Made by a program: the position numbers and the translations under genes. The notes beneath the pieces are model-generated. The model was not told the DNA's origin and did not search any database. It saw only the letters and a program-made list of their open reading frames with translations. From Candidatus Schekmanbacteria bacterium RIFCSPLOWO2_02_FULL_38_14 (lineage in GTDB: Bacteria; Schekmanbacteria; GWA2-38-11): a DNA stretch of 64,000 nucleotides. Location: NCBI GenBank assembly GCA_001790855.1, contig MGDH01000036.1:30937-94936 (forward strand), given 5' to 3'. Position 1 is the first letter of the stretch; each line of letters begins with the position of its first letter. Shown piece by piece: positions 1-64,000 of this stretch.

Positions 1-1
1 T

Positions 2-676
2 TTAATGTGCCTCTTCTACTGACAGTGAAATATAAATCATTGACAGCATAATAAAAACTATTGTCTGAACAAAGGCTACAAAGATCTCCATCACCATCAT
101 TGGCAGAGGAACTATAAGAGGAACAAGGGCTGCAAAGCTTGCAAGCACCAGGTGCCCTCCGAATATGTTTCCAAATAAACGGATTGACAGCGATACAGGC
201 CTGACAATATGGCTTACTAGTTCTATAGGTATCATAAGAGGCGCAAGCCATCCTATTGGACCTGTAAAATGTTTTATATATTTTATTCCGTGCGCTTTAA
301 ACCCGTAATAATGGGTTGCGAAAAATACAACTATTGCACAGGAAGCTGTAGTGTTTATGTTGCCGGTCGGTGAATCAAAACCAGGAATCAATCCGAGCAG
401 ATTGGATGTCAGAATAAAGAAAGCAAGGCTTCCGATGAGAGGGAAAAATCTCCTTGACTCATGTCCCATAACATCCTTCATAAAATCAAGAAGCGCTGAT
501 ATTATAAGCTCAAAAACATTCTGCTTCCCTTTTGGTATTGTTTCAAGCCTGCGTGTAACAAGAAATGAAATGGTCGTGAGGATGATTGTTACTAAAACTG
601 CCAGAAATACAAACCTGAATTTTTCTGCTATATGTGGATTTAATGGCAATAAGAAATAAACAACAGAATGCTCCAT
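2..676 (-). CDS. atpB: F1Fo ATP synthase subunit a
   Basis: This is the membrane subunit a of ATP synthase, which forms the proton (or Na+) half-channels against the c-ring. The 224-residue protein is complete; its stop codon lies at the window edge. It is hydrophobic throughout, with about five or six membrane segments. The C-terminal half has the family signature SLSIRLFGNIFGGH containing the essential arginine, followed by a last helix rich in Val and Ile. Length is typical of short bacterial forms. The atpZ-like gene lies immediately upstream (13 bp gap), the usual order at the head of an atp operon, so atpE and atpF should follow outside the window. No sodium-specific motif can be judged from subunit a alone. 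Confidence 0.95.
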   Translation of the reverse strand: MEHSVVYFLLPLNPHIAEKFRFVFLAVLVTIILTTISFLVTRRLETIPKGKQNVFELIISALLDFMKDVMGHESRRFFPLIGSLAFFILTSNLLGLIPGFDSPTGNINTTASCAIVVFFATHYYGFKAHGIKYIKHFTGPIGWLAPLMIPIELVSHIVRPVSLSIRLFGNIFGGHLVLASFAALVPLIVPLPMMVMEIFVAFVQTIVFIMLSMIYISLSVEEAH

Positions 677-689
677 CTATCCTATTTCC

Positions 690-920
690 TTATTTTTTAT
701 TTATAATCTCAAATATTATTTTAAACCCCGCAGCCACGCCAAAAATTGTAAAAATTATCATTAATATTGGTTTTGTTCCAAACCACTTATCCAAGTAGTA
801 GCCCATAGCAAAACCAACAAGCGTAGCAACTACAAGGTTTATCCCGATAGTGCTTAAAGAACCCATCTGACGATAGAGGCCATTGCCTTCCTTATCATTT
901 TCTTCTCTATCATCATTCAT
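690..920 (-). CDS. atpZ: AtpZ/AtpI-like small ATP synthase-associated membrane protein
   Basis: A 76-residue protein with a charged N-terminus rich in Asp, Glu and Asn, then two membrane segments (about residues 25-45 and 52-72) around a GYYLDKWFGTKP loop. This is the pattern of the AtpZ/AtpI family (putative F0F1-ATPase subunit, PF09527 type), thought to help c-ring assembly or Mg2+ handling. Position directly before atpB supports the call. No strong Shine-Dalgarno is visible. The start region has overlapping ATGA repeats, so the exact start is uncertain by a few codons. Confidence 0.8.
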   Translation of the reverse strand: MNDDREENDKEGNGLYRQMGSLSTIGINLVVATLVGFAMGYYLDKWFGTKPILMIIFTIFGVAAGFKIIFEIINKK

Positions 921-942
921 TCATTCATTATTTTTTTTAAAT

Positions 943-1012
943 GCGGGGTTAGAAAACCCCGCCTATTGACCTGTCTGCCGACAGGCAGGTAGGCGGGACA
1001 TTCTTGTCCCGC
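943..1012. repeat. GC-rich double-hairpin repeat, copy 1
   Basis: Two hairpins in tandem: GCGGGGTT-AGAA-AACCCCGC, then GCGGGACA-TTCT-TGTCCCGC. Between them is a third palindromic stretch built on CCTGTCTGCCGACAGGCAGG. The same pair of hairpins recurs at 18472-18521 and, inverted, at 54231-54274. The rest of 921-1272 is AT-rich and holds only the putative promoter annotated at 1151. Confidence 0.85.
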
Positions 1013-1150
1013 AAAAACTCTGAGATTATTACTCAAAATTTCATCTGTGGAATCCTTCTTTAATCTGTGTAATCTTTTCTACAAAAAGTTGCTTTCAGCT
1101 ATCATATTCAAAAAACTTTTGTCAAGGGAAAAACTCTATATTTTTATGCC

Positions 1151-1179
1151 TTGACATAAAACCTAAATTCTCCTAATGA
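1151..1179 (+). promoter_or_regulatory. Putative sigma70 promoter of the TldD-like gene
   Basis: TTGACA at 1151-1156, a 17-nt spacer, then TAATGA at 1174-1179, about 90 nt before the ATG at 1273. The -35 is perfect and the -10 is 4/6. It is the best match in this intergenic region, but remains a prediction. Confidence 0.45.
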
Positions 1180-1272
1180 GTGATGTCGATTTATGGTTTT
1201 TTCTTTTAACCATTGTCTTCATGTTAACTTATTGAAATTATTCTTTAGCCAATATATTTTACAGGAGAAAAA

Positions 1273-2994
1273 ATGATTTTTCGCAACTATCTTTTTGTGA
1301 TTGCTGTCTGTATTGTTTTAATCTTTCCGTCCTTTGGAATATGTGCTGACAAAAAAGAAACAGATCCCCAGAAAATTATTTCCATAATGAATAAAGAACT
1401 CTCAAGGTCAACGAACAAGCTAAAAGCAGAAAACTTTGAAAGTTCCTACTTTATAAGCTACCTTATGAGAGATATAGAAGATTTCAGCGTTTCCGGAAAA
1501 TACGGGGCAATTAATTCAAATTTCGCTGACAGGAAAAGAAACTTAGATATAGATATCCGGGTAGGAAACTATGACTTTGACAGTTCAAACCCTGCTACTG
1601 AAGATGCTATATGGGACCCTGACTCAAACCACTACGAAATATACAACTACCTTGAAGCACCTCTTGACAATAACGAGGATGCTCTCAGGAATGCGCTTTG
1701 GCTCCTTTCTGATTTTCAATACAAGGAAGCCCTTTCAATGTACCTGAAGAAAAAGGGAAAGAAAATCTTTGAGGTCGATAAAAAAATATTAATCTCTGAT
1801 TTCTCAAAAGAAAAAGCATATGTCTTTTTTGACAAAGAAGAGAACTTCCTGATTCCCAAAGATGAATGGGCAGACATTGTAAGAAAAGAAAGTCAGGAAT
1901 TTAAAAAATACAGGGAAATATATGATTCAGAAATATCCATTGAGGCTAAAAAGATTTCAAAATATTTTATAAACTCTGAAGGTTCTGAAATTTTCACCCA
2001 GGAACCTTTTATTTCTCTTGGCATTTCAGCAAAAACAAGGGCAGAAGATGGAATGAGCCTTGATAACTCGAAGTACTTTTACTTCAGAAACCCCTCGCAG
2101 TTCTTAAACCGGGAAAAACTCCGGGAAGAGATAAAAAAGATAATAAGCGACCTGTTGCTTTTAAGAAAGTCTGAAACCATCGACCCCTATACAGGTCCTG
2201 CAATCTTATCCCCTCAGGCTACAGGAGTTTTTTTTCACGAAGCAATAGGTCACAGGCTTGAAGGAGAAAGGCAGAAAAGCGAAAAAGAAGGACAGACCTT
2301 CAAAGGGAGAATAGGAGAAAAAATAATTCCGGTATTTCTGACTGTTGAAGATGACCCTACGCTTCAGGACTTCAGAGGTATACCTCTTAACGGTTACTAT
2401 AAATTCGATGAAGAAGGAATTCCGTCCCGTAAAGTAACGCTTATAGAAAACGGTATTCTTAAAAACTTTCTGCTTTCAAGAACACCAATAGAGGGTTTTT
2501 CTAATTCAAATGGTCATGGAAGAAGTAGCTCCAACCATAACCCTATGGCGAGGATGGGAAACCTCATAGTCCGCTCGAATAAAACAGTCAGCAATGAAGA
2601 GCTTAAAAAACTTCTGATTGAAGAAGCAAAAAAACAAAACAAGCCCTTTGGGCTTATAATAAGGGATGTTGAGGGAGGAGACACAAGCACACAGAAAAGG
2701 GATTTTCAGGCTTTCAGAAATATACCAAAGCTTGTCTATAAGGTTGATGTGAATACAGGAAAAGAAACCCTTGTAAGAGGAGTTGAAATGATCGGGACAC
2801 CACTCATAAGTATAGACAAAATAATAGCCACAGCTGATGACTATGAGGTTTTTAATGGCTATTGCGGTGCCGAGTCAGGAACAATACCTGTCTCAACAGT
2901 TGCACCGACTGTATTAATAAAAGAAATTGAGCTCCAGAGAAGCCCCGAGAAAAAACAAAAGCCGCCAATCCTTCCCCCGCCTGTATTTGATTGA
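1273..2994 (+). CDS. Exported TldD/PmbA-family metalloprotease
   Basis: A 573-residue TldD-family protein. The metal site is visible: HEAIGH (H322, E323, H327) and a downstream GYCGAESGTIPVS segment whose Cys corresponds to the third zinc ligand in TldD. The N-terminus is a clear signal peptide (hydrophobic residues 5-20, then FGICA-DKK), so this form should be periplasmic or surface-exposed, unlike cytoplasmic TldD/TldE that trim peptides and antitoxins. The start is supported by AGGAG five bases before the ATG. No second family member (TldE) is adjacent, although the classical enzyme is a heterodimer. The substrate is unknown. The C-terminus is proline- and lysine-rich. Confidence 0.85.
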   Translation: MIFRNYLFVIAVCIVLIFPSFGICADKKETDPQKIISIMNKELSRSTNKLKAENFESSYFISYLMRDIEDFSVSGKYGAINSNFADRKRNLDIDIRVGNYDFDSSNPATEDAIWDPDSNHYEIYNYLEAPLDNNEDALRNALWLLSDFQYKEALSMYLKKKGKKIFEVDKKILISDFSKEKAYVFFDKEENFLIPKDEWADIVRKESQEFKKYREIYDSEISIEAKKISKYFINSEGSEIFTQEPFISLGISAKTRAEDGMSLDNSKYFYFRNPSQFLNREKLREEIKKIISDLLLLRKSETIDPYTGPAILSPQATGVFFHEAIGHRLEGERQKSEKEGQTFKGRIGEKIIPVFLTVEDDPTLQDFRGIPLNGYYKFDEEGIPSRKVTLIENGILKNFLLSRTPIEGFSNSNGHGRSSSNHNPMARMGNLIVRSNKTVSNEELKKLLIEEAKKQNKPFGLIIRDVEGGDTSTQKRDFQAFRNIPKLVYKVDVNTGKETLVRGVEMIGTPLISIDKIIATADDYEVFNGYCGAESGTIPVSTVAPTVLIKEIELQRSPEKKQKPPILPPPVFD

Positions 2995-3000
2995 GTAACC

Positions 3001-3216
3001 GCAGAGCCTTGCTCTGCCTCTTCCAATGTAATCGCAGGCTAAGAGCCTGCAACTACAAAGATAAGAAAGATAAAAAAACACAGACTGAATTCAGAAAAGC
3101 AGATCTATATTTTTTGTTGCTTGTAGAAACACACCTTCAGGTGTGTTATTTTTTTGAATCAACAGGTCTGAAGACCTGTTTCTACGTTTAAGGAAAGAGG
3201 CAGAGCAAGGCTCTGC
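3001..3216. repeat. Cluster of five self-complementary palindromes with different arms
   Basis: Between the tldD-like gene and the hexahaem cytochrome gene are five short hairpins: 3001-3017 (GCAGAGC/GCTCTGC), 3034-3050 (GCAGGCT/AGCCTGC), 3129-3146 (ACACACC/GGTGTGT), 3162-3179 (ACAGGTC/GACCTGT) and 3200-3216 (GCAGAGC/GCTCTGC). Several are flanked by GTAG or CTAC. The arms differ but each stays complementary. A related copy lies at 15376-15391. The region has no convincing gene. Confidence 0.75.
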
Positions 3217-3278
3217 GGCTACTCTTAACTATTCACCGATTCACCTACTCGCTATTCACTAACAACTATTCACTTCCC

Positions 3279-3833
3279 CTAAGCTTCCCAGTCATAATGG
3301 CATTTGAGGCAGGACTTCTTTGAATCCTCCTCCTCGTGACAGTCAAAACAGGTAGTCATTTTTGGTCGGTTAGTAGTAGGATTCTGTTTGTCGTGGGCTA
3401 TGTTGCTATGGCAGTCTGTGCACTTGGCACCAACCTCTTCTATATGAAATTTATGAGGTATTTTGATATTTAAAGGATTTGTTTTAAAGCCTTTCTGCTC
3501 ATTGGTTTTGGGAATATCCTTGTGGCACCTGATGCAGTTCGGGTTAACCCTTTCAGAATGGGCTGAATATCCCCTTGGGATAAACTCATCAGGCTTTGCA
3601 TGGCACTGGGGGCACTTGACATTTTCAGGATGTACTTTTGAAGACCTCCAGAACTCGGAATGAGCCTGCTTATAATGACATGTCATGCAGAATTGACGTT
3701 GCGATGTAGTATATTGCTCCAACACAATAAAGGATGCAATCCCGCCAATCATAACAAAGATTCCAATAAGAACCCAGTATTTAAAAGGCATTTCAGGTAA
3801 TTTCTTCGCAATTCTTATAGCTCTTTCAACCAA
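3279..3833 (-). CDS. NapC/NirT-like membrane-anchored hexahaem cytochrome c
   Basis: A 184-residue protein with one N-terminal membrane anchor (about residues 18-40) and six CXXCH haem sites: CMTCH, CPQCH, CIRCH, CTDCH, CFDCH and CLKCH. The anchor plus first haem (QRQFCMTCH) resembles the NapC/NirT/NrfH family, which takes electrons from quinol and delivers them to periplasmic partners; ImcH of Geobacter is a related case. It is the last gene of the long minus-strand respiratory cluster, 134 bp after the molybdopterin oxidoreductase. It is therefore likely to link that enzyme, or the other cytochromes, to the quinone pool. The two C-terminal haems lie in a cytochrome c3/c7-like segment with spaced His residues (PHKFH). 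Confidence 0.88.
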   Translation of the reverse strand: MVERAIRIAKKLPEMPFKYWVLIGIFVMIGGIASFIVLEQYTTSQRQFCMTCHYKQAHSEFWRSSKVHPENVKCPQCHAKPDEFIPRGYSAHSERVNPNCIRCHKDIPKTNEQKGFKTNPLNIKIPHKFHIEEVGAKCTDCHSNIAHDKQNPTTNRPKMTTCFDCHEEEDSKKSCLKCHYDWEA

Positions 3834-3967
3834 CTCACTTCTCCTTGATTTTAGCTCTTAGCTTTCAGCTATCAGCCTACAGAATACTGATTTTTTCTCG
3901 CTACTTGCTACTCTCTACTCGCTACTTAATTCTTCAAGTTATAAGTTACAAGTCATTAGTTATAAGT

Positions 3968-6286
3968 TTATACTTTCGTAATTCTCACCACTGTGTCCAT
4001 CCATGCCTGGCTTCCGCCTATCGGGTCAGGTTCTGCCAGAATAACAGGATTGGGATGAACTCCATTCCCGTCTTCCTCCCACCAGATAAACTCAGTATTA
4101 AGTTCATCGCTCTTAAATTTCTTTGCCTTTGCTATTCTTCCGTATTCCCAATGGCCACAACTATCAGAAAGGGCAACCACATTAGGGTGAATTCCATTTG
4201 TAAGCCAGACTTTTGTTTTAATACTTCCAACGCTGGAATCAATTTTTATTTCATCATCTTTTTCAATCCCTAGTTTTTTTGCGGTATTAGCATTTATCCA
4301 GAGTTTGTTTTCGTGCACTATTTCCGACAACCACATACAGTTTGCAGTTTTTCCGTGTGTATGGACATTCAACTGGAATGTAACAAGGTGAAATTCATTA
4401 TCCTTCATCTTTGCATGCTCGGCTATAGGTTCGTACACAGGCAATGGATTAAACCCTTTTTCCTCCATCCGCTTTGAATAAATTTCTATTTTTCCTGAAG
4501 GGGTTTTGAATCCATTTTTCTCATATTGCTTATATTCAGGCTGAGCCTCTGTGTCATACCAGATTCCATTATCTCTCAGGTACTCAAAACCTCCTGCCTC
4601 CGCAAGTTTATCTATCTTGGAAGCCTGTAATTTTATGTAATCCTTTGTTGAATTAAAACTAAAATACTTCTCCATCCCTCCGCCAATCCTTTTTGCCAGC
4701 TCAATCATTATATCAGTATGGGATACTGCTTCTCCGAGTGGTTTCACCACAGGTTGTCTCAGGCTGATAAGTGGCACAAAGCCAAGTGAAGGCGGAGTTT
4801 CTATTTCCCATCTTTCAAGATAAGTAGCTTCTGGAAGGATTATATCAGCTAATGCTGTACTTTCTGAATAGAATGAATCAATCGCTACATAGAATGGAAT
4901 TATTCTTTCATCCTTCAATACATCTCTTATCTCCAAAGAATTCGGGCTGGAGTAGACAGGATTATAGTTATAGGTCATATAGAGACTTACTTTTTCTTTA
5001 CCTGCTTTTATCATTGGAAGCACTTGGTAAAAAGCTTCATGTTGAAGCAAAGGGAAATTTGATGGATTTGAAAGCTCGCTTTTAATAGAAGGTGCTGGCG
5101 GCAATGGTTCCAAATCATTCAACTCATATATTCGCGGCATGCAGTAACCGCCTTTAACATCAATATTACCGGTTATTACATTCAGCAGAAAAATGCACCG
5201 TTCATTGTAGGTACCATTCCTGTGCTTTGTCACTCCTCCTGTAGAAATTGTTGTTGCAGGTTTTGTCTCTGCAAACTCCAAAGCTATTCTTTTAATTTCT
5301 GCTGCTGATACACCGCTTTCTTTTTCAGCCGCTTCAGGAGTGTACTGACTCAGATGCTCTTTGAGTTTATTCACTGGATAGTTAGTCCATTTTTCCAAAA
5401 ATTCTTTATCATATAAGCCTTCCTGCATTATAACATTAGCCATTGCAAGAGCAACTATACCATCTGTGCCTGGTTTTATTGGATGCCATTCATCGCTCTT
5501 TCCTGCAGTCTGAGACACTCTCACATCAAAGGTAACAATCTTTGCAGGACTGTGCACTCTGCCTTCAAAGAGCCTCATTGTCCTTCCCTCTGCAATCCTC
5601 TGCGCAAAGCTTGTCCTCAGGATGTGCGCTTCATATGGATTTGAACCAAAGTTCAGCATGTATTGTGTATATGCAACATCGTTTATATCAATTTTCTCCC
5701 CCCATGTTAAAAGCTGAGAAACCTTTTTATTGGACCAGCCCAAATCTGCATGAACCAGCGCATTTGGAGAACCAAAAGCGTGCATAAATCGCTTTACAAA
5801 GTTTTGAGTCGTTATATCCCTTTCGCTCTGAATAATAAATTCCTCAGGATGTCCTGAATCCCTGATTGCCTTAAGCCTGTCTGCTATTGTATTGTATGCT
5901 TCCTCCCAGGTAATTCTTTTCCATTTTCCCTGTCCGCGGGCACCGCTTCTTTTCAAAGGATATAATATCCGGTCAGGGTCATAAACCAGATTAACCCCTG
6001 CCTGTCCCTTGGCACACAGCCTCCCTTTGCTGTTTGGATGGTCCTGATTCCCCTCAACTTTAACAAGTCTTCCATATTCCACAAACCCTAAAAGCCCGCA
6101 CCTCGCGTAGCAGTTTAAACATGTGCTTTTTACAGCCTTTCTGATTCTACCTGTAGTACGTGAAACAGATGTTCCGCGAGTTAGTTCTTCAGCCTTCAGA
6201 GAAGAATCAAGATATTTTTTTGCAGAAAGTATTGACCCCCCTGCTACTCCGATTTTCAAAAAATCCCTTCTTTTAAACTTACTCAT
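3968..6286 (-). CDS. Molybdopterin oxidoreductase catalytic subunit, Psr/Phs-like
   Basis: A 772-residue DMSO-reductase-superfamily protein with a twin-arginine signal (KFKRRDFLKIG), hence exported folded. An N-terminal [4Fe-4S] site is visible as C56-x2-C59-x3-C63-x27-C91, followed by Mo-bisPGD domains and a C-terminal dinucleotide-binding domain (about 640-760). With the downstream 4x[4Fe-4S] subunit and NrfD-like membrane subunit it forms a PsrABC/PhsABC/SoeABC-type complex, so the substrate could be polysulfide, thiosulfate, tetrathionate or another oxyanion. By eye, the segment GSPNALVHADLGWSN aligns with the stretch that normally carries the Mo ligand (Cys/Sec/Ser). Here Gly183 sits at that place, so the substrate and even redox activity at Mo are uncertain. 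Confidence 0.88.
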   Translation of the reverse strand: MSKFKRRDFLKIGVAGGSILSAKKYLDSSLKAEELTRGTSVSRTTGRIRKAVKSTCLNCYARCGLLGFVEYGRLVKVEGNQDHPNSKGRLCAKGQAGVNLVYDPDRILYPLKRSGARGQGKWKRITWEEAYNTIADRLKAIRDSGHPEEFIIQSERDITTQNFVKRFMHAFGSPNALVHADLGWSNKKVSQLLTWGEKIDINDVAYTQYMLNFGSNPYEAHILRTSFAQRIAEGRTMRLFEGRVHSPAKIVTFDVRVSQTAGKSDEWHPIKPGTDGIVALAMANVIMQEGLYDKEFLEKWTNYPVNKLKEHLSQYTPEAAEKESGVSAAEIKRIALEFAETKPATTISTGGVTKHRNGTYNERCIFLLNVITGNIDVKGGYCMPRIYELNDLEPLPPAPSIKSELSNPSNFPLLQHEAFYQVLPMIKAGKEKVSLYMTYNYNPVYSSPNSLEIRDVLKDERIIPFYVAIDSFYSESTALADIILPEATYLERWEIETPPSLGFVPLISLRQPVVKPLGEAVSHTDIMIELAKRIGGGMEKYFSFNSTKDYIKLQASKIDKLAEAGGFEYLRDNGIWYDTEAQPEYKQYEKNGFKTPSGKIEIYSKRMEEKGFNPLPVYEPIAEHAKMKDNEFHLVTFQLNVHTHGKTANCMWLSEIVHENKLWINANTAKKLGIEKDDEIKIDSSVGSIKTKVWLTNGIHPNVVALSDSCGHWEYGRIAKAKKFKSDELNTEFIWWEEDGNGVHPNPVILAEPDPIGGSQAWMDTVVRITKV

Positions 6287-6301
6287 TTAATCTTTTCTCC
6301 A

Positions 6302-7216
6302 TCAATGCAATGGCAGGCTCTGACCTGCAATTACCACCACAACTCTCATGGAATAAACCCCTATGAGAGTAAGTACCAAAGCTACAACTATGTTTCTCTT
6401 ATATTTATTCAACTTTGAATTAAATATTATAAAGAGTGGCACAAGACCGCCAAAGAATATTTCTACCAGCAAAAATTCCCCTGCAAACTCTCCAAAAAGA
6501 ATAAGCTTTGCCACCCTCAGAGCTTCCTCTGTGGAGGTAAGAAGCACAAGAATGTCATTAAAGACTAAGAATAAATCTGCTATAATAAATGCTGCGAGAA
6601 ATTTTGCCAGACTCCTTATCAGTTCATCATCCTTTTCTACCTCAGCAGGGGTTTTATCTTTTTGGAAATAAGTATTTCTGATCATTGCAAGCAATATAAC
6701 CAGAGAAATTCCGGAGACCATGGCAGATACAATAAAAAGAGTTGGCATCAGCGCAGTGCTCCAGAGTGCTCTTCCCTTTCCGAGAGCAAGAATAAACCCT
6801 GTATAACCGTGGGTTGCAAGAGCCAGCGGAATTCCGATTATCCCGAGGATCTTTGCTGTTTTATCTCTGCCGGTAAAAAGATACCAGGCATAAATTATTC
6901 CGTTAATAGGATATGCTGAAAGGAGAAAAGTTCCATAGGTGATTGGAGACTTCATATTGAGATAAAGAAACAAATGCCAGAAGCGGAATGGTTGTTCAAG
7001 ATCTATTATAAGTGTCAGAGGTGCCAACATCAGCAGAATTGGCGCAATTACAGCTCCAATTTTTCCAAATGGCTTGTATTCTACTTTGCCTCCAATAGTA
7101 GCAATAACTGATATGACAAACGAACCGGCACTCAATCCTGTCAGGTAAAAATATGTGGCAATCAAGTAACCGAGTGGCATCTCATAAGGTGTATTATAAA
7201 CTACGTTAACATCCAT
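6302..7216 (-). CDS. NrfD/PsrC-family quinone-interacting membrane subunit
   Basis: A 304-residue polytopic protein with about eight membrane helices and no haem-ligand pattern. The N-terminal MPLGYLIATYFYLTGLSAG segment and the internal EQPFRFWHLF motif are typical of NrfD/PsrC proteins, which exchange electrons between the quinone pool and an iron-sulfur subunit. It lies 3 bp downstream of the ferredoxin-like subunit gene and 15 bp upstream of the molybdopterin subunit, so the three are one operon and one complex. Direction (quinol oxidation or quinone reduction) cannot be read from sequence. Confidence 0.88.
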   Translation of the reverse strand: MDVNVVYNTPYEMPLGYLIATYFYLTGLSAGSFVISVIATIGGKVEYKPFGKIGAVIAPILLMLAPLTLIIDLEQPFRFWHLFLYLNMKSPITYGTFLLSAYPINGIIYAWYLFTGRDKTAKILGIIGIPLALATHGYTGFILALGKGRALWSTALMPTLFIVSAMVSGISLVILLAMIRNTYFQKDKTPAEVEKDDELIRSLAKFLAAFIIADLFLVFNDILVLLTSTEEALRVAKLILFGEFAGEFLLVEIFFGGLVPLFIIFNSKLNKYKRNIVVALVLTLIGVYSMRVVVVIAGQSLPLH

Positions 7217-7219
7217 ATT

Positions 7220-7831
7220 CTACTCTCTCCCTTTCATTGGATCCATCGCCTCAAGGTCAGCTCCTATATAAAAAACCTGAGGTTTAGTTGCCATTTCGGG
7301 TTTTAATACCTGGATAGGGTTTGCGGCAAGAAGCTCTGAAATCTCGCTTTTCGGATCCATGATGTTTCCAAATATCCTTGCTCTGCCAAGGCATGTTACA
7401 ACACATGCCGGAGCTATCCCTGCATCAACCCTGTGGTTACAGAAATAACATTTCTGAACTATCCTTCTTATTGGGTTCACAAACCGTACATCATAAGGAC
7501 ATGACGCAATACAGTATTTGCATCCTATACACTTGTGCGGGTCTACCATAACTATTCCGTCTTCCCTCTGATATGATGCCTTTGTCGGGCAGTTTTGAAC
7601 ACATATTGGTTTTTCACAGTTGTTACAGAGAGAAGGAAGAAAGGATCTGCTCACATTTGGATACTTCCCCTTTTCTATGATTTTGACCCATGACCTGAAA
7701 ACGCTGAGAGGAACATCATTTTCGCTCTTACACGCAACAGAACAGCTGTGGCATCCAATACACCGCCTCAGATCTATAACCATACTATATCTGACTTCAG
7801 TCTTTTCCTTTTCTTTATCAATAGCCATCAA
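7220..7831 (-). CDS. Four-cluster [4Fe-4S] electron-transfer subunit (PsrB/NrfC-like)
   Basis: A 203-residue protein with four cysteine groups: CIGCHSCSVAC, CNNCEKPICVQNC, CIGCKYCIASC and CYFCNHRVDAGIAPACVVTC. This is the 16-Cys pattern of PsrB/PhsB/DmsB-type subunits that wire the Mo subunit to the NrfD membrane subunit. There is no signal peptide, as expected for a protein co-exported with the Tat-targeted partner. The start may be Met1 or Met2. The C-terminal 40 residues after the last cluster lack cysteines. Confidence 0.9.
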   Translation of the reverse strand: MMAIDKEKEKTEVRYSMVIDLRRCIGCHSCSVACKSENDVPLSVFRSWVKIIEKGKYPNVSRSFLPSLCNNCEKPICVQNCPTKASYQREDGIVMVDPHKCIGCKYCIASCPYDVRFVNPIRRIVQKCYFCNHRVDAGIAPACVVTCLGRARIFGNIMDPKSEISELLAANPIQVLKPEMATKPQVFYIGADLEAMDPMKGRE

Positions 7832-7951
7832 TCATTCTTACTTCCTTACAAAAAAATGTCCGTGGATTGTCCCTTGTCTCTCGCAACACGCCGGGCAACA
7901 AACCACAGAACACAAGTCTTGGCAGAGATAGGCTCTATAGCTCACTCATAA

Positions 7952-9223
7952 CTATTTTTTAGATTCCAGTTCAAGGCTTACTTCACGGTATTTCAGGTAA
8001 AGCATTAGCAGTATGGCAAAGATTATTATAAGAAAATATACAAGGTTTTTCTTTCTCTGCTCCAGATTTTTATTAAAATCCGCTGTTAATTTTTGAATCT
8101 TATCAGTATTTGTTGTTACCTTCACGTTTATTTCATTAATCCTTTTTGGAGATAAAGCGTGTGTAAGAGGGCCAAGTTCAGTATAGAAAGTTTTAGCCTG
8201 ATTAAAAAGATCTTCCATATCCTGCATATTCCTTCCAGAATTTTCAATTCCCTTCATCGCTTTCTCAGCCCTGTCAAGGTTATCTTTTGTATCAAGAATC
8301 AATTCATGAATTTCTTTGGCAATGTCAATTGTATCTCTGTCGGCGTGGCATTCTCCGCAGTGGCCTGCCTCGCTGCCCTGAAACACCTCTGCTGTAAGCA
8401 TTCTATTCCTGTGATTGTCATGGCAGTCATAGCATTTTGGCCCACCTGATTTTTGTAAAGCCTCATAATGAGGACCCTCTTTGAAGTAAGAGAGAATTGT
8501 TGAGTGACAGTTGCCACAGACATCAGCAGTCTCTTTTACGCCCGGTGGTGTAGCTCCGTGTATCCCGTGGCAGGTTGCGCAATTAGGAACAAGAGATGGA
8601 TTTTTTCCTTGAATCTTTCCGTATAAAATCTGTCCGTGGTAGCCTTCTTTAAACAGTGAAAGCTGGTTGGAAGGGATTCCATATTTATCCATAAGCTTTT
8701 TATCAGCATGGCATTTACCACAGGTATCAGGAACATTTGTATGATAAATATGGGAATTGGGGTCATTCACTTTTTTTATGTCATGTGCCCCGTGACAACT
8801 TGAACATACAGCTACATTCACATCCCCCTCGCCATAAAGTTTCTTGCCATGAACGCTTGATTTGTAAAGTTCAAACTGGTCTGTTCTTAAATTATATCTT
8901 CTCATCCTGCCAATGTCGGAATGGCATTTTGCGCATAATTCAGGAACCTTTTTTTTGTCAGGAGTACCAAGGAAGCCTGCTACATCAAACATTGACTTGT
9001 CAGTATCATCCATTATTTTTGAATTTCCACCGTGGCAGTCGTGGCAGCTGACCCCTGCCTGTTTATGAACACTCCCCTCCCACAAGGTTACCGGCAGACG
9101 GAGTTCTCCATCCTGCCCTCTGTGGCAGTTGACACAACCACTATCTTCAACCGCATAACATAAAAAAACCGTTCCAGTAACGATAACAAATGACAGCAAT
9201 AATAACTTTGCAATTTTTAACAT
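7952..9223 (-). CDS. Membrane-anchored nine-haem cytochrome c, likely partner of the Rieske/b complex
   Basis: A 423-residue protein with an N-terminal signal peptide, nine CXXCH sites between residues 30 and 300, a long helical segment (about 300-390) and one C-terminal membrane anchor. Repeated SxHGxxLYG...CxxCHGxH units are those of cytochrome c3/c7-like families. It follows the Rieske, cytochrome b6 and subunit IV genes by 141 bp. It sits where cytochrome c1 or a diheme c would be in other quinol oxidase operons, so it probably accepts electrons from that complex. The helical C-terminal part could mediate partner docking. The ATG start has AAGGG upstream. Confidence 0.85.
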   Translation of the reverse strand: MLKIAKLLLLSFVIVTGTVFLCYAVEDSGCVNCHRGQDGELRLPVTLWEGSVHKQAGVSCHDCHGGNSKIMDDTDKSMFDVAGFLGTPDKKKVPELCAKCHSDIGRMRRYNLRTDQFELYKSSVHGKKLYGEGDVNVAVCSSCHGAHDIKKVNDPNSHIYHTNVPDTCGKCHADKKLMDKYGIPSNQLSLFKEGYHGQILYGKIQGKNPSLVPNCATCHGIHGATPPGVKETADVCGNCHSTILSYFKEGPHYEALQKSGGPKCYDCHDNHRNRMLTAEVFQGSEAGHCGECHADRDTIDIAKEIHELILDTKDNLDRAEKAMKGIENSGRNMQDMEDLFNQAKTFYTELGPLTHALSPKRINEINVKVTTNTDKIQKLTADFNKNLEQRKKNLVYFLIIIFAILLMLYLKYREVSLELESKK

Positions 9224-9364
9224 CTTTTATCCCTTTCAGTTAAGTCCAAAAGGTAACAATCAATAACATTTTTTATTAACAATAAAGTCTTTTTTTTAAA
9301 ATCCATATATTTTTCTTAATCTCTGACTTTCAACTTTTGATTTTTGGTCTTTGATTTTTATTTT

Positions 9365-9802
9365 TTAAGACACATATCCCCATATAGTAAGAATTATAAA
9401 TCCTATCATCCCTGCAATTCCTAAAAATATTATAAATTTCCTTTTTCTTGGATTTCTTTCAGGATTTCTGTCAACAAAGGGAAAAATAACAAGAAGCAAC
9501 ATGACGAGTCCCTGAGCGAAAACTCCGAGTACTTTTGGAGCCCACTGCCCTAAAAAATCAAGATATTCTGCAGCCTTTAAACCCTGGTATGCAGCAAGAA
9601 AGTACCACTCAGGTTTAATATGTTCCGGAGTTGTAAATGGGTCTGCAGGAGGCTCCATTGGAGCAGGGTAATATGTTGCCAGGGTAAGAAGCAGCGCTAT
9701 AAGCATAAAGGCAACTATAACTTCTTTGAGCAAGTGATTCGGGAAAAATGGAATCCCTTCTTCTTCCCATTTTTCTTTAGATTCATTTAATTTATCACTC
9801 AT
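9365..9802 (-). CDS. Cytochrome b6f-type subunit IV (C-terminal half of cytochrome b)
   Basis: About 145 residues with three membrane helices and the quinol-site PEWY motif (HIKPEWYFLAAYQ), which defines the C-terminal half of cytochrome b. It is split from the N-terminal half as in b6f and Bacillus-type complexes. An upstream GTG at 9811 is possible, but the ATG at 9802 has GGGGTG six bases before it and is preferred. It is transcribed after cytochrome b6 and Rieske. Together they form the quinol-oxidising core. Confidence 0.9.
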   Translation of the reverse strand: MSDKLNESKEKWEEEGIPFFPNHLLKEVIVAFMLIALLLTLATYYPAPMEPPADPFTTPEHIKPEWYFLAAYQGLKAAEYLDFLGQWAPKVLGVFAQGLVMLLLVIFPFVDRNPERNPRKRKFIIFLGIAGMIGFIILTIWGYVS

Positions 9803-9878
9803 TTTAATCACCCCAATGGTTTAAATTACAAACAGAAAACTTTACAAAAACTAAAAACTCTTCTCTATTCACTGTTAA

Positions 9879-10613
9879 TCACAATGGCCCTGAAATCCCC
9901 TGCTTTCTTATCATTATGAAGTGCATTCCCAGAACTGCGCTTATCACAGGAGGCAAAATCGCAACATGGATTGCAAAAAATCTTGTTAGAGTAACCTGCG
10001 TTACATCAGCACCCCCGCGTATCAAAATTTTAAGAAGATTCCCGAAAATCGGCATTGCACTCGGCACTTCAGTTCCAACCGTTGTTGCCCAGTAAGAAAC
10101 CTGATTCCATGGAAGCAGATATCCTGTAAACCCAAAAGTCAGAGTCAGTGTTAAAAGAACAACACCTGTAACCCAGTTAAAATCTCTTGGTGGTTTATAT
10201 GCCCCGTAAAAAAAAACTCTTAGCATATGAAGAAAAACAGTAACTATCATCAGGTTTGATGCCCAGTGATGTATATCCCTGAAAAGCCATCCAAATGGAA
10301 CATTGTTTGTAATATGGACAACGCTTTTGTAAGCCTCTGCTGTTGTAGCGCGGTAATACATCAGAAGCAGCACCCCTGTAAAAGCCTGAACTAAAAACAG
10401 GAAAAAGGTCATTCCTCCAAGGCAGAATGAGAAATTAACATGGTGCGGCACAGGTTTCTTTAAATTTTTTTCCAAAGCCTCCTTGATGCTCAGACGTTCA
10501 TCCAGCGGACCATATACAAAGCCTGTAAGAGTTAGAAGGTTAAGTATTTCCCTGAAGCTTGTACGGGCAGCCAAACTCTTTTTCTCGTCTTTTTTACTTT
10601 CTTTTTCTTCCAT
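9879..10613 (-). CDS. Cytochrome b6-type subunit of a Rieske/b complex
   Basis: A 244-residue protein with four core membrane helices and the two pairs of haem-b histidines (RDIHHWASN and FLHMLR; FAIHVAILPP and GMHFIMI). A Cys in FSFCLGGMTFF matches the cysteine that binds the extra haem ci in cytochrome b6f and Bacillus complexes, so a third haem is likely. The N-terminal extension of about 60 residues is charged and probably cytoplasmic. It lies 17 bp downstream of the Rieske gene and upstream of subunit IV. The whole resembles a menaquinol:cytochrome c oxidoreductase. Confidence 0.92.
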   Translation of the reverse strand: MEEKESKKDEKKSLAARTSFREILNLLTLTGFVYGPLDERLSIKEALEKNLKKPVPHHVNFSFCLGGMTFFLFLVQAFTGVLLLMYYRATTAEAYKSVVHITNNVPFGWLFRDIHHWASNLMIVTVFLHMLRVFFYGAYKPPRDFNWVTGVVLLTLTLTFGFTGYLLPWNQVSYWATTVGTEVPSAMPIFGNLLKILIRGGADVTQVTLTRFFAIHVAILPPVISAVLGMHFIMIRKQGISGPL

Positions 10614-10630
10614 GGTTTAATTTACACCTC

Positions 10631-11086
10631 CTAACCTATTTTAATCTGGTCATTAATTATTTCTGCTTTATAACTTTCAAGTGGTCCTGGCGATGGACCT
10701 CCAAGGACATTACCTCGCAAATCAAACTTTGCTGCGTGGCACGGGCATGCAATCTGCTTTTCATCGGGATGCCAGTTAACAAGGCATCCTAAATGGGGGC
10801 ATATTGCTGACAAGGCAAAAACTCCTTCCTGTGTATGCACTACAATTGTTGGCTTCCCTTTATAACTTATTTTTGATGCGTTCCCAACAGGTATTTCAGA
10901 CAGGGCAATTGTGGTTCCCTCAGAACCTTCTTCTGTTGTTGAGCTCTTGGTGGGCCATAAAAATGCGAGACCTGTATAAGCCGTCAATACTGCCCATGCA
11001 GTAACTCCTCCGCCTATACAGTAATCAAGAAAAGTCCTTCGTCTCATTAAAACAGGCAACTCTTCTTTTTTTGCTTTTTCTTCCAA
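10631..11086 (-). CDS. Rieske [2Fe-2S] protein
   Basis: A 151-residue protein with an N-terminal Arg-rich Tat-like segment (RRRTFLDYC), one membrane helix, and both Rieske boxes: CPHLGC and CPCHAAKF. These give the two Cys and two His ligands plus the disulfide cysteines. It opens the cytochrome b6/subunit IV operon. The start is TTG at 11086, with AGGAGGG seven bases upstream. The C-terminal GGPSPGPLESY proline loop is conserved in the family. Confidence 0.93.
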   Translation of the reverse strand: MEEKAKKEELPVLMRRRTFLDYCIGGGVTAWAVLTAYTGLAFLWPTKSSTTEEGSEGTTIALSEIPVGNASKISYKGKPTIVVHTQEGVFALSAICPHLGCLVNWHPDEKQIACPCHAAKFDLRGNVLGGPSPGPLESYKAEIINDQIKIG

Positions 11087-11245
11087 GCTGCAACCCTCCT
11101 TTTTTATAAAAAGTTTAAAGGTTTGTCATATCGCAGTCTTATAATATAGCATAATTCTCAACCATCCCTATTCGTATTCCTCCCCTACCCTAACAAACTC
11201 GCTCCACTCAAAGACAAAATGCAAATTCTTTTGTCAAATATATAC

Positions 11246-13060
11246 TTATTGCTTCCTGCCTTTAAAAATCCCTTCAGCCTTGTTCAAGTTCTCCATTGAC
11301 TTGCGAAGCAGAGCATCCGCATAATCAACATTATGAACGCCCTTTGCGTATTTAACGAAATCATAGTTATACCTTGCATCATTTAAAAAATTGAATACTT
11401 CTGCAAATTTAGGATTGTTTTTATCAATTAGCTCCGCCATACTCTCAACTCTTTTCAGGGTCGGTTCAAGATTAGTCAGAGAACTTTTTATTGCATTTTT
11501 CCACTCATCTAACATCCCTTTGTAATCTTTTCCATGGCATGAAATACACCCCTGCTCTGACGGCTTCAAGGTAAACCCGTCAAAGACACCTCCCTGCGCT
11601 TTTTCCTTCAAAGCCTCTGTTACATGACAGCCTATGCAATCAACCTGTGCAGTAAACATTGGGCTTGGTATCGGCTCTATCCCTTTACCTCCAACTCCCA
11701 TATACATCTGCTTCTCTCCCAGATGTTTTGACTTGTGGCAAATATCACAGCTGTAATCCAGAGGTTCCATACTTGTGCGAACTGAGTGTTTAATTTCAAG
11801 ATGACACCTAGTACACTCAACATTTCTTTCTGTAACATGTTTTAGATGCATAAATTCCACATCTTTATACCTTGCAAGCTTTTCAGGCTCTCCATGGCAG
11901 ACAACGCAAAATTCCTGTGGAACATCTCCATTGCCTCTTATTGCATCAAGATGACATTTCTGGCAGGGAACTCCCCTTCCAACAAAATCCTTGTGATTGT
12001 AAGTTATATTCTGAAATTTAATATCTCGTTTAGGAACTTCGTGGCAAAGAGTACACCTTGCCTGGGTTTCAAGGAGATTTTTGTCTTCATTTATTCCTTT
12101 AAAATGGCAGACAAAACAGCTGTTCTCTGTAACTGCAATGTGTGTACCCTGGACAATCTGCGAATGGCATGAGGTGCATCTTAACTTCTTACCCCTTCTC
12201 ATTTTAGTTAAATGGACTGTATGGTCAAAAATTATTCCTTGCTTGAATATTACTTTTCCTGTCAGAAGCCTTGTTGAATGGCATCCCTTTCTGAGGCAGG
12301 AAGCATCTTCTATCTCAGCATATGGTTTTGTGCTGTAAGTTCCTGTTACCCATTTTACTACCTGGGTTGCCGCCTGAAATTTCCCCTTGACCTCTTCCCT
12401 GAATCCCGGAGGGTAATGACAATCAACGCATGGAACCGTATTATGTTTTGAGGTTTTCCAGGCATTGTAATATGGCCTCATGATATGACAGGATCTGCAG
12501 AAGTAGGAGCTTGTGCTGAATTCAATAAATGTAATAAAAAAAACAATTACTACCAAGAGACAGGTGCCAAGGAAATAATAAATCCTTGGAGAAAAATGCA
12601 TCACATCTTTTTTATCAACAGGGAAATGAACTCCAATATACTCAAAAAACCTTCTCCATTTTGCTTTTGATTTCTCTCTTTTCTCGATTAAAGACTCACG
12701 TTCTTCTGAGAGCCTTTTGACTATATTTACAAATTTATTTAAACTTAATGGTTTAACAAAATAATCTGAGGCGCCAGCCTTTATCAACTCAACAGCCGAT
12801 TCCTCAATCCCCTGCCCTGATGTAACTATTACAAATGAATTGGGAAATTTCTGTCTTATCTCATTTAATACTTCAATGCTGTTTCTGTCAGGTATGTGAT
12901 AATCAAGGATTACTATGGCTGGAGATTCATCCTTTACCTTTCTCAAACCATCTACTGCACTGCGAGAAATGATTACATCGTAACCCTCTCCCTCGAGCCT
13001 GATTTTTAAGGTCTCGCAACTTTTTTCATCATTATCAATTATTAATATTTTTTCGTTCAT
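11246..13060 (-). CDS. Response-regulator receiver domain fused to a membrane-anchored 12-haem cytochrome c
   Basis: A 604-residue fusion. Residues 1-120 form a receiver domain with every catalytic residue: D10/D11, phospho-acceptor D53 (ILDYHIPD), T80 and K103 (FVKPLS). A basic linker follows (120-155), then one membrane helix (about 160-180), then a periplasmic region with 11 CXXCH and one CX4CH (CLRKGCH) haem site, and a helical C-terminus. Residues 185-604 align by eye with the first 12 haems of the neighbouring 18-haem protein, including the CX4CH at haem 3. The reading frame is continuous and the start ATG precedes the receiver, so this is not two genes. A sigma54 promoter lies 84 bp upstream. 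Inference: cytoplasmic phosphorylation could control a periplasmic electron conduit, or the receiver could be a docking site. Confidence 0.9.
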   Translation of the reverse strand: MNEKILIIDNDEKSCETLKIRLEGEGYDVIISRSAVDGLRKVKDESPAIVILDYHIPDRNSIEVLNEIRQKFPNSFVIVTSGQGIEESAVELIKAGASDYFVKPLSLNKFVNIVKRLSEERESLIEKREKSKAKWRRFFEYIGVHFPVDKKDVMHFSPRIYYFLGTCLLVVIVFFITFIEFSTSSYFCRSCHIMRPYYNAWKTSKHNTVPCVDCHYPPGFREEVKGKFQAATQVVKWVTGTYSTKPYAEIEDASCLRKGCHSTRLLTGKVIFKQGIIFDHTVHLTKMRRGKKLRCTSCHSQIVQGTHIAVTENSCFVCHFKGINEDKNLLETQARCTLCHEVPKRDIKFQNITYNHKDFVGRGVPCQKCHLDAIRGNGDVPQEFCVVCHGEPEKLARYKDVEFMHLKHVTERNVECTRCHLEIKHSVRTSMEPLDYSCDICHKSKHLGEKQMYMGVGGKGIEPIPSPMFTAQVDCIGCHVTEALKEKAQGGVFDGFTLKPSEQGCISCHGKDYKGMLDEWKNAIKSSLTNLEPTLKRVESMAELIDKNNPKFAEVFNFLNDARYNYDFVKYAKGVHNVDYADALLRKSMENLNKAEGIFKGRKQ

Positions 13061-13143
13061 TACTAATTTTCACCTATAAATATTATATTTTTCTTTGCGA
13101 TATCCTACTCGTAGAACTATCATGCAAATCAGAAACTGTCAAA

Positions 13144-13159
13144 AGCAATTTTAGTGCCA
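13144..13159 (-). promoter_or_regulatory. Putative sigma54 (-24/-12) promoter
   Basis: Read on the minus strand the sequence is TGGCAC-TAAAA-TTGCT, matching the sigma54 consensus TGGCAC-N5-TTGCW at every position. It precedes the receiver-cytochrome gene by 84 bp. The flanking 13061-13298 is AT-rich with no gene. An NtrC-type sigma54 activator is encoded at 22340-23773, giving a candidate activator. Confidence 0.7.
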
Positions 13160-13298
13160 AAAATAATAAAAACAACTGTTTATGAATTAATTAGCTGTTT
13201 TTATTAACTTTATTTAAAATCTAAAAATTTTTTATTTAGTTTTTATTTTGTCAAAATATTATTTTTGATGACAAATTGTCATAGAATTTTTCAATTTC

Positions 13299-15347
13299 TT
13301 ACCGTTTTCCTCTGACTCCATATTTTTCCCATATCTGGTCAAGCACAGCCTTTGATTCTTTCAAAATAGTTTCTGAATATTCAAAGTTATGAACGCCCTT
13401 ACCTTTAAGAATTAAATTATAATTGCTTAAAGCTTCATTAAACACTTTCTTGTCATCTGTCACATCCTTGCCCATTTCTCTCTGTGCAAAAATAAGAGCA
13501 AGCTCATCTTTATCAATCAATGATTTTACTTCTCCAAGCATTTTTGAAATTTTCCCTTTCCAATCATCTAACATATTTCCATATTCCTTGCTATGACATT
13601 CAACGCATTTCCCTTTCATAACATTGATTGAATGTTCCTTGCCAATATTATGGCATCCGCTGCAGCCAATATCAGCTTGTGCCATCAGGCTTGGTTTTTT
13701 TTCTTTTTTCTTAAAACTATTAACATTGCCGTAATAAAGCTGGTACTGAAGGTTGTGGCAGCGCGAACACTGGGCTTTTTTATCATCGTGATGACAACCA
13801 ACGCACCCCTTCTTGTTTATTTCAGTCTTTTTGTGAACTTTCAATGAATGGCACTGCACGCATTCAAGCCCGATATCATTTATGTGGTGGCTATGGGGAA
13901 AATCTATTTCCTGGAATTCAAATTTCTCTCTGGTTTTAATAAGCTTGTGACACATAATATTGCAGTAAGCATCAGAGAATTTTAATATCTCGCTTCTTGA
14001 TGGAGGGGTAAAATCCTTATTCACCATCTTCATTGCTTCATCAATCATATCATTTGATGCCTTTAAAAGTTTTACAGCATATTCTACATTATGGGCACCT
14101 CTGCCTTCCTTTACAAAATTGTAGTTATATTTTGCATTCTCAATAAGCTGCTTTTCCTTTGAGATGTCTTTTCTGATTTTTCTAAAAGAACCAACTATCC
14201 CATCAGCATTTTCAATTCTTGGACCAAGTTCATTTAATATTTTGTTTATCTCAGCTTCCCATACATCAAGCATCTGGTCATATCCTGTGGTATGGCATGC
14301 AATACACGACCTTTTGTCTGCTTTAAAACTCTTATCTCCCAGGATATGAGTCCCTTTAACAGTTTCAACCTGTGTATGGCATCCATCGCAGGCAACCTGT
14401 GCAGCAAACATACGGCTTGGAATGTTTTCAATCCCTCTGCCCGTTGCACCCATATACATCTCTTTCTGTGCTGAATGGAGCTTGCTGTGACACCCCTCAC
14501 AGGAAATCTCAAGAGTCTTTACCATCTTTACATTTTTGTGTTCAATTGGTGTATGGCAAGAGAGGCAGTCTATTCCATGTTTCTTAACATGATTATCATG
14601 TATAAACTGATGGTCCTCATATTTTTCCATTCTTTCAACATGACATGAATGGCATTTCTCTTTTGGGGCGTTTCCTTCTCCTTTGACTACATCCACATGG
14701 CATTTGCTGCACGTAACTCCTGTTCTCAAGTACTGTGTGAGGTCAACCATAAATCCACCGTGTTCAACAACTCCCTTTGGGCTTCCATGGCATGAAGGAC
14801 ATCCTGTTACTGCCTCACCCTTTGCAGCGCCTTTAAAATGACAGATAAAGCAAACCTCGCTTGTAACATCAATATGGCTTCCCTGAACTATCTGTGAATG
14901 GCAGCTCGTGCATCTGAGCATTTTTCCTCTCTTAATGCCGCTTAAATGTTGTTTATGGTCAAACTCAATCTTTCCTTTAAATTTTATTTTACCGGGCAGC
15001 ATTTTTGTCTCATGGCATCCCGACTGAAGGCAATTACTGCTCGGAATTTCTGTCCTTGGCCTTGGATTATAAGAATTTGCAAAATACTTTATTGTTGAAA
15101 CCAGCATCTTAAAACTATTATATTCGTGGCACTTCATGCAACTGACATTTTTATGGGAAGATGTCTTCCATTGCTCATAATATGGTTTCATATAATGACA
15201 GTTGAGACAAAATGTTGGGTTTTTTGTCCTGTAAAAAACAAAAATATTCAGAGCTATTGCAAAAGCTATTAACCCTGAAATAATAAGAATTATCTTCCTC
15301 TTCCTCTGCCAGATACCATTGCCGATTTTTTTTATACTGTTAACCAT
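13299..15347 (-). CDS. Membrane-anchored 18-haem cytochrome c
   Basis: A 682-residue protein with a single N-terminal membrane helix (about 18-36), then 18 haem motifs by my count: 16 CXXCH, one CX4CH (CLQSGCH, haem 3) and one CX3CH (CNIMCH, haem 13). Residues 40-430 parallel the receiver-cytochrome protein, with the helical segment ending YNYNFVKEGRGAHNVEYA. A second block of six haems ends in a similar helical segment (YNLILKGKGVHNFEYS), so the gene looks like an internal duplication. The first haem (PTFCLNCHYMKPYY) is NapC/NirT-like. It probably carries electrons from quinol across the periplasm. No outer-membrane porin partner is in the window. Confidence 0.88.
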   Translation of the reverse strand: MVNSIKKIGNGIWQRKRKIILIISGLIAFAIALNIFVFYRTKNPTFCLNCHYMKPYYEQWKTSSHKNVSCMKCHEYNSFKMLVSTIKYFANSYNPRPRTEIPSSNCLQSGCHETKMLPGKIKFKGKIEFDHKQHLSGIKRGKMLRCTSCHSQIVQGSHIDVTSEVCFICHFKGAAKGEAVTGCPSCHGSPKGVVEHGGFMVDLTQYLRTGVTCSKCHVDVVKGEGNAPKEKCHSCHVERMEKYEDHQFIHDNHVKKHGIDCLSCHTPIEHKNVKMVKTLEISCEGCHSKLHSAQKEMYMGATGRGIENIPSRMFAAQVACDGCHTQVETVKGTHILGDKSFKADKRSCIACHTTGYDQMLDVWEAEINKILNELGPRIENADGIVGSFRKIRKDISKEKQLIENAKYNYNFVKEGRGAHNVEYAVKLLKASNDMIDEAMKMVNKDFTPPSRSEILKFSDAYCNIMCHKLIKTREKFEFQEIDFPHSHHINDIGLECVQCHSLKVHKKTEINKKGCVGCHHDDKKAQCSRCHNLQYQLYYGNVNSFKKKEKKPSLMAQADIGCSGCHNIGKEHSINVMKGKCVECHSKEYGNMLDDWKGKISKMLGEVKSLIDKDELALIFAQREMGKDVTDDKKVFNEALSNYNLILKGKGVHNFEYSETILKESKAVLDQIWEKYGVRGKR

Positions 15348-15370
15348 AATCTTTTCAAAATTCCTGTGGG

Positions 15371-15540
15371 TAGCCGCAGGCTTTAGCCTGCGTCCAAAAG
15401 AAGTTCAAATTCCAAAGCTCAAAGTTCAAATGAATTCCAAAGCTCAAAATCAAATAAAGTTCAGATACCAATAATGTTTTCTTCTTTGGATTTTGGACTT
15501 CATTTGGCATTTGAATTTTGAAATTTGGATTTTAAACCCC
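15371..15540. repeat. GTAG-type palindrome followed by an AT-rich foldable element
   Basis: 15376-15391 is GCAGGCT/AGCCTGC preceded by GTAGCC, of the same type as the palindromes at 3001-3216. It is followed to about 15535 by an AT-rich imperfect inverted repeat built from TTCAAATTCCAAAG-like words on one side and CTTTGGATTTTGGAC/TTTGAATTTTG on the other. Similar elements occur at 30213, 36373, 53304 and 61928. Confidence 0.6.
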
Positions 15541-15546
15541 GAACGC

Positions 15547-16500
15547 TTAACCTTTCGCCTCTCTCTTTTTCATTATCCTCTCATACTCCAGCGGATGTTC
15601 CTCCAGCATTTCTTCTTTTGTCAACCTTCCATTCCACCATACCCAGCTCATTGGAAATACTCTGGGGTTCAGGTGGACATTATAAAAATGCCATATAAGA
15701 ATTGCTAGGGCACAGAGCAATCCTTCATCGCTGTGCGCCTCTTTTGCAATATCAACAACAAACTTTCCAAATAAATTAATTGAATTAATTTCAAACCACA
15801 TAATTATCCCTGAGCCTATCATTACAATACAACCCCAGTAAACTGCCCAGTAGTCAAATTTTTCAATGTATGAAAATCTTCCAAATTTTGGTCTTTCACC
15901 TGAATAACCAAAGAAATATTTTATCATCTTTATTACATCAAAAAAGTCCTTTGGTTTTGGAATGAGTTCAATAAAATCATTTCTTCCCTGCCTGAAAAAA
16001 AGAGTATAAATCACACAGTGATATGCAAACATTATTGTCAGGCCTATTGCGCCCATCCTGTGGAGAATAGTGATAACCTTTATTCCTCCCAGTGAATTTA
16101 TAATAAAGGAACTTATGCCGGCTTCATGAAATTTCTCAGGCATGCCGGTTATGATTAAAAGAAGAACGCTTGCAAACAATGTCATGTGCTGAAGTCTAAA
16201 GTTCAATCCAAACCTTAAAAAAGTTTCTTCTTTTTCCTCTTCAAGGACTTTCTTTTCTTCTATTTTCTTCTTTCTTAAAAACTCCTTTACGACTTCTTCC
16301 CTCGCTCCTTTAACACGGGCAATCAGAGCGTTAGCCATTTCATCAGCAACATCGTCGCTTATCCCATCCTCAGTTTTCTTTTCGATATCTCTAATTATGC
16401 TTTTTTTTATCTCTTCCTTGAGATGGGTTTCATTGCTTCCGGAAACTTTCTGGTTAGAAAACTGTTGTTCCTCTTTCTTGTTTTCATCTGATTTTTCCAT
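15547..16500 (-). CDS. Di-haem cytochrome b (HydC/FdnI-like) with a charged N-terminal extension
   Basis: About 317 residues. The first 100 are highly charged (Glu/Lys) and cytoplasmic. Then comes a cytochrome b561/FdnI-like core with four or five helices and histidines in FRLQHMTLF, ILHRMGAIG, YHCVIY and ILIWHFYNVHLNP. It ends with PMSWVWWNGRLTKEEMLEEHPLEYE, shared with the cytochrome b genes at 17739 and 19778. The ATG at 16500 has GGAG upstream (spacing 11) and is preferred over the ATG at 16524. It follows the nine-haem gene at 16552 and probably forms a quinol:multihaem c unit with it, like a split CbcL of Geobacter. Confidence 0.82.
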   Translation of the reverse strand: MEKSDENKKEEQQFSNQKVSGSNETHLKEEIKKSIIRDIEKKTEDGISDDVADEMANALIARVKGAREEVVKEFLRKKKIEEKKVLEEEKEETFLRFGLNFRLQHMTLFASVLLLIITGMPEKFHEAGISSFIINSLGGIKVITILHRMGAIGLTIMFAYHCVIYTLFFRQGRNDFIELIPKPKDFFDVIKMIKYFFGYSGERPKFGRFSYIEKFDYWAVYWGCIVMIGSGIIMWFEINSINLFGKFVVDIAKEAHSDEGLLCALAILIWHFYNVHLNPRVFPMSWVWWNGRLTKEEMLEEHPLEYERIMKKREAKG

Positions 16501-16551
16501 AATCAAAAAAACTCCAAAAGTCATAACTTCAGAACTTGCCCAAATTACTTA

Positions 16552-17595
16552 TCAGTTTTTTTCTTTTTTCTTTCTTCTGTAAAGGTCAAAGAAAATATGT
16601 GTAATAAGCGCAATCATTGTTGAAATTGTTAACCACTTAAATCCCTGCGCTACATAAAATATTATCCCAGCTTCTTTTTTCTTTGGATTTACATGAATTT
16701 TACCCTTTGCAAAATTGATGTTTGCACCAGGATGGCACTTGCCGCACATCGCCGGAATATTTGCTTTGTTTATCGAAGACTTCGGGTCAATTGACGGTCT
16801 TATATCATGGATGCCATGACAGCTTGAGCAGTTTGCAACAGTTGTGGAACCAAACTCGCTTGCCACCCCGTGAAAACTCTCTTTAAAGGTTTCAACCTGT
16901 TCAGTCTCAATTCCGTATTTTTTCATTATCTCAACCTTTGAATGGCACTTTGAACAGGACCCTGATATATGCTCTTTTGATACAGTTGATTTCGGGTCAT
17001 TAGGTCTTCTTATGTTATGCTCTCCGTGGCAGTTGGTGCAAACAGGAACATCCTTGTTACCTTTTTCAAACATTACACCGTGAATGCTTTCTTTGTATTC
17101 AATGTAAATATTCAGATGGCATTTTGCGCATGTCCTTGGAAGATTGTTTCTTGCAACCTGAGAAAGCCCGTCTGATGGTTTGAAAATGTTATGATTTCCG
17201 TGACAATCCTGACAAACAGGAGCCTTTTTGTTTCCTAAAAAAAATTCCTTTCCATGAACGCTGTCTTTGTATTCAGCGTATTTATCGCTTTGAGGTGCTC
17301 CTGCTATATTGCCTATAAAATGACACTGTTTTGAACAGTTAACAGCTTTTATCTCTCCCCTGTGAGGAATCTCTGTAATATCAGTATGGCAGTCAGTACA
17401 CTCTCTTTTCCCGTGTACAGATTCCCTCAGTATCTTCTCGTTAATGTACAAATCCCGTACCTTCCCGCTCTCAAGAATCTTTCTGAAATCGGGTTTCCCG
17501 TGACAGGTGGTACATTTCTTGAGTTCTTCACAGTAAGCCCTCCCACCTACTAATAAAATAGTCCCCAATAAAATTAATCTTAAAAGTTTCTTCAT
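16552..17595 (-). CDS. Nine-haem cytochrome c with C-terminal membrane anchor
   Basis: A 347-residue protein with a signal peptide, eight CXXCH plus one CX3CH (CSKQCH) site, and a C-terminal membrane helix followed by a Lys/Arg-rich tail. The repeated unit SxHGxxFxxGNKxxPVCxxCHGxHNI is that of the 11-haem proteins at 18535 and 19778. The reading frame stays open 17 codons upstream to 17646, but those codons lie inside a dispersed repeat (17617-17721), so the Met followed by KKLLRLILLG at 17595 is the true start. It pairs with the cytochrome b gene at 15547. Confidence 0.85.
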   Translation of the reverse strand: MKKLLRLILLGTILLVGGRAYCEELKKCTTCHGKPDFRKILESGKVRDLYINEKILRESVHGKRECTDCHTDITEIPHRGEIKAVNCSKQCHFIGNIAGAPQSDKYAEYKDSVHGKEFFLGNKKAPVCQDCHGNHNIFKPSDGLSQVARNNLPRTCAKCHLNIYIEYKESIHGVMFEKGNKDVPVCTNCHGEHNIRRPNDPKSTVSKEHISGSCSKCHSKVEIMKKYGIETEQVETFKESFHGVASEFGSTTVANCSSCHGIHDIRPSIDPKSSINKANIPAMCGKCHPGANINFAKGKIHVNPKKKEAGIIFYVAQGFKWLTISTMIALITHIFFDLYRRKKKEKN

Positions 17596-17616
17596 AATAC
17601 CTAATTTATTCCAATT

Positions 17617-17721
17617 GTCATTGCGAGCGAAGCGAAGCAATCTCACAAATCCCCCCTTATCCCCCCTTTACAAAAGGGGGGATGGGGGGATTGCTTCGTC
17701 GCTATCGCTCCTCGCAATGAC
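17617..17721. repeat. CATTGCGAG-type inverted repeat element, copy 1
   Basis: The outer arms are GTCATTGCGAGCGA and its complement, ending CTCGCAATGAC, each flanking GAAGCAATC/GATTGCTTC. The inside is a second inverted repeat, a C-run/G-run pair (AAATCCCCCCTTATCCCCCC versus GGGGGGATGGGGGGATT). The element type is widespread in bacteria. Other copies lie at 52882-53015 and, degenerate, at 63791-63824. Confidence 0.85.
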
Positions 17722-17738
17722 ATTAAAGCTGACCTTTG

Positions 17739-18440
17739 TTATTGAGCAGAATCAATCTTTGTTTCTTTCATCAGCTCCTCATACTCCAGCGGATGCCTTT
17801 CCTTCAGATCCTTTAGCAACATCCTCCCATTAATCCACGTCATATCCATTGGGAAAACATCAGGGTTCAGATGTGCGTTATACTGATGCCAGAGAAAGAG
17901 AACTAAAAAAGCAAGAGTCCCCTCATAGCCATGGACCACTAGGGTTACATCCATAACCCATTTAGGCATAACTGCCATTGAGAAATCCTTAAACCACAAA
18001 ATAATCCCTGTTGCTCCCATGAAAAAAGTACCAGTTATAACCCCCCAGTACTGGAATTTCTGGATGAAGTTGAATTTCTCAAACCTGGCTTTCTCATTGC
18101 TTAACTTTAAATAATATTTCATTGTCATCATTAAGTCCTTAAAATCCTTCAGCCGTGGCTTAAATTTTAAAAATTCCCGGTGGAATTTTTCTGTAAAAAG
18201 TACTTGAAAAAAATGCCAGGTAACGGTAAGGATAAGGACAACTGCAAAGACCCTGTGTATTCTTCCCCGCATTTTGAACCCGCCTTCTAAATTAATCAGC
18301 ATTTCCCCCCATGAGGTGTCGTGGTACATAAGAGCAAATCCTGTAAGAGATAAAATTATCATTGAAGTAAATAACAGAACGTGCTGAAGACGGAAGGTCA
18401 GATTGAATCTTATTACAAAACTCTCTTTTCTATTATTCAT
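17739..18440 (-). CDS. Di-haem cytochrome b (HydC/FdnI-like), partner of the 11-haem cytochrome
   Basis: About 233 residues with four membrane helices. Histidines occur at FRLQHVLLF, RIHRVFAV, TWHFFQ, VVHGYEG and LWHQYNAHLNP. It ends with the family tail PMDMTWINGRMLLKDLKERHPLEYEEL. The ATG at 18440 is chosen because AAGGA lies eight bases upstream; the longer frame would start with TTG at 18458. It lies 95 bp after the 11-haem gene, with a double-hairpin repeat between. It probably transfers electrons from menaquinol to the multihaem partner. Confidence 0.84.
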   Translation of the reverse strand: MNNRKESFVIRFNLTFRLQHVLLFTSMIILSLTGFALMYHDTSWGEMLINLEGGFKMRGRIHRVFAVVLILTVTWHFFQVLFTEKFHREFLKFKPRLKDFKDLMMTMKYYLKLSNEKARFEKFNFIQKFQYWGVITGTFFMGATGIILWFKDFSMAVMPKWVMDVTLVVHGYEGTLAFLVLFLWHQYNAHLNPDVFPMDMTWINGRMLLKDLKERHPLEYEELMKETKIDSAQ

Positions 18441-18471
18441 GATTGTTATCCTTGTCAAAAATTATCTTTTA

Positions 18472-18521
18472 GCGGGGTTAGAAAACCCCGCCTATCGATA
18501 GGCGGGACATTCTTGTCCCGC
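18472..18521. repeat. GC-rich double-hairpin repeat, copy 2
   Basis: GCGGGGTTAGAAAACCCCGC, then CCTATCGATAGG, then GCGGGACATTCTTGTCCCGC. It has the same two hairpins and the same order as at 943-1012, with a different linker. It sits between two cotranscribed genes and may act as an mRNA stability or differential-expression element. Confidence 0.85.
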
Positions 18522-18534
18522 AGATGTTACAATT

Positions 18535-19785
18535 CTACCGCTTCCTCCTGAAATACCCATACAATTCCAGCGCAACATAACTAACAAAACAGACAATCAG
18601 TATACTTATAAACCATATATAAAACTGCCTTACATAGTATTTGCCTAAAGAACTTTCCTTCTTTGCCTCAACATGTATTTTTCCAATAGCAAATTTTCCT
18701 GTTGCTCCCGGATGGCATTTCCCGCAGGTTTTGGGTAAATTATCTTTATTGATTAGCGAATTTTTATCAGAAGATGGAAGTATGTTGTGGTAACCATGAC
18801 AGCTTGCACAATTTGCAACAGTCACTTCCCCGAATTTGCTCGCCATTCCGTGATAGCTGTCAAGATAGGTTTTGTATCTTGCTCCCGGGATTCCGTACTT
18901 CTCAGTCAGTTTTACATCTGAGTGACAGACCGAGCAAGTTTCAGGAATATTTTTTGGAGCAACCTTTGAGGAAGGTTCAGAAGACGCTGCTATTGTATGT
19001 TCTCCGTGGCAATCAGTACACACAGGAGAATCCTTAATGCCACTTAAAATTGCCTTCCCGTGGATGCTCTCCACATACTGGCTATAGACTGAATCATGAC
19101 ACCTAGCGCATACCTTTGGAATATTCGCTTTGTTCTTCAAGGATTTTGGATCATCAGCAGGTTTTATTTCGTGGGCCCCATGGCAGTCGCTGCAAACAGC
19201 AGAAACAATAAGCCCCTTCTCCGTAATTGCACGTCCATGAATGCTTTTTTCGTATGATTTAATAAACTCTATTCCCGGCAGATTATATTTTTTTACAATT
19301 CTCTGGTCCTCATGACACTTTGTACATGTCTTTATCTGTTTCGCCGGTGAAGTTGAACACTCGGGGTCATCTGCACAGAGAATATAATGCTTTCCATGAC
19401 AGGTTGCACATCCCGGAACATTTCTGTCGCCTTTGATAAATTCCCTTCCGTGCACACTTTGAGCAAAGCTTGCAAATTCTTTTTCGTGGCACGTCTTGCA
19501 CTCAACTTTTTTCAGGGATTCTTTGTGAGGAAAATCTTTGATGTCTTTTAAATCATCATGGCAATAAATGCATCTTACATTTTTATGAACTGACCTGTTG
19601 AATTCCTTGCCCTCTACGAAAAGCAAAATCTCTTCGCCTGTTGCAGATTTTCTTGAAAGGCTTTTATCCTCATGGCATCCAAAACATTCCTCATTTGAAA
19701 CACCGGCAGTCTGGCTTGAAGCCTTTAAAGGTAAAAAAATGATTAAAATCATCAGAAACATTGCTACAGGAAAATTCTTAAGCAT
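18535..19785 (-). CDS. 11-haem cytochrome c with C-terminal membrane anchor
   Basis: A 416-residue protein with a signal peptide, 11 CXXCH sites and a C-terminal membrane helix ending FRRKR. Internal repeats follow SxHGxxxxxGxxxxPxCxxCHGxHxI, and the last haem is the CGKCHPGA motif shared with its paralogues at 16552 and 19778. The start ATG overlaps the end of the upstream fusion gene by 8 bp, so translation is coupled. With the cytochrome b at 17739 it forms the split equivalent of that fusion. Confidence 0.87.
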   Translation of the reverse strand: MLKNFPVAMFLMILIIFLPLKASSQTAGVSNEECFGCHEDKSLSRKSATGEEILLFVEGKEFNRSVHKNVRCIYCHDDLKDIKDFPHKESLKKVECKTCHEKEFASFAQSVHGREFIKGDRNVPGCATCHGKHYILCADDPECSTSPAKQIKTCTKCHEDQRIVKKYNLPGIEFIKSYEKSIHGRAITEKGLIVSAVCSDCHGAHEIKPADDPKSLKNKANIPKVCARCHDSVYSQYVESIHGKAILSGIKDSPVCTDCHGEHTIAASSEPSSKVAPKNIPETCSVCHSDVKLTEKYGIPGARYKTYLDSYHGMASKFGEVTVANCASCHGYHNILPSSDKNSLINKDNLPKTCGKCHPGATGKFAIGKIHVEAKKESSLGKYYVRQFYIWFISILIVCFVSYVALELYGYFRRKR

Positions 19786-21679
19786 TTTCTTCGCTCCTCT
19801 TTTCTATCTCTCCAAGTTCAAGCGGATGCTCATGTTCCATATCCTCCCTTGAAATTTTTCCGTTAAGCCAGATCCAGTTCATTGGGTAAACATCAGGATT
19901 AAAAATTACATAGTAGAAATGCCATACAATTATTGCCAGTGTTGCAAGCCAGGCTTCATAATAATGGATAACCTCTGAAACATCTGAAATCCATTTTGGA
20001 AAAAATTTCATTGTCTCAACTTCAAACCATAAAATAAAACCTGTGATTACCATCACAATCGTTCCCCATACCAGTGCCCAATACTCACTCTTTTCTATAT
20101 AATTAAATCTCTTAAATCTCGGTTTCTCAGATGTTATCCCTAGCAGATACTTAATGTTCTGAAATACATCTATCGCATCTTTAACTACAGGAAACATCTC
20201 CTTCAGCTCATACCTCCCTCTTCTTGTAACAAGAAGAAAGTAAATATGGTAAATGGCAGCGCCAATCATAACAAGGGCTGCCAGCCTGTGAATAAGCCCT
20301 CGCAGATTCATTCCTCCCTCAACAACCCTCATTGGTGTTACCCACCACGCATCAGGGAATTTAAGGGCAAATCCTGTAATGACCAGAATTATGAAACTTG
20401 TTAGAAGAAGAAGATGCTGGATTCTTTCTGACAGATTGAAGCGCTCATACCATATCCCTGACACTGAATGATAAGTCCTTTTACCTGAAAGGGATACAAG
20501 AAGCTTTTTAAGAAAATCAAGACCGTTATGAAAAGCCATCCCGCCTATAGTAAATATGATAAGAACAATATAGAACCATTTCACATAAAACACAATTTTT
20601 GTTCCTATCTCTCCCTCTAAAGAAGGAATTACATGGATTGCACCTTTAGCAAAGTTTTTGCCCGCACCCGGATGACACTTGCCGCAGGTTACCGGCAGGT
20701 TATTTTTATTGATTGTTGATTTTGGGTCAGAAGAAGGAAGTATGTCGTGGACTCCGTGGCAACTTGCACAGTTTGCAACAATGTGTGAGCCGCCTCTTTT
20801 AGCAAGCCCGTGAAAACTGTCAAGATAGCTTGAGACCCTCTGCGCAGCTACTCCGTATTCTTCTGTCAGCCTTATTCCGGAATGGCATTTCGGGCAAGTT
20901 GTAAGAGAAATAGCTACCTCTGAAACAGAAGATTTTGGATCAATATGTGATTTTATTGCATGAATCCCATGGCAATCAGTACAGACCGGAGCATCAGATA
21001 CTCCTGCTTTGGCAGCCTTCCCGTGAATACTCTCTTCAAAGACTTTATAAATACCAAGATGACATTTACCACAGGTACTTGATGTATTTTTTCTTGAAAC
21101 CAGAGAATCCGGGTCATTAGGAAGCCTCATATTGTGATTGCCATGGCAATCTATACAAACTGCTGCCATTGTTGCACCGCCGGCAACTGCTTCACCATGG
21201 ATGCTTTTCTTATATGCCTGATAAGGGTTTACAGTCAAAACCCCTTTCTGTTTTTCAACGAATTTTAAATCTCCGTGACATTTGCCGCACATATTCGGGA
21301 TATTTACTCTGGAAACCTGAGAATCGGGGTCATTTTTACTTTTAATGTCGTGTCTCCCGTGGCATGACTGACAACGCGGAGCATCAGCAATTCCTTTTGC
21401 CATAGCCTCTCCGTGAAGGCTTTTATCATATACAGCCTTTGAATCCTTATGGCAGACACTGCAGTCAACAGACGCAAGAGGTGTTTTGTGGGGAAACTTA
21501 GAAATATTCTGCAGATCCTGATGGCACTCAGAACAGGCAAGTACTGAATGAATTTCAATCTTTATTTCTGAGTGGCAGTCTGAGCACGGATTATTATTCT
21601 TTGCCTCAACTCTAAAAGAAAAGAACAAACATACAGTTATTAATAATATAGTATAAACTTTTTTTTTACTTGCATTCAT
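19778..21679 (-). CDS. CbcL-like fusion: 11-haem cytochrome c plus di-haem cytochrome b
   Basis: A 633-residue protein. There is a signal peptide, then 11 CXXCH sites (residues about 30-340, ending CGKCHPGAG), a linker with a first membrane helix (about 360-385), then a four-helix cytochrome b domain. The domain has histidines at ERIQHLLLL, LIHRLAAL, YHIYFL, VIHYYEA and VWHFYYV, and the tail PMNWIWLNGKISREDMEHEHPLEL. The architecture matches CbcL of Geobacter (multihaem c plus HydC/FdnI-like b), an inner-membrane quinol oxidase for extracellular electron transfer. That role is inference here, since no outer-membrane conduit is visible. It is the first gene of the long minus-strand cluster. 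Confidence 0.88.
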   Translation of the reverse strand: MNASKKKVYTILLITVCLFFSFRVEAKNNNPCSDCHSEIKIEIHSVLACSECHQDLQNISKFPHKTPLASVDCSVCHKDSKAVYDKSLHGEAMAKGIADAPRCQSCHGRHDIKSKNDPDSQVSRVNIPNMCGKCHGDLKFVEKQKGVLTVNPYQAYKKSIHGEAVAGGATMAAVCIDCHGNHNMRLPNDPDSLVSRKNTSSTCGKCHLGIYKVFEESIHGKAAKAGVSDAPVCTDCHGIHAIKSHIDPKSSVSEVAISLTTCPKCHSGIRLTEEYGVAAQRVSSYLDSFHGLAKRGGSHIVANCASCHGVHDILPSSDPKSTINKNNLPVTCGKCHPGAGKNFAKGAIHVIPSLEGEIGTKIVFYVKWFYIVLIIFTIGGMAFHNGLDFLKKLLVSLSGKRTYHSVSGIWYERFNLSERIQHLLLLTSFIILVITGFALKFPDAWWVTPMRVVEGGMNLRGLIHRLAALVMIGAAIYHIYFLLVTRRGRYELKEMFPVVKDAIDVFQNIKYLLGITSEKPRFKRFNYIEKSEYWALVWGTIVMVITGFILWFEVETMKFFPKWISDVSEVIHYYEAWLATLAIIVWHFYYVIFNPDVYPMNWIWLNGKISREDMEHEHPLELGEIEKRSEENA

Positions 21680-21789
21680 ATTCTATGCTCTATCAAAATA
21701 AATCACATAGGTTTAGAGTATCAAAAGTGAAACCATTAAATCAATGCCAAAAATCCAATTTCTGACAGCTAAAAGCCAAAAGAAAAATA

Positions 21790-21846
21790 GGGGGTGTTAG
21801 ATTTTCCCAGTATAAAACTAGGTTCCAACACCCCCCCCTTCTACAA
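21790..21846. repeat. GGGGGTGTT inverted repeat upstream of the respiratory cluster
   Basis: GGGGGTGTT near 21790 and AACACCCCC near 21838 can pair across about 40 nt. It lies 110 bp before the first gene of the cluster. The remainder of 21680-21902 has no gene. It could be a terminator for the small gene at 21903 or a regulatory fold. Confidence 0.45.
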
Positions 21847-21902
21847 CCCTCAAAAGCCTCAGCCCTTCCACCATCCAACACAAACCCATCCTTCTCTAAT
21901 CT

Positions 21903-22139
21903 TCATAGCTTAATGGGGGTTGGTTCTTTATCATTTTCAGACTCCCAAATATCTTTTTCTTTTTTTTGAAAGAAAACACATTTTTCATAATTCTCAGACA
22001 AGCAGTATTCCTTTATTTCTTTTTTGCTCGGCATCTTAATCCCCTCTAAAAATGCCTTGCAAATCTTTATAGGTTCATCAGAGTAATAAGGACATTTCAT
22101 AAAAATAAGCTTAAATCCCAAAGCTCCGGATTTTTTCAT
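21903..22139 (-). CDS. Small cysteine-containing protein of unknown function
   Basis: A 78-residue hypothetical protein with four cysteines in MKCPYYSDEP, KICKAFLEG, EYCLSENYEKC and FF. I do not recognise a characterised family, but this CPYY...C...YC...C pattern is of a kind seen in small cytoplasmic proteins near NtrC-type regulators in anaerobes. It may bind a metal. The start could be the Met at 22100 (giving MKCPYY); neither start has a clear ribosome site. It lies between the respiratory cluster and the two-component genes on the same strand. Confidence 0.55.
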   Translation of the reverse strand: MKKSGALGFKLIFMKCPYYSDEPIKICKAFLEGIKMPSKKEIKEYCLSENYEKCVFFQKKEKDIWESENDKEPTPIKL

Positions 22140-22286
22140 TTAAACTTTTTAAAAAACTTACTAACTTTAAAAGTTGTAGCATAATCTATGCCAAAAAATA
22201 AAAGAATCAGCTAAAATTTCTAACCAATTGTTTTACAATAAGATCCTAACTTTCAACTAAAGCGGGGGAAAAAGGTATTGTCTTAA

Positions 22287-22310
22287 AAACGACAAAGGGT
22301 TTTGTCGTTT
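22287..22310 (-). terminator. Rho-independent terminator of the two-component operon
   Basis: On the minus strand this reads AAACGACAAA-ACCC-TTTGTCGTTT followed by TTTAAG. It is a ten-pair stem with a T-run, 30-50 nt after the stop codon of the NtrC-type regulator gene. Confidence 0.8.
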
Positions 22311-22339
22311 CAGAGAATGGTTTTTTTATAATGGATTTC

Positions 22340-23773
22340 CTACATTTTGGTAGTTATTTCACCTTTGATATTTTCAGAGTCAATCTCTTTCAATTTATCT
22401 TTAGTAATTCCATAATTCTTTATTTTTCTGTAAAAGGTCTTGCTGCCAATTTTTGCCTGTACCAGTGCCGCCCTGACATTTCCATCGCACCTTTTCATTA
22501 ACTCAGCTAGATACTTTTTCTCATTCATCCTTAACCATTCCCTGAGCGAAATCCCCTCTGTTTTTAAACCGGTATTGAGAAAATCAATTTTCTTTTCCTC
22601 TGTTTTTTTATGAGATACAGGCAAATCTATTTTGGAAATCATCTTGCCTCTTTCCAGAATAACTGCCCTTTCTACAATATTCTCCAGCTCTCTCACATTT
22701 CCGGGCCAGTGGTAATGCATCAGAGAATCAAGAACATTCTGTGAAAAGGCATAAATTTCCCTACCTGTTTTTTCACAGTGCTTCTCAAGAAAGTGCAATG
22801 CCAGGACAGGAATGTCTTCCAGTCTTTCCCTTAGAGGAGGAATGTTTATAGGGACAACATTCACCCTGTAGTAAAGATCCTCACGGAATTCTCCATTAAC
22901 AACTCTTTGCTTTAAGTCTTTATTGGTAGCGGCTATTATCCTTACATCAGCTTTTATCGTTTTGTTACCTCCAACTCTTTCAAACTCCATTTCCTGCAAA
23001 ACCCTTAAAAGCTTAACCTGCATGGCTGGAGTGACATTCCCTATTTCATCCAAAAAAATTGTCCCCTTGTCAGCAAGTTCAAATTTCCCGATTTTCTGCC
23101 TTATCGCTCCTGTAAAAGACCCCTTCTCATGGCCAAAAAGCTCGGTCTCAAGGAGAGTATCAGGCAATGCACCGCAATTTATGGCAACAAATTTGTTCTC
23201 CTTCCTGTTACTGTTATAGTGAATTGATTTTGCCACCAACTCTTTCCCGGTTCCGGTTTCTCCATAGATTAAAACTGTTGCATCAGTCACTGCCACGCTT
23301 GCTATCAGGTCGAAGATTTGCTGCATTTTGTAATTCTTGCTGATGATATTTCCAAATCTGTGCTTTTCCGCTATCTGATTACGCAAATAGAGGTTTTCAT
23401 CTACAAGTTTCAGATGTTCAAAAGCCCGTTCAACAACAAGCTTAATCTCTTCTGCCTCAAAGGGTTTGGAAAGATAGTCTATGGCACCGGTTTTCATCGC
23501 TTTAACAGCAGTTTCAACAGAACCATGGGCGGTCATTATTACCACTGATGTCTGCGGATATTTTTCCTTTATTTTTCCAAGAAGTTCAATCCCGTCCATT
23601 CCCGGCATCTTAATGTCCACAACTGCCATCCCAAATGGTTCCTCTTTGAGACATTCCAAAGCCTCAAAACCACTATGGCAGACTTTAACCTCATAGGATT
23701 CTCTGCCAAGGACTTTTCGCAAATGTTCACAGATTATTTTTTCATCATCAACAATTAAAATCTTTTTGTTCAT
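22340..23773 (-). CDS. NtrC-family sigma54-dependent response regulator
   Basis: A 477-residue regulator with a receiver domain (D9/D10, phospho-acceptor D53 in VVDIKMPG), an AAA+ sigma54-interaction domain (Walker A GETGTGKE, the sigma54-contact loop GSFTGA, Walker B-like GTIFLDEIG) and a C-terminal Fis-type helix-turn-helix (GNVRAALVQAKIGSKTFYRK). The frame extends 28 codons further, but the Met at 23773 starts the canonical MNKKILIVDDE. It is 22 bp downstream of the haem-motif sensor kinase gene, its obvious partner. Likely target: the sigma54 promoter at 13144-13159, and perhaps others in the cytochrome cluster. Confidence 0.93.
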   Translation of the reverse strand: MNKKILIVDDEKIICEHLRKVLGRESYEVKVCHSGFEALECLKEEPFGMAVVDIKMPGMDGIELLGKIKEKYPQTSVVIMTAHGSVETAVKAMKTGAIDYLSKPFEAEEIKLVVERAFEHLKLVDENLYLRNQIAEKHRFGNIISKNYKMQQIFDLIASVAVTDATVLIYGETGTGKELVAKSIHYNSNRKENKFVAINCGALPDTLLETELFGHEKGSFTGAIRQKIGKFELADKGTIFLDEIGNVTPAMQVKLLRVLQEMEFERVGGNKTIKADVRIIAATNKDLKQRVVNGEFREDLYYRVNVVPINIPPLRERLEDIPVLALHFLEKHCEKTGREIYAFSQNVLDSLMHYHWPGNVRELENIVERAVILERGKMISKIDLPVSHKKTEEKKIDFLNTGLKTEGISLREWLRMNEKKYLAELMKRCDGNVRAALVQAKIGSKTFYRKIKNYGITKDKLKEIDSENIKGEITTKM

Positions 23774-23795
23774 TGTAAAACAATGTCCTTTTAAA

Positions 23796-25925
23796 TTAGT
23801 ATTCAAGGGAATTAGGATACAAAGTAAGGATAAATTCTGTTCCTTTCCCAACCTCACTGTTGACTTTTATCTCACCCTTGTGAAGCTTTACAATCCTCTG
23901 GATTATCGCCATGCCAAGTCCCACGCCTTTAGTCTTGGTAGTGAAAAAAGGGTCAAAAATCCTTCCGAGATTCCCTTCTGCAATCCCATGCCCTATATCC
24001 CTTATTCTAACCTCAGAATAATCCATCCCTTTGCCGGAAAGGTTTTTTGTTGATATCATTATCTCTCCGCCTTCAGGCATTGCTTCAATGGAGTTTTGAA
24101 TCAGGTTGATAAAAACCTGCTTTATTTTCATGCCGTCTATTCTTATATACTTCTTGTCTCCGCAAAAGTCTCTTTTTATCTTTGTATGATTTTTCTCAAA
24201 AATTTCATCCATACTGGTAAGAACTTCATCTAATATTTCATCTATATCACATTTAAATATATCTAATTTCATGGGTTTTGAAAAATCCAAAAGATCCTCT
24301 ACAATAGTGTTTAGGCTTTTTACTCCTTCCATTATATTTTCAATAGTCTCCCTGCACTCCTTGTTACCCTCGGTCTCATATTTAACCAGACTAATCCCCA
24401 TACTTATATTCTGCAACGGATTCTTTATCTCATGGGCAACACCGGCTATCATTTCTCCCATCGCAGACAGCCTTCTTGACTGCTCGATTTCCTCATTCAT
24501 TTCTTTCTGCTCGGTGATATCTCTTACATATTTTATCACCTGTGTTGTCCTTCCTTCACTGTCCTTTAATGGAAATGTCAGCATTGACCAGTATCTCTTT
24601 CCCTCTGATTCTTTTTTTACAATCCTTTCTCCTGTTGAAGACTTGCCTGTTGTCATAGTTACCTCTACCGGGCATCCCTCGCAAACTCCGTCTTTATCAG
24701 TAAATTTCTCATAACAGAGCTGTCCGATTAATTCATCTTCAGATTTCCCTGACATTCTTACCTGTCCTTTATTGACAGCAACCACACGATAGTCCTTGTC
24801 CATGATAGAAATGCCATCAGTAATCCCATCAAACAGCGCCTGAAGACGGTTCTTTGCCTCTAAAACCTTTTCTCCCCATGTCATCTTCTCTTCAGCCTTG
24901 ACTCTCTTTATGTTAATTGTTATCAGATAAATACTTCCGCAGAAAAGGACTAAAACCACAAGCCCTGTCATGAAAAGAATGTTCCTGTTGCTTTGCTTTA
25001 TCAGGCTTATTACATTTGAATAAGGGGAAGAAACCGCTATTGACCAGTTTGCAATTCTCATTCCTTTTTCGCTCAGGCGAGGAATATATCTCTTATCAAA
25101 AATTTTTATTGGGTAATAGGCAATTATTTTTTTTCCTCCAGTCTTTACAAAGTATTCCTTTGTCCCTATTTCACCTCTCACCATCCTTTTTTCATTTTCA
25201 AAGCTTTCATGACATTGAAAACAGGTTCCATCGTTTTTAAATATATTTCTCCATATCATCTCGGGATGAGAAGGATGGTAGAGCAGCGTCCCATCTTCAT
25301 TCAGAATCCATGCATACCCTATAACCCCTCTTTTAATGGGTTTTGAAAAAGTCTGTGCCAGTTCCTTAACATCTATATAGCATACCAGAATCCCTAAAAA
25401 TTCCTTGCCTTCTCCAATTTCAGTTTTAGTCTGTTTATGTATTGGGAAAGAAATGATTATTTCCCTTCTTCCTTTATTCATGGTAGCCTTTGATATAAAT
25501 GGCTTCAAGGTTTGCTTTGAAAAAACAAAAAAGTCCTTATTGTCAAACGAATTAATATCCTTGTTTTTCAATGACTCAGGTGTTGGATATTGAGACAACA
25601 TCTCCCCTTTTGCGTTTATAAAAGCAGTACTGATAATTATTGAATCAAACTGTAAATTTGAAAAAAGCTTATTTAAAAGAGGTGTCGTTTCTTCTAATTC
25701 TGAAATATTCCTGCCTAAAAAAAATGCTGCAAGATTAAGCTCATCCAGTGTTTTTTTAAAAAAACTCTCAATAAGTATTGCAACTTCGTGTGCCACAATT
25801 AACTGCTGGGAATTAAATTGGCTGGCAATCTCCTTTTCAGAGGATTTCTGAACATTGAAAGCAACAACTAAAATAATACCTATCACAAGTGCTATGATAA
25901 CCGCTAATCCTGTATTGTTTTTCAT
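23796..25925 (-). CDS. Sensor histidine kinase with a c-type haem motif in its periplasmic sensor domain
   Basis: A 709-residue kinase. It has a membrane helix (about 5-24), a large periplasmic Cache-like domain (about 30-310) holding CFQCH (C235-H239), a second helix (about 315-337), and a cytoplasmic PAS domain (about 355-475) with a cysteine set C404, C415 and C418 (DGVCEGCPVEV). Then come HisKA with the phospho-acceptor His498 (GVAHEIKNPLQN) and a HATPase domain (GHGIAEGNLGRIFDPFFTTK, GVGLGMA). The CXXCH suggests covalent haem c, so it may sense redox state or a gas ligand, as haem-containing sensors of Geobacter do. The PAS cysteines could bind a metal or respond to redox. It is cotranscribed with the sigma54 activator and adjoins the cytochrome cluster. 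Confidence 0.92.
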   Translation of the reverse strand: MKNNTGLAVIIALVIGIILVVAFNVQKSSEKEIASQFNSQQLIVAHEVAILIESFFKKTLDELNLAAFFLGRNISELEETTPLLNKLFSNLQFDSIIISTAFINAKGEMLSQYPTPESLKNKDINSFDNKDFFVFSKQTLKPFISKATMNKGRREIIISFPIHKQTKTEIGEGKEFLGILVCYIDVKELAQTFSKPIKRGVIGYAWILNEDGTLLYHPSHPEMIWRNIFKNDGTCFQCHESFENEKRMVRGEIGTKEYFVKTGGKKIIAYYPIKIFDKRYIPRLSEKGMRIANWSIAVSSPYSNVISLIKQSNRNILFMTGLVVLVLFCGSIYLITINIKRVKAEEKMTWGEKVLEAKNRLQALFDGITDGISIMDKDYRVVAVNKGQVRMSGKSEDELIGQLCYEKFTDKDGVCEGCPVEVTMTTGKSSTGERIVKKESEGKRYWSMLTFPLKDSEGRTTQVIKYVRDITEQKEMNEEIEQSRRLSAMGEMIAGVAHEIKNPLQNISMGISLVKYETEGNKECRETIENIMEGVKSLNTIVEDLLDFSKPMKLDIFKCDIDEILDEVLTSMDEIFEKNHTKIKRDFCGDKKYIRIDGMKIKQVFINLIQNSIEAMPEGGEIMISTKNLSGKGMDYSEVRIRDIGHGIAEGNLGRIFDPFFTTKTKGVGLGMAIIQRIVKLHKGEIKVNSEVGKGTEFILTLYPNSLEY

Positions 25926-26246
25926 GGTTTTTATAAATCTGGAACATCAATATTCCAGCCAAAGATTATTTTAAATCCAAATACCAAAATATAAATATCA
26001 AATCAAGTTTAAAGACTTATAATACTCATTAATAAGAATAAACTCAAATCCCAAAAAAGTAGGGACCTGACTTCAGGATTGATATTTGACAGGGTATTAG
26101 AAAAGACCTTTAAGGGAGAATCTATTATTCTTTATTGAACGGCTCATGACATGTGTAACATATAAATGGATTCAGCTTGCACTCAAGCTTCAGCCCGATT
26201 TTTTTGCAGCTAAATATAATCTTACTCTTGCCCGGTCTTTGACAAA
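25926..26246. other. Intergenic region with a possible cytochrome-like remnant
   Basis: No complete gene is visible. At 26125-26246 (minus) an open stretch without a start codon encodes about 40 residues: cysteines in ELICQ and FSCKK, a third in KLECKLNPF, then a CXXCH (CYTCHEPF) just before a double stop. It lies in a different frame from the small membrane protein upstream. It may be a remnant, a frameshifted C-terminus of that gene, or chance. Confidence 0.35.
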
Positions 26247-26438
26247 TTAACTCTTTGTTTTATTTCTAATTTCCATCAGGCATGAGAGAATAGCAAAGCC
26301 AAGACAAACATAGGCAAGCTGTAATAAATTTGCTGGATTGACTACTTCGAGGATTTCGATTTTTCCTGCTTTAAAAATTATCCCTAAAAAAACACTTATT
26401 GCTGAGACAATTGCCAGAATATTTGTTATAAGATTCAT
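26247..26438 (-). CDS. Small two-helix membrane protein, function unknown
   Basis: A 63-residue hydrophobic protein with two predicted membrane helices (about 3-22 and 35-55) joined by KAGKIEILEVVNP. It has a strong ribosome site, AAGGAGGG, eight bases before the ATG, so it is very likely translated. I recognise no family. It lies between tRNA-Arg and the sensor-kinase operon on the same strand. Membrane topology and position suggest, but do not show, a link with the respiratory genes. Confidence 0.6.
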   Translation of the reverse strand: MNLITNILAIVSAISVFLGIIFKAGKIEILEVVNPANLLQLAYVCLGFAILSCLMEIRNKTKS

Positions 26439-26656
26439 AGCTAAACCCTCCTTTATAATAATTGTTAATTAAGAAATCAAAAAATTTTAGATGAATTTAT
26501 CTCAAAACCATGGATGCCTTTTAAAATTATCTTGAATAGTCTTGTTCTTGAAAAACCTCAAAAAGAAATAAAAATTATATAATTCACAATTTAAGATAAG
26601 TTGAATATATAGAATAAGTCAAGATAAAAGTATAAAAAAATTTATTGATTTAATAT

Positions 26657-26729
26657 GGGCCTGGGGTGACTCGAACACCCGGCCTACAGATTAGGAATCT
26701 GCCGCTCTATCCTACTGAGCTACAGGCCC
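26657..26729 (-). tRNA. tRNA-Arg (anticodon CCT)
   Basis: The cloverleaf is complete on the minus strand: acceptor GGGCCTG/CAGGCCC, D arm GCTC/GAGC, anticodon stem GCAGA/TCTGT around loop TTCCTAA (CCT, reading AGG), and T arm GGGTG TTCGAGT CACCC. CCA is not encoded. The flanking 26730-26904 is AT-rich with no gene. Confidence 0.96.
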
Positions 26730-26904
26730 AATTTCAATTGCTAATGACAAATAACAAAAACCAAACTACAAAATAAATCTAAATAAAAAATGTTAAAATT
26801 AAAAGCAAAAAATTTCAGATTCTAAAATTTAACACAAGAAGTATTTAATTTATTTTGTTTTGTGCTTATGTTGAATTTTGCGACTTGACATTTGGATTTT
26901 TTTA

Positions 26905-28158
26905 TCACTTCACCCTCTTAATCTTCGCCCCCAACTTCTGAAACTTCTCCTCTATCCTTTCATACCCCCTGTCAATATGGTACACTCTTGATACAATTGT
27001 TTCATTCTGCGCTGCAAGCCCTGCAAGTATCAGGCTTGCACTTGCCCGCAAATCTGTAGCCATAACCTGCGCTCCGCTTAAATACTTTACACCCTTGACA
27101 ACTGCTGAATTGCCGTCAACAGTTATATCAGCGCCCATTCTTAAAAGCTCGCTCACATGCATCATGCGGTTTTCAAAGACTGTTTCAGTAACAACGCTCA
27201 TTCCGTCTGCAAGGCACATCAAAGCCATAAACTGCGCCTGCATGTCTGTTGGAAACCCGGGATATGGCGAAGTCTTTACATCAGTTGCCTTTATCTTTTC
27301 AGGACTCACAACCCTTATCCAGTTATCCCCTTCAGTCACCTCTATTCCTGTCTCTCTCAGCTTGAGAATCAGGGAATGACAGTGTGCTGGTACGCAGTCT
27401 TTTATAAGAATATTCCCGCACGTAATTCCTGCTGCAAGCATAAATGTCCCTGTCTCAATCCTGTCAGGCATTATCCTGTGCTCAAACGGGCTCAGACTTT
27501 CAACACCTTCAATCTCAATTCTTCCTGTTCCGTCTCCTGTAATCCTTGCGCCCATTTTCCTTAAAACCTCTGCAAGCTCTGGAATCTCAGGCTCGCAGGC
27601 TGTGTTTTCAATAACTGTAATCCCTTCTGCCAGAACCGCAGCCATCATAAGGTTTTCAGTTCCTGTTACAGTGGGAATGTCAAAATAGATGTTCCCTCCC
27701 TTAAGTTTTTCTGCTGATGCAATAACATATCCATGTTCAAGCTGAATCTCTGCCCCTAAAGCTTCAAGTCCCTTAATATGTAAATTTATAGGGCGCGCGC
27801 CTATTGCACACCCGCCCGGAAGAGAAACCCTTGCCCTGCCATACCTTGCGACAAGAGGACCTAAAACAAGGACTGAAGCCCTCATTGTCTTAACATGCTC
27901 ATAAGGAGCTTCGCAGGAATTTATCCTTTTTCCATCAACAAGAAAATTACCTTCTGCATCCATGCTGATTTCAGCCCCGATATGTTTCAGAAGTTTTATA
28001 AAAGTATCAACATCTTTTAAACGTGGAACATTTTTTATAACATTCACACCTTCACAAAGCAGAGTTGCTGCCATTATAGGAAGTGCTGAATTCTTTGCCC
28101 CGCTTATTCTGACCTCTCCTTTAAGTCTTTCACCGCCATTTATAACTATCTTATCCAT
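26905..28158 (-). CDS. murA: UDP-N-acetylglucosamine 1-carboxyvinyltransferase
   Basis: This enzyme transfers enolpyruvate from PEP to UDP-GlcNAc, the first committed step of peptidoglycan synthesis. The 417-residue length is standard. K22/N23 ([12 protein letters not shown]) and the catalytic, fosfomycin-reactive Cys117 ([11 protein letters not shown]) are present, so fosfomycin sensitivity at the target is expected. It overlaps the end of prmC by 13 bp and closes the rho-rpmE-prfA-prmC-murA series, an order conserved in many bacteria. Confidence 0.97.
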
Positions 28159-29069
28159 ATCTCAGCCACCCTGTCTTTCCCTGAGTAGTCCCTGTTAATT
28201 TTCACTTCACTATATTCTTTATGTGTTCTAACAATCTCTTTAATCCCTTCAGCCTGGTCCCCGCCTATTTCCAGCATAATGAATCCATCATCACACAGGC
28301 AATTAAAAGCTTCACCTATAATTTTTCTGTAAAAGCATAGTCCATCCTCTCCCCCATCAAGAGCTATTCTTGGCTCCCATTTTGAAACCTCAGGGGATAA
28401 CCTGTCAATCTGCCCTGAAGGAATATATGGAGGGTTTGAAACTATAAAGTCAAATTTTAAATCTTTGGCAAAAGGTGTAAAAAGGTTACCCTGAACAAAT
28501 ATTATTCTGCCAGCAACACCATTTCTTTCAGCGTTAATCCTTGCAACTTTCAAAGCATTTGCTGAAATATCAGTTGCGATTATACTTGCTGATTTTAATT
28601 CCTTTGCAATAGAAACAGCAATGTTTCCACATCCTGTTCCTATATCAAGAATCTTTAATGGTTCGTTGTTTATATTTTTATCTTTTGCCCGTGCAATAAC
28701 TTTTTCAATTAAACCCTCTGTTTCAGGCCTTGGTATTAAAACATTTTTGTTCACAAAAAAATCAAGGGACCAGAATTCCTGGTTTCCAAGTATGTACTGT
28801 ACCGGCTCTCTCTTGCTTCTCCGTTTTATGAGCTCATTGTAATTTTCAAGTTCCTGCGAGGATAAATTTCTTTCAAGGCCTGCATAGAGTTTTGCCCGTC
28901 TAATTGCAAGCATACTTCTCATAAAAACCTCACAGTCAATCCCAGGCTTTTCCATATTTAAACCTTCAAGAAATTCCCTTGCTGTCCTCAGAGCTTCAGC
29001 TATTGTAGGATTAAAGTTCTTATGAGAATTATCAATAAAATTTACTTCACTGTGCATTTTCATTCTCAC
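28146..29069 (-). CDS. prmC: Release factor glutamine N5-methyltransferase
   Basis: A 307-residue methyltransferase that modifies the GGQ glutamine of release factors. It has an N-terminal helical domain, the SAM site [14 protein letters not shown] and the catalytic NPPY motif ([12 protein letters not shown]). The gene overlaps prfA by 23 bp, which fits a coupled substrate-enzyme pair. Several Met codons in the first five residues (29069, 29063, 29057) are possible starts. Confidence 0.95.
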
Positions 29070-30138
29070 CTACAAAGCTTTCCTTTAAAGCCTGTGTCTG
29101 GTAGTATGTTATCAGTTCATCAATAATCCCATCAATCTCACCGTCCAGGATTTTATCAAGATTGTGCAGTGTTAAACCTATTCTGTGGTCAGTAATCCTG
29201 TCCTGAGGAAAATTGTAGGTTCTTATTTTCTCACTCCTGTCTCCGGTTCCTACCTGACTCTTTCTCTGCTGGGACCTCTCAGCCTGCTGCTCTTTTCTCA
29301 TCCTGTCAAGAAGTCTTGCCCTGAGTATCTTCATTGCCTTTGCCTTGTTTTTATGCTGTGACTTTTCATCCTGACAGGTTACCACCATCCCTGTCGGTAT
29401 GTGTGTAACCCTCACTGCAGAATCAGTTGTATTAACGCTCTGTCCTCCGGGACCAGAAGAACGGAACACATCTACTTTAACCTCATCGGGGTTTATCTGT
29501 ATATCCACCTCTTCTGCTTCAGGCAAAACTGCAACGGTAACAGTCGATGTGTGAATCCTTCCGCCTCCTTCAGTAGAGGGAATTCTCTGAACCCTGTGAA
29601 CACCGCTTTCATACTTCAACTGGCTGTAAACATTTTTACCTTCAATCAATGCAATAACTTCCTTTACCCCGCCGATTCCTGTTAAACTGGAACTCATTAC
29701 CTCAACCTTCCATTTCTTTCCTTCAGCATAGCGGGAATACATTCTGAAGAGTTCAGAAGCAAAGAGTGCGGCTTCTTCGCCTCCGGCACCTGCCCTTATC
29801 TCAACAAGAATATTCTTTTCATCATTCGGATCCATGGGAAGCAATAGAAGTTTGAGATTTTTTTCAATCTCAACAATAGCAGAATTCAGCCTCTCTATTT
29901 CATCCTTTGCAAGCTCTTTCAGTTCCTCGTCTTTTTCATCACTTAAAATTGTCTTGTTCTCTCCAAGCTCTTTAGTAGCTTTCTTGTACTGGCGGTAAAT
30001 TTCTATAATCTTTGACAGCTCCGAATGTTCTTTTGCGTATTTGGAAAATTCTGCAGGATTGCCCAGCGTTTTAGGGTCGCTCATCAGCATGGCAAGTTCC
30101 TCAAACCGTTTTTCTGACCATTCTAATTTTTCAAACAT
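29047..30138 (-). CDS. prfA: Peptide chain release factor 1
   Basis: A 363-residue class I release factor with the GGQ motif ([20 protein letters not shown]) that triggers peptidyl-tRNA hydrolysis. The stop-codon-reading tripeptide appears as PST in [16 protein letters not shown], where PxT identifies RF1 (UAA/UAG) rather than RF2 (SPF). Length is normal. It lies between rpmE and prmC. Confidence 0.96.
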
Positions 30139-30212
30139 ATTTAATCCTCAGTCCTAAAAATTTATACTTTGTTTTATTGAGCACAAAGTCAAAATTTAAT
30201 GCTAGTCATAAT

Positions 30213-30358
30213 AAAATCCTAAATTCTAATATCTAAATTCCCTGCCTGCCGGTAGACAGGTAAACAAATTCAAAATTCAAATACCAAAATCCTAAACTTT
30301 TTCTTGTTTAGGCCATTTCTATTTTGAACATTTATGCTTGTTTAGAATTTAGGATTTT
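30213..30358. repeat. AT-rich element with a perfect 17-bp inverted repeat
   Basis: AAAATCCTAAATTCTAA (30213-30229) is perfectly complementary to TTAGAATTTAGGATTTT (30342-30358). Inside are TTCAAAATTCAAATACC words and a CCTGCCTGCCGGTAGACAGG palindrome resembling the linker of the repeat at 943-1012. No gene lies between 30139 and 30489. Confidence 0.75.
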
Positions 30359-30489
30359 GTAGCCCAAGGCAATATGCCTTTAGCTTAACAGAAGGCTATC
30401 CTGCTGTTTGCAGAAACACCATGAGGGCTTCTTTTGCGGATGAATACAGGGAGAAAAAATTACAAAACTTCATTACAGGTAAAAATTTA

Positions 30490-30705
30490 TCAGTTTTTTT
30501 CTGCGTCTTTTTTCTTGTATTTTCTCTGAAACCTCTCAACCCTTCCTGCTGTGTCAACAAGCTTCTGCTTTCCTGTGAAAAATGGATGGCAGTTAGAGCA
30601 GATTTCTATTCTTAAATCCTTCTTTGTTGACCTTGTTTGAATAACTCCACCGCAGGCACAGCTTATTGTGGTTTCCTTGTATTCCGGGTGAATACCTTTT
30701 TTCAC
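30490..30705 (-). CDS. rpmE: 50S ribosomal protein L31, zinc-binding form
   Basis: A 71-residue L31 with the four zinc cysteines (SCACGG and [15 protein letters not shown]), so this is the C+ type normally replaced by RpmE2 under zinc starvation. Start GTG at 30705 has AAGGAG six bases upstream. The C-terminal tail is lysine-rich. It lies between rho and prfA as in many genomes. Confidence 0.96.
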
Positions 30706-30824
30706 TTTCTTCTCCTTCTGCTATTTATACTTTCAAAGATTAGTTTTCTTACTATATTTACAGACCTGGTTTTCTAATTATTATAAATAAAAATTTAAAG
30801 CAATATTTTTTTACAGGAAAAATT

Positions 30825-32219
30825 TTAAGTATTCATTGAGTTTAAAAATTCTTTATTGCTTCTTGTTGCCTTCATCTTTTCTATTAAAAACTCCATCGCA
30901 TCAACAACTCCCATTGGGTTCAGGAATTTTCTTAAAATCCAAATCTTGTTCAGCTCATCATTTTCCAGAAGAAGTTCTTCTTTCCTTGTTCCTGATCTGC
31001 CTATATCAATGGCAGGAAAAACCCTTCTGTCAACAAGCTTCCTGTCCAGGTTAACCTCCATATTCCCTGTTCCTTTAAACTCTTCAAAGATAACTTCATC
31101 CATCCTGCTTCCGGTATCTACTAGAGCAGTTGCAATAATTGTAAGGCTTCCTCCCTCCTCAATATTTCTCGCAGCCCCAAAAAATTTCTTTGGGCGCTGC
31201 AAGGCATTCGAGTCAACACCGCCTGAGAGTATCTTTCCGCTTGGGGGAACTACTGAGTTGTGAGCCCTTGCAAGCCTTGTTATACTGTCAAGAAGTATCA
31301 CCACATCCTTTCTGTGCTCTACCAGTCTTTTTGCCTTTTCTATTACCATATCAGCAACCTGAACATGCCTTGAAGGAGGTTCGTCAAATGTAGAGCTGAC
31401 AACCTCACCTTTAACTGAACGCTGCATATCAGTAACTTCTTCAGGACGTTCATCAATCAGCAAAACTATGAGAATAATCTCAGGATGATTTTGGGTTATG
31501 CTGTTAGCAATAGACTGAAGAAGCATTGTTTTGCCTGTTCTTGGAGGAGCAACAATCAACCCTCTCTGCCCTTTGCCTATTGGAGTGAGAAGGTCCATAA
31601 CACGCATTGAAACGTCCTGATGTCCCGGGTTTTCAACCTCAAGTTTTATCTTTTCCTGTGGGTAAAGGGGTGTGAGATTGTCAAAAAGGGTTTTATCTCT
31701 TATTGCCTCAGGGGCTTCAAAGTTGATTGCTTCAACTTTTAAAAGAGCAAAATACCTTTCACCCTCTTTTGGAGGCCTGATCTGTCCTGATACTGTATCT
31801 CCTGTCCTGAGACTAAATTTTCTTATCTGTGACGGTGAAACATATATGTCATCCGGTCCCGGAAGGTAATTGTAATCTGCTGATCTTAAAAATCCAAAAC
31901 CATCAGGCAGTGTTTCTAAAACACCTTCTCCATAAATTAATCCGTTCTTTTCAATCTGGGCCCTTAAAATCTCAAAAATCAGTTCCTGTTTCCGGAAACC
32001 GCTTATTCCTGAGATATTAAGGTCTTTAGCATAAGAACTCAGTGAGGCTATGGTCATATTCTTGAGTTTGCGAAGGTCCATGCCATCTTCTTTGCTGTCT
32101 CTTCTTATGATTTCTTCCTTAACTACCTTAACCTCTTCTCTGATATCTTCCTTTACTTCTTTGACTTCCTTGCTTTCTCTGCTTTCTTTTTTTGTTTCCC
32201 TACTACTTGTTCTTGGCAT
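30825..32219 (-). CDS. rho: Transcription termination factor Rho
   Basis: A 464-residue RNA-dependent hexameric helicase. A charged N-terminal extension (about 1-45, rich in Glu, Lys, Arg and Ser) precedes the Rho N-terminal helical domain, the cold-shock-like RNA-binding domain ([10 protein letters not shown]) and the ATPase domain (Walker [29 protein letters not shown]). Extensions of this kind occur in several phyla and add RNA contacts. Its promoter at 32476-32504 implies an untranslated leader of about 250 nt, which could be a site of autoregulation. Confidence 0.96.
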
Positions 32220-32475
32220 CTTTGTGTTCCCTCAAAAATGTTTATGTTAGGTTAAAAGCTATTTTAAAAAGAGATGTTTTTGGTTAGAATTTTTCCATTA
32301 AATTTTGGATTAATCCCTCTGTATGCTAAAACAGGGATGATTGTCTCATGCAGAAAACCTATATTTACAGAACTTAAAAATATCTTTCACATTACAGATT
32401 TTTTAACCACTTCTCTTCACAAGGTAGCATTACCCGAAGGAAAAAAATGAGGTTGTTTATTAAAGATTCTTTTTC

Positions 32476-32504
32476 CTTATAAAGGATAATCGATTTTTTG
32501 TCAA
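32476..32504 (-). promoter_or_regulatory. Putative sigma70 promoter of rho
   Basis: On the minus strand: TTGACA (32504-32499), a 17-nt spacer, TATAAG (32481-32476). Eleven of twelve consensus positions match. The start would be near 32470, about 250 nt before the rho ATG. Confidence 0.65.
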
Positions 32505-32621
32505 TAAAAATTTTATATCCACTAATAATTCTCTGTTTTATATAAAATAATTTTAAAATTTTTAAATAAAATTTTCTAACGCAAATAATTCACTATTAAA
32601 TCTGCATCTCTCTGTTTTAAG

Positions 32622-32650
32622 TTGACAACCACAAGCTTTTATTCTATTTT
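32622..32650 (+). promoter_or_regulatory. Putative sigma70 promoter of alaS
   Basis: TTGACA at 32622-32627, a 17-nt spacer, TATTTT at 32645-32650, about 48 nt before the alaS ATG. The ribosome site GAAGGAGG lies in the short leader, with a long 14-nt spacing. Confidence 0.6.
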
Positions 32651-32697
32651 TCTTCGAATTCTTAAGAGATTATAGAAGGAGGTTTCAGTTTTAAAAA

Positions 32698-35349
32698 ATG
32701 TTTTTATCTGGAAATGAAATAAGGGCGCTTTTCCTCGATTTCTTTGCAAAAAGGGGTCATAAAATCCTTTCAAGCTCTTCCCTTTTTCCACAAAACGACC
32801 CCACGCTTCTTTTCACAAATGCAGGAATGAATCAGTTCAAGGAAATTTTTCTCGGAGAAGAAACAAGAGAGTATAAGAGGGCTGCAACGGTCCAGAAATG
32901 TGTAAGGGCAGGTGGCAAGCACAACGACCTTGAGATAGTTGGCAAAACCGCAAGACACCATACATTCTTTGAAATGCTTGGAAATTTTTCTTTCGGAGAT
33001 TACTTTAAGGAAGCTGCAATAGAGTTTGGATGGGAATTTCTCACCAATACCATCAAGCTTCCAGTAGAATCCCTGTGGGTAACAGTGTTTGAAAATGATG
33101 ATGAAGCACATAATTTATGGAAAAACAGGATAGGACTCCCTGAAAGCAGAATTGTGCGTCTTGGACAGAAACATAACTTCTGGCAAATGGGTGAAATAGG
33201 TCCATGCGGTCCGTGTTCGGAAATAATAATTGACCAGGGACCGGATTTTGGCTGTAAGCGTCAGGAATGCAATATAGAATGCGATTGCGGAAGGTATCTT
33301 GAGTTGTGGAACCTCGTTTTTATGCAGTTTAACAGGGATGAAAAAGGAAATCTTTCTCCTCTTCCAAAACCAAGCATTGATACAGGAATGGGGCTTGAAA
33401 GAATAACATCAGTGGTTCAGGGTGTAAGCTCCAATTTCGAAACAGACCTGCTAAAACCGCTCATTAACACTACCTCTGAAATTGCAGGAAAAGAATACGG
33501 CAGAAACCAGTCAAATGACATTTCAATAAGAGTAATAGCAGACCACGTCCGTGCAATCTCATTTCTGATAAGTGACGGAATTCTTCCATCCAATGACGGG
33601 AGGGGATATGTCCTTCGCAGGATTTTAAGAAGGGCTTTGCGCCACGGAAACCTGCTTGGAATAAAAAAACCTTTTATGAGCAGGTTGACAGGTGTTCTGA
33701 TTGAAATGATGAAAGATGCCTATTCTGAACTTGTTGAAGCAAAGGAACTAATAATCAAGCTCACATTAAATGAAGAAGAAAGATTCAGCAACACCCTTAA
33801 TTGCGGTGTAAAAATTCTAAATGAACTGATGCTGGAGTTGCAGGAAAAAAATTTAAAATCAATACCCGGCAGAGAGATTTTTAAATTATATGATACCTAT
33901 GGTTTTCCTGTGGACCTTACTCAGGAAATTGCCTCAGATAGAGGCTTCACAATTGATACTGAAGGATTTACATCTGCAATGGAAGAGCAGAAAAGACTTG
34001 CAAGGGAATCCTGGAGCGGCACAGGGGGAAAAAGGGTAAAACCTGCCTACAGACAGATAGCTTCTGAAATAAATCCTGTCCAGTTCATAGGATACGAAGC
34101 CCGCTCTTCCAAATCAAAAATTTTAAAAATCCTGAAAAATGATACTCCGGTTGACTCTGTTTCAAAAGGAGAAGAATGTGAAATAATCCTTGACAGGACA
34201 CCCTTTTACGGAGAATCCGGAGGACAGATTGGAGACACAGGAAAAATAATCGGAAATGGTTCCATTTTTGAGGTTTCAGACACGCAGAAGCCACTTCCGG
34301 AAATTATAGTCCACATAGGGAAGCTGATAACAGGAGCTTTAATGACCGGAGACCCGGTTGATACAAAAATCAACTCCGGCAACAGGAAGCAAACCCAGCT
34401 CAACCATACAGCAACCCATCTTCTTCATGCTGCCTTAAGGGAAGTCCTTGGAGACCACGTCAAGCAGTCAGGTTCCCTTGTAGAGCCAAGAAGGCTCAGA
34501 TTTGATTTCACCCATTTTTCCCAGTTGACAGATGATGAGATTAAACGGATTGAAATAATTGTTAATGAAAAAATTCAGGAGAATCGCGAAGTTGAAGTCA
34601 GTAATATGAATTTTAAAGACGCAGTAAACTCAGGAGCAATAGCTATATTCAATGAGAAATACGGGGATGTGGTAAGGGTTGTTAAAATCTCTGACTTTAG
34701 CAAGGAACTCTGTGGTGGAAGCCATATATTGGCAACAGGAGATATTGGTTTTTTCAAAATTACTCAGGAAAGGTCCATAGCCTCAGGGATAAGGAGGATT
34801 GAAGCGATAACAGGAATGGCAGCACTTGAGTACATACAGAAAAAAGAAAAGGAGATAGCAGAAATCTCCAGTTTGCTCAAAGCAAAACCTGATGATATTA
34901 TCCCTAAAATAAAAAAATTAGCCGAGACAATCAAAGAGTGTGAGCGCCAGATAGAAAAGCTCAGAAATGAAGGAACAAGGGATAATGTAAATGACATAAT
35001 ATCTTCAAATTTAAAAGACTTAGGCGGAATAAAAGTAGTAGCCTCATTAGAAAAAGCAGAATCTATAGATGAACTGCGAAACCTTGGGGACAGGTTAAAA
35101 GACAGGTTAAAATCAGGAATAATAGTGCTTGGCGCAGATATAAAAGGTAAAGCATCAATAATAGTTATTGTGAGCAAAGACCTTGCAAAAAAAATTCCCG
35201 CTGGAAATATAATAAAAAGAATTGCCAGGATTGTTGGAGGCGAAGGTGGGGGGAAAAACGATTTTGCCCAGGCAGGAGGGAAAGATGTTAAAAATCTTCC
35301 TGACGCCATAAACCGCAGCTATGAGATTATTTCTGAAGAGACTAATTAA
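32698..35349 (+). CDS. alaS: Alanyl-tRNA synthetase
   Basis: An 883-residue class II synthetase with all parts. The aminoacylation domain has motif 1-3 features (FTNAGMNQFK, GGKHNDLE, TGMGLERI). The editing domain has zinc ligands (NHTATHLLHAAL, KELCGGSH), and the C-terminal oligomerisation domain ends in GGEGGGKNDFAQAGG. The insertion FGCKRQECNIECDCGRY carries five cysteines and could bind a metal. It is cotranscribed with the SurA-like gene, 16 bp apart. Confidence 0.97.
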   Translation: MFLSGNEIRALFLDFFAKRGHKILSSSSLFPQNDPTLLFTNAGMNQFKEIFLGEETREYKRAATVQKCVRAGGKHNDLEIVGKTARHHTFFEMLGNFSFGDYFKEAAIEFGWEFLTNTIKLPVESLWVTVFENDDEAHNLWKNRIGLPESRIVRLGQKHNFWQMGEIGPCGPCSEIIIDQGPDFGCKRQECNIECDCGRYLELWNLVFMQFNRDEKGNLSPLPKPSIDTGMGLERITSVVQGVSSNFETDLLKPLINTTSEIAGKEYGRNQSNDISIRVIADHVRAISFLISDGILPSNDGRGYVLRRILRRALRHGNLLGIKKPFMSRLTGVLIEMMKDAYSELVEAKELIIKLTLNEEERFSNTLNCGVKILNELMLELQEKNLKSIPGREIFKLYDTYGFPVDLTQEIASDRGFTIDTEGFTSAMEEQKRLARESWSGTGGKRVKPAYRQIASEINPVQFIGYEARSSKSKILKILKNDTPVDSVSKGEECEIILDRTPFYGESGGQIGDTGKIIGNGSIFEVSDTQKPLPEIIVHIGKLITGALMTGDPVDTKINSGNRKQTQLNHTATHLLHAALREVLGDHVKQSGSLVEPRRLRFDFTHFSQLTDDEIKRIEIIVNEKIQENREVEVSNMNFKDAVNSGAIAIFNEKYGDVVRVVKISDFSKELCGGSHILATGDIGFFKITQERSIASGIRRIEAITGMAALEYIQKKEKEIAEISSLLKAKPDDIIPKIKKLAETIKECERQIEKLRNEGTRDNVNDIISSNLKDLGGIKVVASLEKAESIDELRNLGDRLKDRLKSGIIVLGADIKGKASIIVIVSKDLAKKIPAGNIIKRIARIVGGEGGGKNDFAQAGGKDVKNLPDAINRSYEIISEETN

Positions 35350-35365
35350 TTTTTTTAAGGAAGTT

Positions 35366-36340
35366 ATGAAAATAATGAGAAAAACCAAATTGTTCATGTT
35401 ATCCTTTTTTATCCTTCTTATTTCGTTTTCATCAAATGGAGAAATTATTGACCGCATTGTTGCCGTGGTAAATAACGAGTCTCTTGCTTTGAGCGAAATA
35501 AAGAGAGAATCTTTCCTTCCCATTGAGGAAATAAAAAACAGGTATTCTCCTGAAAAACAAAAAGAAAAAATAAAAGAAATTAAAAATAAAATCCTTGATG
35601 AACTTATAAAACAGAAACTGCAACTTCAAAAAGCCAAAGAGTTGGGAGTTACTGTTTCTGAAGAGAATGTAACATCTGCAATCGAAGAGCAAAAGAAGGC
35701 ATATTCCCTTACAGATGAACAGTTTGAGGAATCCTTGAAAAAAGAAAGCCTGACACTTTCTGAGTACCGCCAGAGAATAAGAGACCAGATAACAATAATC
35801 GCTTTATCAAACCAGGTTGTAAAACCCAAGATATTTTTCACAGCAAAAGAATTCACTGACTACTACAATGAACACCTTGATTTCTTTAAGGTTTCAGGAA
35901 CAATTCATTTAAGGCAAATCCTTGTCAGAATTCCTGAAGGAAAAACTTCATTTGAAATGCAAAGCCTTGATTCTGAAATTTCTGAAATATTTAATGGAAG
36001 GGAAAATGCCGAAGGGCTCTCTTCGCTTTCAGAAAAACTCAGGAATAAAGGAATATCATCTGAATTTATTGATATGGGAGTTTTTAACAAAGAAGACCTT
36101 TCTCAGGAATTTGCAGGAACCTTTTCAATGAAAACAGGAAGTTTTACTCTCATAAAAACATCAGGCGCATATCATATTATTGAAATAGCTGATAAAAAAA
36201 ATGAATCAATAAATCCTTTCGCAGAAGTAAAAGATGAAATAGAAGAAATTCTTTACAGTAAGAAAAAAGATAAAATTTATCAGGATTATTTAAAGGAATT
36301 AGAACAATCTGCTTACATAGAAAAAAGAGATATTGACTGA
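35366..36340 (+). CDS. SurA-like periplasmic peptidyl-prolyl isomerase/chaperone
   Basis: About 324 residues. There is a signal peptide (KLFMLSFFILLISFSSNG), a SurA N-terminal chaperone domain (EIIDRIVAVVNNESLALSEI, about 20-160) and one parvulin-type domain (about 180-285, with HLRQILVRIP and GAYHIIEIADKK). SurA proteins escort unfolded outer-membrane proteins. This one has a single PPIase domain. The ATG at 35366 is chosen because AAGGA lies four bases upstream and it avoids overlap with alaS; the open frame extends back to 35321. Confidence 0.85.
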   Translation: MKIMRKTKLFMLSFFILLISFSSNGEIIDRIVAVVNNESLALSEIKRESFLPIEEIKNRYSPEKQKEKIKEIKNKILDELIKQKLQLQKAKELGVTVSEENVTSAIEEQKKAYSLTDEQFEESLKKESLTLSEYRQRIRDQITIIALSNQVVKPKIFFTAKEFTDYYNEHLDFFKVSGTIHLRQILVRIPEGKTSFEMQSLDSEISEIFNGRENAEGLSSLSEKLRNKGISSEFIDMGVFNKEDLSQEFAGTFSMKTGSFTLIKTSGAYHIIEIADKKNESINPFAEVKDEIEEILYSKKKDKIYQDYLKELEQSAYIEKRDID

Positions 36341-36372
36341 CAAAATGAACTGTGGAGTTAATATTTTTACAT

Positions 36373-36442
36373 AGTTTAAAGTTTCAGGTTTTATTAATCT
36401 GATAAGAAGAAAAACTTGATTTCTATAACTTGAAACTTTAAA
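36373..36442. repeat. AT-rich inverted repeat
   Basis: TTTAAAGTTTCA (36375-36386) and TGAAACTTTAAA (36431-36442) are perfectly complementary across 44 nt. It lies between the SurA-like gene and the desulforedoxin genes, where it might also end transcription, though no T-run follows. Confidence 0.6.
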
Positions 36443-36479
36443 ATCAAAACTCGGAACTTAAACTAAAATGGAGATTATA

Positions 36480-36620
36480 ATGGTTGACTGGATAGGAAAA
36501 ACTCTGGTATGCCACGCATGCGGAATGGAAGTTAAAATTGTTAAACCTAACAATCCAAGCTGGGGTTCAGGCCCGAGTTTAATCTGCTGCGGGGAGGAAA
36601 TGAAGGTTAAATCCTCATAA
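36480..36620 (+). CDS. Desulforedoxin-like mini iron protein 1
   Basis: A 46-residue protein with CHACGMEVKIVK and, after a proline/glycine stretch, LICCGEEMKVK. The CxxC...CC spacing is that of the rubredoxin-like Fe(Cys)4 site of desulforedoxin and of the N-terminal domain of desulfoferrodoxin. Start ATG at 36480 has GGAG six bases upstream. It is followed 11 bp later by a second, similar gene. These proteins donate electrons, often in superoxide defence of anaerobes. The insert before CC (PNNPSWGSGPS) is longer than usual. Confidence 0.8.
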   Translation: MVDWIGKTLVCHACGMEVKIVKPNNPSWGSGPSLICCGEEMKVKSS

Positions 36621-36631
36621 GGTAAACACTG

Positions 36632-36751
36632 ATGCAGAATGAAGTTGGAAAATTTTACAAGTGTCTCATTTGCGGAAGAGAAATAGAAATTGTCAAGGCT
36701 GGCAAAGGTCCAATCTACTGCTGTGGCCAGCCAATGGTTTTAAAGACATAG
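36632..36751 (+). CDS. Desulforedoxin-like mini iron protein 2
   Basis: A 39-residue protein, nearly the size of the 36-residue desulforedoxin of Desulfovibrio gigas, with KCLICGREIEIVK and YCCGQPMVL. All four iron ligands are present. It probably binds one Fe per subunit and dimerises as desulforedoxin does. It ends three bases from the convergent cpoB gene. No superoxide reductase domain is attached or adjacent, so the redox partner is unknown. It has no strong Shine-Dalgarno and may be translated by coupling to the gene before it. Confidence 0.82.
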   Translation: MQNEVGKFYKCLICGREIEIVKAGKGPIYCCGQPMVLKT

Positions 36752-36754
36752 TTC

Positions 36755-37663
36755 TTACTTTATCTGAGCCATTTTATCTGAGGCAATTTTTGCTTCTATT
36801 GAATCAGGAAACTCCTTAATTACCTTCTGGAAGCTGTTTTTTGCGTTTTCCTTATTCTCTTTTCCACCAAGCTCAATAAAAGCAATACCCTGTTTCAGAT
36901 AAGCAGCAGCGACCTTGCTTCCTTTTGGGTATTTCTTTATAACCTCAAAGAATTCAACTATCGCCTCTTCATACTTTTTCTGCGAATAATAACACTCTCC
37001 TATCCAGTACTGCGCAGTTCCTGCATTTTTTGAAGAGGAATAAAGCTCCAGATACTCCTTGAATTTCTCCCTTGCCTTTTCATACTCTCCATCAAAAAAT
37101 TCCTTACAAGCTTCACTATAAAGCACCTCTTCATCTGTTGGCTTCTCTTCCTCAACAGGAACTGTAGTCTCTGAAGATACCTTGTTTTCAGGAGAAGCTG
37201 ATTCATTTTGTTTGTTCTGCTGAGGCTGTATTGCAGTTGATGTTTCCTTTGAAGGGTTTGTACCAGAAGGAATATAAATCTTTTTTTCAAGCTCTGTAAG
37301 GCGGTCTCCAAGAGACTGGATTATAACGGTTAAATTCTTTCTTATCTGCTCAATATCAGGCGAGATTTTTTTGCTTTTAATCTCACTCTCTTCTATTAAT
37401 CCTTTTATGCTCTGTACTTCAGTGAGCAGGTTTTTCTGGTCGGCTTCCAAATCAGCCTGCTTTCGCTTTAAACCGGAATCAAGTTCTTTTAATTTTTCTT
37501 CACTCGTTTTTACTCTCCTGCCAAGTTCCATGTTTTCAGCAGCAACATTATCTCTTAAAGAAATCAGTTCCTTCCTTAGCAGGACTACATCTTCATGGTA
37601 AGCACATCCGCTGTATACCATAAGACAAAAAAGCAATAAATTTATTGATAAAAATCCTCTCAC
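36755..37663 (-). CDS. cpoB: Tol-Pal accessory protein CpoB/YbgF, predicted lipoprotein
   Basis: A 302-residue protein with a lipoprotein signal (LLFCLMVYSGC), a long N-terminal coiled coil (about 25-130), a low-complexity linker rich in Gln, Glu and Ser, and C-terminal TPR repeats (about 175-300; YSEACKEFFDGEYEKA, AGTAQYWIGECYYSQKKYEEAI). The TPR arrangement matches CpoB, which coordinates outer-membrane constriction with peptidoglycan synthesis. Start GTG at 37663 has GAGGAG seven bases upstream. The lipobox differs from E. coli CpoB, which is not a lipoprotein. Confidence 0.88.
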   Translation of the reverse strand: MRGFLSINLLLFCLMVYSGCAYHEDVVLLRKELISLRDNVAAENMELGRRVKTSEEKLKELDSGLKRKQADLEADQKNLLTEVQSIKGLIEESEIKSKKISPDIEQIRKNLTVIIQSLGDRLTELEKKIYIPSGTNPSKETSTAIQPQQNKQNESASPENKVSSETTVPVEEEKPTDEEVLYSEACKEFFDGEYEKAREKFKEYLELYSSSKNAGTAQYWIGECYYSQKKYEEAIVEFFEVIKKYPKGSKVAAAYLKQGIAFIELGGKENKENAKNSFQKVIKEFPDSIEAKIASDKMAQIK

Positions 37664-37730
37664 CTTATACTCCTCAAAAGTAATAACTTTTTTAAACCAG
37701 ATTCCCTGTGATATACTTTTACAGAAAAAT

Positions 37731-38327
37731 TCATTTTGTAACTATTTCAAAATGAACCCTGCGGTTTTTTGCCCAGGCAACATCGCTGTGCTCAGGGTCT
37801 AAAGGTTTCTCTTCACCATAGCTTATGGTAGAAAGTCTTGACTCGTTTATGCCCAAAGTTACCATATATTCTTTGGCTGCATTTGCTCTTCTTTCGCCAA
37901 GGGCTAAATTGTATTCTTCAGTTCCCCTTTCATCGCAGTGACCTTCAATTAAAACCTTGACATCAGAATATTTTGAAAGGATTGAAACATTTTTAGATAA
38001 TTTCTGCCTTGCAGTATCTGTTAGCATAAACTGATCAAACTCAAAGTTAATATCAAGCATCTCTTCCTGAACCCTTGATGATAGAGCCTCTCCTTTCAAT
38101 GCTTCCTCATCTAACTTTTCTTCTCCTATTTTTCCTTCTTCAGGCAACCTTCCTTCTCCCTCTTTCGCACCTTGAGCGGAACCTTCTGCAGCGCCTTCAC
38201 CCTGAGTCTCTTCAGTTGTTTCTGGTTTAATAAGCTGTTTTTTTGCGCATCCGTAAAAAATCAGAAGCGGTGTGATCAGTGCAATAACCCCTGCAATAAA
38301 AACCATCCCTTTTAAACCTCTCTTCAT
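37731..38327 (-). CDS. pal: Peptidoglycan-associated lipoprotein Pal
   Basis: About 198 residues: a lipoprotein signal (ALITPLLIFYGC), a Glu/Gly-rich linker (about 30-90) and an OmpA-like peptidoglycan-binding domain (VLIEGHCDERGTEEYNLALG, RRANAAKEYM). ATG 38327 is preferred; the longer frame begins with a GTG that lies inside the ribosome site. It anchors the outer membrane to peptidoglycan together with TolB. The acidic linker is longer than in E. coli. Confidence 0.94.
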   Translation of the reverse strand: MKRGLKGMVFIAGVIALITPLLIFYGCAKKQLIKPETTEETQGEGAAEGSAQGAKEGEGRLPEEGKIGEEKLDEEALKGEALSSRVQEEMLDINFEFDQFMLTDTARQKLSKNVSILSKYSDVKVLIEGHCDERGTEEYNLALGERRANAAKEYMVTLGINESRLSTISYGEEKPLDPEHSDVAWAKNRRVHFEIVTK

Positions 38328-38364
38328 TTTCCCTTTCACCTCCTTTTAAAACTATGTCAGAATA

Positions 38365-39705
38365 CTAGTTGTTAACAGCAATAACCGGAGACCATGATGG
38401 ATTGGATTCATTTCCCTTAGTAATACCTACTAACCTCTGGTTACTCCCGTTTGAATTCATCATATAAATTTTTGCCGTTCCTGTTCTGGTAGAGCTGAAT
38501 GCTATAAAACGCCCGTCAGGAGACCAACTCGGTGATTCATTGTTTCCTGAATTATTAGTATGCTTTTTCATATCACTTCCGTCAACATTTATTACACAGA
38601 TATCAAACAAACCGTTCTGCTGGGAAACAAAAGCAATCCTATCTCCCTTTGGAGACCAGCAGGGTGAAGCATTATAATTGCCTTCAAATGTCAATCTTCT
38701 CAAACTGCCTCCCTCTGAATCCATAATATAAATCTGAGGCGTTCCTGAACGGCTTGAAGTAAATGCCAGCCACTTTCCGTTAGGTGCCCATGAAGGCGAA
38801 ACATCAATGGAAAAATTTTCGGTCAGCCTTTTCAGTCCGTCTCCCTCGGGACTCATAGTATAGATATCAGAATTGCCATTAACAGACAATGTAGTGGCTA
38901 TTCTGTTATTAGCCCTGCACCATGAACCTCCCAGATTTAACCCCTTTCTGACTGAAAGGTTTGTTTCCTTAAATACCGTTAAATCCAGAAGATAAAGCTT
39001 TGGGCTGCTTGCTTTGAATGAAGTATAAATCAGCTTTCTCCCATCCGGAGACCAGTTAGGTGTTAAGTTTATAGATTTATTTGACGTCAGCCTGTACAAA
39101 TTAAAGCCATCATAGTCCATCAGATATATCTCTTTATTACCTGTCTGGTTTGAAACAAATGCTATTTTTGTATCAAACACACCTTCTGTTCCTGAGAGTT
39201 TCAGCAGAATCTCATTTGCAAACTTGTGCGCCATTTTTCTTAAATCACCTGTTTTCCCTTTATATCTTTTTCCTGTTACAAACTGTCCCTGAGTTATATC
39301 AAAAAGCCGCATCTCGACTGATAAAGAATCTTCTTTTTGAATGATTGCACCCTTTATCAAAAGTTCAGCCCCTGTAAATGCCCATTTTTTAAAATCAATC
39401 TCCTGTCCTGTGATTCCCTCCTCATCATACTGAGGCGGAATTTTTTTTGCATCAACTATTGAAAAAAACCCTGAAAAATCAAGGTCTGCTGAGAGTGTGT
39501 CTCTTACTACATTTCCTGATTTTTTTTCATCCTGCAGGTTGCTCAGGCTTTTCAACTCGCAGATTGCTATTGGAAATTTTTTCATAGACGGAGCATTTAT
39601 ATCTATATAAACTTTAGACCATATTCTGGTATCTGTAAGTAAAAAGGAAAAAATAATGACCAAAACCAAAATCTGTGTAATCTTTTTTCTAATCTGTGTA
39701 ATCAT
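38365..39705 (-). CDS. tolB: Tol-Pal system beta-propeller protein TolB
   Basis: About 446 residues: a signal peptide (TQILVLVIIFSFLLTDTRIWS), an N-terminal domain (about 35-160) and a six-bladed propeller with repeated PSWSPDGRxIAF and YxMxxDG units. The frame is open to 39801, but that part overlaps the tolA-like gene; the Met at 39705 directly precedes the signal sequence and starts 5 bp after the upstream stop. TolB is periplasmic and binds Pal and TolA. Confidence 0.93.
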   Translation of the reverse strand: MITQIRKKITQILVLVIIFSFLLTDTRIWSKVYIDINAPSMKKFPIAICELKSLSNLQDEKKSGNVVRDTLSADLDFSGFFSIVDAKKIPPQYDEEGITGQEIDFKKWAFTGAELLIKGAIIQKEDSLSVEMRLFDITQGQFVTGKRYKGKTGDLRKMAHKFANEILLKLSGTEGVFDTKIAFVSNQTGNKEIYLMDYDGFNLYRLTSNKSINLTPNWSPDGRKLIYTSFKASSPKLYLLDLTVFKETNLSVRKGLNLGGSWCRANNRIATTLSVNGNSDIYTMSPEGDGLKRLTENFSIDVSPSWAPNGKWLAFTSSRSGTPQIYIMDSEGGSLRRLTFEGNYNASPCWSPKGDRIAFVSQQNGLFDICVINVDGSDMKKHTNNSGNNESPSWSPDGRFIAFSSTRTGTAKIYMMNSNGSNQRLVGITKGNESNPSWSPVIAVNN

Positions 39706-39709
39706 AAAG

Positions 39710-40558
39710 TTACTGCTCAGATGGCAAAAACCTGATTCCAAGCTCAAAATATTCCTCGCCATATCCCTCAGGAACAGGAGGCAGGGGATTGGATTTTGCA
39801 ATTGCTCTCAAAGCTGACTGGTCAAAATAAGTATTTCCTGAAGACTTCTCAGTCCACACCTTAACAATCTCGCCATCTCTTTTTATTCTTATGGCAATTA
39901 TGGCTTCAGGTTTTTTATCTGCTGAAGCCGTATTCTCAGGCACAACCCATGAATCTTTTATTTTTGACCATATTATGCTATAATATATCTGAAACCTCAA
40001 ATCTGTTGTTTTGCCTGAGGATACTCCCTGTCCCGGCAATGAATAACCTACTCCTGCCCCTTCTGCTCCGGGCACTGAACCCGTCTTCACATCTCCCTTT
40101 TTTGCCAGAAGCCCCTGTTTTATTTTCTCCACAGCCTTCTCCATTGCCTTATCAGCTTTTTCATCATAACCAGAGACAGCAGTTATTTCTTTTTTTATTT
40201 CATGTTTTTCTTCTGCCTTCTTTTTCTCCTTCTTTTTATCTTTTTTATTTTCATTCTTGTAAGCCATTTTCCTTGCGGAACGGCTTTCTTCAGTCTTTAC
40301 CTCTTTTTTCAGAACAGGGTTTGGAGATTTAATTTCCTGTACAAGGCTTCCTGGTAAACCAGAAGCAGGTTCTGTTCTGGGAAGGCTCACAATATCCACT
40401 GAAATGACCTGAGAACTGCTTATTTCGATTTTTCTGAAATCAGGTATGTACATCAAAACGCTTATAAAAACCAAGTGAATTAACAGGGATATGAGCAATC
40501 CCTTGAATTCATATTGGATTGCATAACCCCCAAAGCTATTTTCCGCTAAATGTGTCAA
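39710..40558 (-). CDS. TolA/TonB-like energy-transducing protein
   Basis: A 282-residue protein with a single N-terminal membrane helix (about 20-40), a long Lys/Glu-rich helical region (about 80-150) and a C-terminal TonB-type domain (VRI-like AIIAIRIKRDGEIVKVWTEK, SALRAIAKSNPLPPVPEGY). By position between tolR and tolB it should act as TolA, linking the TolQR motor to the outer membrane. By its C-terminal domain it is TonB-like, common outside Proteobacteria. Start TTG at 40558 overlaps tolR by 23 bp. Confidence 0.85.
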   Translation of the reverse strand: MTHLAENSFGGYAIQYEFKGLLISLLIHLVFISVLMYIPDFRKIEISSSQVISVDIVSLPRTEPASGLPGSLVQEIKSPNPVLKKEVKTEESRSARKMAYKNENKKDKKKEKKKAEEKHEIKKEITAVSGYDEKADKAMEKAVEKIKQGLLAKKGDVKTGSVPGAEGAGVGYSLPGQGVSSGKTTDLRFQIYYSIIWSKIKDSWVVPENTASADKKPEAIIAIRIKRDGEIVKVWTEKSSGNTYFDQSALRAIAKSNPLPPVPEGYGEEYFELGIRFLPSEQ

Positions 40559-40973
40559 CCACTTTTTCCTCTTCTTCTGTAATCATACCGAGTCTTTCAA
40601 CACCTGCTTTTTTGGCTTCAGCCATAACCTTAATCACAAAACCGTAGGGAATCTTCTGGTCTGCCCTCAGATAAAGATCCTTGCTTCCCCTTTTCTGAAT
40701 CAATTCCCTCAGCTTGCCGCCAAGACTATCAATGCCTATCAATTGTTTGTTCAGGAATATCTTGTTACCCTCTCCAATCGTCAAGACGAGCTCTTCTTCT
40801 TTGACTTCAACCTGTTTTGCTTCAGCCTTTGGAAGGTTGACATCTATCCCCTGAAGCATCATTGGAGCAGTTACCATGAATATAATCAGAAGCACAAGCA
40901 TTACATCAACAAGAGGAGTTACATTTATATCAGAAAGTGCGGTCAGTTCTTTCCTTCCTGTATCTATCTGCAA
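40536..40973 (-). CDS. tolR: TolR/ExbD-family proton-channel subunit
   Basis: A 145-residue protein with one membrane helix containing the motor aspartate (NVTPLVDVMLVLLIIFMVTA) and a periplasmic domain. Start TTG at 40973 is supported by AAGGAG six bases upstream. With TolQ it uses the proton gradient to drive the TolA-like protein. TolR and ExbD cannot be fully distinguished by sequence alone; context favours TolR. Confidence 0.93.
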   Translation of the reverse strand: MQIDTGRKELTALSDINVTPLVDVMLVLLIIFMVTAPMMLQGIDVNLPKAEAKQVEVKEEELVLTIGEGNKIFLNKQLIGIDSLGGKLRELIQKRGSKDLYLRADQKIPYGFVIKVMAEAKKAGVERLGMITEEEEKVVDTFSGK

Positions 40974-41003
40974 ATTCTTCTCCTTTCCCCTAAGTATTAA
41001 GAT

Positions 41004-41744
41004 TTATTTCTGCAAGTGGAAATATTGTCTCTTTACGATATTTAAAAATTCTGAAGAAAAATTATCCATCTCGTTTGCCAGAGACTTAACCCTGCTTACA
41101 AAATAATTATACGCAACGACAGCAGGTATTGCAGCTGCAAGTCCTGCTGCTGTTGCTATCAGCGCTTCTGATATTCCAGGAGCAACTACAGCAAGAGAGG
41201 CTGAGCCTTTCAATCCTATTCCCCTGAAAGAATCCATTATTCCCCATACAGTCCCGAAAAGCCCTATGAAGGGAGCTGTGCTTCCTGTTGTTGCTAAAAA
41301 CGAAATTGTTCTCTCCAGTTTTGCAATCTGAGACATCACTGCATTCCTCAAGGCTCTGTGCACATTATCAATGCTGTCTATTTCAGTTCCAATAGTATCA
41401 ACGTCAAATGGAACTCTTTCAGGATTTTTTCCTGCCTTTGCTTTTTTAATTTTTATAATTTCCTGATACCCTGCATGAAAAACCTGCGCAAGGGGGCTGT
41501 TCTTGTACTGCAATATATTTTCATCTATTGAGGACATATCTTTATTCTTCCAGAAATATTCGAGAAAATCATCAGACTCACTTTTGGCTTTGCGCACAAG
41601 TTTGAATTTTGAAAAAATAATTCCCCACGAAAGAACAGAAAAACTCAAGAGCAGTAAAAGCACACCCTTAACCACTAACCCTGCGTGCAGCACTAACCCC
41701 AATATTGTACTCTGAGAACTGCTGGCTAAATCAATTATATCCAT
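41004..41744 (-). CDS. tolQ: TolQ/ExbB-family proton-channel subunit
   Basis: A 246-residue protein with three membrane helices. The conserved channel region is visible: ATTGSTAPFIGLFGTVWGIM and GISEALIATAAGLAAAIPAV. It is first in the minus-strand tolQ-tolR-tolA-tolB-pal-cpoB run, which has short gaps throughout and is presumably one operon. Confidence 0.94.
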   Translation of the reverse strand: MDIIDLASSSQSTILGLVLHAGLVVKGVLLLLLSFSVLSWGIIFSKFKLVRKAKSESDDFLEYFWKNKDMSSIDENILQYKNSPLAQVFHAGYQEIIKIKKAKAGKNPERVPFDVDTIGTEIDSIDNVHRALRNAVMSQIAKLERTISFLATTGSTAPFIGLFGTVWGIMDSFRGIGLKGSASLAVVAPGISEALIATAAGLAAAIPAVVAYNYFVSRVKSLANEMDNFSSEFLNIVKRQYFHLQK

Positions 41745-41909
41745 TGTTTAAACAACCTTTCAGGTAAAATTAATTTCTCGTATCTATCGCTCTGAACACT
41801 GCGACAATTTCCAATATTATTATGAAAAAAAAACATCAAAGTCAATATATTAATTTTTTTTGTTTGCAAACTATATCTGCTTTTGTTACATAAATTTATT
41901 TAATATACC

Positions 41910-43469
41910 ATGAGTAACAATCATCGCGAACAATGGGCATCCCGTTTTGGACTCGTTCTTGCAATGGCAGGCAATGCCATAGGGCTTGGAAACTTCCTTC
42001 GCTTTCCTGTTCAGGCAGCGTCAAATGGCGGCGGGGCTTTTATGATACCATATTTCATTGCCCTCATCCTGCTGGGTATTCCTTTAATGTGGATAGAATG
42101 GTCAATGGGTCGCTATGGAGGCATCAGAGGTCACGGAACAACGCCAGGAATCTTCAACGCCATGTGGAAACACCCGATTGCAAAATATATTGGCATTCTC
42201 GGCATATTCCTTCCTCTGATAGTAACAATCTACTATGTCTATATAGAATCATGGACTCTCGCGTATAGCTTTTTCTCTGTTACAGGTAAATATTTTGGCA
42301 TAACATCAAGAGAAGGAATGGGAGAATTCTTTGGAGGATTTCTTGGTTCAGGTAAAAGCCAGTATTTCACTGGAATAGCAACAGCTTATATATTCTTTCT
42401 TATAACTATAGCTATAAATGTTTTTATTATGTACAGGGGGATTGCTAAGGGAATTGAAACTCTTGCAAAGATTGCAATGCCTGCTCTGTTCCTGTTCGGT
42501 ATAGTACTGGTAATAAGGGTTTTCACTCTTGGAGTTCCTCACCCTGCCTATCCTGACAGGAATGTATTAAACGGACTCGGATTTATCTGGAATCCTGATT
42601 TTAGCCAGTTAAAAAATGGCAGCGTATGGCTTGCCGCTACTGGGCAGATTTTTTTCACCCTGAGCATCGGGTTTGGTGCTATCCAGACCTATGCAAGCTA
42701 TTTACGGGAAAAGGACGATGTTGCCCTGTCAGGTTTAACCACTTCAGTATTCAATGAGTTTGCAGAAGTAATCCTCGGCGGCTCAATAGCCATACCTGTT
42801 GCCTGCGCTTTTTTTGGTATTGCAGCCACACAGGAAATTGCCAAAACAGGAGCTTTCAGCCTCGGCTTTCAGTCAATGCCAATAATCTTTCAGATGTTTC
42901 CATTTGGGCAGCTTTTTGGAACACTATGGTTCCTGCTTCTTTTTTTTGCAGGAATAACCTCATCTGTAGCAATATCAATGCCTGCAGTTGCTTTCTTGGA
43001 AGATGAATTTAAGTTAACAAAACCCAAAGCAGTACTGCTGGTATGGACAATCGTATTCATTTGTGTCCAGCCGGTTATCTTTGGCAAAGGTTTTCTTGAT
43101 GAATTGGATTTCTGGGCAGGAACCTTTGGCCTTGCCTTTTTTGCTCTTCTTGAAGTCGTCATTTTTGCATGGATATTTAAGATGGATAAAGGATGGGAAG
43201 AAATCCATATAGGTGCAGACATAAAAATACCAAAGGTTTTTTACTACATCATCAAATACATTACCCCGGTTTATTTACTCATATTGCTTGGTGCGTGGAC
43301 ATGGCAACAGGGAATCTCAGTTATTATGATGGAAGGAGTAAAGCCTGAGGAAATAATATGGAAATGGGGCGCAAGGTTGTTAATGGTCGGAATTATATTA
43401 GCGCTGATAATCTGTGTCAGAATAGCTTGGAAAAACAAAACTGTTTCAGATGAGGTCAGTCCCGAATGA
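41910..43469 (+). CDS. Sodium:neurotransmitter-symporter (SNF/NSS) family transporter
   Basis: A 519-residue transporter with about 12 membrane helices. The first helix has the NSS signature FGLVLAMAGNAIGLGNFLRFP, which forms part of the Na+ and substrate sites, followed by NGGGAFMIPY. Bacterial members carry amino acids (LeuT, MhsT) or methionine/alanine (MetP). Substrate cannot be assigned. Its stop overlaps the start of a 32-residue membrane protein (ATGA), as in MetP-MetS pairs. No Shine-Dalgarno is visible before the ATG. Confidence 0.92.
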   Translation: MSNNHREQWASRFGLVLAMAGNAIGLGNFLRFPVQAASNGGGAFMIPYFIALILLGIPLMWIEWSMGRYGGIRGHGTTPGIFNAMWKHPIAKYIGILGIFLPLIVTIYYVYIESWTLAYSFFSVTGKYFGITSREGMGEFFGGFLGSGKSQYFTGIATAYIFFLITIAINVFIMYRGIAKGIETLAKIAMPALFLFGIVLVIRVFTLGVPHPAYPDRNVLNGLGFIWNPDFSQLKNGSVWLAATGQIFFTLSIGFGAIQTYASYLREKDDVALSGLTTSVFNEFAEVILGGSIAIPVACAFFGIAATQEIAKTGAFSLGFQSMPIIFQMFPFGQLFGTLWFLLLFFAGITSSVAISMPAVAFLEDEFKLTKPKAVLLVWTIVFICVQPVIFGKGFLDELDFWAGTFGLAFFALLEVVIFAWIFKMDKGWEEIHIGADIKIPKVFYYIIKYITPVYLLILLGAWTWQQGISVIMMEGVKPEEIIWKWGARLLMVGIILALIICVRIAWKNKTVSDEVSPE

Positions 43470-43564
43470 CTTTAAGCGGTTGGATTTTTATGATTATCTC
43501 GTGGGGAGTATTAATATTCCTGTTTGTTTTCTGCTTTACAAAACTTTTTACTATTAAAAAATAG
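43466..43564 (+). CDS. MetS-like small membrane partner of the SNF transporter
   Basis: A 32-residue single-helix protein (MTLSGWIFMIISWGVLIFLF, then CFTKLF and a Lys tail) starting within the transporter stop codon (ATGA overlap). Position and size match the small subunits, such as MetS, found next to some bacterial NSS transporters and required for activity in Corynebacterium. The link is inferred from position and topology. Confidence 0.7.
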   Translation: MTLSGWIFMIISWGVLIFLFVFCFTKLFTIKK

Positions 43565-43595
43565 AAGATATCAAAACCTGACAGTCTGCTAAAAC

Positions 43596-43769
43596 CTATT
43601 CCTTATCTTCTATATAACCGCTCCCTCCGCAAGCTTCACACTCCTCTGTCTCAATAGGAACTCTTTCATTCTCTCCCTTTACCCATTCTTCAGCAGCAAA
43701 ATCTTCAATTCTTGAGACATAACCTGTCCCATTACATTTCTTGCATTTTTTCTTTTTATCCTTGGACAT
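43596..43769 (-). CDS. Small DnaJ-type zinc-finger protein
   Basis: A 57-residue protein with two CxxCxGxG-type half sites: CKKCNGTGYV near the N-terminus and CEACGGSGYI near the C-terminus. They would pair into one zinc site as in the DnaJ central domain. Between them is an acidic segment (EDFAAEEWVKGENERVPIETEE). GAGGG lies seven bases before the ATG. Function is unknown; such mini zinc fingers may bind unfolded proteins or RNA. Confidence 0.72.
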   Translation of the reverse strand: MSKDKKKKCKKCNGTGYVSRIEDFAAEEWVKGENERVPIETEECEACGGSGYIEDKE

Positions 43770-43785
43770 ATTTTAACCCTCTCAA

Positions 43786-43856
43786 GGCGGCGCCCGGATT
43801 TGAACCGGGGAATAACGGTTTTGCAGACCGTCGCCTTACCACTTGGCTACGCCGCC
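43786..43856 (-). tRNA. tRNA-Cys (anticodon GCA)
   Basis: Minus strand: acceptor GGCGGCG/CGCCGCC, anticodon stem ACGGT/ACCGT with loop CTGCAAA (GCA), and T arm CCCGG TTCAAAT CCGGG. It is 71 nt long, with no encoded CCA. Confidence 0.96.
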
Positions 43857-43987
43857 GGAAAGAAAGTGAATAGTCGATAGTGAATAGGAGTTCGTGAATA
43901 TCAAAGAATGAAAATAGAATTGGCCACTATCTACTGACTACTATTCACTGTTCACCATTCACTATTCACTATTCACAAAAATAAAGA

Positions 43988-44059
43988 GCGGGAAACGGGA
44001 CTCGAACCCGCGACCCCAACCTTGGCAAGGTTGTGCTCTACCAGCTGAGCTATTCCCGC
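43988..44059 (-). tRNA. tRNA-Gly (anticodon GCC)
   Basis: Minus strand: acceptor GCGGGAA/TTCCCGC, anticodon stem CAACC/GGTTG with loop TTGCCAA (GCC), and T arm GCGGG TTCGAGT CCCGT. It is 72 nt. The spacer to tRNA-Cys (43857-43987) is made of reiterated TATTCACT/AGTGAATA words. Confidence 0.96.
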
Positions 44060-44196
44060 AAAGTAGTTCTTATTTTATAAATCTTTTCTTCTTTGTCAAA
44101 CAGAAAATAGCAAATGCCTGTTTAGCAGAAGAGAAAAGGAGAGAAATATCAAGTTAAGATATAGAAGAGATAAGAAACCTTTTGCAACCAAAATGG

Positions 44197-45612
44197 TTAA
44201 TTGAATTTTTTTGTATTTTTATAATCTGAGGGAATTAACCATGTATCAAGGTTGTAATTATAGAAATCAGTTTTTTTATGGGTTAAGAAGTATAGGAAAA
44301 ATGAAGCGTAGTGAGTACTTCTACGGTACAATAATAAAATAAGACGGACAAAGTAATAAAAGTAAACACGTTTGGAAGATTCTGGTATTGAATAACGAGA
44401 TGCCAACTTATTAAAGGGGATAAATATTTCATGGAAAATGTAAGATATTTTTTTCGAGAGACTGATATCAGAATGAAACTTTTTATATATCCTCGGAGCA
44501 ATAGATTTCTTTTTCTCATGACAGAGAATACGATTTTGTGCATCTAATAATATTTTTCCGCTGAATGGTTTGGGTTTAAGGTTATCAAATAATTTGTTTG
44601 GTATTTTCAATCCAAGAATCTCCTTGCAGAGATAAAGCATAAGATAAAGATATTTTCCAACGCCCCACTCACAGGCACGAGATTGAAGCTGATTCCAATC
44701 AATCCCTGAAGAGTAATGATTAATAATTGTTGCAATGTCGCAGCAAGGTCTTAGACCATGATTTTTGAATTTTTCATTATGAGAAATATGTAAAGATAGA
44801 TGTAGCAGCAAATCTTCAGGAGAAAGTACCAGCATGTCTGTTCCATTGGTTTTTACTCTTTTTGCTCTTTTCCATATTTCTTCTATGGCTATATCAAATG
44901 GACTATTCTGATCTGCAATTGTCCAGTGTATCTCTAAATGTTTTATACCTTTTGAATTACTGAAAGGGTGCGAATGGTGGTGAATTTTTTTATACTGTCT
45001 GATAAGGTCAGTTTGTTTTAAAACATCCTGGTCTATTCCGAAGTAAGAATAAACTTTTTGATTCAACTGCGAGTATTTAAACCCATTTTGAAGCAGTAAC
45101 TTTTCAGCTTTGTCTAAATCTTCTTTTTTTATCAAGATATCTATATCACCCATAGGTCTAAGACCAATACCTTTATACACAAATTGGGCAAGATGGCTTC
45201 CCTTGAGAAGGATAACCTTTATCTCCGCTGCGTGGAGAATTTCTATTACTTTGAATAAATTTTTAAAATTTGTTTCATTGACAATGCATGCTTTTAGATA
45301 GGCTAATTTAATTTGCTGTAGAAAATTGTCTGGAATGCCTGAATGTTGCAGAAGTGAAGGTTTTTCTTTAATGATTTTGTACAATAAAGAGGCTGTTTTC
45401 CAGCATATTGATTTTTCATAAACCACATTCCAGTCAATATTTGAAAAGTTAAAATTCACAAAATCGTCGTCATTTTCGCCACTGAATTCTGAGCGAAGGC
45501 AGTTAATGATAAATTGTTCTTCAGGCAGTAGTTTCAGATTATTGGTTGGTTCTACGCTAAAGAATTTTTGCATTTGTCTAATCTGTGAAAGGCTTTGGGA
45601 GGCTTGTTTCAT
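44197..45612 (-). CDS. Nucleotidyltransferase-family protein of the RiPP cassette
   Basis: A 471-residue protein whose VILLKGSHLAQFVYK and LRPMGDIDILIKKEDL segments (K137, D156, D158) match the uncharacterised nucleotidyltransferase family PF14907 (NTP_transf_5), with a long C-terminal helical region. These proteins often occur in RiPP clusters beside PqqD and HPr-kinase-like genes; their reaction is unknown (nucleotidylation of a peptide or protein is possible). It is the last gene of the minus-strand cassette and overlaps the peptidase gene by 35 bp. A later Met at 45573 would remove that overlap. Only the motif and neighbourhood support the assignment. Confidence 0.78.
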   Translation of the reverse strand: MKQASQSLSQIRQMQKFFSVEPTNNLKLLPEEQFIINCLRSEFSGENDDDFVNFNFSNIDWNVVYEKSICWKTASLLYKIIKEKPSLLQHSGIPDNFLQQIKLAYLKACIVNETNFKNLFKVIEILHAAEIKVILLKGSHLAQFVYKGIGLRPMGDIDILIKKEDLDKAEKLLLQNGFKYSQLNQKVYSYFGIDQDVLKQTDLIRQYKKIHHHSHPFSNSKGIKHLEIHWTIADQNSPFDIAIEEIWKRAKRVKTNGTDMLVLSPEDLLLHLSLHISHNEKFKNHGLRPCCDIATIINHYSSGIDWNQLQSRACEWGVGKYLYLMLYLCKEILGLKIPNKLFDNLKPKPFSGKILLDAQNRILCHEKKKSIAPRIYKKFHSDISLSKKISYIFHEIFIPFNKLASRYSIPESSKRVYFYYFVRLILLLYRRSTHYASFFLYFLTHKKTDFYNYNLDTWLIPSDYKNTKKFN

Positions 45613-46234
45613 CTAAGAACAGCCGGAAAGGTCGCTTTATCTGCCATCGATTCTTTCCTGGCTTAAGCCTGCCAATTATATGCTTTCCCATTAGTAATTG
45701 CAGTTCTTTTCCAGTAGGGCGGCCAAAACAAAGAACCCGTGCTTTCATCCGGGTGGGTATAAAGCACCTTAAAAGGCCTGATCGGGCTAACCAGCGATAG
45801 ATAGGGCGTAGAAATGTTAGGATTTTTAAGTTTACCATATGAGTTGCTTTAATTGTGAGAAGAAATAATCGTCCTGTCATTCCCCCGTATATGCGCAACT
45901 GCGTGCTTCCCCTTTTAGCATATACTACTTTTCCGACTATACTGTCAGAGGTAAGGATGTATGAATCAATATTACTGTTGTTATCCCCCTGCGTTGTAAT
46001 TCCTTGTGAGTTTACAGAGATTACTCTGTGAGCAGATTTTCTATCACTTCCTGGAGGAAGGAAAACAATTATATCTCCCCGCCGGATTCTTTTACCATTG
46101 TAGGACATGACTTGAAGTATATCCAGAGTCTTAAGAGTAGGATTCATGGACGTACCTGTGTAGATTATAGTTTTCAGAGAATCATTAGGAAACTTTGAAA
46201 TCATTGGGATGATATATTTTGATTTCTTTTCCAT
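45578..46234 (-). CDS. S26-family signal peptidase-like protein without membrane anchor
   Basis: A 218-residue protein with the S26 catalytic pattern of the SipW/endoplasmic type: Ser29 (YTGTSMNPTL), His69 (KSAHRVI) and Asp84 (TQGDNN). The His replaces the Lys of common bacterial leader peptidases. There is no N-terminal membrane helix before the catalytic Ser, and no clear one elsewhere, so it may act in the cytoplasm. The C-terminal 90 residues are basic and of unknown role. Its place in the cassette suggests removal of the precursor leader, but this is inference. Confidence 0.78.
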   Translation of the reverse strand: MEKKSKYIIPMISKFPNDSLKTIIYTGTSMNPTLKTLDILQVMSYNGKRIRRGDIIVFLPPGSDRKSAHRVISVNSQGITTQGDNNSNIDSYILTSDSIVGKVVYAKRGSTQLRIYGGMTGRLFLLTIKATHMVNLKILTFLRPIYRWLARSGLLRCFIPTRMKARVLCFGRPTGKELQLLMGKHIIGRLKPGKNRWQIKRPFRLFLDETSLPKPFTD

Positions 46235-46273
46235 ATTATTTATTTGTCCATGTTAGCTGTCTCTGCCAATTCT

Positions 46274-47188
46274 TCATAAAACTTTTTCCATCTCATCCCA
46301 GAATTGACCTGCGAGGCTAAATCGGAGGACGAATGATGGGATTGCTTTAGAAAGTTCACACGCATTGTCAAAAATCTTTTTTTTAAGTACCATTTTTTCT
46401 TCAGGAACAAGATTTTCCAGACTTTTGCGATATATTGCTATAGCTGATTGATTAATCAATATAGCAGCTTGTCCATGTCCTATCGGTATAGCTTCGTCCT
46501 TCTCTGCCTGTTCTAAGAAAAAAAATGCTTTTAGCGGGACATGATGTTGGACATTCCACGTCCGCTTGCTAACATCCACGATGTATTCACTCCATGAGGG
46601 GATAGGATGTGCCATGTATTGTTTTTGTTTATCGCTCACAATGAGTGTTTCATCATCGCACAAGGCACGCCAATGAAGTGGAAGACGCCTACAACAGGTT
46701 GATTTCCCGGTTTTTGATGGAGCCGATAACACTATACCATTTCCCTTCCATTCAAGAAGTGCTCCGTGTAGGGGAAGTCCTCCAGAATCTTGTGCGCGGT
46801 GATATATAGGATGGAGTGTATACCACATTCCCATTATATTTCCATTAAATGTTGCCTTATTTTGTAATTTGCAGACCACATCCTTCACTGCGTCATTATA
46901 CCAGATTCTAATATATTTTACCTGTCGGCTCTTCCACCCTTTCCTTGGAAGTTTTAACATTAAATCCTTATCAACACTGCACATTTCCTGTATGTTCTTA
47001 CTTTTGTCGCAATCATCTAATACAACTATCAGGTTAGTACCTTCTTTTAGTTCATAAGGTTGAAGTCCCATTGCCTTTGCCCAGCTACTTGCCAATTCCC
47101 TTGAATTTTCATTGCTTTTGATGTTCCATTGCTGGCCATCGGCTAAGACAAGGCTATACACATAGCCAGAATTATCTGACTTTTTCAA
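46274..47188 (-). CDS. scmC: HPr-kinase-like P-loop protein, ScmC type
   Basis: A 304-residue protein with a P-loop (APSKTGKST, about 156-164) followed by CDDETLIV (177-184), the arrangement of HPr kinase/phosphorylase-like domains. Such proteins are common in PqqD-containing RiPP and lasso-peptide clusters, where some phosphorylate the peptide. The N-terminal 140 residues have no known fold by eye. The gene order with PqqD and two SPASM enzymes matches the SynChlorMet (Scm) cassette, so I use the name ScmC; it should be confirmed by HMM. Start TTG at 47188 has AGGAG upstream. Confidence 0.72.
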   Translation of the reverse strand: MKKSDNSGYVYSLVLADGQQWNIKSNENSRELASSWAKAMGLQPYELKEGTNLIVVLDDCDKSKNIQEMCSVDKDLMLKLPRKGWKSRQVKYIRIWYNDAVKDVVCKLQNKATFNGNIMGMWYTLHPIYHRAQDSGGLPLHGALLEWKGNGIVLSAPSKTGKSTCCRRLPLHWRALCDDETLIVSDKQKQYMAHPIPSWSEYIVDVSKRTWNVQHHVPLKAFFFLEQAEKDEAIPIGHGQAAILINQSAIAIYRKSLENLVPEEKMVLKKKIFDNACELSKAIPSFVLRFSLAGQFWDEMEKVL

Positions 47189-47221
47189 ATTTCTTCTCCT
47201 TATATCAATCTACATTATGCC

Positions 47222-47389
47222 TTATCCACCAGTCAAATGTCCGTCATCATAACCAATATTACAAGTTCCGGCATTTCCTCCCTCAGTACACACATCGCCA
47301 CCTGCAGTTTCTATTTTTTCATCATTTGGTGATTTTGGCTCGGGGTTTTTTAGATTTAGTGATTTTAATTCAGGTTTTTCGTACTTCAT
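47222..47389 (-). CDS. Candidate RiPP precursor peptide of the Scm-type cassette
   Basis: A 55-residue peptide that is easily missed, with a perfect ribosome site (AAAGGAGG, five to six bases before the ATG). The N-terminus MKYEKPEL has the YxxPxL motif that PqqD-like recognition domains bind in lasso and related leaders. The middle (residues 9-28) is Lys, Pro, Asn and Glu rich. A TAGG step at about 28-31 is followed by a Gly-rich putative core with C34 and C43 (DVCTEGGNAGTCNIGYDDG, then HLTGG). It lies between scmF and scmC, all on the same strand. Likely modification: radical chemistry by ScmE/ScmF, perhaps a thioether or C-C crosslink at Cys, Asn or Tyr. The product is unknown. Confidence 0.8.
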   Translation of the reverse strand: MKYEKPELKSLNLKNPEPKSPNDEKIETAGGDVCTEGGNAGTCNIGYDDGHLTGG

Positions 47390-47500
47390 ATTTCCTCCTT
47401 TCTTAATGAGATTGTTTGCAAATATTTTTTCTGATTTTTAAATTAACCATAAAATTAGCCTTCCTAAAAATACTATCCTATGTCATTTTGCTTTACCTCC

Positions 47501-48631
47501 TTATAAAGTTGTTGGACGAGTACGTGTCTCAGGGAAAAGTTCCTTTTTTTGAGCCTCGTCGCAGTACCAGAAAGGTGCCCAGAAATTCTTACTCAGGTAA
47601 TAATTCTGGGCAACACAGTTTCCAAAGCATTGACCCTTCATAAGACATTCACCACAAATACCTTCAAAACGGTTTGGTAGCCCCTCCCTGAGTTCCAGAA
47701 GTACAGGTGCACTATTCCAAATATCTTTCAGGGATTCCGAGCTTGCATGTCCAAAAACGAGCTCAGGGACAGTCTGTCCAATGCCACACAGGGCATATGA
47801 GCCATTTGCCAGAACACCAAGAATTCCCAGTATCCCGCATACTCCACAACCATCCCCATTATTGCCAAACATTTTGCTAAGCGGTCTAAAAGCCAGCGGG
47901 TGGCTATAGTGAAGACGCAAATCTGTTGAAGATGAAAGGGTATTTCCCACCCACTGCCCAAGATATACAAGCTCCTCAATAGTCAGAGTTTCTCCTGCCT
48001 TGCGCATCTTCTCTCCCCTTGCAGTAGGCTGTACAATATTGAACTTGACTGAACCAGCACCCAATGATTCAGCTAAACGTACAATAGCCTTCATCTGGTC
48101 TTTGTTAAGGTGCATGATTGTCATGATTATCTGAGGTTTGAAGCCAGCTTTTACAAGATTCCTTATGCCATCCAATGCAGACTTAAAACAACCAGTTACA
48201 CCTCGTATCCTTTCATGGGTTTCAGCATCAGCGCCATCAAGACTTACTGAAACAAAGGGTTTTTTACAGGATGCCATCTCTTGAGCTAATTCAGGTGTGC
48301 ATAGAACACCATTGGTTTCTACGGTAAGGCGAATATCTTGAGTTCGAATCAGTTCCAGGATTTCATGGATATTTGGATGCAGAAGGGGTTCACCGCCAGT
48401 TAACTTGACACTGGAAAGCCCCATGGGTTTTGACTGTTCAAGTATTGATCTAAAGAGGTCTAAATCAAGTGCAGGATAAGAGTAGTTGCCATTTTGGTAT
48501 TTAGGTTCAATCCAGCAATGATGGCAGTAAAGGTTGCATCCTTCTGTCAGATAAAAATAGATCTGATTCAATCTATATCTTGGTTTTTTAATTTTTTCTG
48601 TTTCTTCTTTAGTCATAGTAGGTTTTAGCAT
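47501..48631 (-). CDS. scmF: Radical SAM/SPASM peptide maturase, ScmF type
   Basis: A 376-residue radical SAM enzyme with the cluster motif C32-x3-C36-x2-C39 (TEGCNLYCHHCW), a GGEPLL motif and a C-terminal SPASM region (CGVCG, then ICGECLMKGQCFGNC) for auxiliary [4Fe-4S] clusters. SPASM enzymes include PqqE, AlbA and other RiPP maturases. Its N-terminus (LNQIYFYLTEGCNL) fits what I recall of the ScmF family. It overlaps scmE by 7 bp. The downstream gap to the precursor holds a Shine-Dalgarno and a two-codon frame. Confidence 0.85.
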   Translation of the reverse strand: MLKPTMTKEETEKIKKPRYRLNQIYFYLTEGCNLYCHHCWIEPKYQNGNYSYPALDLDLFRSILEQSKPMGLSSVKLTGGEPLLHPNIHEILELIRTQDIRLTVETNGVLCTPELAQEMASCKKPFVSVSLDGADAETHERIRGVTGCFKSALDGIRNLVKAGFKPQIIMTIMHLNKDQMKAIVRLAESLGAGSVKFNIVQPTARGEKMRKAGETLTIEELVYLGQWVGNTLSSSTDLRLHYSHPLAFRPLSKMFGNNGDGCGVCGILGILGVLANGSYALCGIGQTVPELVFGHASSESLKDIWNSAPVLLELREGLPNRFEGICGECLMKGQCFGNCVAQNYYLSKNFWAPFWYCDEAQKKELFPETRTRPTTL

Positions 48632-49755
48632 ATATTATTTGATGTAATTAATAATTTCACATCCGGAAGTTTTCCTCCCTCTTTGAGAAATCGCCTGAGG
48701 CAGGCATCAGGGCTTGGATGATTCTCATTACCAGAGAGTGTAAAAGCCAGAGCAGGGCAGTTACCAGTGCAATAGTTAATATAATCACACCCCTTGCAGA
48801 ATTCAAAATCACTCAATGGAATATTGCATCGTTCTCTTATTCTTTTAAGTTCGGGATGATTGTGCCAGACTTCTCTGAGTTTATAGTTGTTGATTTTACC
48901 TAACTCAATATGACTCATATGAATACATGGAACCATCATCCCGTCAGCGCGTACTGCTATCTTGTTCATTGGCTGTCCGCCACAAGCTGTCAGATATCCT
49001 CGTCCGGGTATTCGTTCTTTCCCATCTTTACGGGAATTTTCCATCATAATCCAATGTTTCCCATCAGCCAGAGGCCCTGCAGATGCATTAATGCGTCCAT
49101 TGTATTTCTTATTGAGTTTCAAAAGTGTTTCCATTGCCAAGGAACGTTTTTCAGCAGTAAGCTGAACCTGCTCAGCATTCTGACGGCATAGCCCCATATA
49201 AGAAGCAGAACTGGTTGAAAAACAAGGAAGCCCAATTTCTTCCAGCAACAGCCTTGCAACTCCTTCAAGGTCTCCGACATTATATCTATGAATTGTAACC
49301 CGGACAGAGACAGTGACATGATGTTTCTGGAGGTATCTTATTCCCTCCATTGCTTTGTAAAAACTTCCATTACCCCTGCAGGCGTCATGTGTCATTGGAA
49401 TTGAACCGTCAATTGAAATCTGCACTCCATTGCAACGTCCGGTTGAAGCCAAGAATGCTGCCGTTTCATCAGTAATCAATGTTCCATTGCTGAGGATGCT
49501 AAAGCGCATTCGGTTTTGTACAATTCCATTGATAAGTTCCTTCAAATCTTCCCGACAAAATGGTTCTCCTCCCTGAAGTGTAACATTCATGACAGTGCAA
49601 TGATTCAATTCCTCAAAGAATTTAAGCCATTTTTCTTTGGGCAAATCTTGACCTACATCACCGGCACTTGTGAAATGGCTACAGTATTTACACCTCAGAT
49701 TACATCTGTTAGTTATGGCTAAATCAACAGATTGTGGTGTTTTCATTATTTTCAT
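48625..49755 (-). CDS. scmE: Radical SAM/SPASM peptide maturase, ScmE type
   Basis: A 376-residue radical SAM enzyme with C18-x3-C22-x2-C25 (TNRCNLRCKYC), GGEPF, and a full SPASM domain (TACGG, MMVPCIHM, FEFCKGCDYINYCTGNCPA and a last Cys in DACLRRF). It lies 8 bp downstream of the PqqD-like gene, which should present the leader peptide to it, as PqqD does for PqqE. Having two different SPASM enzymes in one cassette is the hallmark of the Scm type and suggests two sequential modifications. Confidence 0.85.
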   Translation of the reverse strand: MKIMKTPQSVDLAITNRCNLRCKYCSHFTSAGDVGQDLPKEKWLKFFEELNHCTVMNVTLQGGEPFCREDLKELINGIVQNRMRFSILSNGTLITDETAAFLASTGRCNGVQISIDGSIPMTHDACRGNGSFYKAMEGIRYLQKHHVTVSVRVTIHRYNVGDLEGVARLLLEEIGLPCFSTSSASYMGLCRQNAEQVQLTAEKRSLAMETLLKLNKKYNGRINASAGPLADGKHWIMMENSRKDGKERIPGRGYLTACGGQPMNKIAVRADGMMVPCIHMSHIELGKINNYKLREVWHNHPELKRIRERCNIPLSDFEFCKGCDYINYCTGNCPALAFTLSGNENHPSPDACLRRFLKEGGKLPDVKLLITSNNIC

Positions 49756-49763
49756 AATTTATA

Positions 49764-50051
49764 TTAACTCTTCTCAGCCTCGTATCCTATTAGCCCATGT
49801 TTGACCATATCCTGAATGAACTCTTTGATGTGCTCAGAGGCATCCTCCGGTACGGTTTCACAGCTTTTACGTAGCTCTTTTAGTATGTCTTCAACAGTAT
49901 GCTTGCCATCAAGACGTTTCCATACAAATACACTTACCGGATTAATGCCGAAGGCATTGCCTGAATCAGGATCAAAAAGAATAGCCCAATCGTCAAACTC
50001 TTCTCTAAGGACTACCATAGGATTAGCTATGGGCTTATTGTTGTCTGGCAT
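49764..50051 (-). CDS. scmD: PqqD-family peptide chaperone (RiPP recognition element), ScmD type
   Basis: A 95-residue PqqD-like protein (MVVLREEFDDWAILFDPDSG, GINPVSVFVWKRLDGKHTVEDI, FIQDMVKHGLI). These small winged-helix proteins bind the leader of a RiPP precursor and dock it onto radical SAM enzymes. It is the first gene of the cassette. The ribosome site AAGGAGG is strong, and a good promoter lies about 95 bp upstream. Whether it binds the YEKPEL leader is untested. Confidence 0.86.
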   Translation of the reverse strand: MPDNNKPIANPMVVLREEFDDWAILFDPDSGNAFGINPVSVFVWKRLDGKHTVEDILKELRKSCETVPEDASEHIKEFIQDMVKHGLIGYEAEKS

Positions 50052-50099
50052 AGCACTACTTCCTCCTTGCTTTTAAAAAAAAGGATTGTTTGCTATAAT

Positions 50100-50113
50100 A
50101 CCAAATATTTGGT
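50100..50113. promoter_or_regulatory. Perfect palindrome ACCAAATATTTGGT, possible operator
   Basis: A perfect 14-bp palindrome in the leader between the scm promoter and the PqqD-like gene, about 33 bp after the -10 hexamer. It could be a repressor site. No local regulator gene is in the cassette. Confidence 0.4.
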
Positions 50114-50145
50114 CTTTAAGTAAATTTAAGTAGTTAATAAAAATT

Positions 50146-50173
50146 AATATAGACAGAAAAGAAATCTTGTCAA
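50146..50173 (-). promoter_or_regulatory. Putative sigma70 promoter of the RiPP cassette
   Basis: On the minus strand: TTGACA (50173-50168), a 16-nt spacer, TATATT (50151-50146). The predicted start near 50139 gives a leader of about 88 nt before scmD. It is among the strongest promoter matches in the window. Confidence 0.65.
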
Positions 50174-50282
50174 GTTCTCTTTTTGAGGCAAATTGATTTG
50201 ACATTGAATTTCTGGATTGGTAGAAATATTGGGCGAATTAAAAATAAGTTTAAGATTTTCAGAGTCATGGAGCAAGGAGTTT

Positions 50283-50930
50283 ATGATTGACTTACACACA
50301 CATTCATTATTCAGTGACGGAGAGCTCATCCCGTCTGAGCTTGCAAGAAGAGCTATGGTTATGGGTTATGAGGCAATTGCCATAACCGACCACGGAGATT
50401 TTTCAAATATTGAGTTTATTATCCCGAGAATTGTTGATGTTTCAAAAGAGCTTGCAAGGTTCTGGAAGATAAAAATCATTCCCGGAATAGAACTAACACA
50501 CATCCCTCCTGAGTCAGTCAAGGACTTAGCCAGAAAATCCAGAAAACTTGGTGCAAAGATAGTTGTTGTTCACGGAGAGACGCTTGTTGAACCGGTGCAG
50601 GAAGGAACAAACCTTGCTGCCATCAATTCAGACATAGATATCCTCGCTCATCCGGGATTAATTACAGAAGAAGAGGTTCTTTTAGCAAAAGAAAGAGGTA
50701 TATTTCTTGAAATAACAACCAGGCGCGGACATTCATTGGGTAATGGTAATGTGGCAAAGCTGGCAACAAAAACAGGAGCCCCTGTAGTTTTAAACACAGA
50801 CTCCCATTCACCTTCAGACCTGATAAAAAAAGATTTTGCCGGAAGGGTTCTGCTTGCTTCAGGAGTCCCTGAAAATCAGATAGAAAAGGTTTTTGAAAAT
50901 TCAAGAAAGCTGATAAAAAAGGTTTCATGA
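50283..50930 (+). CDS. PHP-domain phosphoesterase
   Basis: A 215-residue protein with the metal-binding PHP motifs in order: HTHSLFSDGE, ITDHGDF, IPGIEL, VVHGETL, AHPG and NTDSHSP. PHP proteins hydrolyse phosphate esters (histidinol phosphate, nucleotides) using three metals. The substrate is not evident. The ATG at 50283 is chosen for AAGGAG four bases upstream; the open frame extends to 50217. Its stop overlaps the start of the LarA-like gene (ATGA), so the two are coupled. Confidence 0.85.
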   Translation: MIDLHTHSLFSDGELIPSELARRAMVMGYEAIAITDHGDFSNIEFIIPRIVDVSKELARFWKIKIIPGIELTHIPPESVKDLARKSRKLGAKIVVVHGETLVEPVQEGTNLAAINSDIDILAHPGLITEEEVLLAKERGIFLEITTRRGHSLGNGNVAKLATKTGAPVVLNTDSHSPSDLIKKDFAGRVLLASGVPENQIEKVFENSRKLIKKVS

Positions 50931-52228
50931 GTGTGCAGAAAGGTTTAGGGAGCAGCAATATATATCTTTCTTATGGAAGAGAAAAATTAAAACTTCCAAC
51001 TTCAAATCTAAATCTAAAGGAAATCCTTCTCGCTTCTGAACCGGCTCCGCCTGAAGATATCAAAAAAAAAATCAGAGCCTCTTTATCATTTCCAATATAT
51101 TCAGAACCATTTAAAGACCTCTTTTCTTCAAATGAAAAAATCCTTCTGATTGTATCAGATATCACAAGGGCAACAGGCTCAGATATTTTTCTTCCACTGT
51201 TGATTGGAAAGCTTAATGATTGCGGTATTCCTGACAAAAACATCAAGATACTTTTTTCCTTAGGCATTCACAGACCCCTTACTGATGATGAAAGGCTTGC
51301 TCTTTTGGGGAAAGATATATGCTCAAGGATAAAGACATACAATCACGATGCGTGGTCAGACGAAACGGAAACAGCCGGAAAAACCTCAAAGGGCAATAGA
51401 ATATCCCTGAACAAAAAAATCTTTGAAGCAGATAAAGTCATCCTGACCGGTGCAATAAATTTTCACTATTTGGCAGGTTTTGGAGGGGGAAGAAAAAGTC
51501 TGCTGCCCGGGGTTGCATCATACGATAGCATTATTTTATTTCATCTATTAAGCCTCTGCCACGGGCAAGGGAAAGGGCGGCATCCAAAGGCTTCAACAGC
51601 AATTCTGACAGGTAATCCTATGGAAGAAGAAATGAACGAAGTTATTGATATGGTAAAGCCCTGCTTTCTTTTGAATACAGTTATGAACTCAAAAAAGAAA
51701 ATAGTAGAAATCTTTGCAGGTGATGCAAGAGAAGCTTTTTTTAAAGGATGCATATATTTTCTTGACCATTATGGGGTTAAAATCAGAGAAAAGGCAGATT
51801 TGGTAATCGCAAGCTGCGGAGGCTTCCCTCTTGATATAAACTTTATACAGGCGCATAAAACCCTTGAATATTCCAGAAATGCCTTAAACAAAAATGGAGT
51901 ATTAATACTCCTTGCTGAGTGCGGGGATGGGATTGGAAATAAAACCTTCCTGAACTGGTTTGAGCATAAAGATTTATATGAGTTTGAAACTGCTCTGAGA
52001 AAAAATTTCGAGGTCAATGGACAGACTGCATATTCAACGCTTATAAAAGCCAAGGATTATAAAATCATCCTTGTCTCTTCTCTTCCAGAAAAAACTGTGG
52101 AAAAAATGTCGATGATTCCTGCCTCAGGCATTAAGGAAGCTCTGGATATTGCTTTTTCCATTACAGGGGAAAAACCATCAACATATATTATTCCTCACGG
52201 AACAAAAGCCCTTCCTTATCAGATATAA
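50927..52228 (+). CDS. LarA-family nickel-pincer racemase-like protein
   Basis: A 433-residue LarA/DUF2088 protein. The conserved stretches include LLIVSDITRATGSD, LGIHRPLTDDE, ITGAI-like GAINFHYLAGFGGGRKSLLPG (the Lys region that carries the nickel pincer cofactor in lactate racemase) and GNPMEEEM. LarA homologues racemise or epimerise 2-hydroxy acids; the true substrate is uncertain. The cofactor genes larB, larC and larE are not in the window. Coupling to the PHP gene suggests a common, unknown pathway. Confidence 0.8.
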   Translation: MSVQKGLGSSNIYLSYGREKLKLPTSNLNLKEILLASEPAPPEDIKKKIRASLSFPIYSEPFKDLFSSNEKILLIVSDITRATGSDIFLPLLIGKLNDCGIPDKNIKILFSLGIHRPLTDDERLALLGKDICSRIKTYNHDAWSDETETAGKTSKGNRISLNKKIFEADKVILTGAINFHYLAGFGGGRKSLLPGVASYDSIILFHLLSLCHGQGKGRHPKASTAILTGNPMEEEMNEVIDMVKPCFLLNTVMNSKKKIVEIFAGDAREAFFKGCIYFLDHYGVKIREKADLVIASCGGFPLDINFIQAHKTLEYSRNALNKNGVLILLAECGDGIGNKTFLNWFEHKDLYEFETALRKNFEVNGQTAYSTLIKAKDYKIILVSSLPEKTVEKMSMIPASGIKEALDIAFSITGEKPSTYIIPHGTKALPYQI

Positions 52229-52264
52229 ACAACTTTTCATTGATATAGAATCAATCAGACACTC

Positions 52265-52744
52265 TTATTTAGATTTCTTATCAACCAATGTTGCAAGATA
52301 ATGCTTGCCGAGGCTGTCAATCAAATCCCTGACATCTTCAAATTTATCAGCGTGCTCTTCCTCATCCTTCAGGATTTCTTCAAGAAGAGCCCTTGAGCCG
52401 TTGTCTCCTTCAGCAACACATATCTTTATTCCATCGTTAAGACGTTTAATTGCATCGTATTCCAGCTCGATATCTGCCACCACCATTGCCCTTGCCTCCC
52501 CTCCCGGAACAGGCTTTCCTTTTAACTTTGTCTCAGGAGTCCCTTCAAGAAAAAGAACCCTCTCAGCCAGATCCTCCATATGGTCCATTTCATTCAGAGA
52601 TTCTTCGTGAAACATCTCTCCCAGACCCTTTAGAGCAAGCGCTTCTTCAGCATAAGCATGGTGGGTTTCATACTGAACAATTGCCAGAATCTCCGCAGCC
52701 AAAACATCATTCAACACATCAATAACTTTATCTGAACCCTTCAT
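52265..52744 (-). CDS. bfr: Bacterioferritin
   Basis: A 159-residue four-helix ferritin. The ferroxidase glutamates and histidines are visible (NDVLAAEILAIVQYETHH, FHEESLNEMDH, DIELEYDAI, LKDEEEHADKFED). By alignment with E. coli Bfr the haem-ligand Met lies in the NEM of EESLNEMDHMED, so haem b at the subunit interface is likely. It stores iron and detoxifies peroxide. It converges with the larA-like gene with 36 bp between stops. Confidence 0.88.
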   Translation of the reverse strand: MKGSDKVIDVLNDVLAAEILAIVQYETHHAYAEEALALKGLGEMFHEESLNEMDHMEDLAERVLFLEGTPETKLKGKPVPGGEARAMVVADIELEYDAIKRLNDGIKICVAEGDNGSRALLEEILKDEEEHADKFEDVRDLIDSLGKHYLATLVDKKSK

Positions 52745-52881
52745 TTAATCCTCCTTTTCTGATTAATATTCACCAAAACAACGATATTCATAAAATCTAA
52801 AAATAGATTTATGTCAAGGAGAATTTTTATATATAGATTCTCCCATTCAATTTTATTTTTAAATGAACTACCCTTCAGAAA

Positions 52882-53015
52882 GCAGGCTGTCCGATAATTC
52901 CTTTTTTGTCATTGCGAGCGACCAAAGGGAGCGTGGCAATCTCTTTTATAACAATGACATTTTTGAGATTGCTTCGTCGCTTCGCTCCTCGCAATGACAT
53001 TGTCGGACAGCCTGC
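52882..53015. repeat. CATTGCGAG-type inverted repeat element, copy 2, with 13-bp terminal arms
   Basis: Terminal arms GCAGGCTGTCCGA (52882-52894) and TCGGACAGCCTGC (53003-53015) are perfectly complementary. Inside are GTCATTGCGAGCGA and its complement TCGCTCCTCGCAATGAC with GCAATCTC/GAGATTGC. At 134 bp it has the size of a small non-coding mobile element, but I see no target duplication. Confidence 0.85.
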
Positions 53016-53303
53016 AAAGCATCGAGGAATTCTTTTTAATTAACATAACTTTATACATTAAATAATTTCTTATAACATATTGATAATAAATATTTTATCT
53101 CAAATCAGATTTCTGTTTTTTTAGCTTTTTTTCATCAAAATTTCTAACTTTTCTCTCCCTTTTTCTCTTGACTTTTTTTCAACTCCACATATAGATTCCC
53201 AAAAAGTAAAAATGTAGAAGACAGTGACCTGACTGACGGCGATCATTCCATTTTATCTACATTGTGGAATTTGAGTTTAAACAGGCATAGGGAGGAATAA
53301 ATT

Positions 53304-53460
53304 AATTTCAAATGTCAAAATTCAAAGTTCAAATGAAATCCAAAGCCTAAATGGCAGAAAAGAAAGAAATTTTTTAACATTTAATCCTTTGAACTTGATT
53401 TAAAATTTGAGTTTTGAAATTTGAACTTAAAATCTATTGTCAGGCGGGACGCCTGACCTA
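53304..53460. repeat. AT-rich foldable element and a GTCAGGC palindrome upstream of lolD
   Basis: 53304-53432 contains AATTTCAAATGTCAAAATTC words facing TTTTGAAATTTGAACTT words, an imperfect inverted repeat of the class seen at 15400 and 30213. Then GTCAGGC-GGGAC-GCCTGAC follows near 53438. The stretch 53016-53303 is AT-rich, with nothing else recognised. Confidence 0.55.
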
Positions 53461-53480
53461 CTTTTTGGTGTGTAAATCTA

Positions 53481-54176
53481 TTGAATAATTCTTTAATTCT
53501 AAGGGCTGAGAATCTATCAAAATCATTTGCAAGCGGCAATACTATTTTAGCCATACTTAAAGGGCTTCAGATTGATATCAGAAAAGGTGAAATGGTGGCT
53601 ATAGTCGGAGCGTCAGGGATAGGCAAAAGTACTCTTCTTCATATTCTTGGGCTTCTTGAGAATCCAACATCAGGCAAGGTTTTTTATGAAGGAATTGACG
53701 CTTCCGGATTGAAAGAAAACGAACTGGCAAAATTCAGAAATGAAAAAATCGGTTTTGTTTTTCAATTTCACCATCTCCTCAACGAATTTACCGCTCTTGA
53801 AAATGTAATGATTCCTGCTCTTATTGGAGGTTGCAAAAAAACGCAGGCAAAAGAAATCTCAGATGATATTCTGAAAAGTGTAGGCCTTGCTGAGAGGGCT
53901 CACCATAAACCCGGAGAATTATCAGGCGGTGAACAGCAGAGGGTAGCTATTGCAAGGGCTCTGGTAATGAAACCAAAGATTGTGCTTGCTGATGAACCAA
54001 CCGGAAATCTTGACCAGAAAACAGGAGAAGAGGTCTTTGAGCTTCTGAAAAAACTTAAAAAAGAAAGGGAAGAAACATTCGTTATTGTCACCCATAATCT
54101 TTCACTTGCTAAACAGGCTGACAGAATTCTTGAGTTAAAGGACGGGAAGCTGGAGAAAGTAGGGGCGAGTCGGTGA
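53481..54176 (+). CDS. lolD: LolD/MacB-type ABC transporter ATPase
   Basis: A 231-residue ATPase with Walker A GASGIGKST, Q-loop FQFHHLLNEFTALENVMIP, signature LSGGEQQRV and Walker B IVLADEPTGNLD. The FHHLLNEFTALENV stretch is typical of LolD, which extracts lipoproteins with LolC/LolE. No permease gene is adjacent, which is unusual. The start is TTG at 53481, with only a weak GGTG site. The last four codons before the stop come from a palindromic repeat. Confidence 0.85.
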   Translation: MNNSLILRAENLSKSFASGNTILAILKGLQIDIRKGEMVAIVGASGIGKSTLLHILGLLENPTSGKVFYEGIDASGLKENELAKFRNEKIGFVFQFHHLLNEFTALENVMIPALIGGCKKTQAKEISDDILKSVGLAERAHHKPGELSGGEQQRVAIARALVMKPKIVLADEPTGNLDQKTGEEVFELLKKLKKEREETFVIVTHNLSLAKQADRILELKDGKLEKVGASR

Positions 54177-54274
54177 CTCGCCCAGTTCGGAGTTCGGCGT
54201 AGGGGCAAACCTTGTGTTCGCCCTCGATAGGCGGGGTTTTCTAACCCCGCTTTGGCGGGACAAGAATGTCCCGC
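54163..54274. repeat. Palindrome overlapping the lolD stop codon plus inverted double-hairpin copy 3
   Basis: 54163-54183 is GGGCGAGTC-GGT-GACTCGCCC, a perfect 9-bp stem spanning the lolD stop codon (TGA at 54174-54176). After a GTAGGGGC-type segment, 54231-54274 holds GCGGGGTTTTCTAACCCCGC and GCGGGACAAGAATGTCCCGC, the same hairpin units as copies 1 and 2. Confidence 0.85.
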
Positions 54275-54327
54275 CTATCGGATGAAATCGGATTTATGCC
54301 ATTCCCATTGTTCGGAGTTAGAGAAAA

Positions 54328-55212
54328 ATGACTTTTCAGGAACTGATATTTGCATTGCAGAATTTCTGGGCTAAACAGGGGTGTCTGATTGTCCAACCCT
54401 ATGATACTGAAAAAGGTGCGGGAACATTTAACCCTGCCACTTTTTTAAGAGTATTAGGGCCTGAACCCTGGAGGGCTGCATATGTTGAGCCTTCAAGAAG
54501 GCCAGCAGACGGAAGATACGGCGAAAACCCAAACAGGCTTCAGCACTACTACCAGTTTCAGGTAATAATGAAGCCCTCGCCTGAAAATATACAGAATATG
54601 TACATAGACAGTCTTAAAAGCTTTGGAATTGACCCGTTAAAACACGACATCCGTTTTGTAGAAGATGACTGGGAATCGCCAACCCTTGGCGCGTGGGGAC
54701 TTGGGTGGGAAGTGTGGCTTGATGGAATGGAGATAACCCAGTTTACCTATTTTCAGCAGGCTGGAGGTATTGACCTGAAACCTGTTTCAGCTGAAATCAC
54801 ATACGGAATAGAACGCATATCAATGTACCTTCAGGGGATAGAAAACGTCTATGATATAACGTGGACGCCTGGAATCAAATATGGAGATGTCCACCACAGA
54901 AGTGAAGTTGAATTCTCAAAATATAACTTTGAAGAAGCAAATATTGAGATGCTTTTAAAATTATTTGAAATGTACGAAAAAGAAGCCCTGAGGCTTCTTG
55001 ATATCAATCTCGTGCTTCCCGCTTATGACTACTGCCTGAAAACATCACACACCTTTAATCTTCTTGATGCAAGGGGTGCAATATCAGTTTCAGAAAGAGT
55101 TGGTTATATAGGGCGAGTAAGGCAGATAGCAAGAAAATGCGCAGAAGCATATTTGAAACAACGGGAGGAGATGGGGTTCCCGCTGTTAAAGGGGTGTGTG
55201 AGTAATGAGTGA
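54328..55212 (+). CDS. glyQ: Glycyl-tRNA synthetase alpha subunit
   Basis: A 294-residue class II catalytic subunit of the alpha2beta2 GlyRS. Family features include [54 protein letters not shown] and [11 protein letters not shown]. Length is standard. GGAG lies about ten bases before the ATG. It is followed by glyS after 91 bp of low-complexity GTGACTCG-like repeats that begin at the gene's very end. Confidence 0.97.
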
Positions 55213-55303
55213 CTCGTGACTCGGGCTCCGTGACCCGTGAATTACAAGCGACAAGGCACGAACAACAAGTGACGGGTTACCAGACACGGACAACGAAAAA
55301 ACT

Positions 55304-57391
55304 ATGACCAAAGAATTACTAATAGAAATTGGCACAGAGGACATCCCGGCTAAGTTTTTTCCGGAAGCCCTGGAAAACTTAAAATCAGTTGCTGAAAAAA
55401 ATCTCAGGGCAGAGAGGCTTAAGTTTAAAGAAACTATTGCTTTCGGAACCATGAGGAGAATTGTTCTTCTCGTAAAAGGGCTTGAGGAAAAGCAGGAGGA
55501 CCTTGTTGAAGAAGTAATAGGACCAAAAGCTGAAGCTTCTTTTGACTCCGGCGGCAATCCAACTCAGGCAGCTGCAGGATTTGCAAAAGCCCACAGCGTT
55601 GATATCTCTTCATTATTTATAAAGGAAACGAAAAAAGGGAAATCTGTCTGCGCCAGGAAAAAACTGTCAGGGAAAAACACAAAAGAAATTCTTCCGGAAA
55701 TTATTTTAAAAATAATATCCGAGCTTTCCTTTCCTAAATCTATGCGATGGGGAAACCTTGATTTCAGGTTTGCAAGACCGGTTCACTGGCTCCTCGTTTT
55801 GTATAATGGAGAGGTAATAAAACTAAAGGTTGGAGATGTGGAAAGCTCTAATATCTCATTCGGGCACAGGTTTTTGAGCCCGGATACATTTGAGGTCAGG
55901 GATTTTAAAGACTATAGGAAAAAATGTAAAGCCAATTTTGTAATTGTTGACCCATTGGAAAGAAAAACAGTTATTGAAAGCGGTATAAAAAATGCGGCAT
56001 CATCAAAAAACGGGTCTGTATCAGACTGTAGCGCCCTTCTTGAAACCGTAAATTTCATGGCTGAATATCCTACAGCATTTGTTGGAAGCTTTTCTGAAAG
56101 ATTCTTGAGCATTCCAAAGGAAGTACTTATAAACACCATGAAGAAACAACAGATGTACTTCCCTCTTTTTAACTCCCAAAATAACCTTATGAACTACTTC
56201 ATAGGTGTTGCGGATACTGAAAATAAGGATTTGAGCATTATAATAAAAGGTAATGAGAGAGTGCTGAGAGCAAGATTCTCAGATGCTGAATTTTTCTTTA
56301 AGGAAGACCAGAAAATCAAACTGGAATCCAGAGTCGATGCTCTTAAAGGCATAATATTTCTGGAAAAACTAGGAACCGTTTATGACAAGGTTGTAAGGAT
56401 TGGAAAGCTTGCTGCCTTCTTAAACCGTAAAGTATTAAGAAGCGGGAAAAATGAGGCATTAAACCTTGATGAAGGTATAGTGCAAAGGTCTGCAATGCTC
56501 TGCAAAACTGATTTGCTTACTGAAATGGTCAAGGAATTTCCTGAACTCCAGGGAATAATGGGCAGGGAATATGCGCTTTTGCAGAAAGAAAATGAAAATA
56601 TTGCCGCTTCAATATACGAGCATTATCTGCCAAGATTTGCCGAGGATGAAACTCCGCTAACTGACTACGGAACCCTGCTAAGCCTTGCAGATAAATTTGA
56701 TACTATTTCAGGATGTTTCTCGATTTCTCTTGTCCCAACAGGTTCTGAAGACCCCCTTGGCCTGCGCCGTTCAACAATCGGGATAATAAACATTCTGATT
56801 AACAGGGAATACAAGCTGTCGCTGAAAGAAACCATTTCCGAATCTCTTAAACTTTACGGTGTTGAAAAAAACAGGGAAGGTCTACAGTCAAACGTTTTAA
56901 GTTTCTTTACAGCAAGGTTTAAAAACATTTTAATCTCTCAGGGCTATGAATCAGATGTGATTGATGCTGTGTTTTCGCAGAATTTTGATGACCTGCTTGA
57001 TTCAAAAAACAGAATTGATGCAATATCACGGATGAAAAAGGAGGAAGGCTTCAATTCCCTTACCACAACATTTAAGAGAGCAATCAGGATTCTTCCCGGC
57101 AATGAAAAAAACGATGTCAGAGAATCGCTTCTCAGAGAAAACGCTGAAAGGGATTTATACACTGTTTTTAAATCAATACAGGCAGAAAGCAGAACTCTCC
57201 TCGATAACGGAGATTACTATGCGGCGCTTAAAAAAATCTCTAAGATAAAGGACCAGGTTGATAAGTTTTTTGATGATGTTATGGTAATGGTTGATGATGC
57301 TGAATTGAAAAAAAACAGGCTCAGTTTGTTAAATAATGTGATTGGACTTTTTTCCAGAATTGCTGATTTCAGCAGAATATCTGAGGGTTAA
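55304..57391 (+). CDS. glyS: Glycyl-tRNA synthetase beta subunit
   Basis: A 695-residue beta subunit, which binds tRNA and is needed by GlyQ. It opens with the typical LLIEIGTEDIPAKFFPEAL and has HD-like and anticodon-binding-like regions (LPRFAEDETPLTDYGTLLSLADKFDT as a family landmark, about 440-465) and a C-terminal helical domain. No Shine-Dalgarno is visible before the ATG; the upstream bases are GACAACGAAAAAACT. Translation may depend on the intergenic repeats or be leaderless-like. Confidence 0.95.
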   Translation: MTKELLIEIGTEDIPAKFFPEALENLKSVAEKNLRAERLKFKETIAFGTMRRIVLLVKGLEEKQEDLVEEVIGPKAEASFDSGGNPTQAAAGFAKAHSVDISSLFIKETKKGKSVCARKKLSGKNTKEILPEIILKIISELSFPKSMRWGNLDFRFARPVHWLLVLYNGEVIKLKVGDVESSNISFGHRFLSPDTFEVRDFKDYRKKCKANFVIVDPLERKTVIESGIKNAASSKNGSVSDCSALLETVNFMAEYPTAFVGSFSERFLSIPKEVLINTMKKQQMYFPLFNSQNNLMNYFIGVADTENKDLSIIIKGNERVLRARFSDAEFFFKEDQKIKLESRVDALKGIIFLEKLGTVYDKVVRIGKLAAFLNRKVLRSGKNEALNLDEGIVQRSAMLCKTDLLTEMVKEFPELQGIMGREYALLQKENENIAASIYEHYLPRFAEDETPLTDYGTLLSLADKFDTISGCFSISLVPTGSEDPLGLRRSTIGIINILINREYKLSLKETISESLKLYGVEKNREGLQSNVLSFFTARFKNILISQGYESDVIDAVFSQNFDDLLDSKNRIDAISRMKKEEGFNSLTTTFKRAIRILPGNEKNDVRESLLRENAERDLYTVFKSIQAESRTLLDNGDYYAALKKISKIKDQVDKFFDDVMVMVDDAELKKNRLSLLNNVIGLFSRIADFSRISEG

Positions 57392-57437
57392 ATACTAAAT
57401 TATGAAAAGGATGTAAATATTAATTCAGGAGGAATGT

Positions 57438-60290
57438 ATGGCTAAATTTGTTTATTTTTTCGGGAAGGGATCTGCTGACGGTAAAGGCGATATGAAAGAA
57501 CTGCTCGGAGGAAAAGGTGCAGGGCTTGCTGAAATGACCAACGCAGGTATTCCTGTACCGCCCGGATTCACAATTACCACAGAGGCATGCAAGGTCTATT
57601 ATGAAAACGGTGAAAAGCTTCCGCAAAAAATAAAATGGGAAATAGATGAGGCGTTGAAGCGGCTTGAAGATATACTGGGTTTAAGACTCGGAAACCCCAA
57701 AAACCCTCTGCTTCTTTCTGTTCGTTCAGGATCAAAGTTTTCAATGCCCGGAATGATGGATACTATTCTTAATCTCGGGCTTAATGATGAAACAGTAGAA
57801 GGGCTTGCAAAGAAAACAGGCAATAAAAGATTTGCCTACGACAGCTACAGAAGATTCATTCAGATGTTCGGGAATGTTGTCCTCGGCATTGGCAAGGATG
57901 TCTTTGAACATATTCTTATTGAAAAGAAAAAGAAATGCCGCGCCAAGTTCGACACAGACCTCTCGTGGGAAGCCTTAAGTGACCTCACATCTGAATATAA
58001 AAAAGAAATGAAAAGGGTAGTAGGCATAATTTTTCCTCAGGATGCCCATATACAGCTTTCTATGGCAAGAGATGCAGTTTTTAAATCATGGCACAATCCA
58101 AGGGCAATAACCTACAGGAAATTAAATGATATCCCTGAAAACCTTGGAACTGCGGTAAATGTGCAGGCAATGGTTTTTGGAAACCTCGGCAAAACATCAG
58201 CCACAGGCGTAGGATTCACAAGAAACCCTGCAACAGGAAAAAATGAATTCTACGGAGAATTTCTGATTAATGCCCAGGGAGAGGATGTGGTTGCAGGAAT
58301 CCGCACTCCTCAGCCAATATCCAATTTAAGAAAAGTAATGCCTGAAGTTTTCAGGCAATTAAAGGAAATCACAGACCGTCTTGAAAAGCATTATCGTGAT
58401 GTTCAGGATTTTGAATTTACCATTCAGGACAAACAGCTTTTCATGCTTCAGACAAGGAACGGAAAAAGAACAGCTATTGCAGCAATAAAAATAGCTGTTG
58501 ATATGGTTGAAGAAGGGCTGATTACAAAAGAAGAAGCTATTTTAAGAGTGGAACCTGCCTCACTGGACCAGCTTCTCCATCCTGTCTTTGAACCAAAACA
58601 CAGGGCAAAAGCAAAACTATCGGCAAAAGGGCTTCCTGCCTCCCCGGGCGCAGCAACAGGAAAAATAGTCTTTACTGCAGACGATGCAGTTGAATGGGCT
58701 AGAAAGAAAGAAAATGTTATCCTTGTAAGGAATGAGACCGTTCCTGATGATATTCACGGAATGAATGTTGCCAAGGGTATCCTTACAGCAACCGGAGGAA
58801 TGACATCTCATGCTGCTGTTGTGGGAAGGCAGATGGGAAAGCCAAGCATTGTGGGATGCAACAATCTCATCATAAACGAAAAAGGAAAAACCCTGATTGT
58901 TGACGGAAAAAAGCTGAAAGAAGGAGATTATATTTCAATAGATGGTTCAACCGGAGATGTAATACTTTTACAGCTTCCAACCACTGACTCTGAAATCATT
59001 CAGGTGGTTACAGAAAAGATTAAACCCAATAAATCCCAAACCTATCAGAATTTCCATAAACTCTTATCATGGGCTGAAGAAGCAAAAAGACTCAAAGTCA
59101 GAGCAAATGCAGATATCCCAAGAGATGCCAAGACAGCATTTGCCTTTGGCGCTCAGGGTATAGGGCTTTGCAGGACTGAGCATATGTTCTTTGCAAAGGA
59201 AAGACTTCCTATAGTTGTAAAAATGATACTATCCGCAGCAAAAGGACAGGAAGGAGTCAATATAATTGAGTCCCTGAAAAAGAGGACATCAGAAACAGGA
59301 TCAAACCAAAATAACAAGGAACTCAAGGATGAATTGAAAAAGGCAGAAGCAACATACAGTGAAGCAATTAAGGATTATATGGATTCATTAAAAAAACTCC
59401 TGCCAATGCAGAAGAGTGACTTCTATGGACTCTTCAAGGAGATGAGAGGATATCCCGTTACAATAAGGACACTTGACCCGCCTTTACACGAATTCCTTCC
59501 AAAGAGAGAAGAACTGATGGTAGAAATTGCTACGCTGAAAGCCTCAAATGCAAAAAAGAATAAAGCAAAAATAGAAAAACTTGAGGAACTGCTGGCAAAA
59601 GTTACTGAACTCCACGAGTTCAACCCGATGCTTGGTCACAGGGGATGCCGTCTCGGAATAACCTATCCTGAAATTACAAAAATGCAGACGGAAGCAATTT
59701 TTACTGCAGCCTGTGAACTTGCAAAAAAGAAGATAAAAGTAATACCTGAGATAATGATTCCCCTTGTAGGCCATGTAAGGGAGCTGAAAGCCCAGAAAAA
59801 AATAGTTGTCTCTGTCGCAGAAGAGGTAATGAAAAAGAACAAAGTCAGGATAGATTACCTTGTCGGCACCATGATAGAGCTTCCGCGGGGAGCAATCACT
59901 GCAGATGAGATTGCGCAAGAAGCAGATTTCTTTTCCTTTGGAACCAATGACCTCACGCAGACAACTTTCGGCTTTTCAAGAGATGATGTGGTAAAGTTTT
60001 TGAGAGTTTACCAGCAGATGGGAATTCTGGAAAAGGATCCATTTGCAACCATCGATGTTGAAGGTGTTGGACATCTTATAAAGATTGGAGTTCAGAAAGG
60101 AAGAGGAATAAAGCAAAATCTGAAAGTAGGTATCTGCGGAGAACACGGAGGAGACCCTGCATCAATAGAATTTTTTAATAAGATAGGGCTTGATTATGTA
60201 AGCTGTTCCCCGTACAGAGTGCCTATTGCAAGGCTTGCTGCTGCCCGAATTGCTTTATCCGAGAAGGTTTCAAAAAGAGAAGGTGATTGA
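57438..60290 (+). CDS. ppdK: Pyruvate, phosphate dikinase
   Basis: A 950-residue enzyme that interconverts PEP and pyruvate using AMP and pyrophosphate. It has an ATP-grasp domain (GGKGAGLAEMTNAGIPVPPG), a phosphohistidine domain with catalytic His458 (GGMTSHAAVVGRQMGKP) and a PEP-binding barrel with GTNDLTQTTFGFSRDD and the catalytic Cys923 (DYVSCSPYRVPIARLA). It is about 70 residues longer than common bacterial forms, with two charged helical insertions (about 620-660 and 695-725) in the barrel domain. AGGAGG lies five bases before the ATG. It suits a PPi-based gluconeogenic or glycolytic route in an anaerobe. Confidence 0.96.
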   Translation: MAKFVYFFGKGSADGKGDMKELLGGKGAGLAEMTNAGIPVPPGFTITTEACKVYYENGEKLPQKIKWEIDEALKRLEDILGLRLGNPKNPLLLSVRSGSKFSMPGMMDTILNLGLNDETVEGLAKKTGNKRFAYDSYRRFIQMFGNVVLGIGKDVFEHILIEKKKKCRAKFDTDLSWEALSDLTSEYKKEMKRVVGIIFPQDAHIQLSMARDAVFKSWHNPRAITYRKLNDIPENLGTAVNVQAMVFGNLGKTSATGVGFTRNPATGKNEFYGEFLINAQGEDVVAGIRTPQPISNLRKVMPEVFRQLKEITDRLEKHYRDVQDFEFTIQDKQLFMLQTRNGKRTAIAAIKIAVDMVEEGLITKEEAILRVEPASLDQLLHPVFEPKHRAKAKLSAKGLPASPGAATGKIVFTADDAVEWARKKENVILVRNETVPDDIHGMNVAKGILTATGGMTSHAAVVGRQMGKPSIVGCNNLIINEKGKTLIVDGKKLKEGDYISIDGSTGDVILLQLPTTDSEIIQVVTEKIKPNKSQTYQNFHKLLSWAEEAKRLKVRANADIPRDAKTAFAFGAQGIGLCRTEHMFFAKERLPIVVKMILSAAKGQEGVNIIESLKKRTSETGSNQNNKELKDELKKAEATYSEAIKDYMDSLKKLLPMQKSDFYGLFKEMRGYPVTIRTLDPPLHEFLPKREELMVEIATLKASNAKKNKAKIEKLEELLAKVTELHEFNPMLGHRGCRLGITYPEITKMQTEAIFTAACELAKKKIKVIPEIMIPLVGHVRELKAQKKIVVSVAEEVMKKNKVRIDYLVGTMIELPRGAITADEIAQEADFFSFGTNDLTQTTFGFSRDDVVKFLRVYQQMGILEKDPFATIDVEGVGHLIKIGVQKGRGIKQNLKVGICGEHGGDPASIEFFNKIGLDYVSCSPYRVPIARLAAARIALSEKVSKREGD

Positions 60291-60403
60291 ACTGTGGAAT
60301 TAACCTGAAATCCGAAAGAAATGACAATACAAATTTTCCCTTGCAAAAATATATCTTACATGTTAGGGAGTGAAAGTTTTTAAAATACACACACTTTTTG
60401 ATC

Positions 60404-60435
60404 CTCTTAAAGAGGTGTCCTGATAAGAATCAGGA
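60404..60435 (+). promoter_or_regulatory. Two small hairpins in the rpsB leader
   Basis: CCTCTT-A-AAGAGG near 60404-60416 and TCCTGAT-AAGA-ATCAGGA at 60418-60435, the second followed by TTTTAGGAGG. They lie about 60 nt before rpsB and could be part of a leader for ribosomal-protein autoregulation, or a weak terminator after ppdK. Confidence 0.35.
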
Positions 60436-60490
60436 TTTTAGGAGGAGATGAGAAAAGTGGAGGTTTAACCAAACTTAAAAGGAGAAAATA

Positions 60491-61291
60491 TTGAGCATCA
60501 TTTCAATGAAAAGTCTGCTCGAAACAGGGGTTCATTTCGGGCATCAGACAAAACGATGGAACCCCAAAATGAAAAAATATATCTATGGTGCTAAGCACGG
60601 AATTTATATCATAGACCTGCAAAAAACTGTACGGCTTTTCAGGGAAGCTTACAGTTTTGTGCGAGATCTTGTTGCCTCTGGTGAAAAAATTCTGTTTGTT
60701 GGAACAAAAAAGCAAGCATCAGAATCAATAGTAGAAGCAGCAACCCGCTGCGGTATGGGTTATGTAAGTGAAAGGTGGCTTGGAGGAAGCCTGACAAATT
60801 TTAAGACAATTTCCAAAAGCATAAAAAAATTAAAAGAACTGGAAGAAATGAAGAACACAGGTATTTATCAGGCTGTTTCCAAAAAAGAAATGATAGAACT
60901 CGAAAAGGAAAGAATCAGACTTGAGCGTTATTTTGGCGGATTGAAGAATATGGATAAGCATCCCGCAGCTATTTATGTAGTTGACCCGAGAAAGGAAAGA
61001 ATTGCAGTAAATGAAGCCAAAATAATGGGAATACCTCTTGTGGGACTGGTAGACACCAACTGCGACCCTGACCTGATTGATTATATCATCCCTGGAAATG
61101 ACGACGCTATAAGGGCAATCAAACTTATTACATCAAAAATAGCTGATGCTGTCATTGAAGGAAAACAGTTTGCCATAGATCGGGAGTCTGGAAAAACTGA
61201 ACCAATAGTACCTATGGCTCAAGACCCTGAAACAGATGAAAGCGAAGAAATCGATATAATGAGCGATCATAAAGATAAGACGAAAACCTGA
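60491..61291 (+). CDS. rpsB: 30S ribosomal protein S2
   Basis: A 266-residue S2 with the usual landmarks ([53 protein letters not shown]) and an acidic C-terminal tail. The start is TTG at 60491, with GGAG six bases upstream. It heads the conserved rpsB-tsf-pyrH-frr order. Confidence 0.97.
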
Positions 61292-61308
61292 GGATTCTAG
61301 GAGGAATT

Positions 61309-61914
61309 ATGCAGGTATCAGCTACACTGGTTAAAGATTTGAGAGAAAAAACAGGTGCAGGCATAGTCGAATGCAAACAGGCACTTGAGGAAAGCAAAGG
61401 AAATTTAGATGAAGCAATCAATTTATTAAGAAAAAAGGGGCTTGCTTCTGCGGCAAAGAAAGCAACAAGGGTCGCGAAGGAAGGGATAATCGGTTCCTAT
61501 ATCCACGCAGGAGGTAAAATCGGGGTTCTTGTTGAGGTTAATTGCGAAACAGATTTTGTCGCAAAAACCGAGGACTTCAAATTCCTTGTTAAGGATATCG
61601 CAATGCAGATTGCTGCTGCAAACCCAAGATATGTAAGCAGAGAAGAAGTTTCTGGGCAGGAGACTGAAAACGAGAAAAAAATCTACGAAGCGCAGATAAA
61701 GGACCAGAAAAAACCTCAGAATGTAATAGAAAAAATTGTGCTTGGAAAACTTGATAAATATTATGAAACTGTGTGCCTTAAGGAACAGATATTTATAAAA
61801 AACCCTGAACTCACTATTGAGCAGTTGATTAAATCAAAAATAGCCCAGCTGGGTGAAAATATCAGCATAAAGAGGTTTGTGAGATTCCACCTGGGAGAAG
61901 ACCATCAGGGATAA
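61309..61914 (+). CDS. tsf: Elongation factor Ts, short form
   Basis: A 201-residue nucleotide exchange factor for EF-Tu. The N-terminal UBA-like domain (LREKTGAGIVECKQALEES) and the EF-Tu-contacting core (VEVNCETDFVAKTEDF) are present. The protein is about 80 residues shorter than E. coli EF-Ts, like the short Thermus-type form that works as a dimer. AGGAGG precedes the ATG by four bases. Confidence 0.96.
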   Translation: MQVSATLVKDLREKTGAGIVECKQALEESKGNLDEAINLLRKKGLASAAKKATRVAKEGIIGSYIHAGGKIGVLVEVNCETDFVAKTEDFKFLVKDIAMQIAAANPRYVSREEVSGQETENEKKIYEAQIKDQKKPQNVIEKIVLGKLDKYYETVCLKEQIFIKNPELTIEQLIKSKIAQLGENISIKRFVRFHLGEDHQG

Positions 61915-61927
61915 AAAAGGGAAACTA

Positions 61928-62054
61928 TAAATCCTAAATTCAAGACTCTAAACAAATTCAAATAGCCAAAATTAAAAACAGTTTAGAACATTGTGATTTA
62001 TAATTTTCATATTGTTTGGGATTTAAATATTAGGATTTAGAATTTAATTTAGGT
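61928..62054. repeat. AT-rich foldable element between tsf and pyrH
   Basis: AAATCCTAA near 61930 pairs with TTAGGATTT near 62030, with AATTCAAATAGCC and TTTGGGATTT words inside. The AAATCCTAAATTC word is shared with the element at 30213-30358. It separates two genes of a normally tight operon. Confidence 0.6.
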
Positions 62055-62062
62055 TTTCAATT

Positions 62063-62788
62063 ATGAAAAATAACAAGATGAAATATAAGCGCATTCTTCT
62101 GAAAATCTCAGGAGAAATCTTGGCAGGAAAAAAAGGGTATGGCATCGATATAGAAATAGTGAAAAAGATTGCCAATGAAATAAAAGAAGTCCATAAACTT
62201 GGAACGCAGATTGCAATAGTAGTCGGCGGAGGCAATATATTCAGAGGCGTAGAACTTACTGTACAGGAAATAGACAGGGCATCAGGAGACTATATGGGAA
62301 TGCTTGCGACAGTGATGAACGCTCTTGCCATTCAGAATGCACTGGAAAAACTCGGAGTATATACAAGAGTCCTTTCAGCAATTGAAATGAAGGAAGTGGC
62401 AGAACCTTATATCAGGAGAAGAGCAATAAGACATCTGGAAAAAAACAGAGTTGTAATCTTTGCCGGAGGAACTGGAAACCCATACTTCACTACAGACACA
62501 GCAGCTTCTTTGCGGGCTATGGAGATAAATGCTGATGTGATTCTTAAAGCAACAAAAGTTGACGGAGTTTACAGCGCTGACCCGATGAAAGATAGTCTTG
62601 CAAAAAAATTTCCTCGGCTTACTTATATTCAGGTTCTTGAAAAAGGCTTAAAAGTAATGGATGCTACTGCAATATCTCTCTGCATGGATAACAACCTTCC
62701 TATAATTGTATTCAATCTGAACCAGGATGGCAATATTAAAAAAGCAGTTATGGGAAAAAAAATCGGAACAGTTGTAACAGGGAGCTAA
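62063..62788 (+). CDS. pyrH: Uridylate kinase
   Basis: A 241-residue bacterial UMP kinase of the amino-acid-kinase fold ([52 protein letters not shown]). It is hexameric and GTP-regulated in relatives. It converts UMP to UDP. frr follows with a one-base gap. Confidence 0.97.
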
Positions 62789-62789
62789 T

Positions 62790-63347
62790 ATGATTCAGGA
62801 AATCTATAAAGAAATTGAAGAACTTATGAAAAAAGCCTTAACTGCCCTTCACCGCGATTTTGCTTCAATAAGGACAGGAAGGGCAAATGCCGCCTTGCTC
62901 GATGGAATAAAGGCAAGTTACTACGGCAACCTGACACCGATAAATCAGCTTGCAACAGTTTCCGTTCCTGAAAACAGATTAATAGTTGTCCAGCCATGGG
63001 ATCCAAGTGCTCTTGGAGAAATTGAAAAAGCAATTCTAAAATCTGACCTCGGAATATCGCCTGCAAACGACGGGAAAACAATAAAGCTCCCGATTCCGGA
63101 GCTGACCGAAGAAAGAAGACGCGAGCTTGTTAAAGTAGTGCACAAGAATGCTGAGAGAGAGAGAGTTTCTATCAGAAACGCCAGAAGGGATGGAAATGAA
63201 AAGATAAAGTCATTGCAGAAAGAAAAAAAAATAACTGAGGATGACGCACACAAAGCCCAGACTGAAATTCAGAAAATTACTGATAAATACATGGAACGCC
63301 TTGAATCAGCAGTAAAGAGCAAGGAAGAAGAAATTTTAAAGTTTTAA
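62790..63347 (+). CDS. frr: Ribosome recycling factor
   Basis: A 185-residue factor of standard length, with the family stretches ASIRTGRANAALLDGI, LATVSVPENRLIVVQPWDPS and PELTEERRRELVKVVHKNAE. It splits post-termination ribosomes together with EF-G. Start ATG is one base after the pyrH stop, so the two are translationally coupled. Confidence 0.97.
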   Translation: MIQEIYKEIEELMKKALTALHRDFASIRTGRANAALLDGIKASYYGNLTPINQLATVSVPENRLIVVQPWDPSALGEIEKAILKSDLGISPANDGKTIKLPIPELTEERRRELVKVVHKNAERERVSIRNARRDGNEKIKSLQKEKKITEDDAHKAQTEIQKITDKYMERLESAVKSKEEEILKF

Positions 63348-63445
63348 GTTTAAAGGCTACTCTGTGTAACCGCATTAAATTTAAAAAAGCCCTTGAAAAT
63401 AACAGTAACTCTAAACTTAGCTATTTCTAAAGGTGGTGAAACTGG

Positions 63446-63616
63446 ATGCATACAATAAATGATGAGTGCATTGCTTGCGGAACCTGTGCTGAGGTGTGCC
63501 CATCAGAGGCAATAAAAGCAGGAGAGAACAAATACATTATTGACGACAACTGCACTGATTGCGGAACCTGTGTTGAAGCATGCCCTGTTGATGCAATAAA
63601 AGCTCCGGCGGCTTAA
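63446..63616 (+). CDS. 2[4Fe-4S] ferredoxin
   Basis: A 56-residue clostridial-type ferredoxin with two complete cluster motifs: CIACGTCAEVCP and CTDCGTCVEACP. AGGTGG lies about nine bases before the ATG. It sits between frr and uppS, where no ferredoxin is usual, and is followed by a terminator. It probably serves low-potential anaerobic metabolism; the radical SAM enzymes and oxidoreductases are possible users. Confidence 0.92.
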   Translation: MHTINDECIACGTCAEVCPSEAIKAGENKYIIDDNCTDCGTCVEACPVDAIKAPAA

Positions 63617-63637
63617 TGTCAATTTTCTTAAAACAAG

Positions 63638-63684
63638 AATTAGGTCGAGAATCAAAAACATGATTTTTCGGCCTAATTTTTTTA
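63638..63684 (+). terminator. Rho-independent terminator after the ferredoxin gene
   Basis: AATTAGG with CGAGAATCA pairs with TGATTTTTCG and CCTAATT, followed by TTTTTATTT. It lies 22 nt after the ferredoxin stop. A second promoter for uppS is therefore expected. Confidence 0.75.
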
Positions 63685-63790
63685 TTTCTACTGAATAGAG
63701 TTGAAATAAACAAGCTATTATTATAGCATATAAAACTTAAACATTCTGTTGGAAAAACACAATATGATGTCATTCAGTCTGTGTCGCAAT

Positions 63791-63824
63791 GTCATTGCGA
63801 TGGAGCAAAGCGACTGAAGCAATG
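63791..63824. repeat. Degenerate CATTGCGAG-type repeat, copy 3
   Basis: GTCATTGCGATGGAGCAAAGCGACTGAAGCAATG resembles one arm of the elements at 17617 and 52882. It ends six bases before the uppS start codon. Confidence 0.65.
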
Positions 63825-63829
63825 TAGTT

Positions 63830-64000
63830 ATGCGCGAAGAAGAACTTTTAAAAAAAATAGATCCCAAAAAGCTTCCAAGACATATTGCTATCATAATGGA
63901 TGGCAACGGAAGATGGGCAAGGATGAGAAAGCTTAACAGGATTGAAGGCCACAGAAGAGCAACAGAAACTGTAAGAAATGTTGTTATGACTTGCAGGGAG
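63830..64000 (+). CDS. uppS: Isoprenyl transferase (undecaprenyl diphosphate synthase), partial
   Basis: The first 57 codons, cut by the window edge. The active-site motif [13 protein letters not shown] (Asp that binds Mg2+ and the allylic substrate) is followed by [13 protein letters not shown], which is diagnostic. It should make the lipid carrier for cell-wall synthesis. No Shine-Dalgarno is visible; a dispersed repeat occupies that position and an in-frame TGA lies just upstream, so ATG 63830 is the only reasonable start. Confidence 0.93.

Follow-up and report, generated by a model that had tools for sequence, protein, structure and literature searches.

As a rule, domains with the receiver fold are part of regulators, kinases or enzymes of the cytoplasm. 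Those PF00072 domains that lack any one of five active-site residues were defined as pseudo-receivers by Bourret and co-workers (PMC12632262); about 80% of them carry a non-acidic residue at the second position of the acidic pair (DD2), the position most often non-acidic in that set, which binds the metal directly. In the Rieske/cytochrome b complexes of Kuenenia stuttgartiensis, the membrane helices of multihaem cytochromes were modelled inside the complex together with an extra cytoplasmic module, and a dimer was assumed (PMC12954380).

The 64-kb window considered here (the whole stretch of DNA that was analysed, from Candidatus Schekmanbacteria bacterium RIFCSPLOWO2_02_FULL_38_14) encodes a protein that combines an electron conduit with a domain of the receiver fold. 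This had been proposed in the initial annotation of the DNA, and the architecture proved to be common to independent genomes, namely all four that are available for this uncultured phylum. It is unusual for a receiver to have become fixed at the cytoplasmic tip of a respiratory haem conduit with part of its chemistry apparently lost, and a full-text search of open-licence papers returned no description of a receiver-multihaem cytochrome fusion.

The fusion gene and its respiratory cluster

The gene is a single unbroken frame of 604 amino acids on the minus strand, in line with the continuous frame first described, and the same fusion is found in three more genomes. The gene and the segments of its product are as follows.

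11246..13060, minus strand: fusion gene for pseudo-receiver, long helix, membrane helix and 12-haem NapC/NirT-type cytochrome, 604 aa (orthologs in four genomes)
12707..13060, minus strand: pseudo-receiver domain, residues 1-118, with D9, N10, D53, S81, Y100 and K103 (Pfam, AlphaFold, Foldseek, active-site comparison)
12635..12742, minus strand: continuous helix, alpha5 extended to residue 142, residues 107-142 (AlphaFold models, high confidence)
12587..12706, minus strand: linker, residues 119-158, with the cytoplasmic juxtamembrane segment IGVHFPVDKKDVMHFSPR common to the unfused homologue of genome G017
12515..12586, minus strand: sole membrane helix, residues ~159-182 (hydropathy and AlphaFold model)
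11534..12499, minus strand: periplasmic 12-haem region, residues 188-509 (motif count, Pfam)
11249..11530, minus strand: C-terminal helical extension, residues 511-604 (AlphaFold model)

Pfam assigned Response_reg to residues 5-114 (E 1.7e-18) and NapC/NirT (PF03264) to residues 168-245 (E 3.8e-14), and several cytochrome c3/c7 models were matched as well. The protein has both the N-terminal membrane anchor and the NapC/NirT haem region of that family. A single hydrophobic helix and twelve c-haem motifs were counted, as in the initial annotation; 11 of the motifs are CxxCH, and the remaining one, at residue 255, is CX4CH. The AlphaFold2 model begins with a confident receiver fold (pLDDT 91-97 across most residues). 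The last helix of this fold runs on to residue 142, and a brief juxtamembrane stretch then leads into the membrane helix. Compared with solved receivers by Foldseek, the domain reached a target TM of about 0.9. The haem region of the full-length model is mostly of low confidence, with no haems placed and a shallow alignment.

The genes around the fusion gene make up a respiratory gene cluster.

13299..15347, minus strand: 16-haem paralogue without receiver, separate clade (Pfam, tree)
10631..11086, minus strand: Rieske iron-sulphur subunit (Pfam, synteny)
9879..10613, minus strand: cytochrome b, N-terminal part (Pfam)
9365..9811, minus strand: cytochrome b C-terminal part / subunit IV, petD-like (Pfam)
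7952..9223, minus strand: multihaem cytochrome, 423 aa (Pfam)
7220..7831, minus strand: iron-sulphur subunit, TtrB/DsrO-like (NCBIfam)
6302..7216, minus strand: NrfD-like membrane subunit (NCBIfam)
3968..6286, minus strand: molybdopterin oxidoreductase, PhsA/DmsA-like (NCBIfam)
3279..3833, minus strand: NapC/NrfH-like small multihaem cytochrome

The Rieske and cytochrome b genes adjoin the fusion gene in all four genomes. Where the contigs reach, the order 16-haem paralogue, fusion, Rieske, cytochrome b, subunit IV, multihaem cytochrome is conserved, and the genes for the iron-sulphur, NrfD-like and molybdopterin proteins continue the cluster in three genomes. The fusion protein is best regarded as a putative membrane-anchored 12-haem cytochrome subunit of this Rieske/cytochrome-b gene cluster, and strand and spacing suggest that the cluster may be read as a single transcript. 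The unfused homologue of G017 is likewise clustered with Rieske, cytochrome b, iron-sulphur and NrfD genes. Elsewhere in the window, one 633-aa frame (19778-21679, minus strand) encodes a multihaem cytochrome and a cytochrome b561-type membrane domain in a single protein (Pfam); full-length homologues of this frame are present in the other three genomes of the phylum (G001, G002 and G003).

Distribution and origin of the fusion

The full-length fusion is present in four of the four available Ca. Schekmanbacteria genomes, a small sample from four genera and two families; G001 is 70% complete, G003 is 97% complete and two of the contigs carrying the fusion are short. A stop or frameshift near the receiver-cytochrome junction in related genomes had been named as the sign of two wrongly joined genes, and none occurs in the three further genomes. 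Since the identical junction is found in four separate genomes, and the fusion lies beside the Rieske and cytochrome b genes in each, an assembly or frame error was rejected, its probability being practically nil. Purifying selection across receiver and linker also speaks against an artefact (dN/dS about 0.14 between the source genome, G000, and G001, at a dS of 1.5, which is near saturation).

Candidatus Schekmanbacteria bacterium GWA2_38_11 is the closest named relative (77% identity over nearly the full length); it was the sole match of a named-genome search with one query sequence, which says little on distribution. With a profile of the four fusions, a homologue of the cytochrome was detected in 37 of the 386 genomes of the 'relatives' set, and only the four Schekmanbacteria proteins reach into the receiver. 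At the loci checked, no receiver was located beside or in front of an unfused homologue. Six further phylum searches (around G017, G023, G050, G305, G107 and G312) revealed no fusion outside the phylum; these phyla are small, so that the added sampling is modest. Overall, about 400 other genomes were searched, of which more than 30 encode the cytochrome and none has a receiver attached to it. In G023, which belongs to another phylum, two adjacent receiver-like frames with D-x-D starts (IADTDQ and IVDKDR; L063, 23-3443, minus strand) lie approximately 2 kb from the unfused 12-haem gene and on the opposite strand to it, possibly by chance.

In a tree of the cytochrome part, the fused proteins form one clade (support 99/96) among unfused 12-haem and longer relatives, which supports the view, already expressed in the initial annotation, that the fusion is a derived feature. 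The argument given there, that the paralogue at 13299 is without a receiver, is misplaced, because the 16-haem proteins of the fusion-bearing genomes sit in a separate clade (support 100/97); the paralogue was rejected as ancestor of the fusion for the same reason. What informs is a comparison with the unfused 12-haem protein of G017, which is 55% identical and shares the cytoplasmic pre-membrane segment IGIHVPVDRKDILHFSPR. It begins about 20 residues before this segment, right after the receiver boundary. The simplest history is thus that a receiver was set before a complete cytochrome gene. This gain at the cytoplasmic N terminus would have taken place in the ancestor of the phylum, and part of the phosphorylation chemistry would have been lost later.

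Active site of the fused receiver

The active site had been described as intact (D10/D11, D53, T80, K103), of which D53 and K103 were found as stated. Residues 9-11 read D-N-D, so that the position of the acidic pair is occupied by D9 and N10, and T80 precedes the actual Ser/Thr position, S81. While the first acidic residue (DD1) is Asp in all four genomes, DD2 is N, V, A or S, one in each. An acidic second residue was present in 27 of the 27 other receivers of the source genome examined by alignment with the fused domain. At the Ser/Thr position, Ser is found in G000 (S81) and G001 and Ala in G002 and G003, the latter two forming one family of the phylum. D9, D53, Y100 and K103, among them the phospho-acceptor Asp and the conserved Lys, are invariant.

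Lacking the direct Mg ligand DD2, the fused domain is a pseudo-receiver by the definition of PMC12632262, and gating of the conduit by phosphorylation is not supported. The phosphorylation chemistry has probably been lost. The four invariant residues could reflect a retained weak phosphorylation, as the reaction can survive substitutions at DD, T or K and some such domains are perhaps weakly phosphorylated (PMC12632262). The invariant D53 is no proof of phosphorylation, because the Asp may instead take part in forming a dimer, as it does in GlnR and RamR (PMC12632262). The K+2 residues in the four genomes are L, V, V and I, which belong to a class said to favour the active conformation without phosphate (PMC12632262).

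A sensory role was considered in which the pseudo-receiver binds a quinone or some other small ligand close to the side of the complex that faces the cytoplasm. The gene association with a quinol-oxidising type of complex would fit, and the pseudo-receivers of CikA and KaiA bind quinones (PMC12632262), but the nearest solved structures by sequence and fold are ordinary receivers. The four-genome alignment contains no conserved cysteine in the receiver that could form a disulphide switch, for which reason a redox disulphide in this domain was rejected. Ligand or redox sensing by the domain is regarded as very unlikely.

Predicted promoter, proposed role and likeness to known systems

Four further features concern the regulation of the cluster.

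13145..13159, minus strand: predicted sigma-54 (-24/-12) promoter TGGCACTAAAATTGC, 84 bp before the fusion start codon, with counterparts in the other three genomes
13249..13273, minus strand: inverted repeat TGTCA-N14-TTGACA, candidate enhancer site for an NtrC-type activator
22340..23857, minus strand: NtrC-type sigma-54 activator, candidate operon regulator
23796..25925, minus strand: dCache-PAS histidine kinase, candidate partner of the activator

The element at 13145-13159 is the sole exact sigma-54 consensus (TGGCAY-N5-TTGC) within the window. The other three genomes have such an element in the equivalent gap, at distances of 98, 106 and 280 bp from the start codon, so that a -24/-12 element precedes the fusion gene by 84-280 bp in all four, and a four-way alignment revealed it as the most conserved block of the upstream DNA. 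The inverted repeat TGTCA-N14/15-TTGACA is located approximately 110-130 bp upstream of the sigma-54 element in three of the four genomes, with no second match in the stretches scanned in those three; the fourth genome has a variant. We take this combination to be the layout of an enhancer-dependent promoter. Around five unfused homologues, the scanned stretches contain no exact sigma-54 consensus. The conserved sigma-54 promoter and the enhancer-like repeat, both predicted regulatory elements, are a new finding. In G001, an exact sigma-54 consensus (TGGCACAAAAATTGC; L059, 16918-16932, minus strand) also immediately precedes a 425-aa frame that carries 6 haem motifs, which suggests that the fusion gene is not the only multihaem gene driven by sigma-54 in the phylum.

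The window and G002, which represent different families, both carry the genes for the histidine kinase and the NtrC-type activator (44% and 64% identical), and these lie at matching ends of the cluster. At E<=1e-60, neither G003 (97% complete) nor G001 (70% complete) yielded an ortholog of the kinase; both genomes encode many related activators and no ortholog of the kinase/activator pair at the thresholds used. The kinase as a conserved partner of the fusion was rejected on these grounds. G002 has a second pair of histidine kinase and NtrC-type activator at the opposite end of the cluster (L055, 4319-8437, minus strand), accompanied by a phosphonate-binding-type periplasmic protein and an exact sigma-54 consensus at 4319-4333. 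A receiver-like stretch with three in-frame TGA codons, perhaps a decaying gene, adjoins a relative (34%) of the cluster's histidine kinase in the source genome (G000:C42:112597-113031, minus strand).

According to the initial annotation, phosphorylation by the adjacent kinase might gate the conduit. A slow but working receiver, in which the neighbouring kinase phosphorylates D53 and thereby alters clustering of the conduit or electron transfer, would account for the invariance of D53, K103, D9 and Y100 in four genera and for the kinase in the same cluster in G000 and G002, and partial chemistry can persist where DD or T is missing (PMC12632262). However, all four genomes lack the direct Mg ligand, and the two of one family also lack the Ser/Thr; the fusion persists in G003 and G001, where the kinase ortholog was not found, and the complete receiver of the adjacent activator is the obvious target of the kinase. 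Such a mechanism is considered rather unlikely.

As a further possibility, the membrane-tethered pseudo-receiver might bind the kinase or the receiver of the activator and in this way adjust how strongly its own operon is transcribed through sigma-54. In two genomes that belong to different families, a single cluster encodes the kinase, the sigma-54 activator and the pseudo-receiver, the fusion gene carries the conserved promoter sequence, and a precedent has been proposed for the pseudo-receiver CmrT in the CmrRST operon (PMC12632262). Against this, fusion and promoter persist in G001 and G003, where orthologs of this particular kinase and activator are missing or were not found, and feedback of this kind appears on balance fairly improbable. 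An influence of the haem redox state on signalling, already raised in the initial annotation, is possible; that the pseudo-receiver informs the two-component system driving its own sigma-54 operon whether the haem conduit is present or in what redox state it is, which would make an electron-transfer subunit a covalent component of signalling, seems quite unlikely.

We favour, with a probability of roughly 0.5, the explanation that the two-component system switches the operon and that the pseudo-receiver works beneath the membrane, independently of phosphorylation, as a module for docking or dimerisation. The operon would be transcribed from the predicted sigma-54 promoter, so that the two-component system would set the amount of fusion protein made. 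The fused protein may anchor beside cytochrome b and carry electrons in the periplasm, a geometry rendered plausible by the Kuenenia model (PMC12954380). From the receiver fold we infer docking or dimerisation through the surface of the domain and its long helix. Either two copies of the conduit could be held together through this helix (residues 107-142), or a cytoplasmic partner could be tethered to the complex by the pseudo-receiver. If true, this would show a new way of coupling two-component regulation to an electron-transport complex. The fusion provides a concrete case for pseudo-receiver action without phosphate, called a mystery in the 2025 review (PMC12632262), and the conserved promoter sequence makes the regulatory half directly testable.

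Among the proteins compared, the unfused homologue of G017 has the same cytochrome, juxtamembrane segment and Rieske/cytochrome b/NrfD neighbours, but is without the receiver and, in the stretch examined, without an exact sigma-54 consensus. With the membrane-anchored multihaem quinol dehydrogenases NapC, NirT and NrfH, the fusion protein shares an N-terminal anchor helix followed by NapC/NirT-type haem motifs, and NrfH is among its few solved sequence relatives (2j7a, E 5.4e-6); it differs from them by its 12 haem motifs, the C-terminal helical extension and the cytoplasmic pseudo-receiver of 118 residues. In the Rieske/cytochrome b complexes of K. stuttgartiensis (Kuste4569-4574 and Kustd1480-1485; PMC12954380), the cytoplasmic extra is a putative NAD(P) oxidoreductase, whereas here it is a pseudo-receiver, and the gene neighbours of the fusion encode NrfD, iron-sulphur and molybdopterin subunits. 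FrzS, GlnR, CmrT and the pseudo-receivers of PleD, CikA and ShkA (PMC12632262) have in common with the fused domain the PF00072 fold missing at least one of the five active-site residues. A text search of that review found no mention of the word 'cytochrome'; the examples it discusses are regulators, kinases or cyclases, whereas in the Schekmanbacteria protein the attached part is a respiratory cytochrome.
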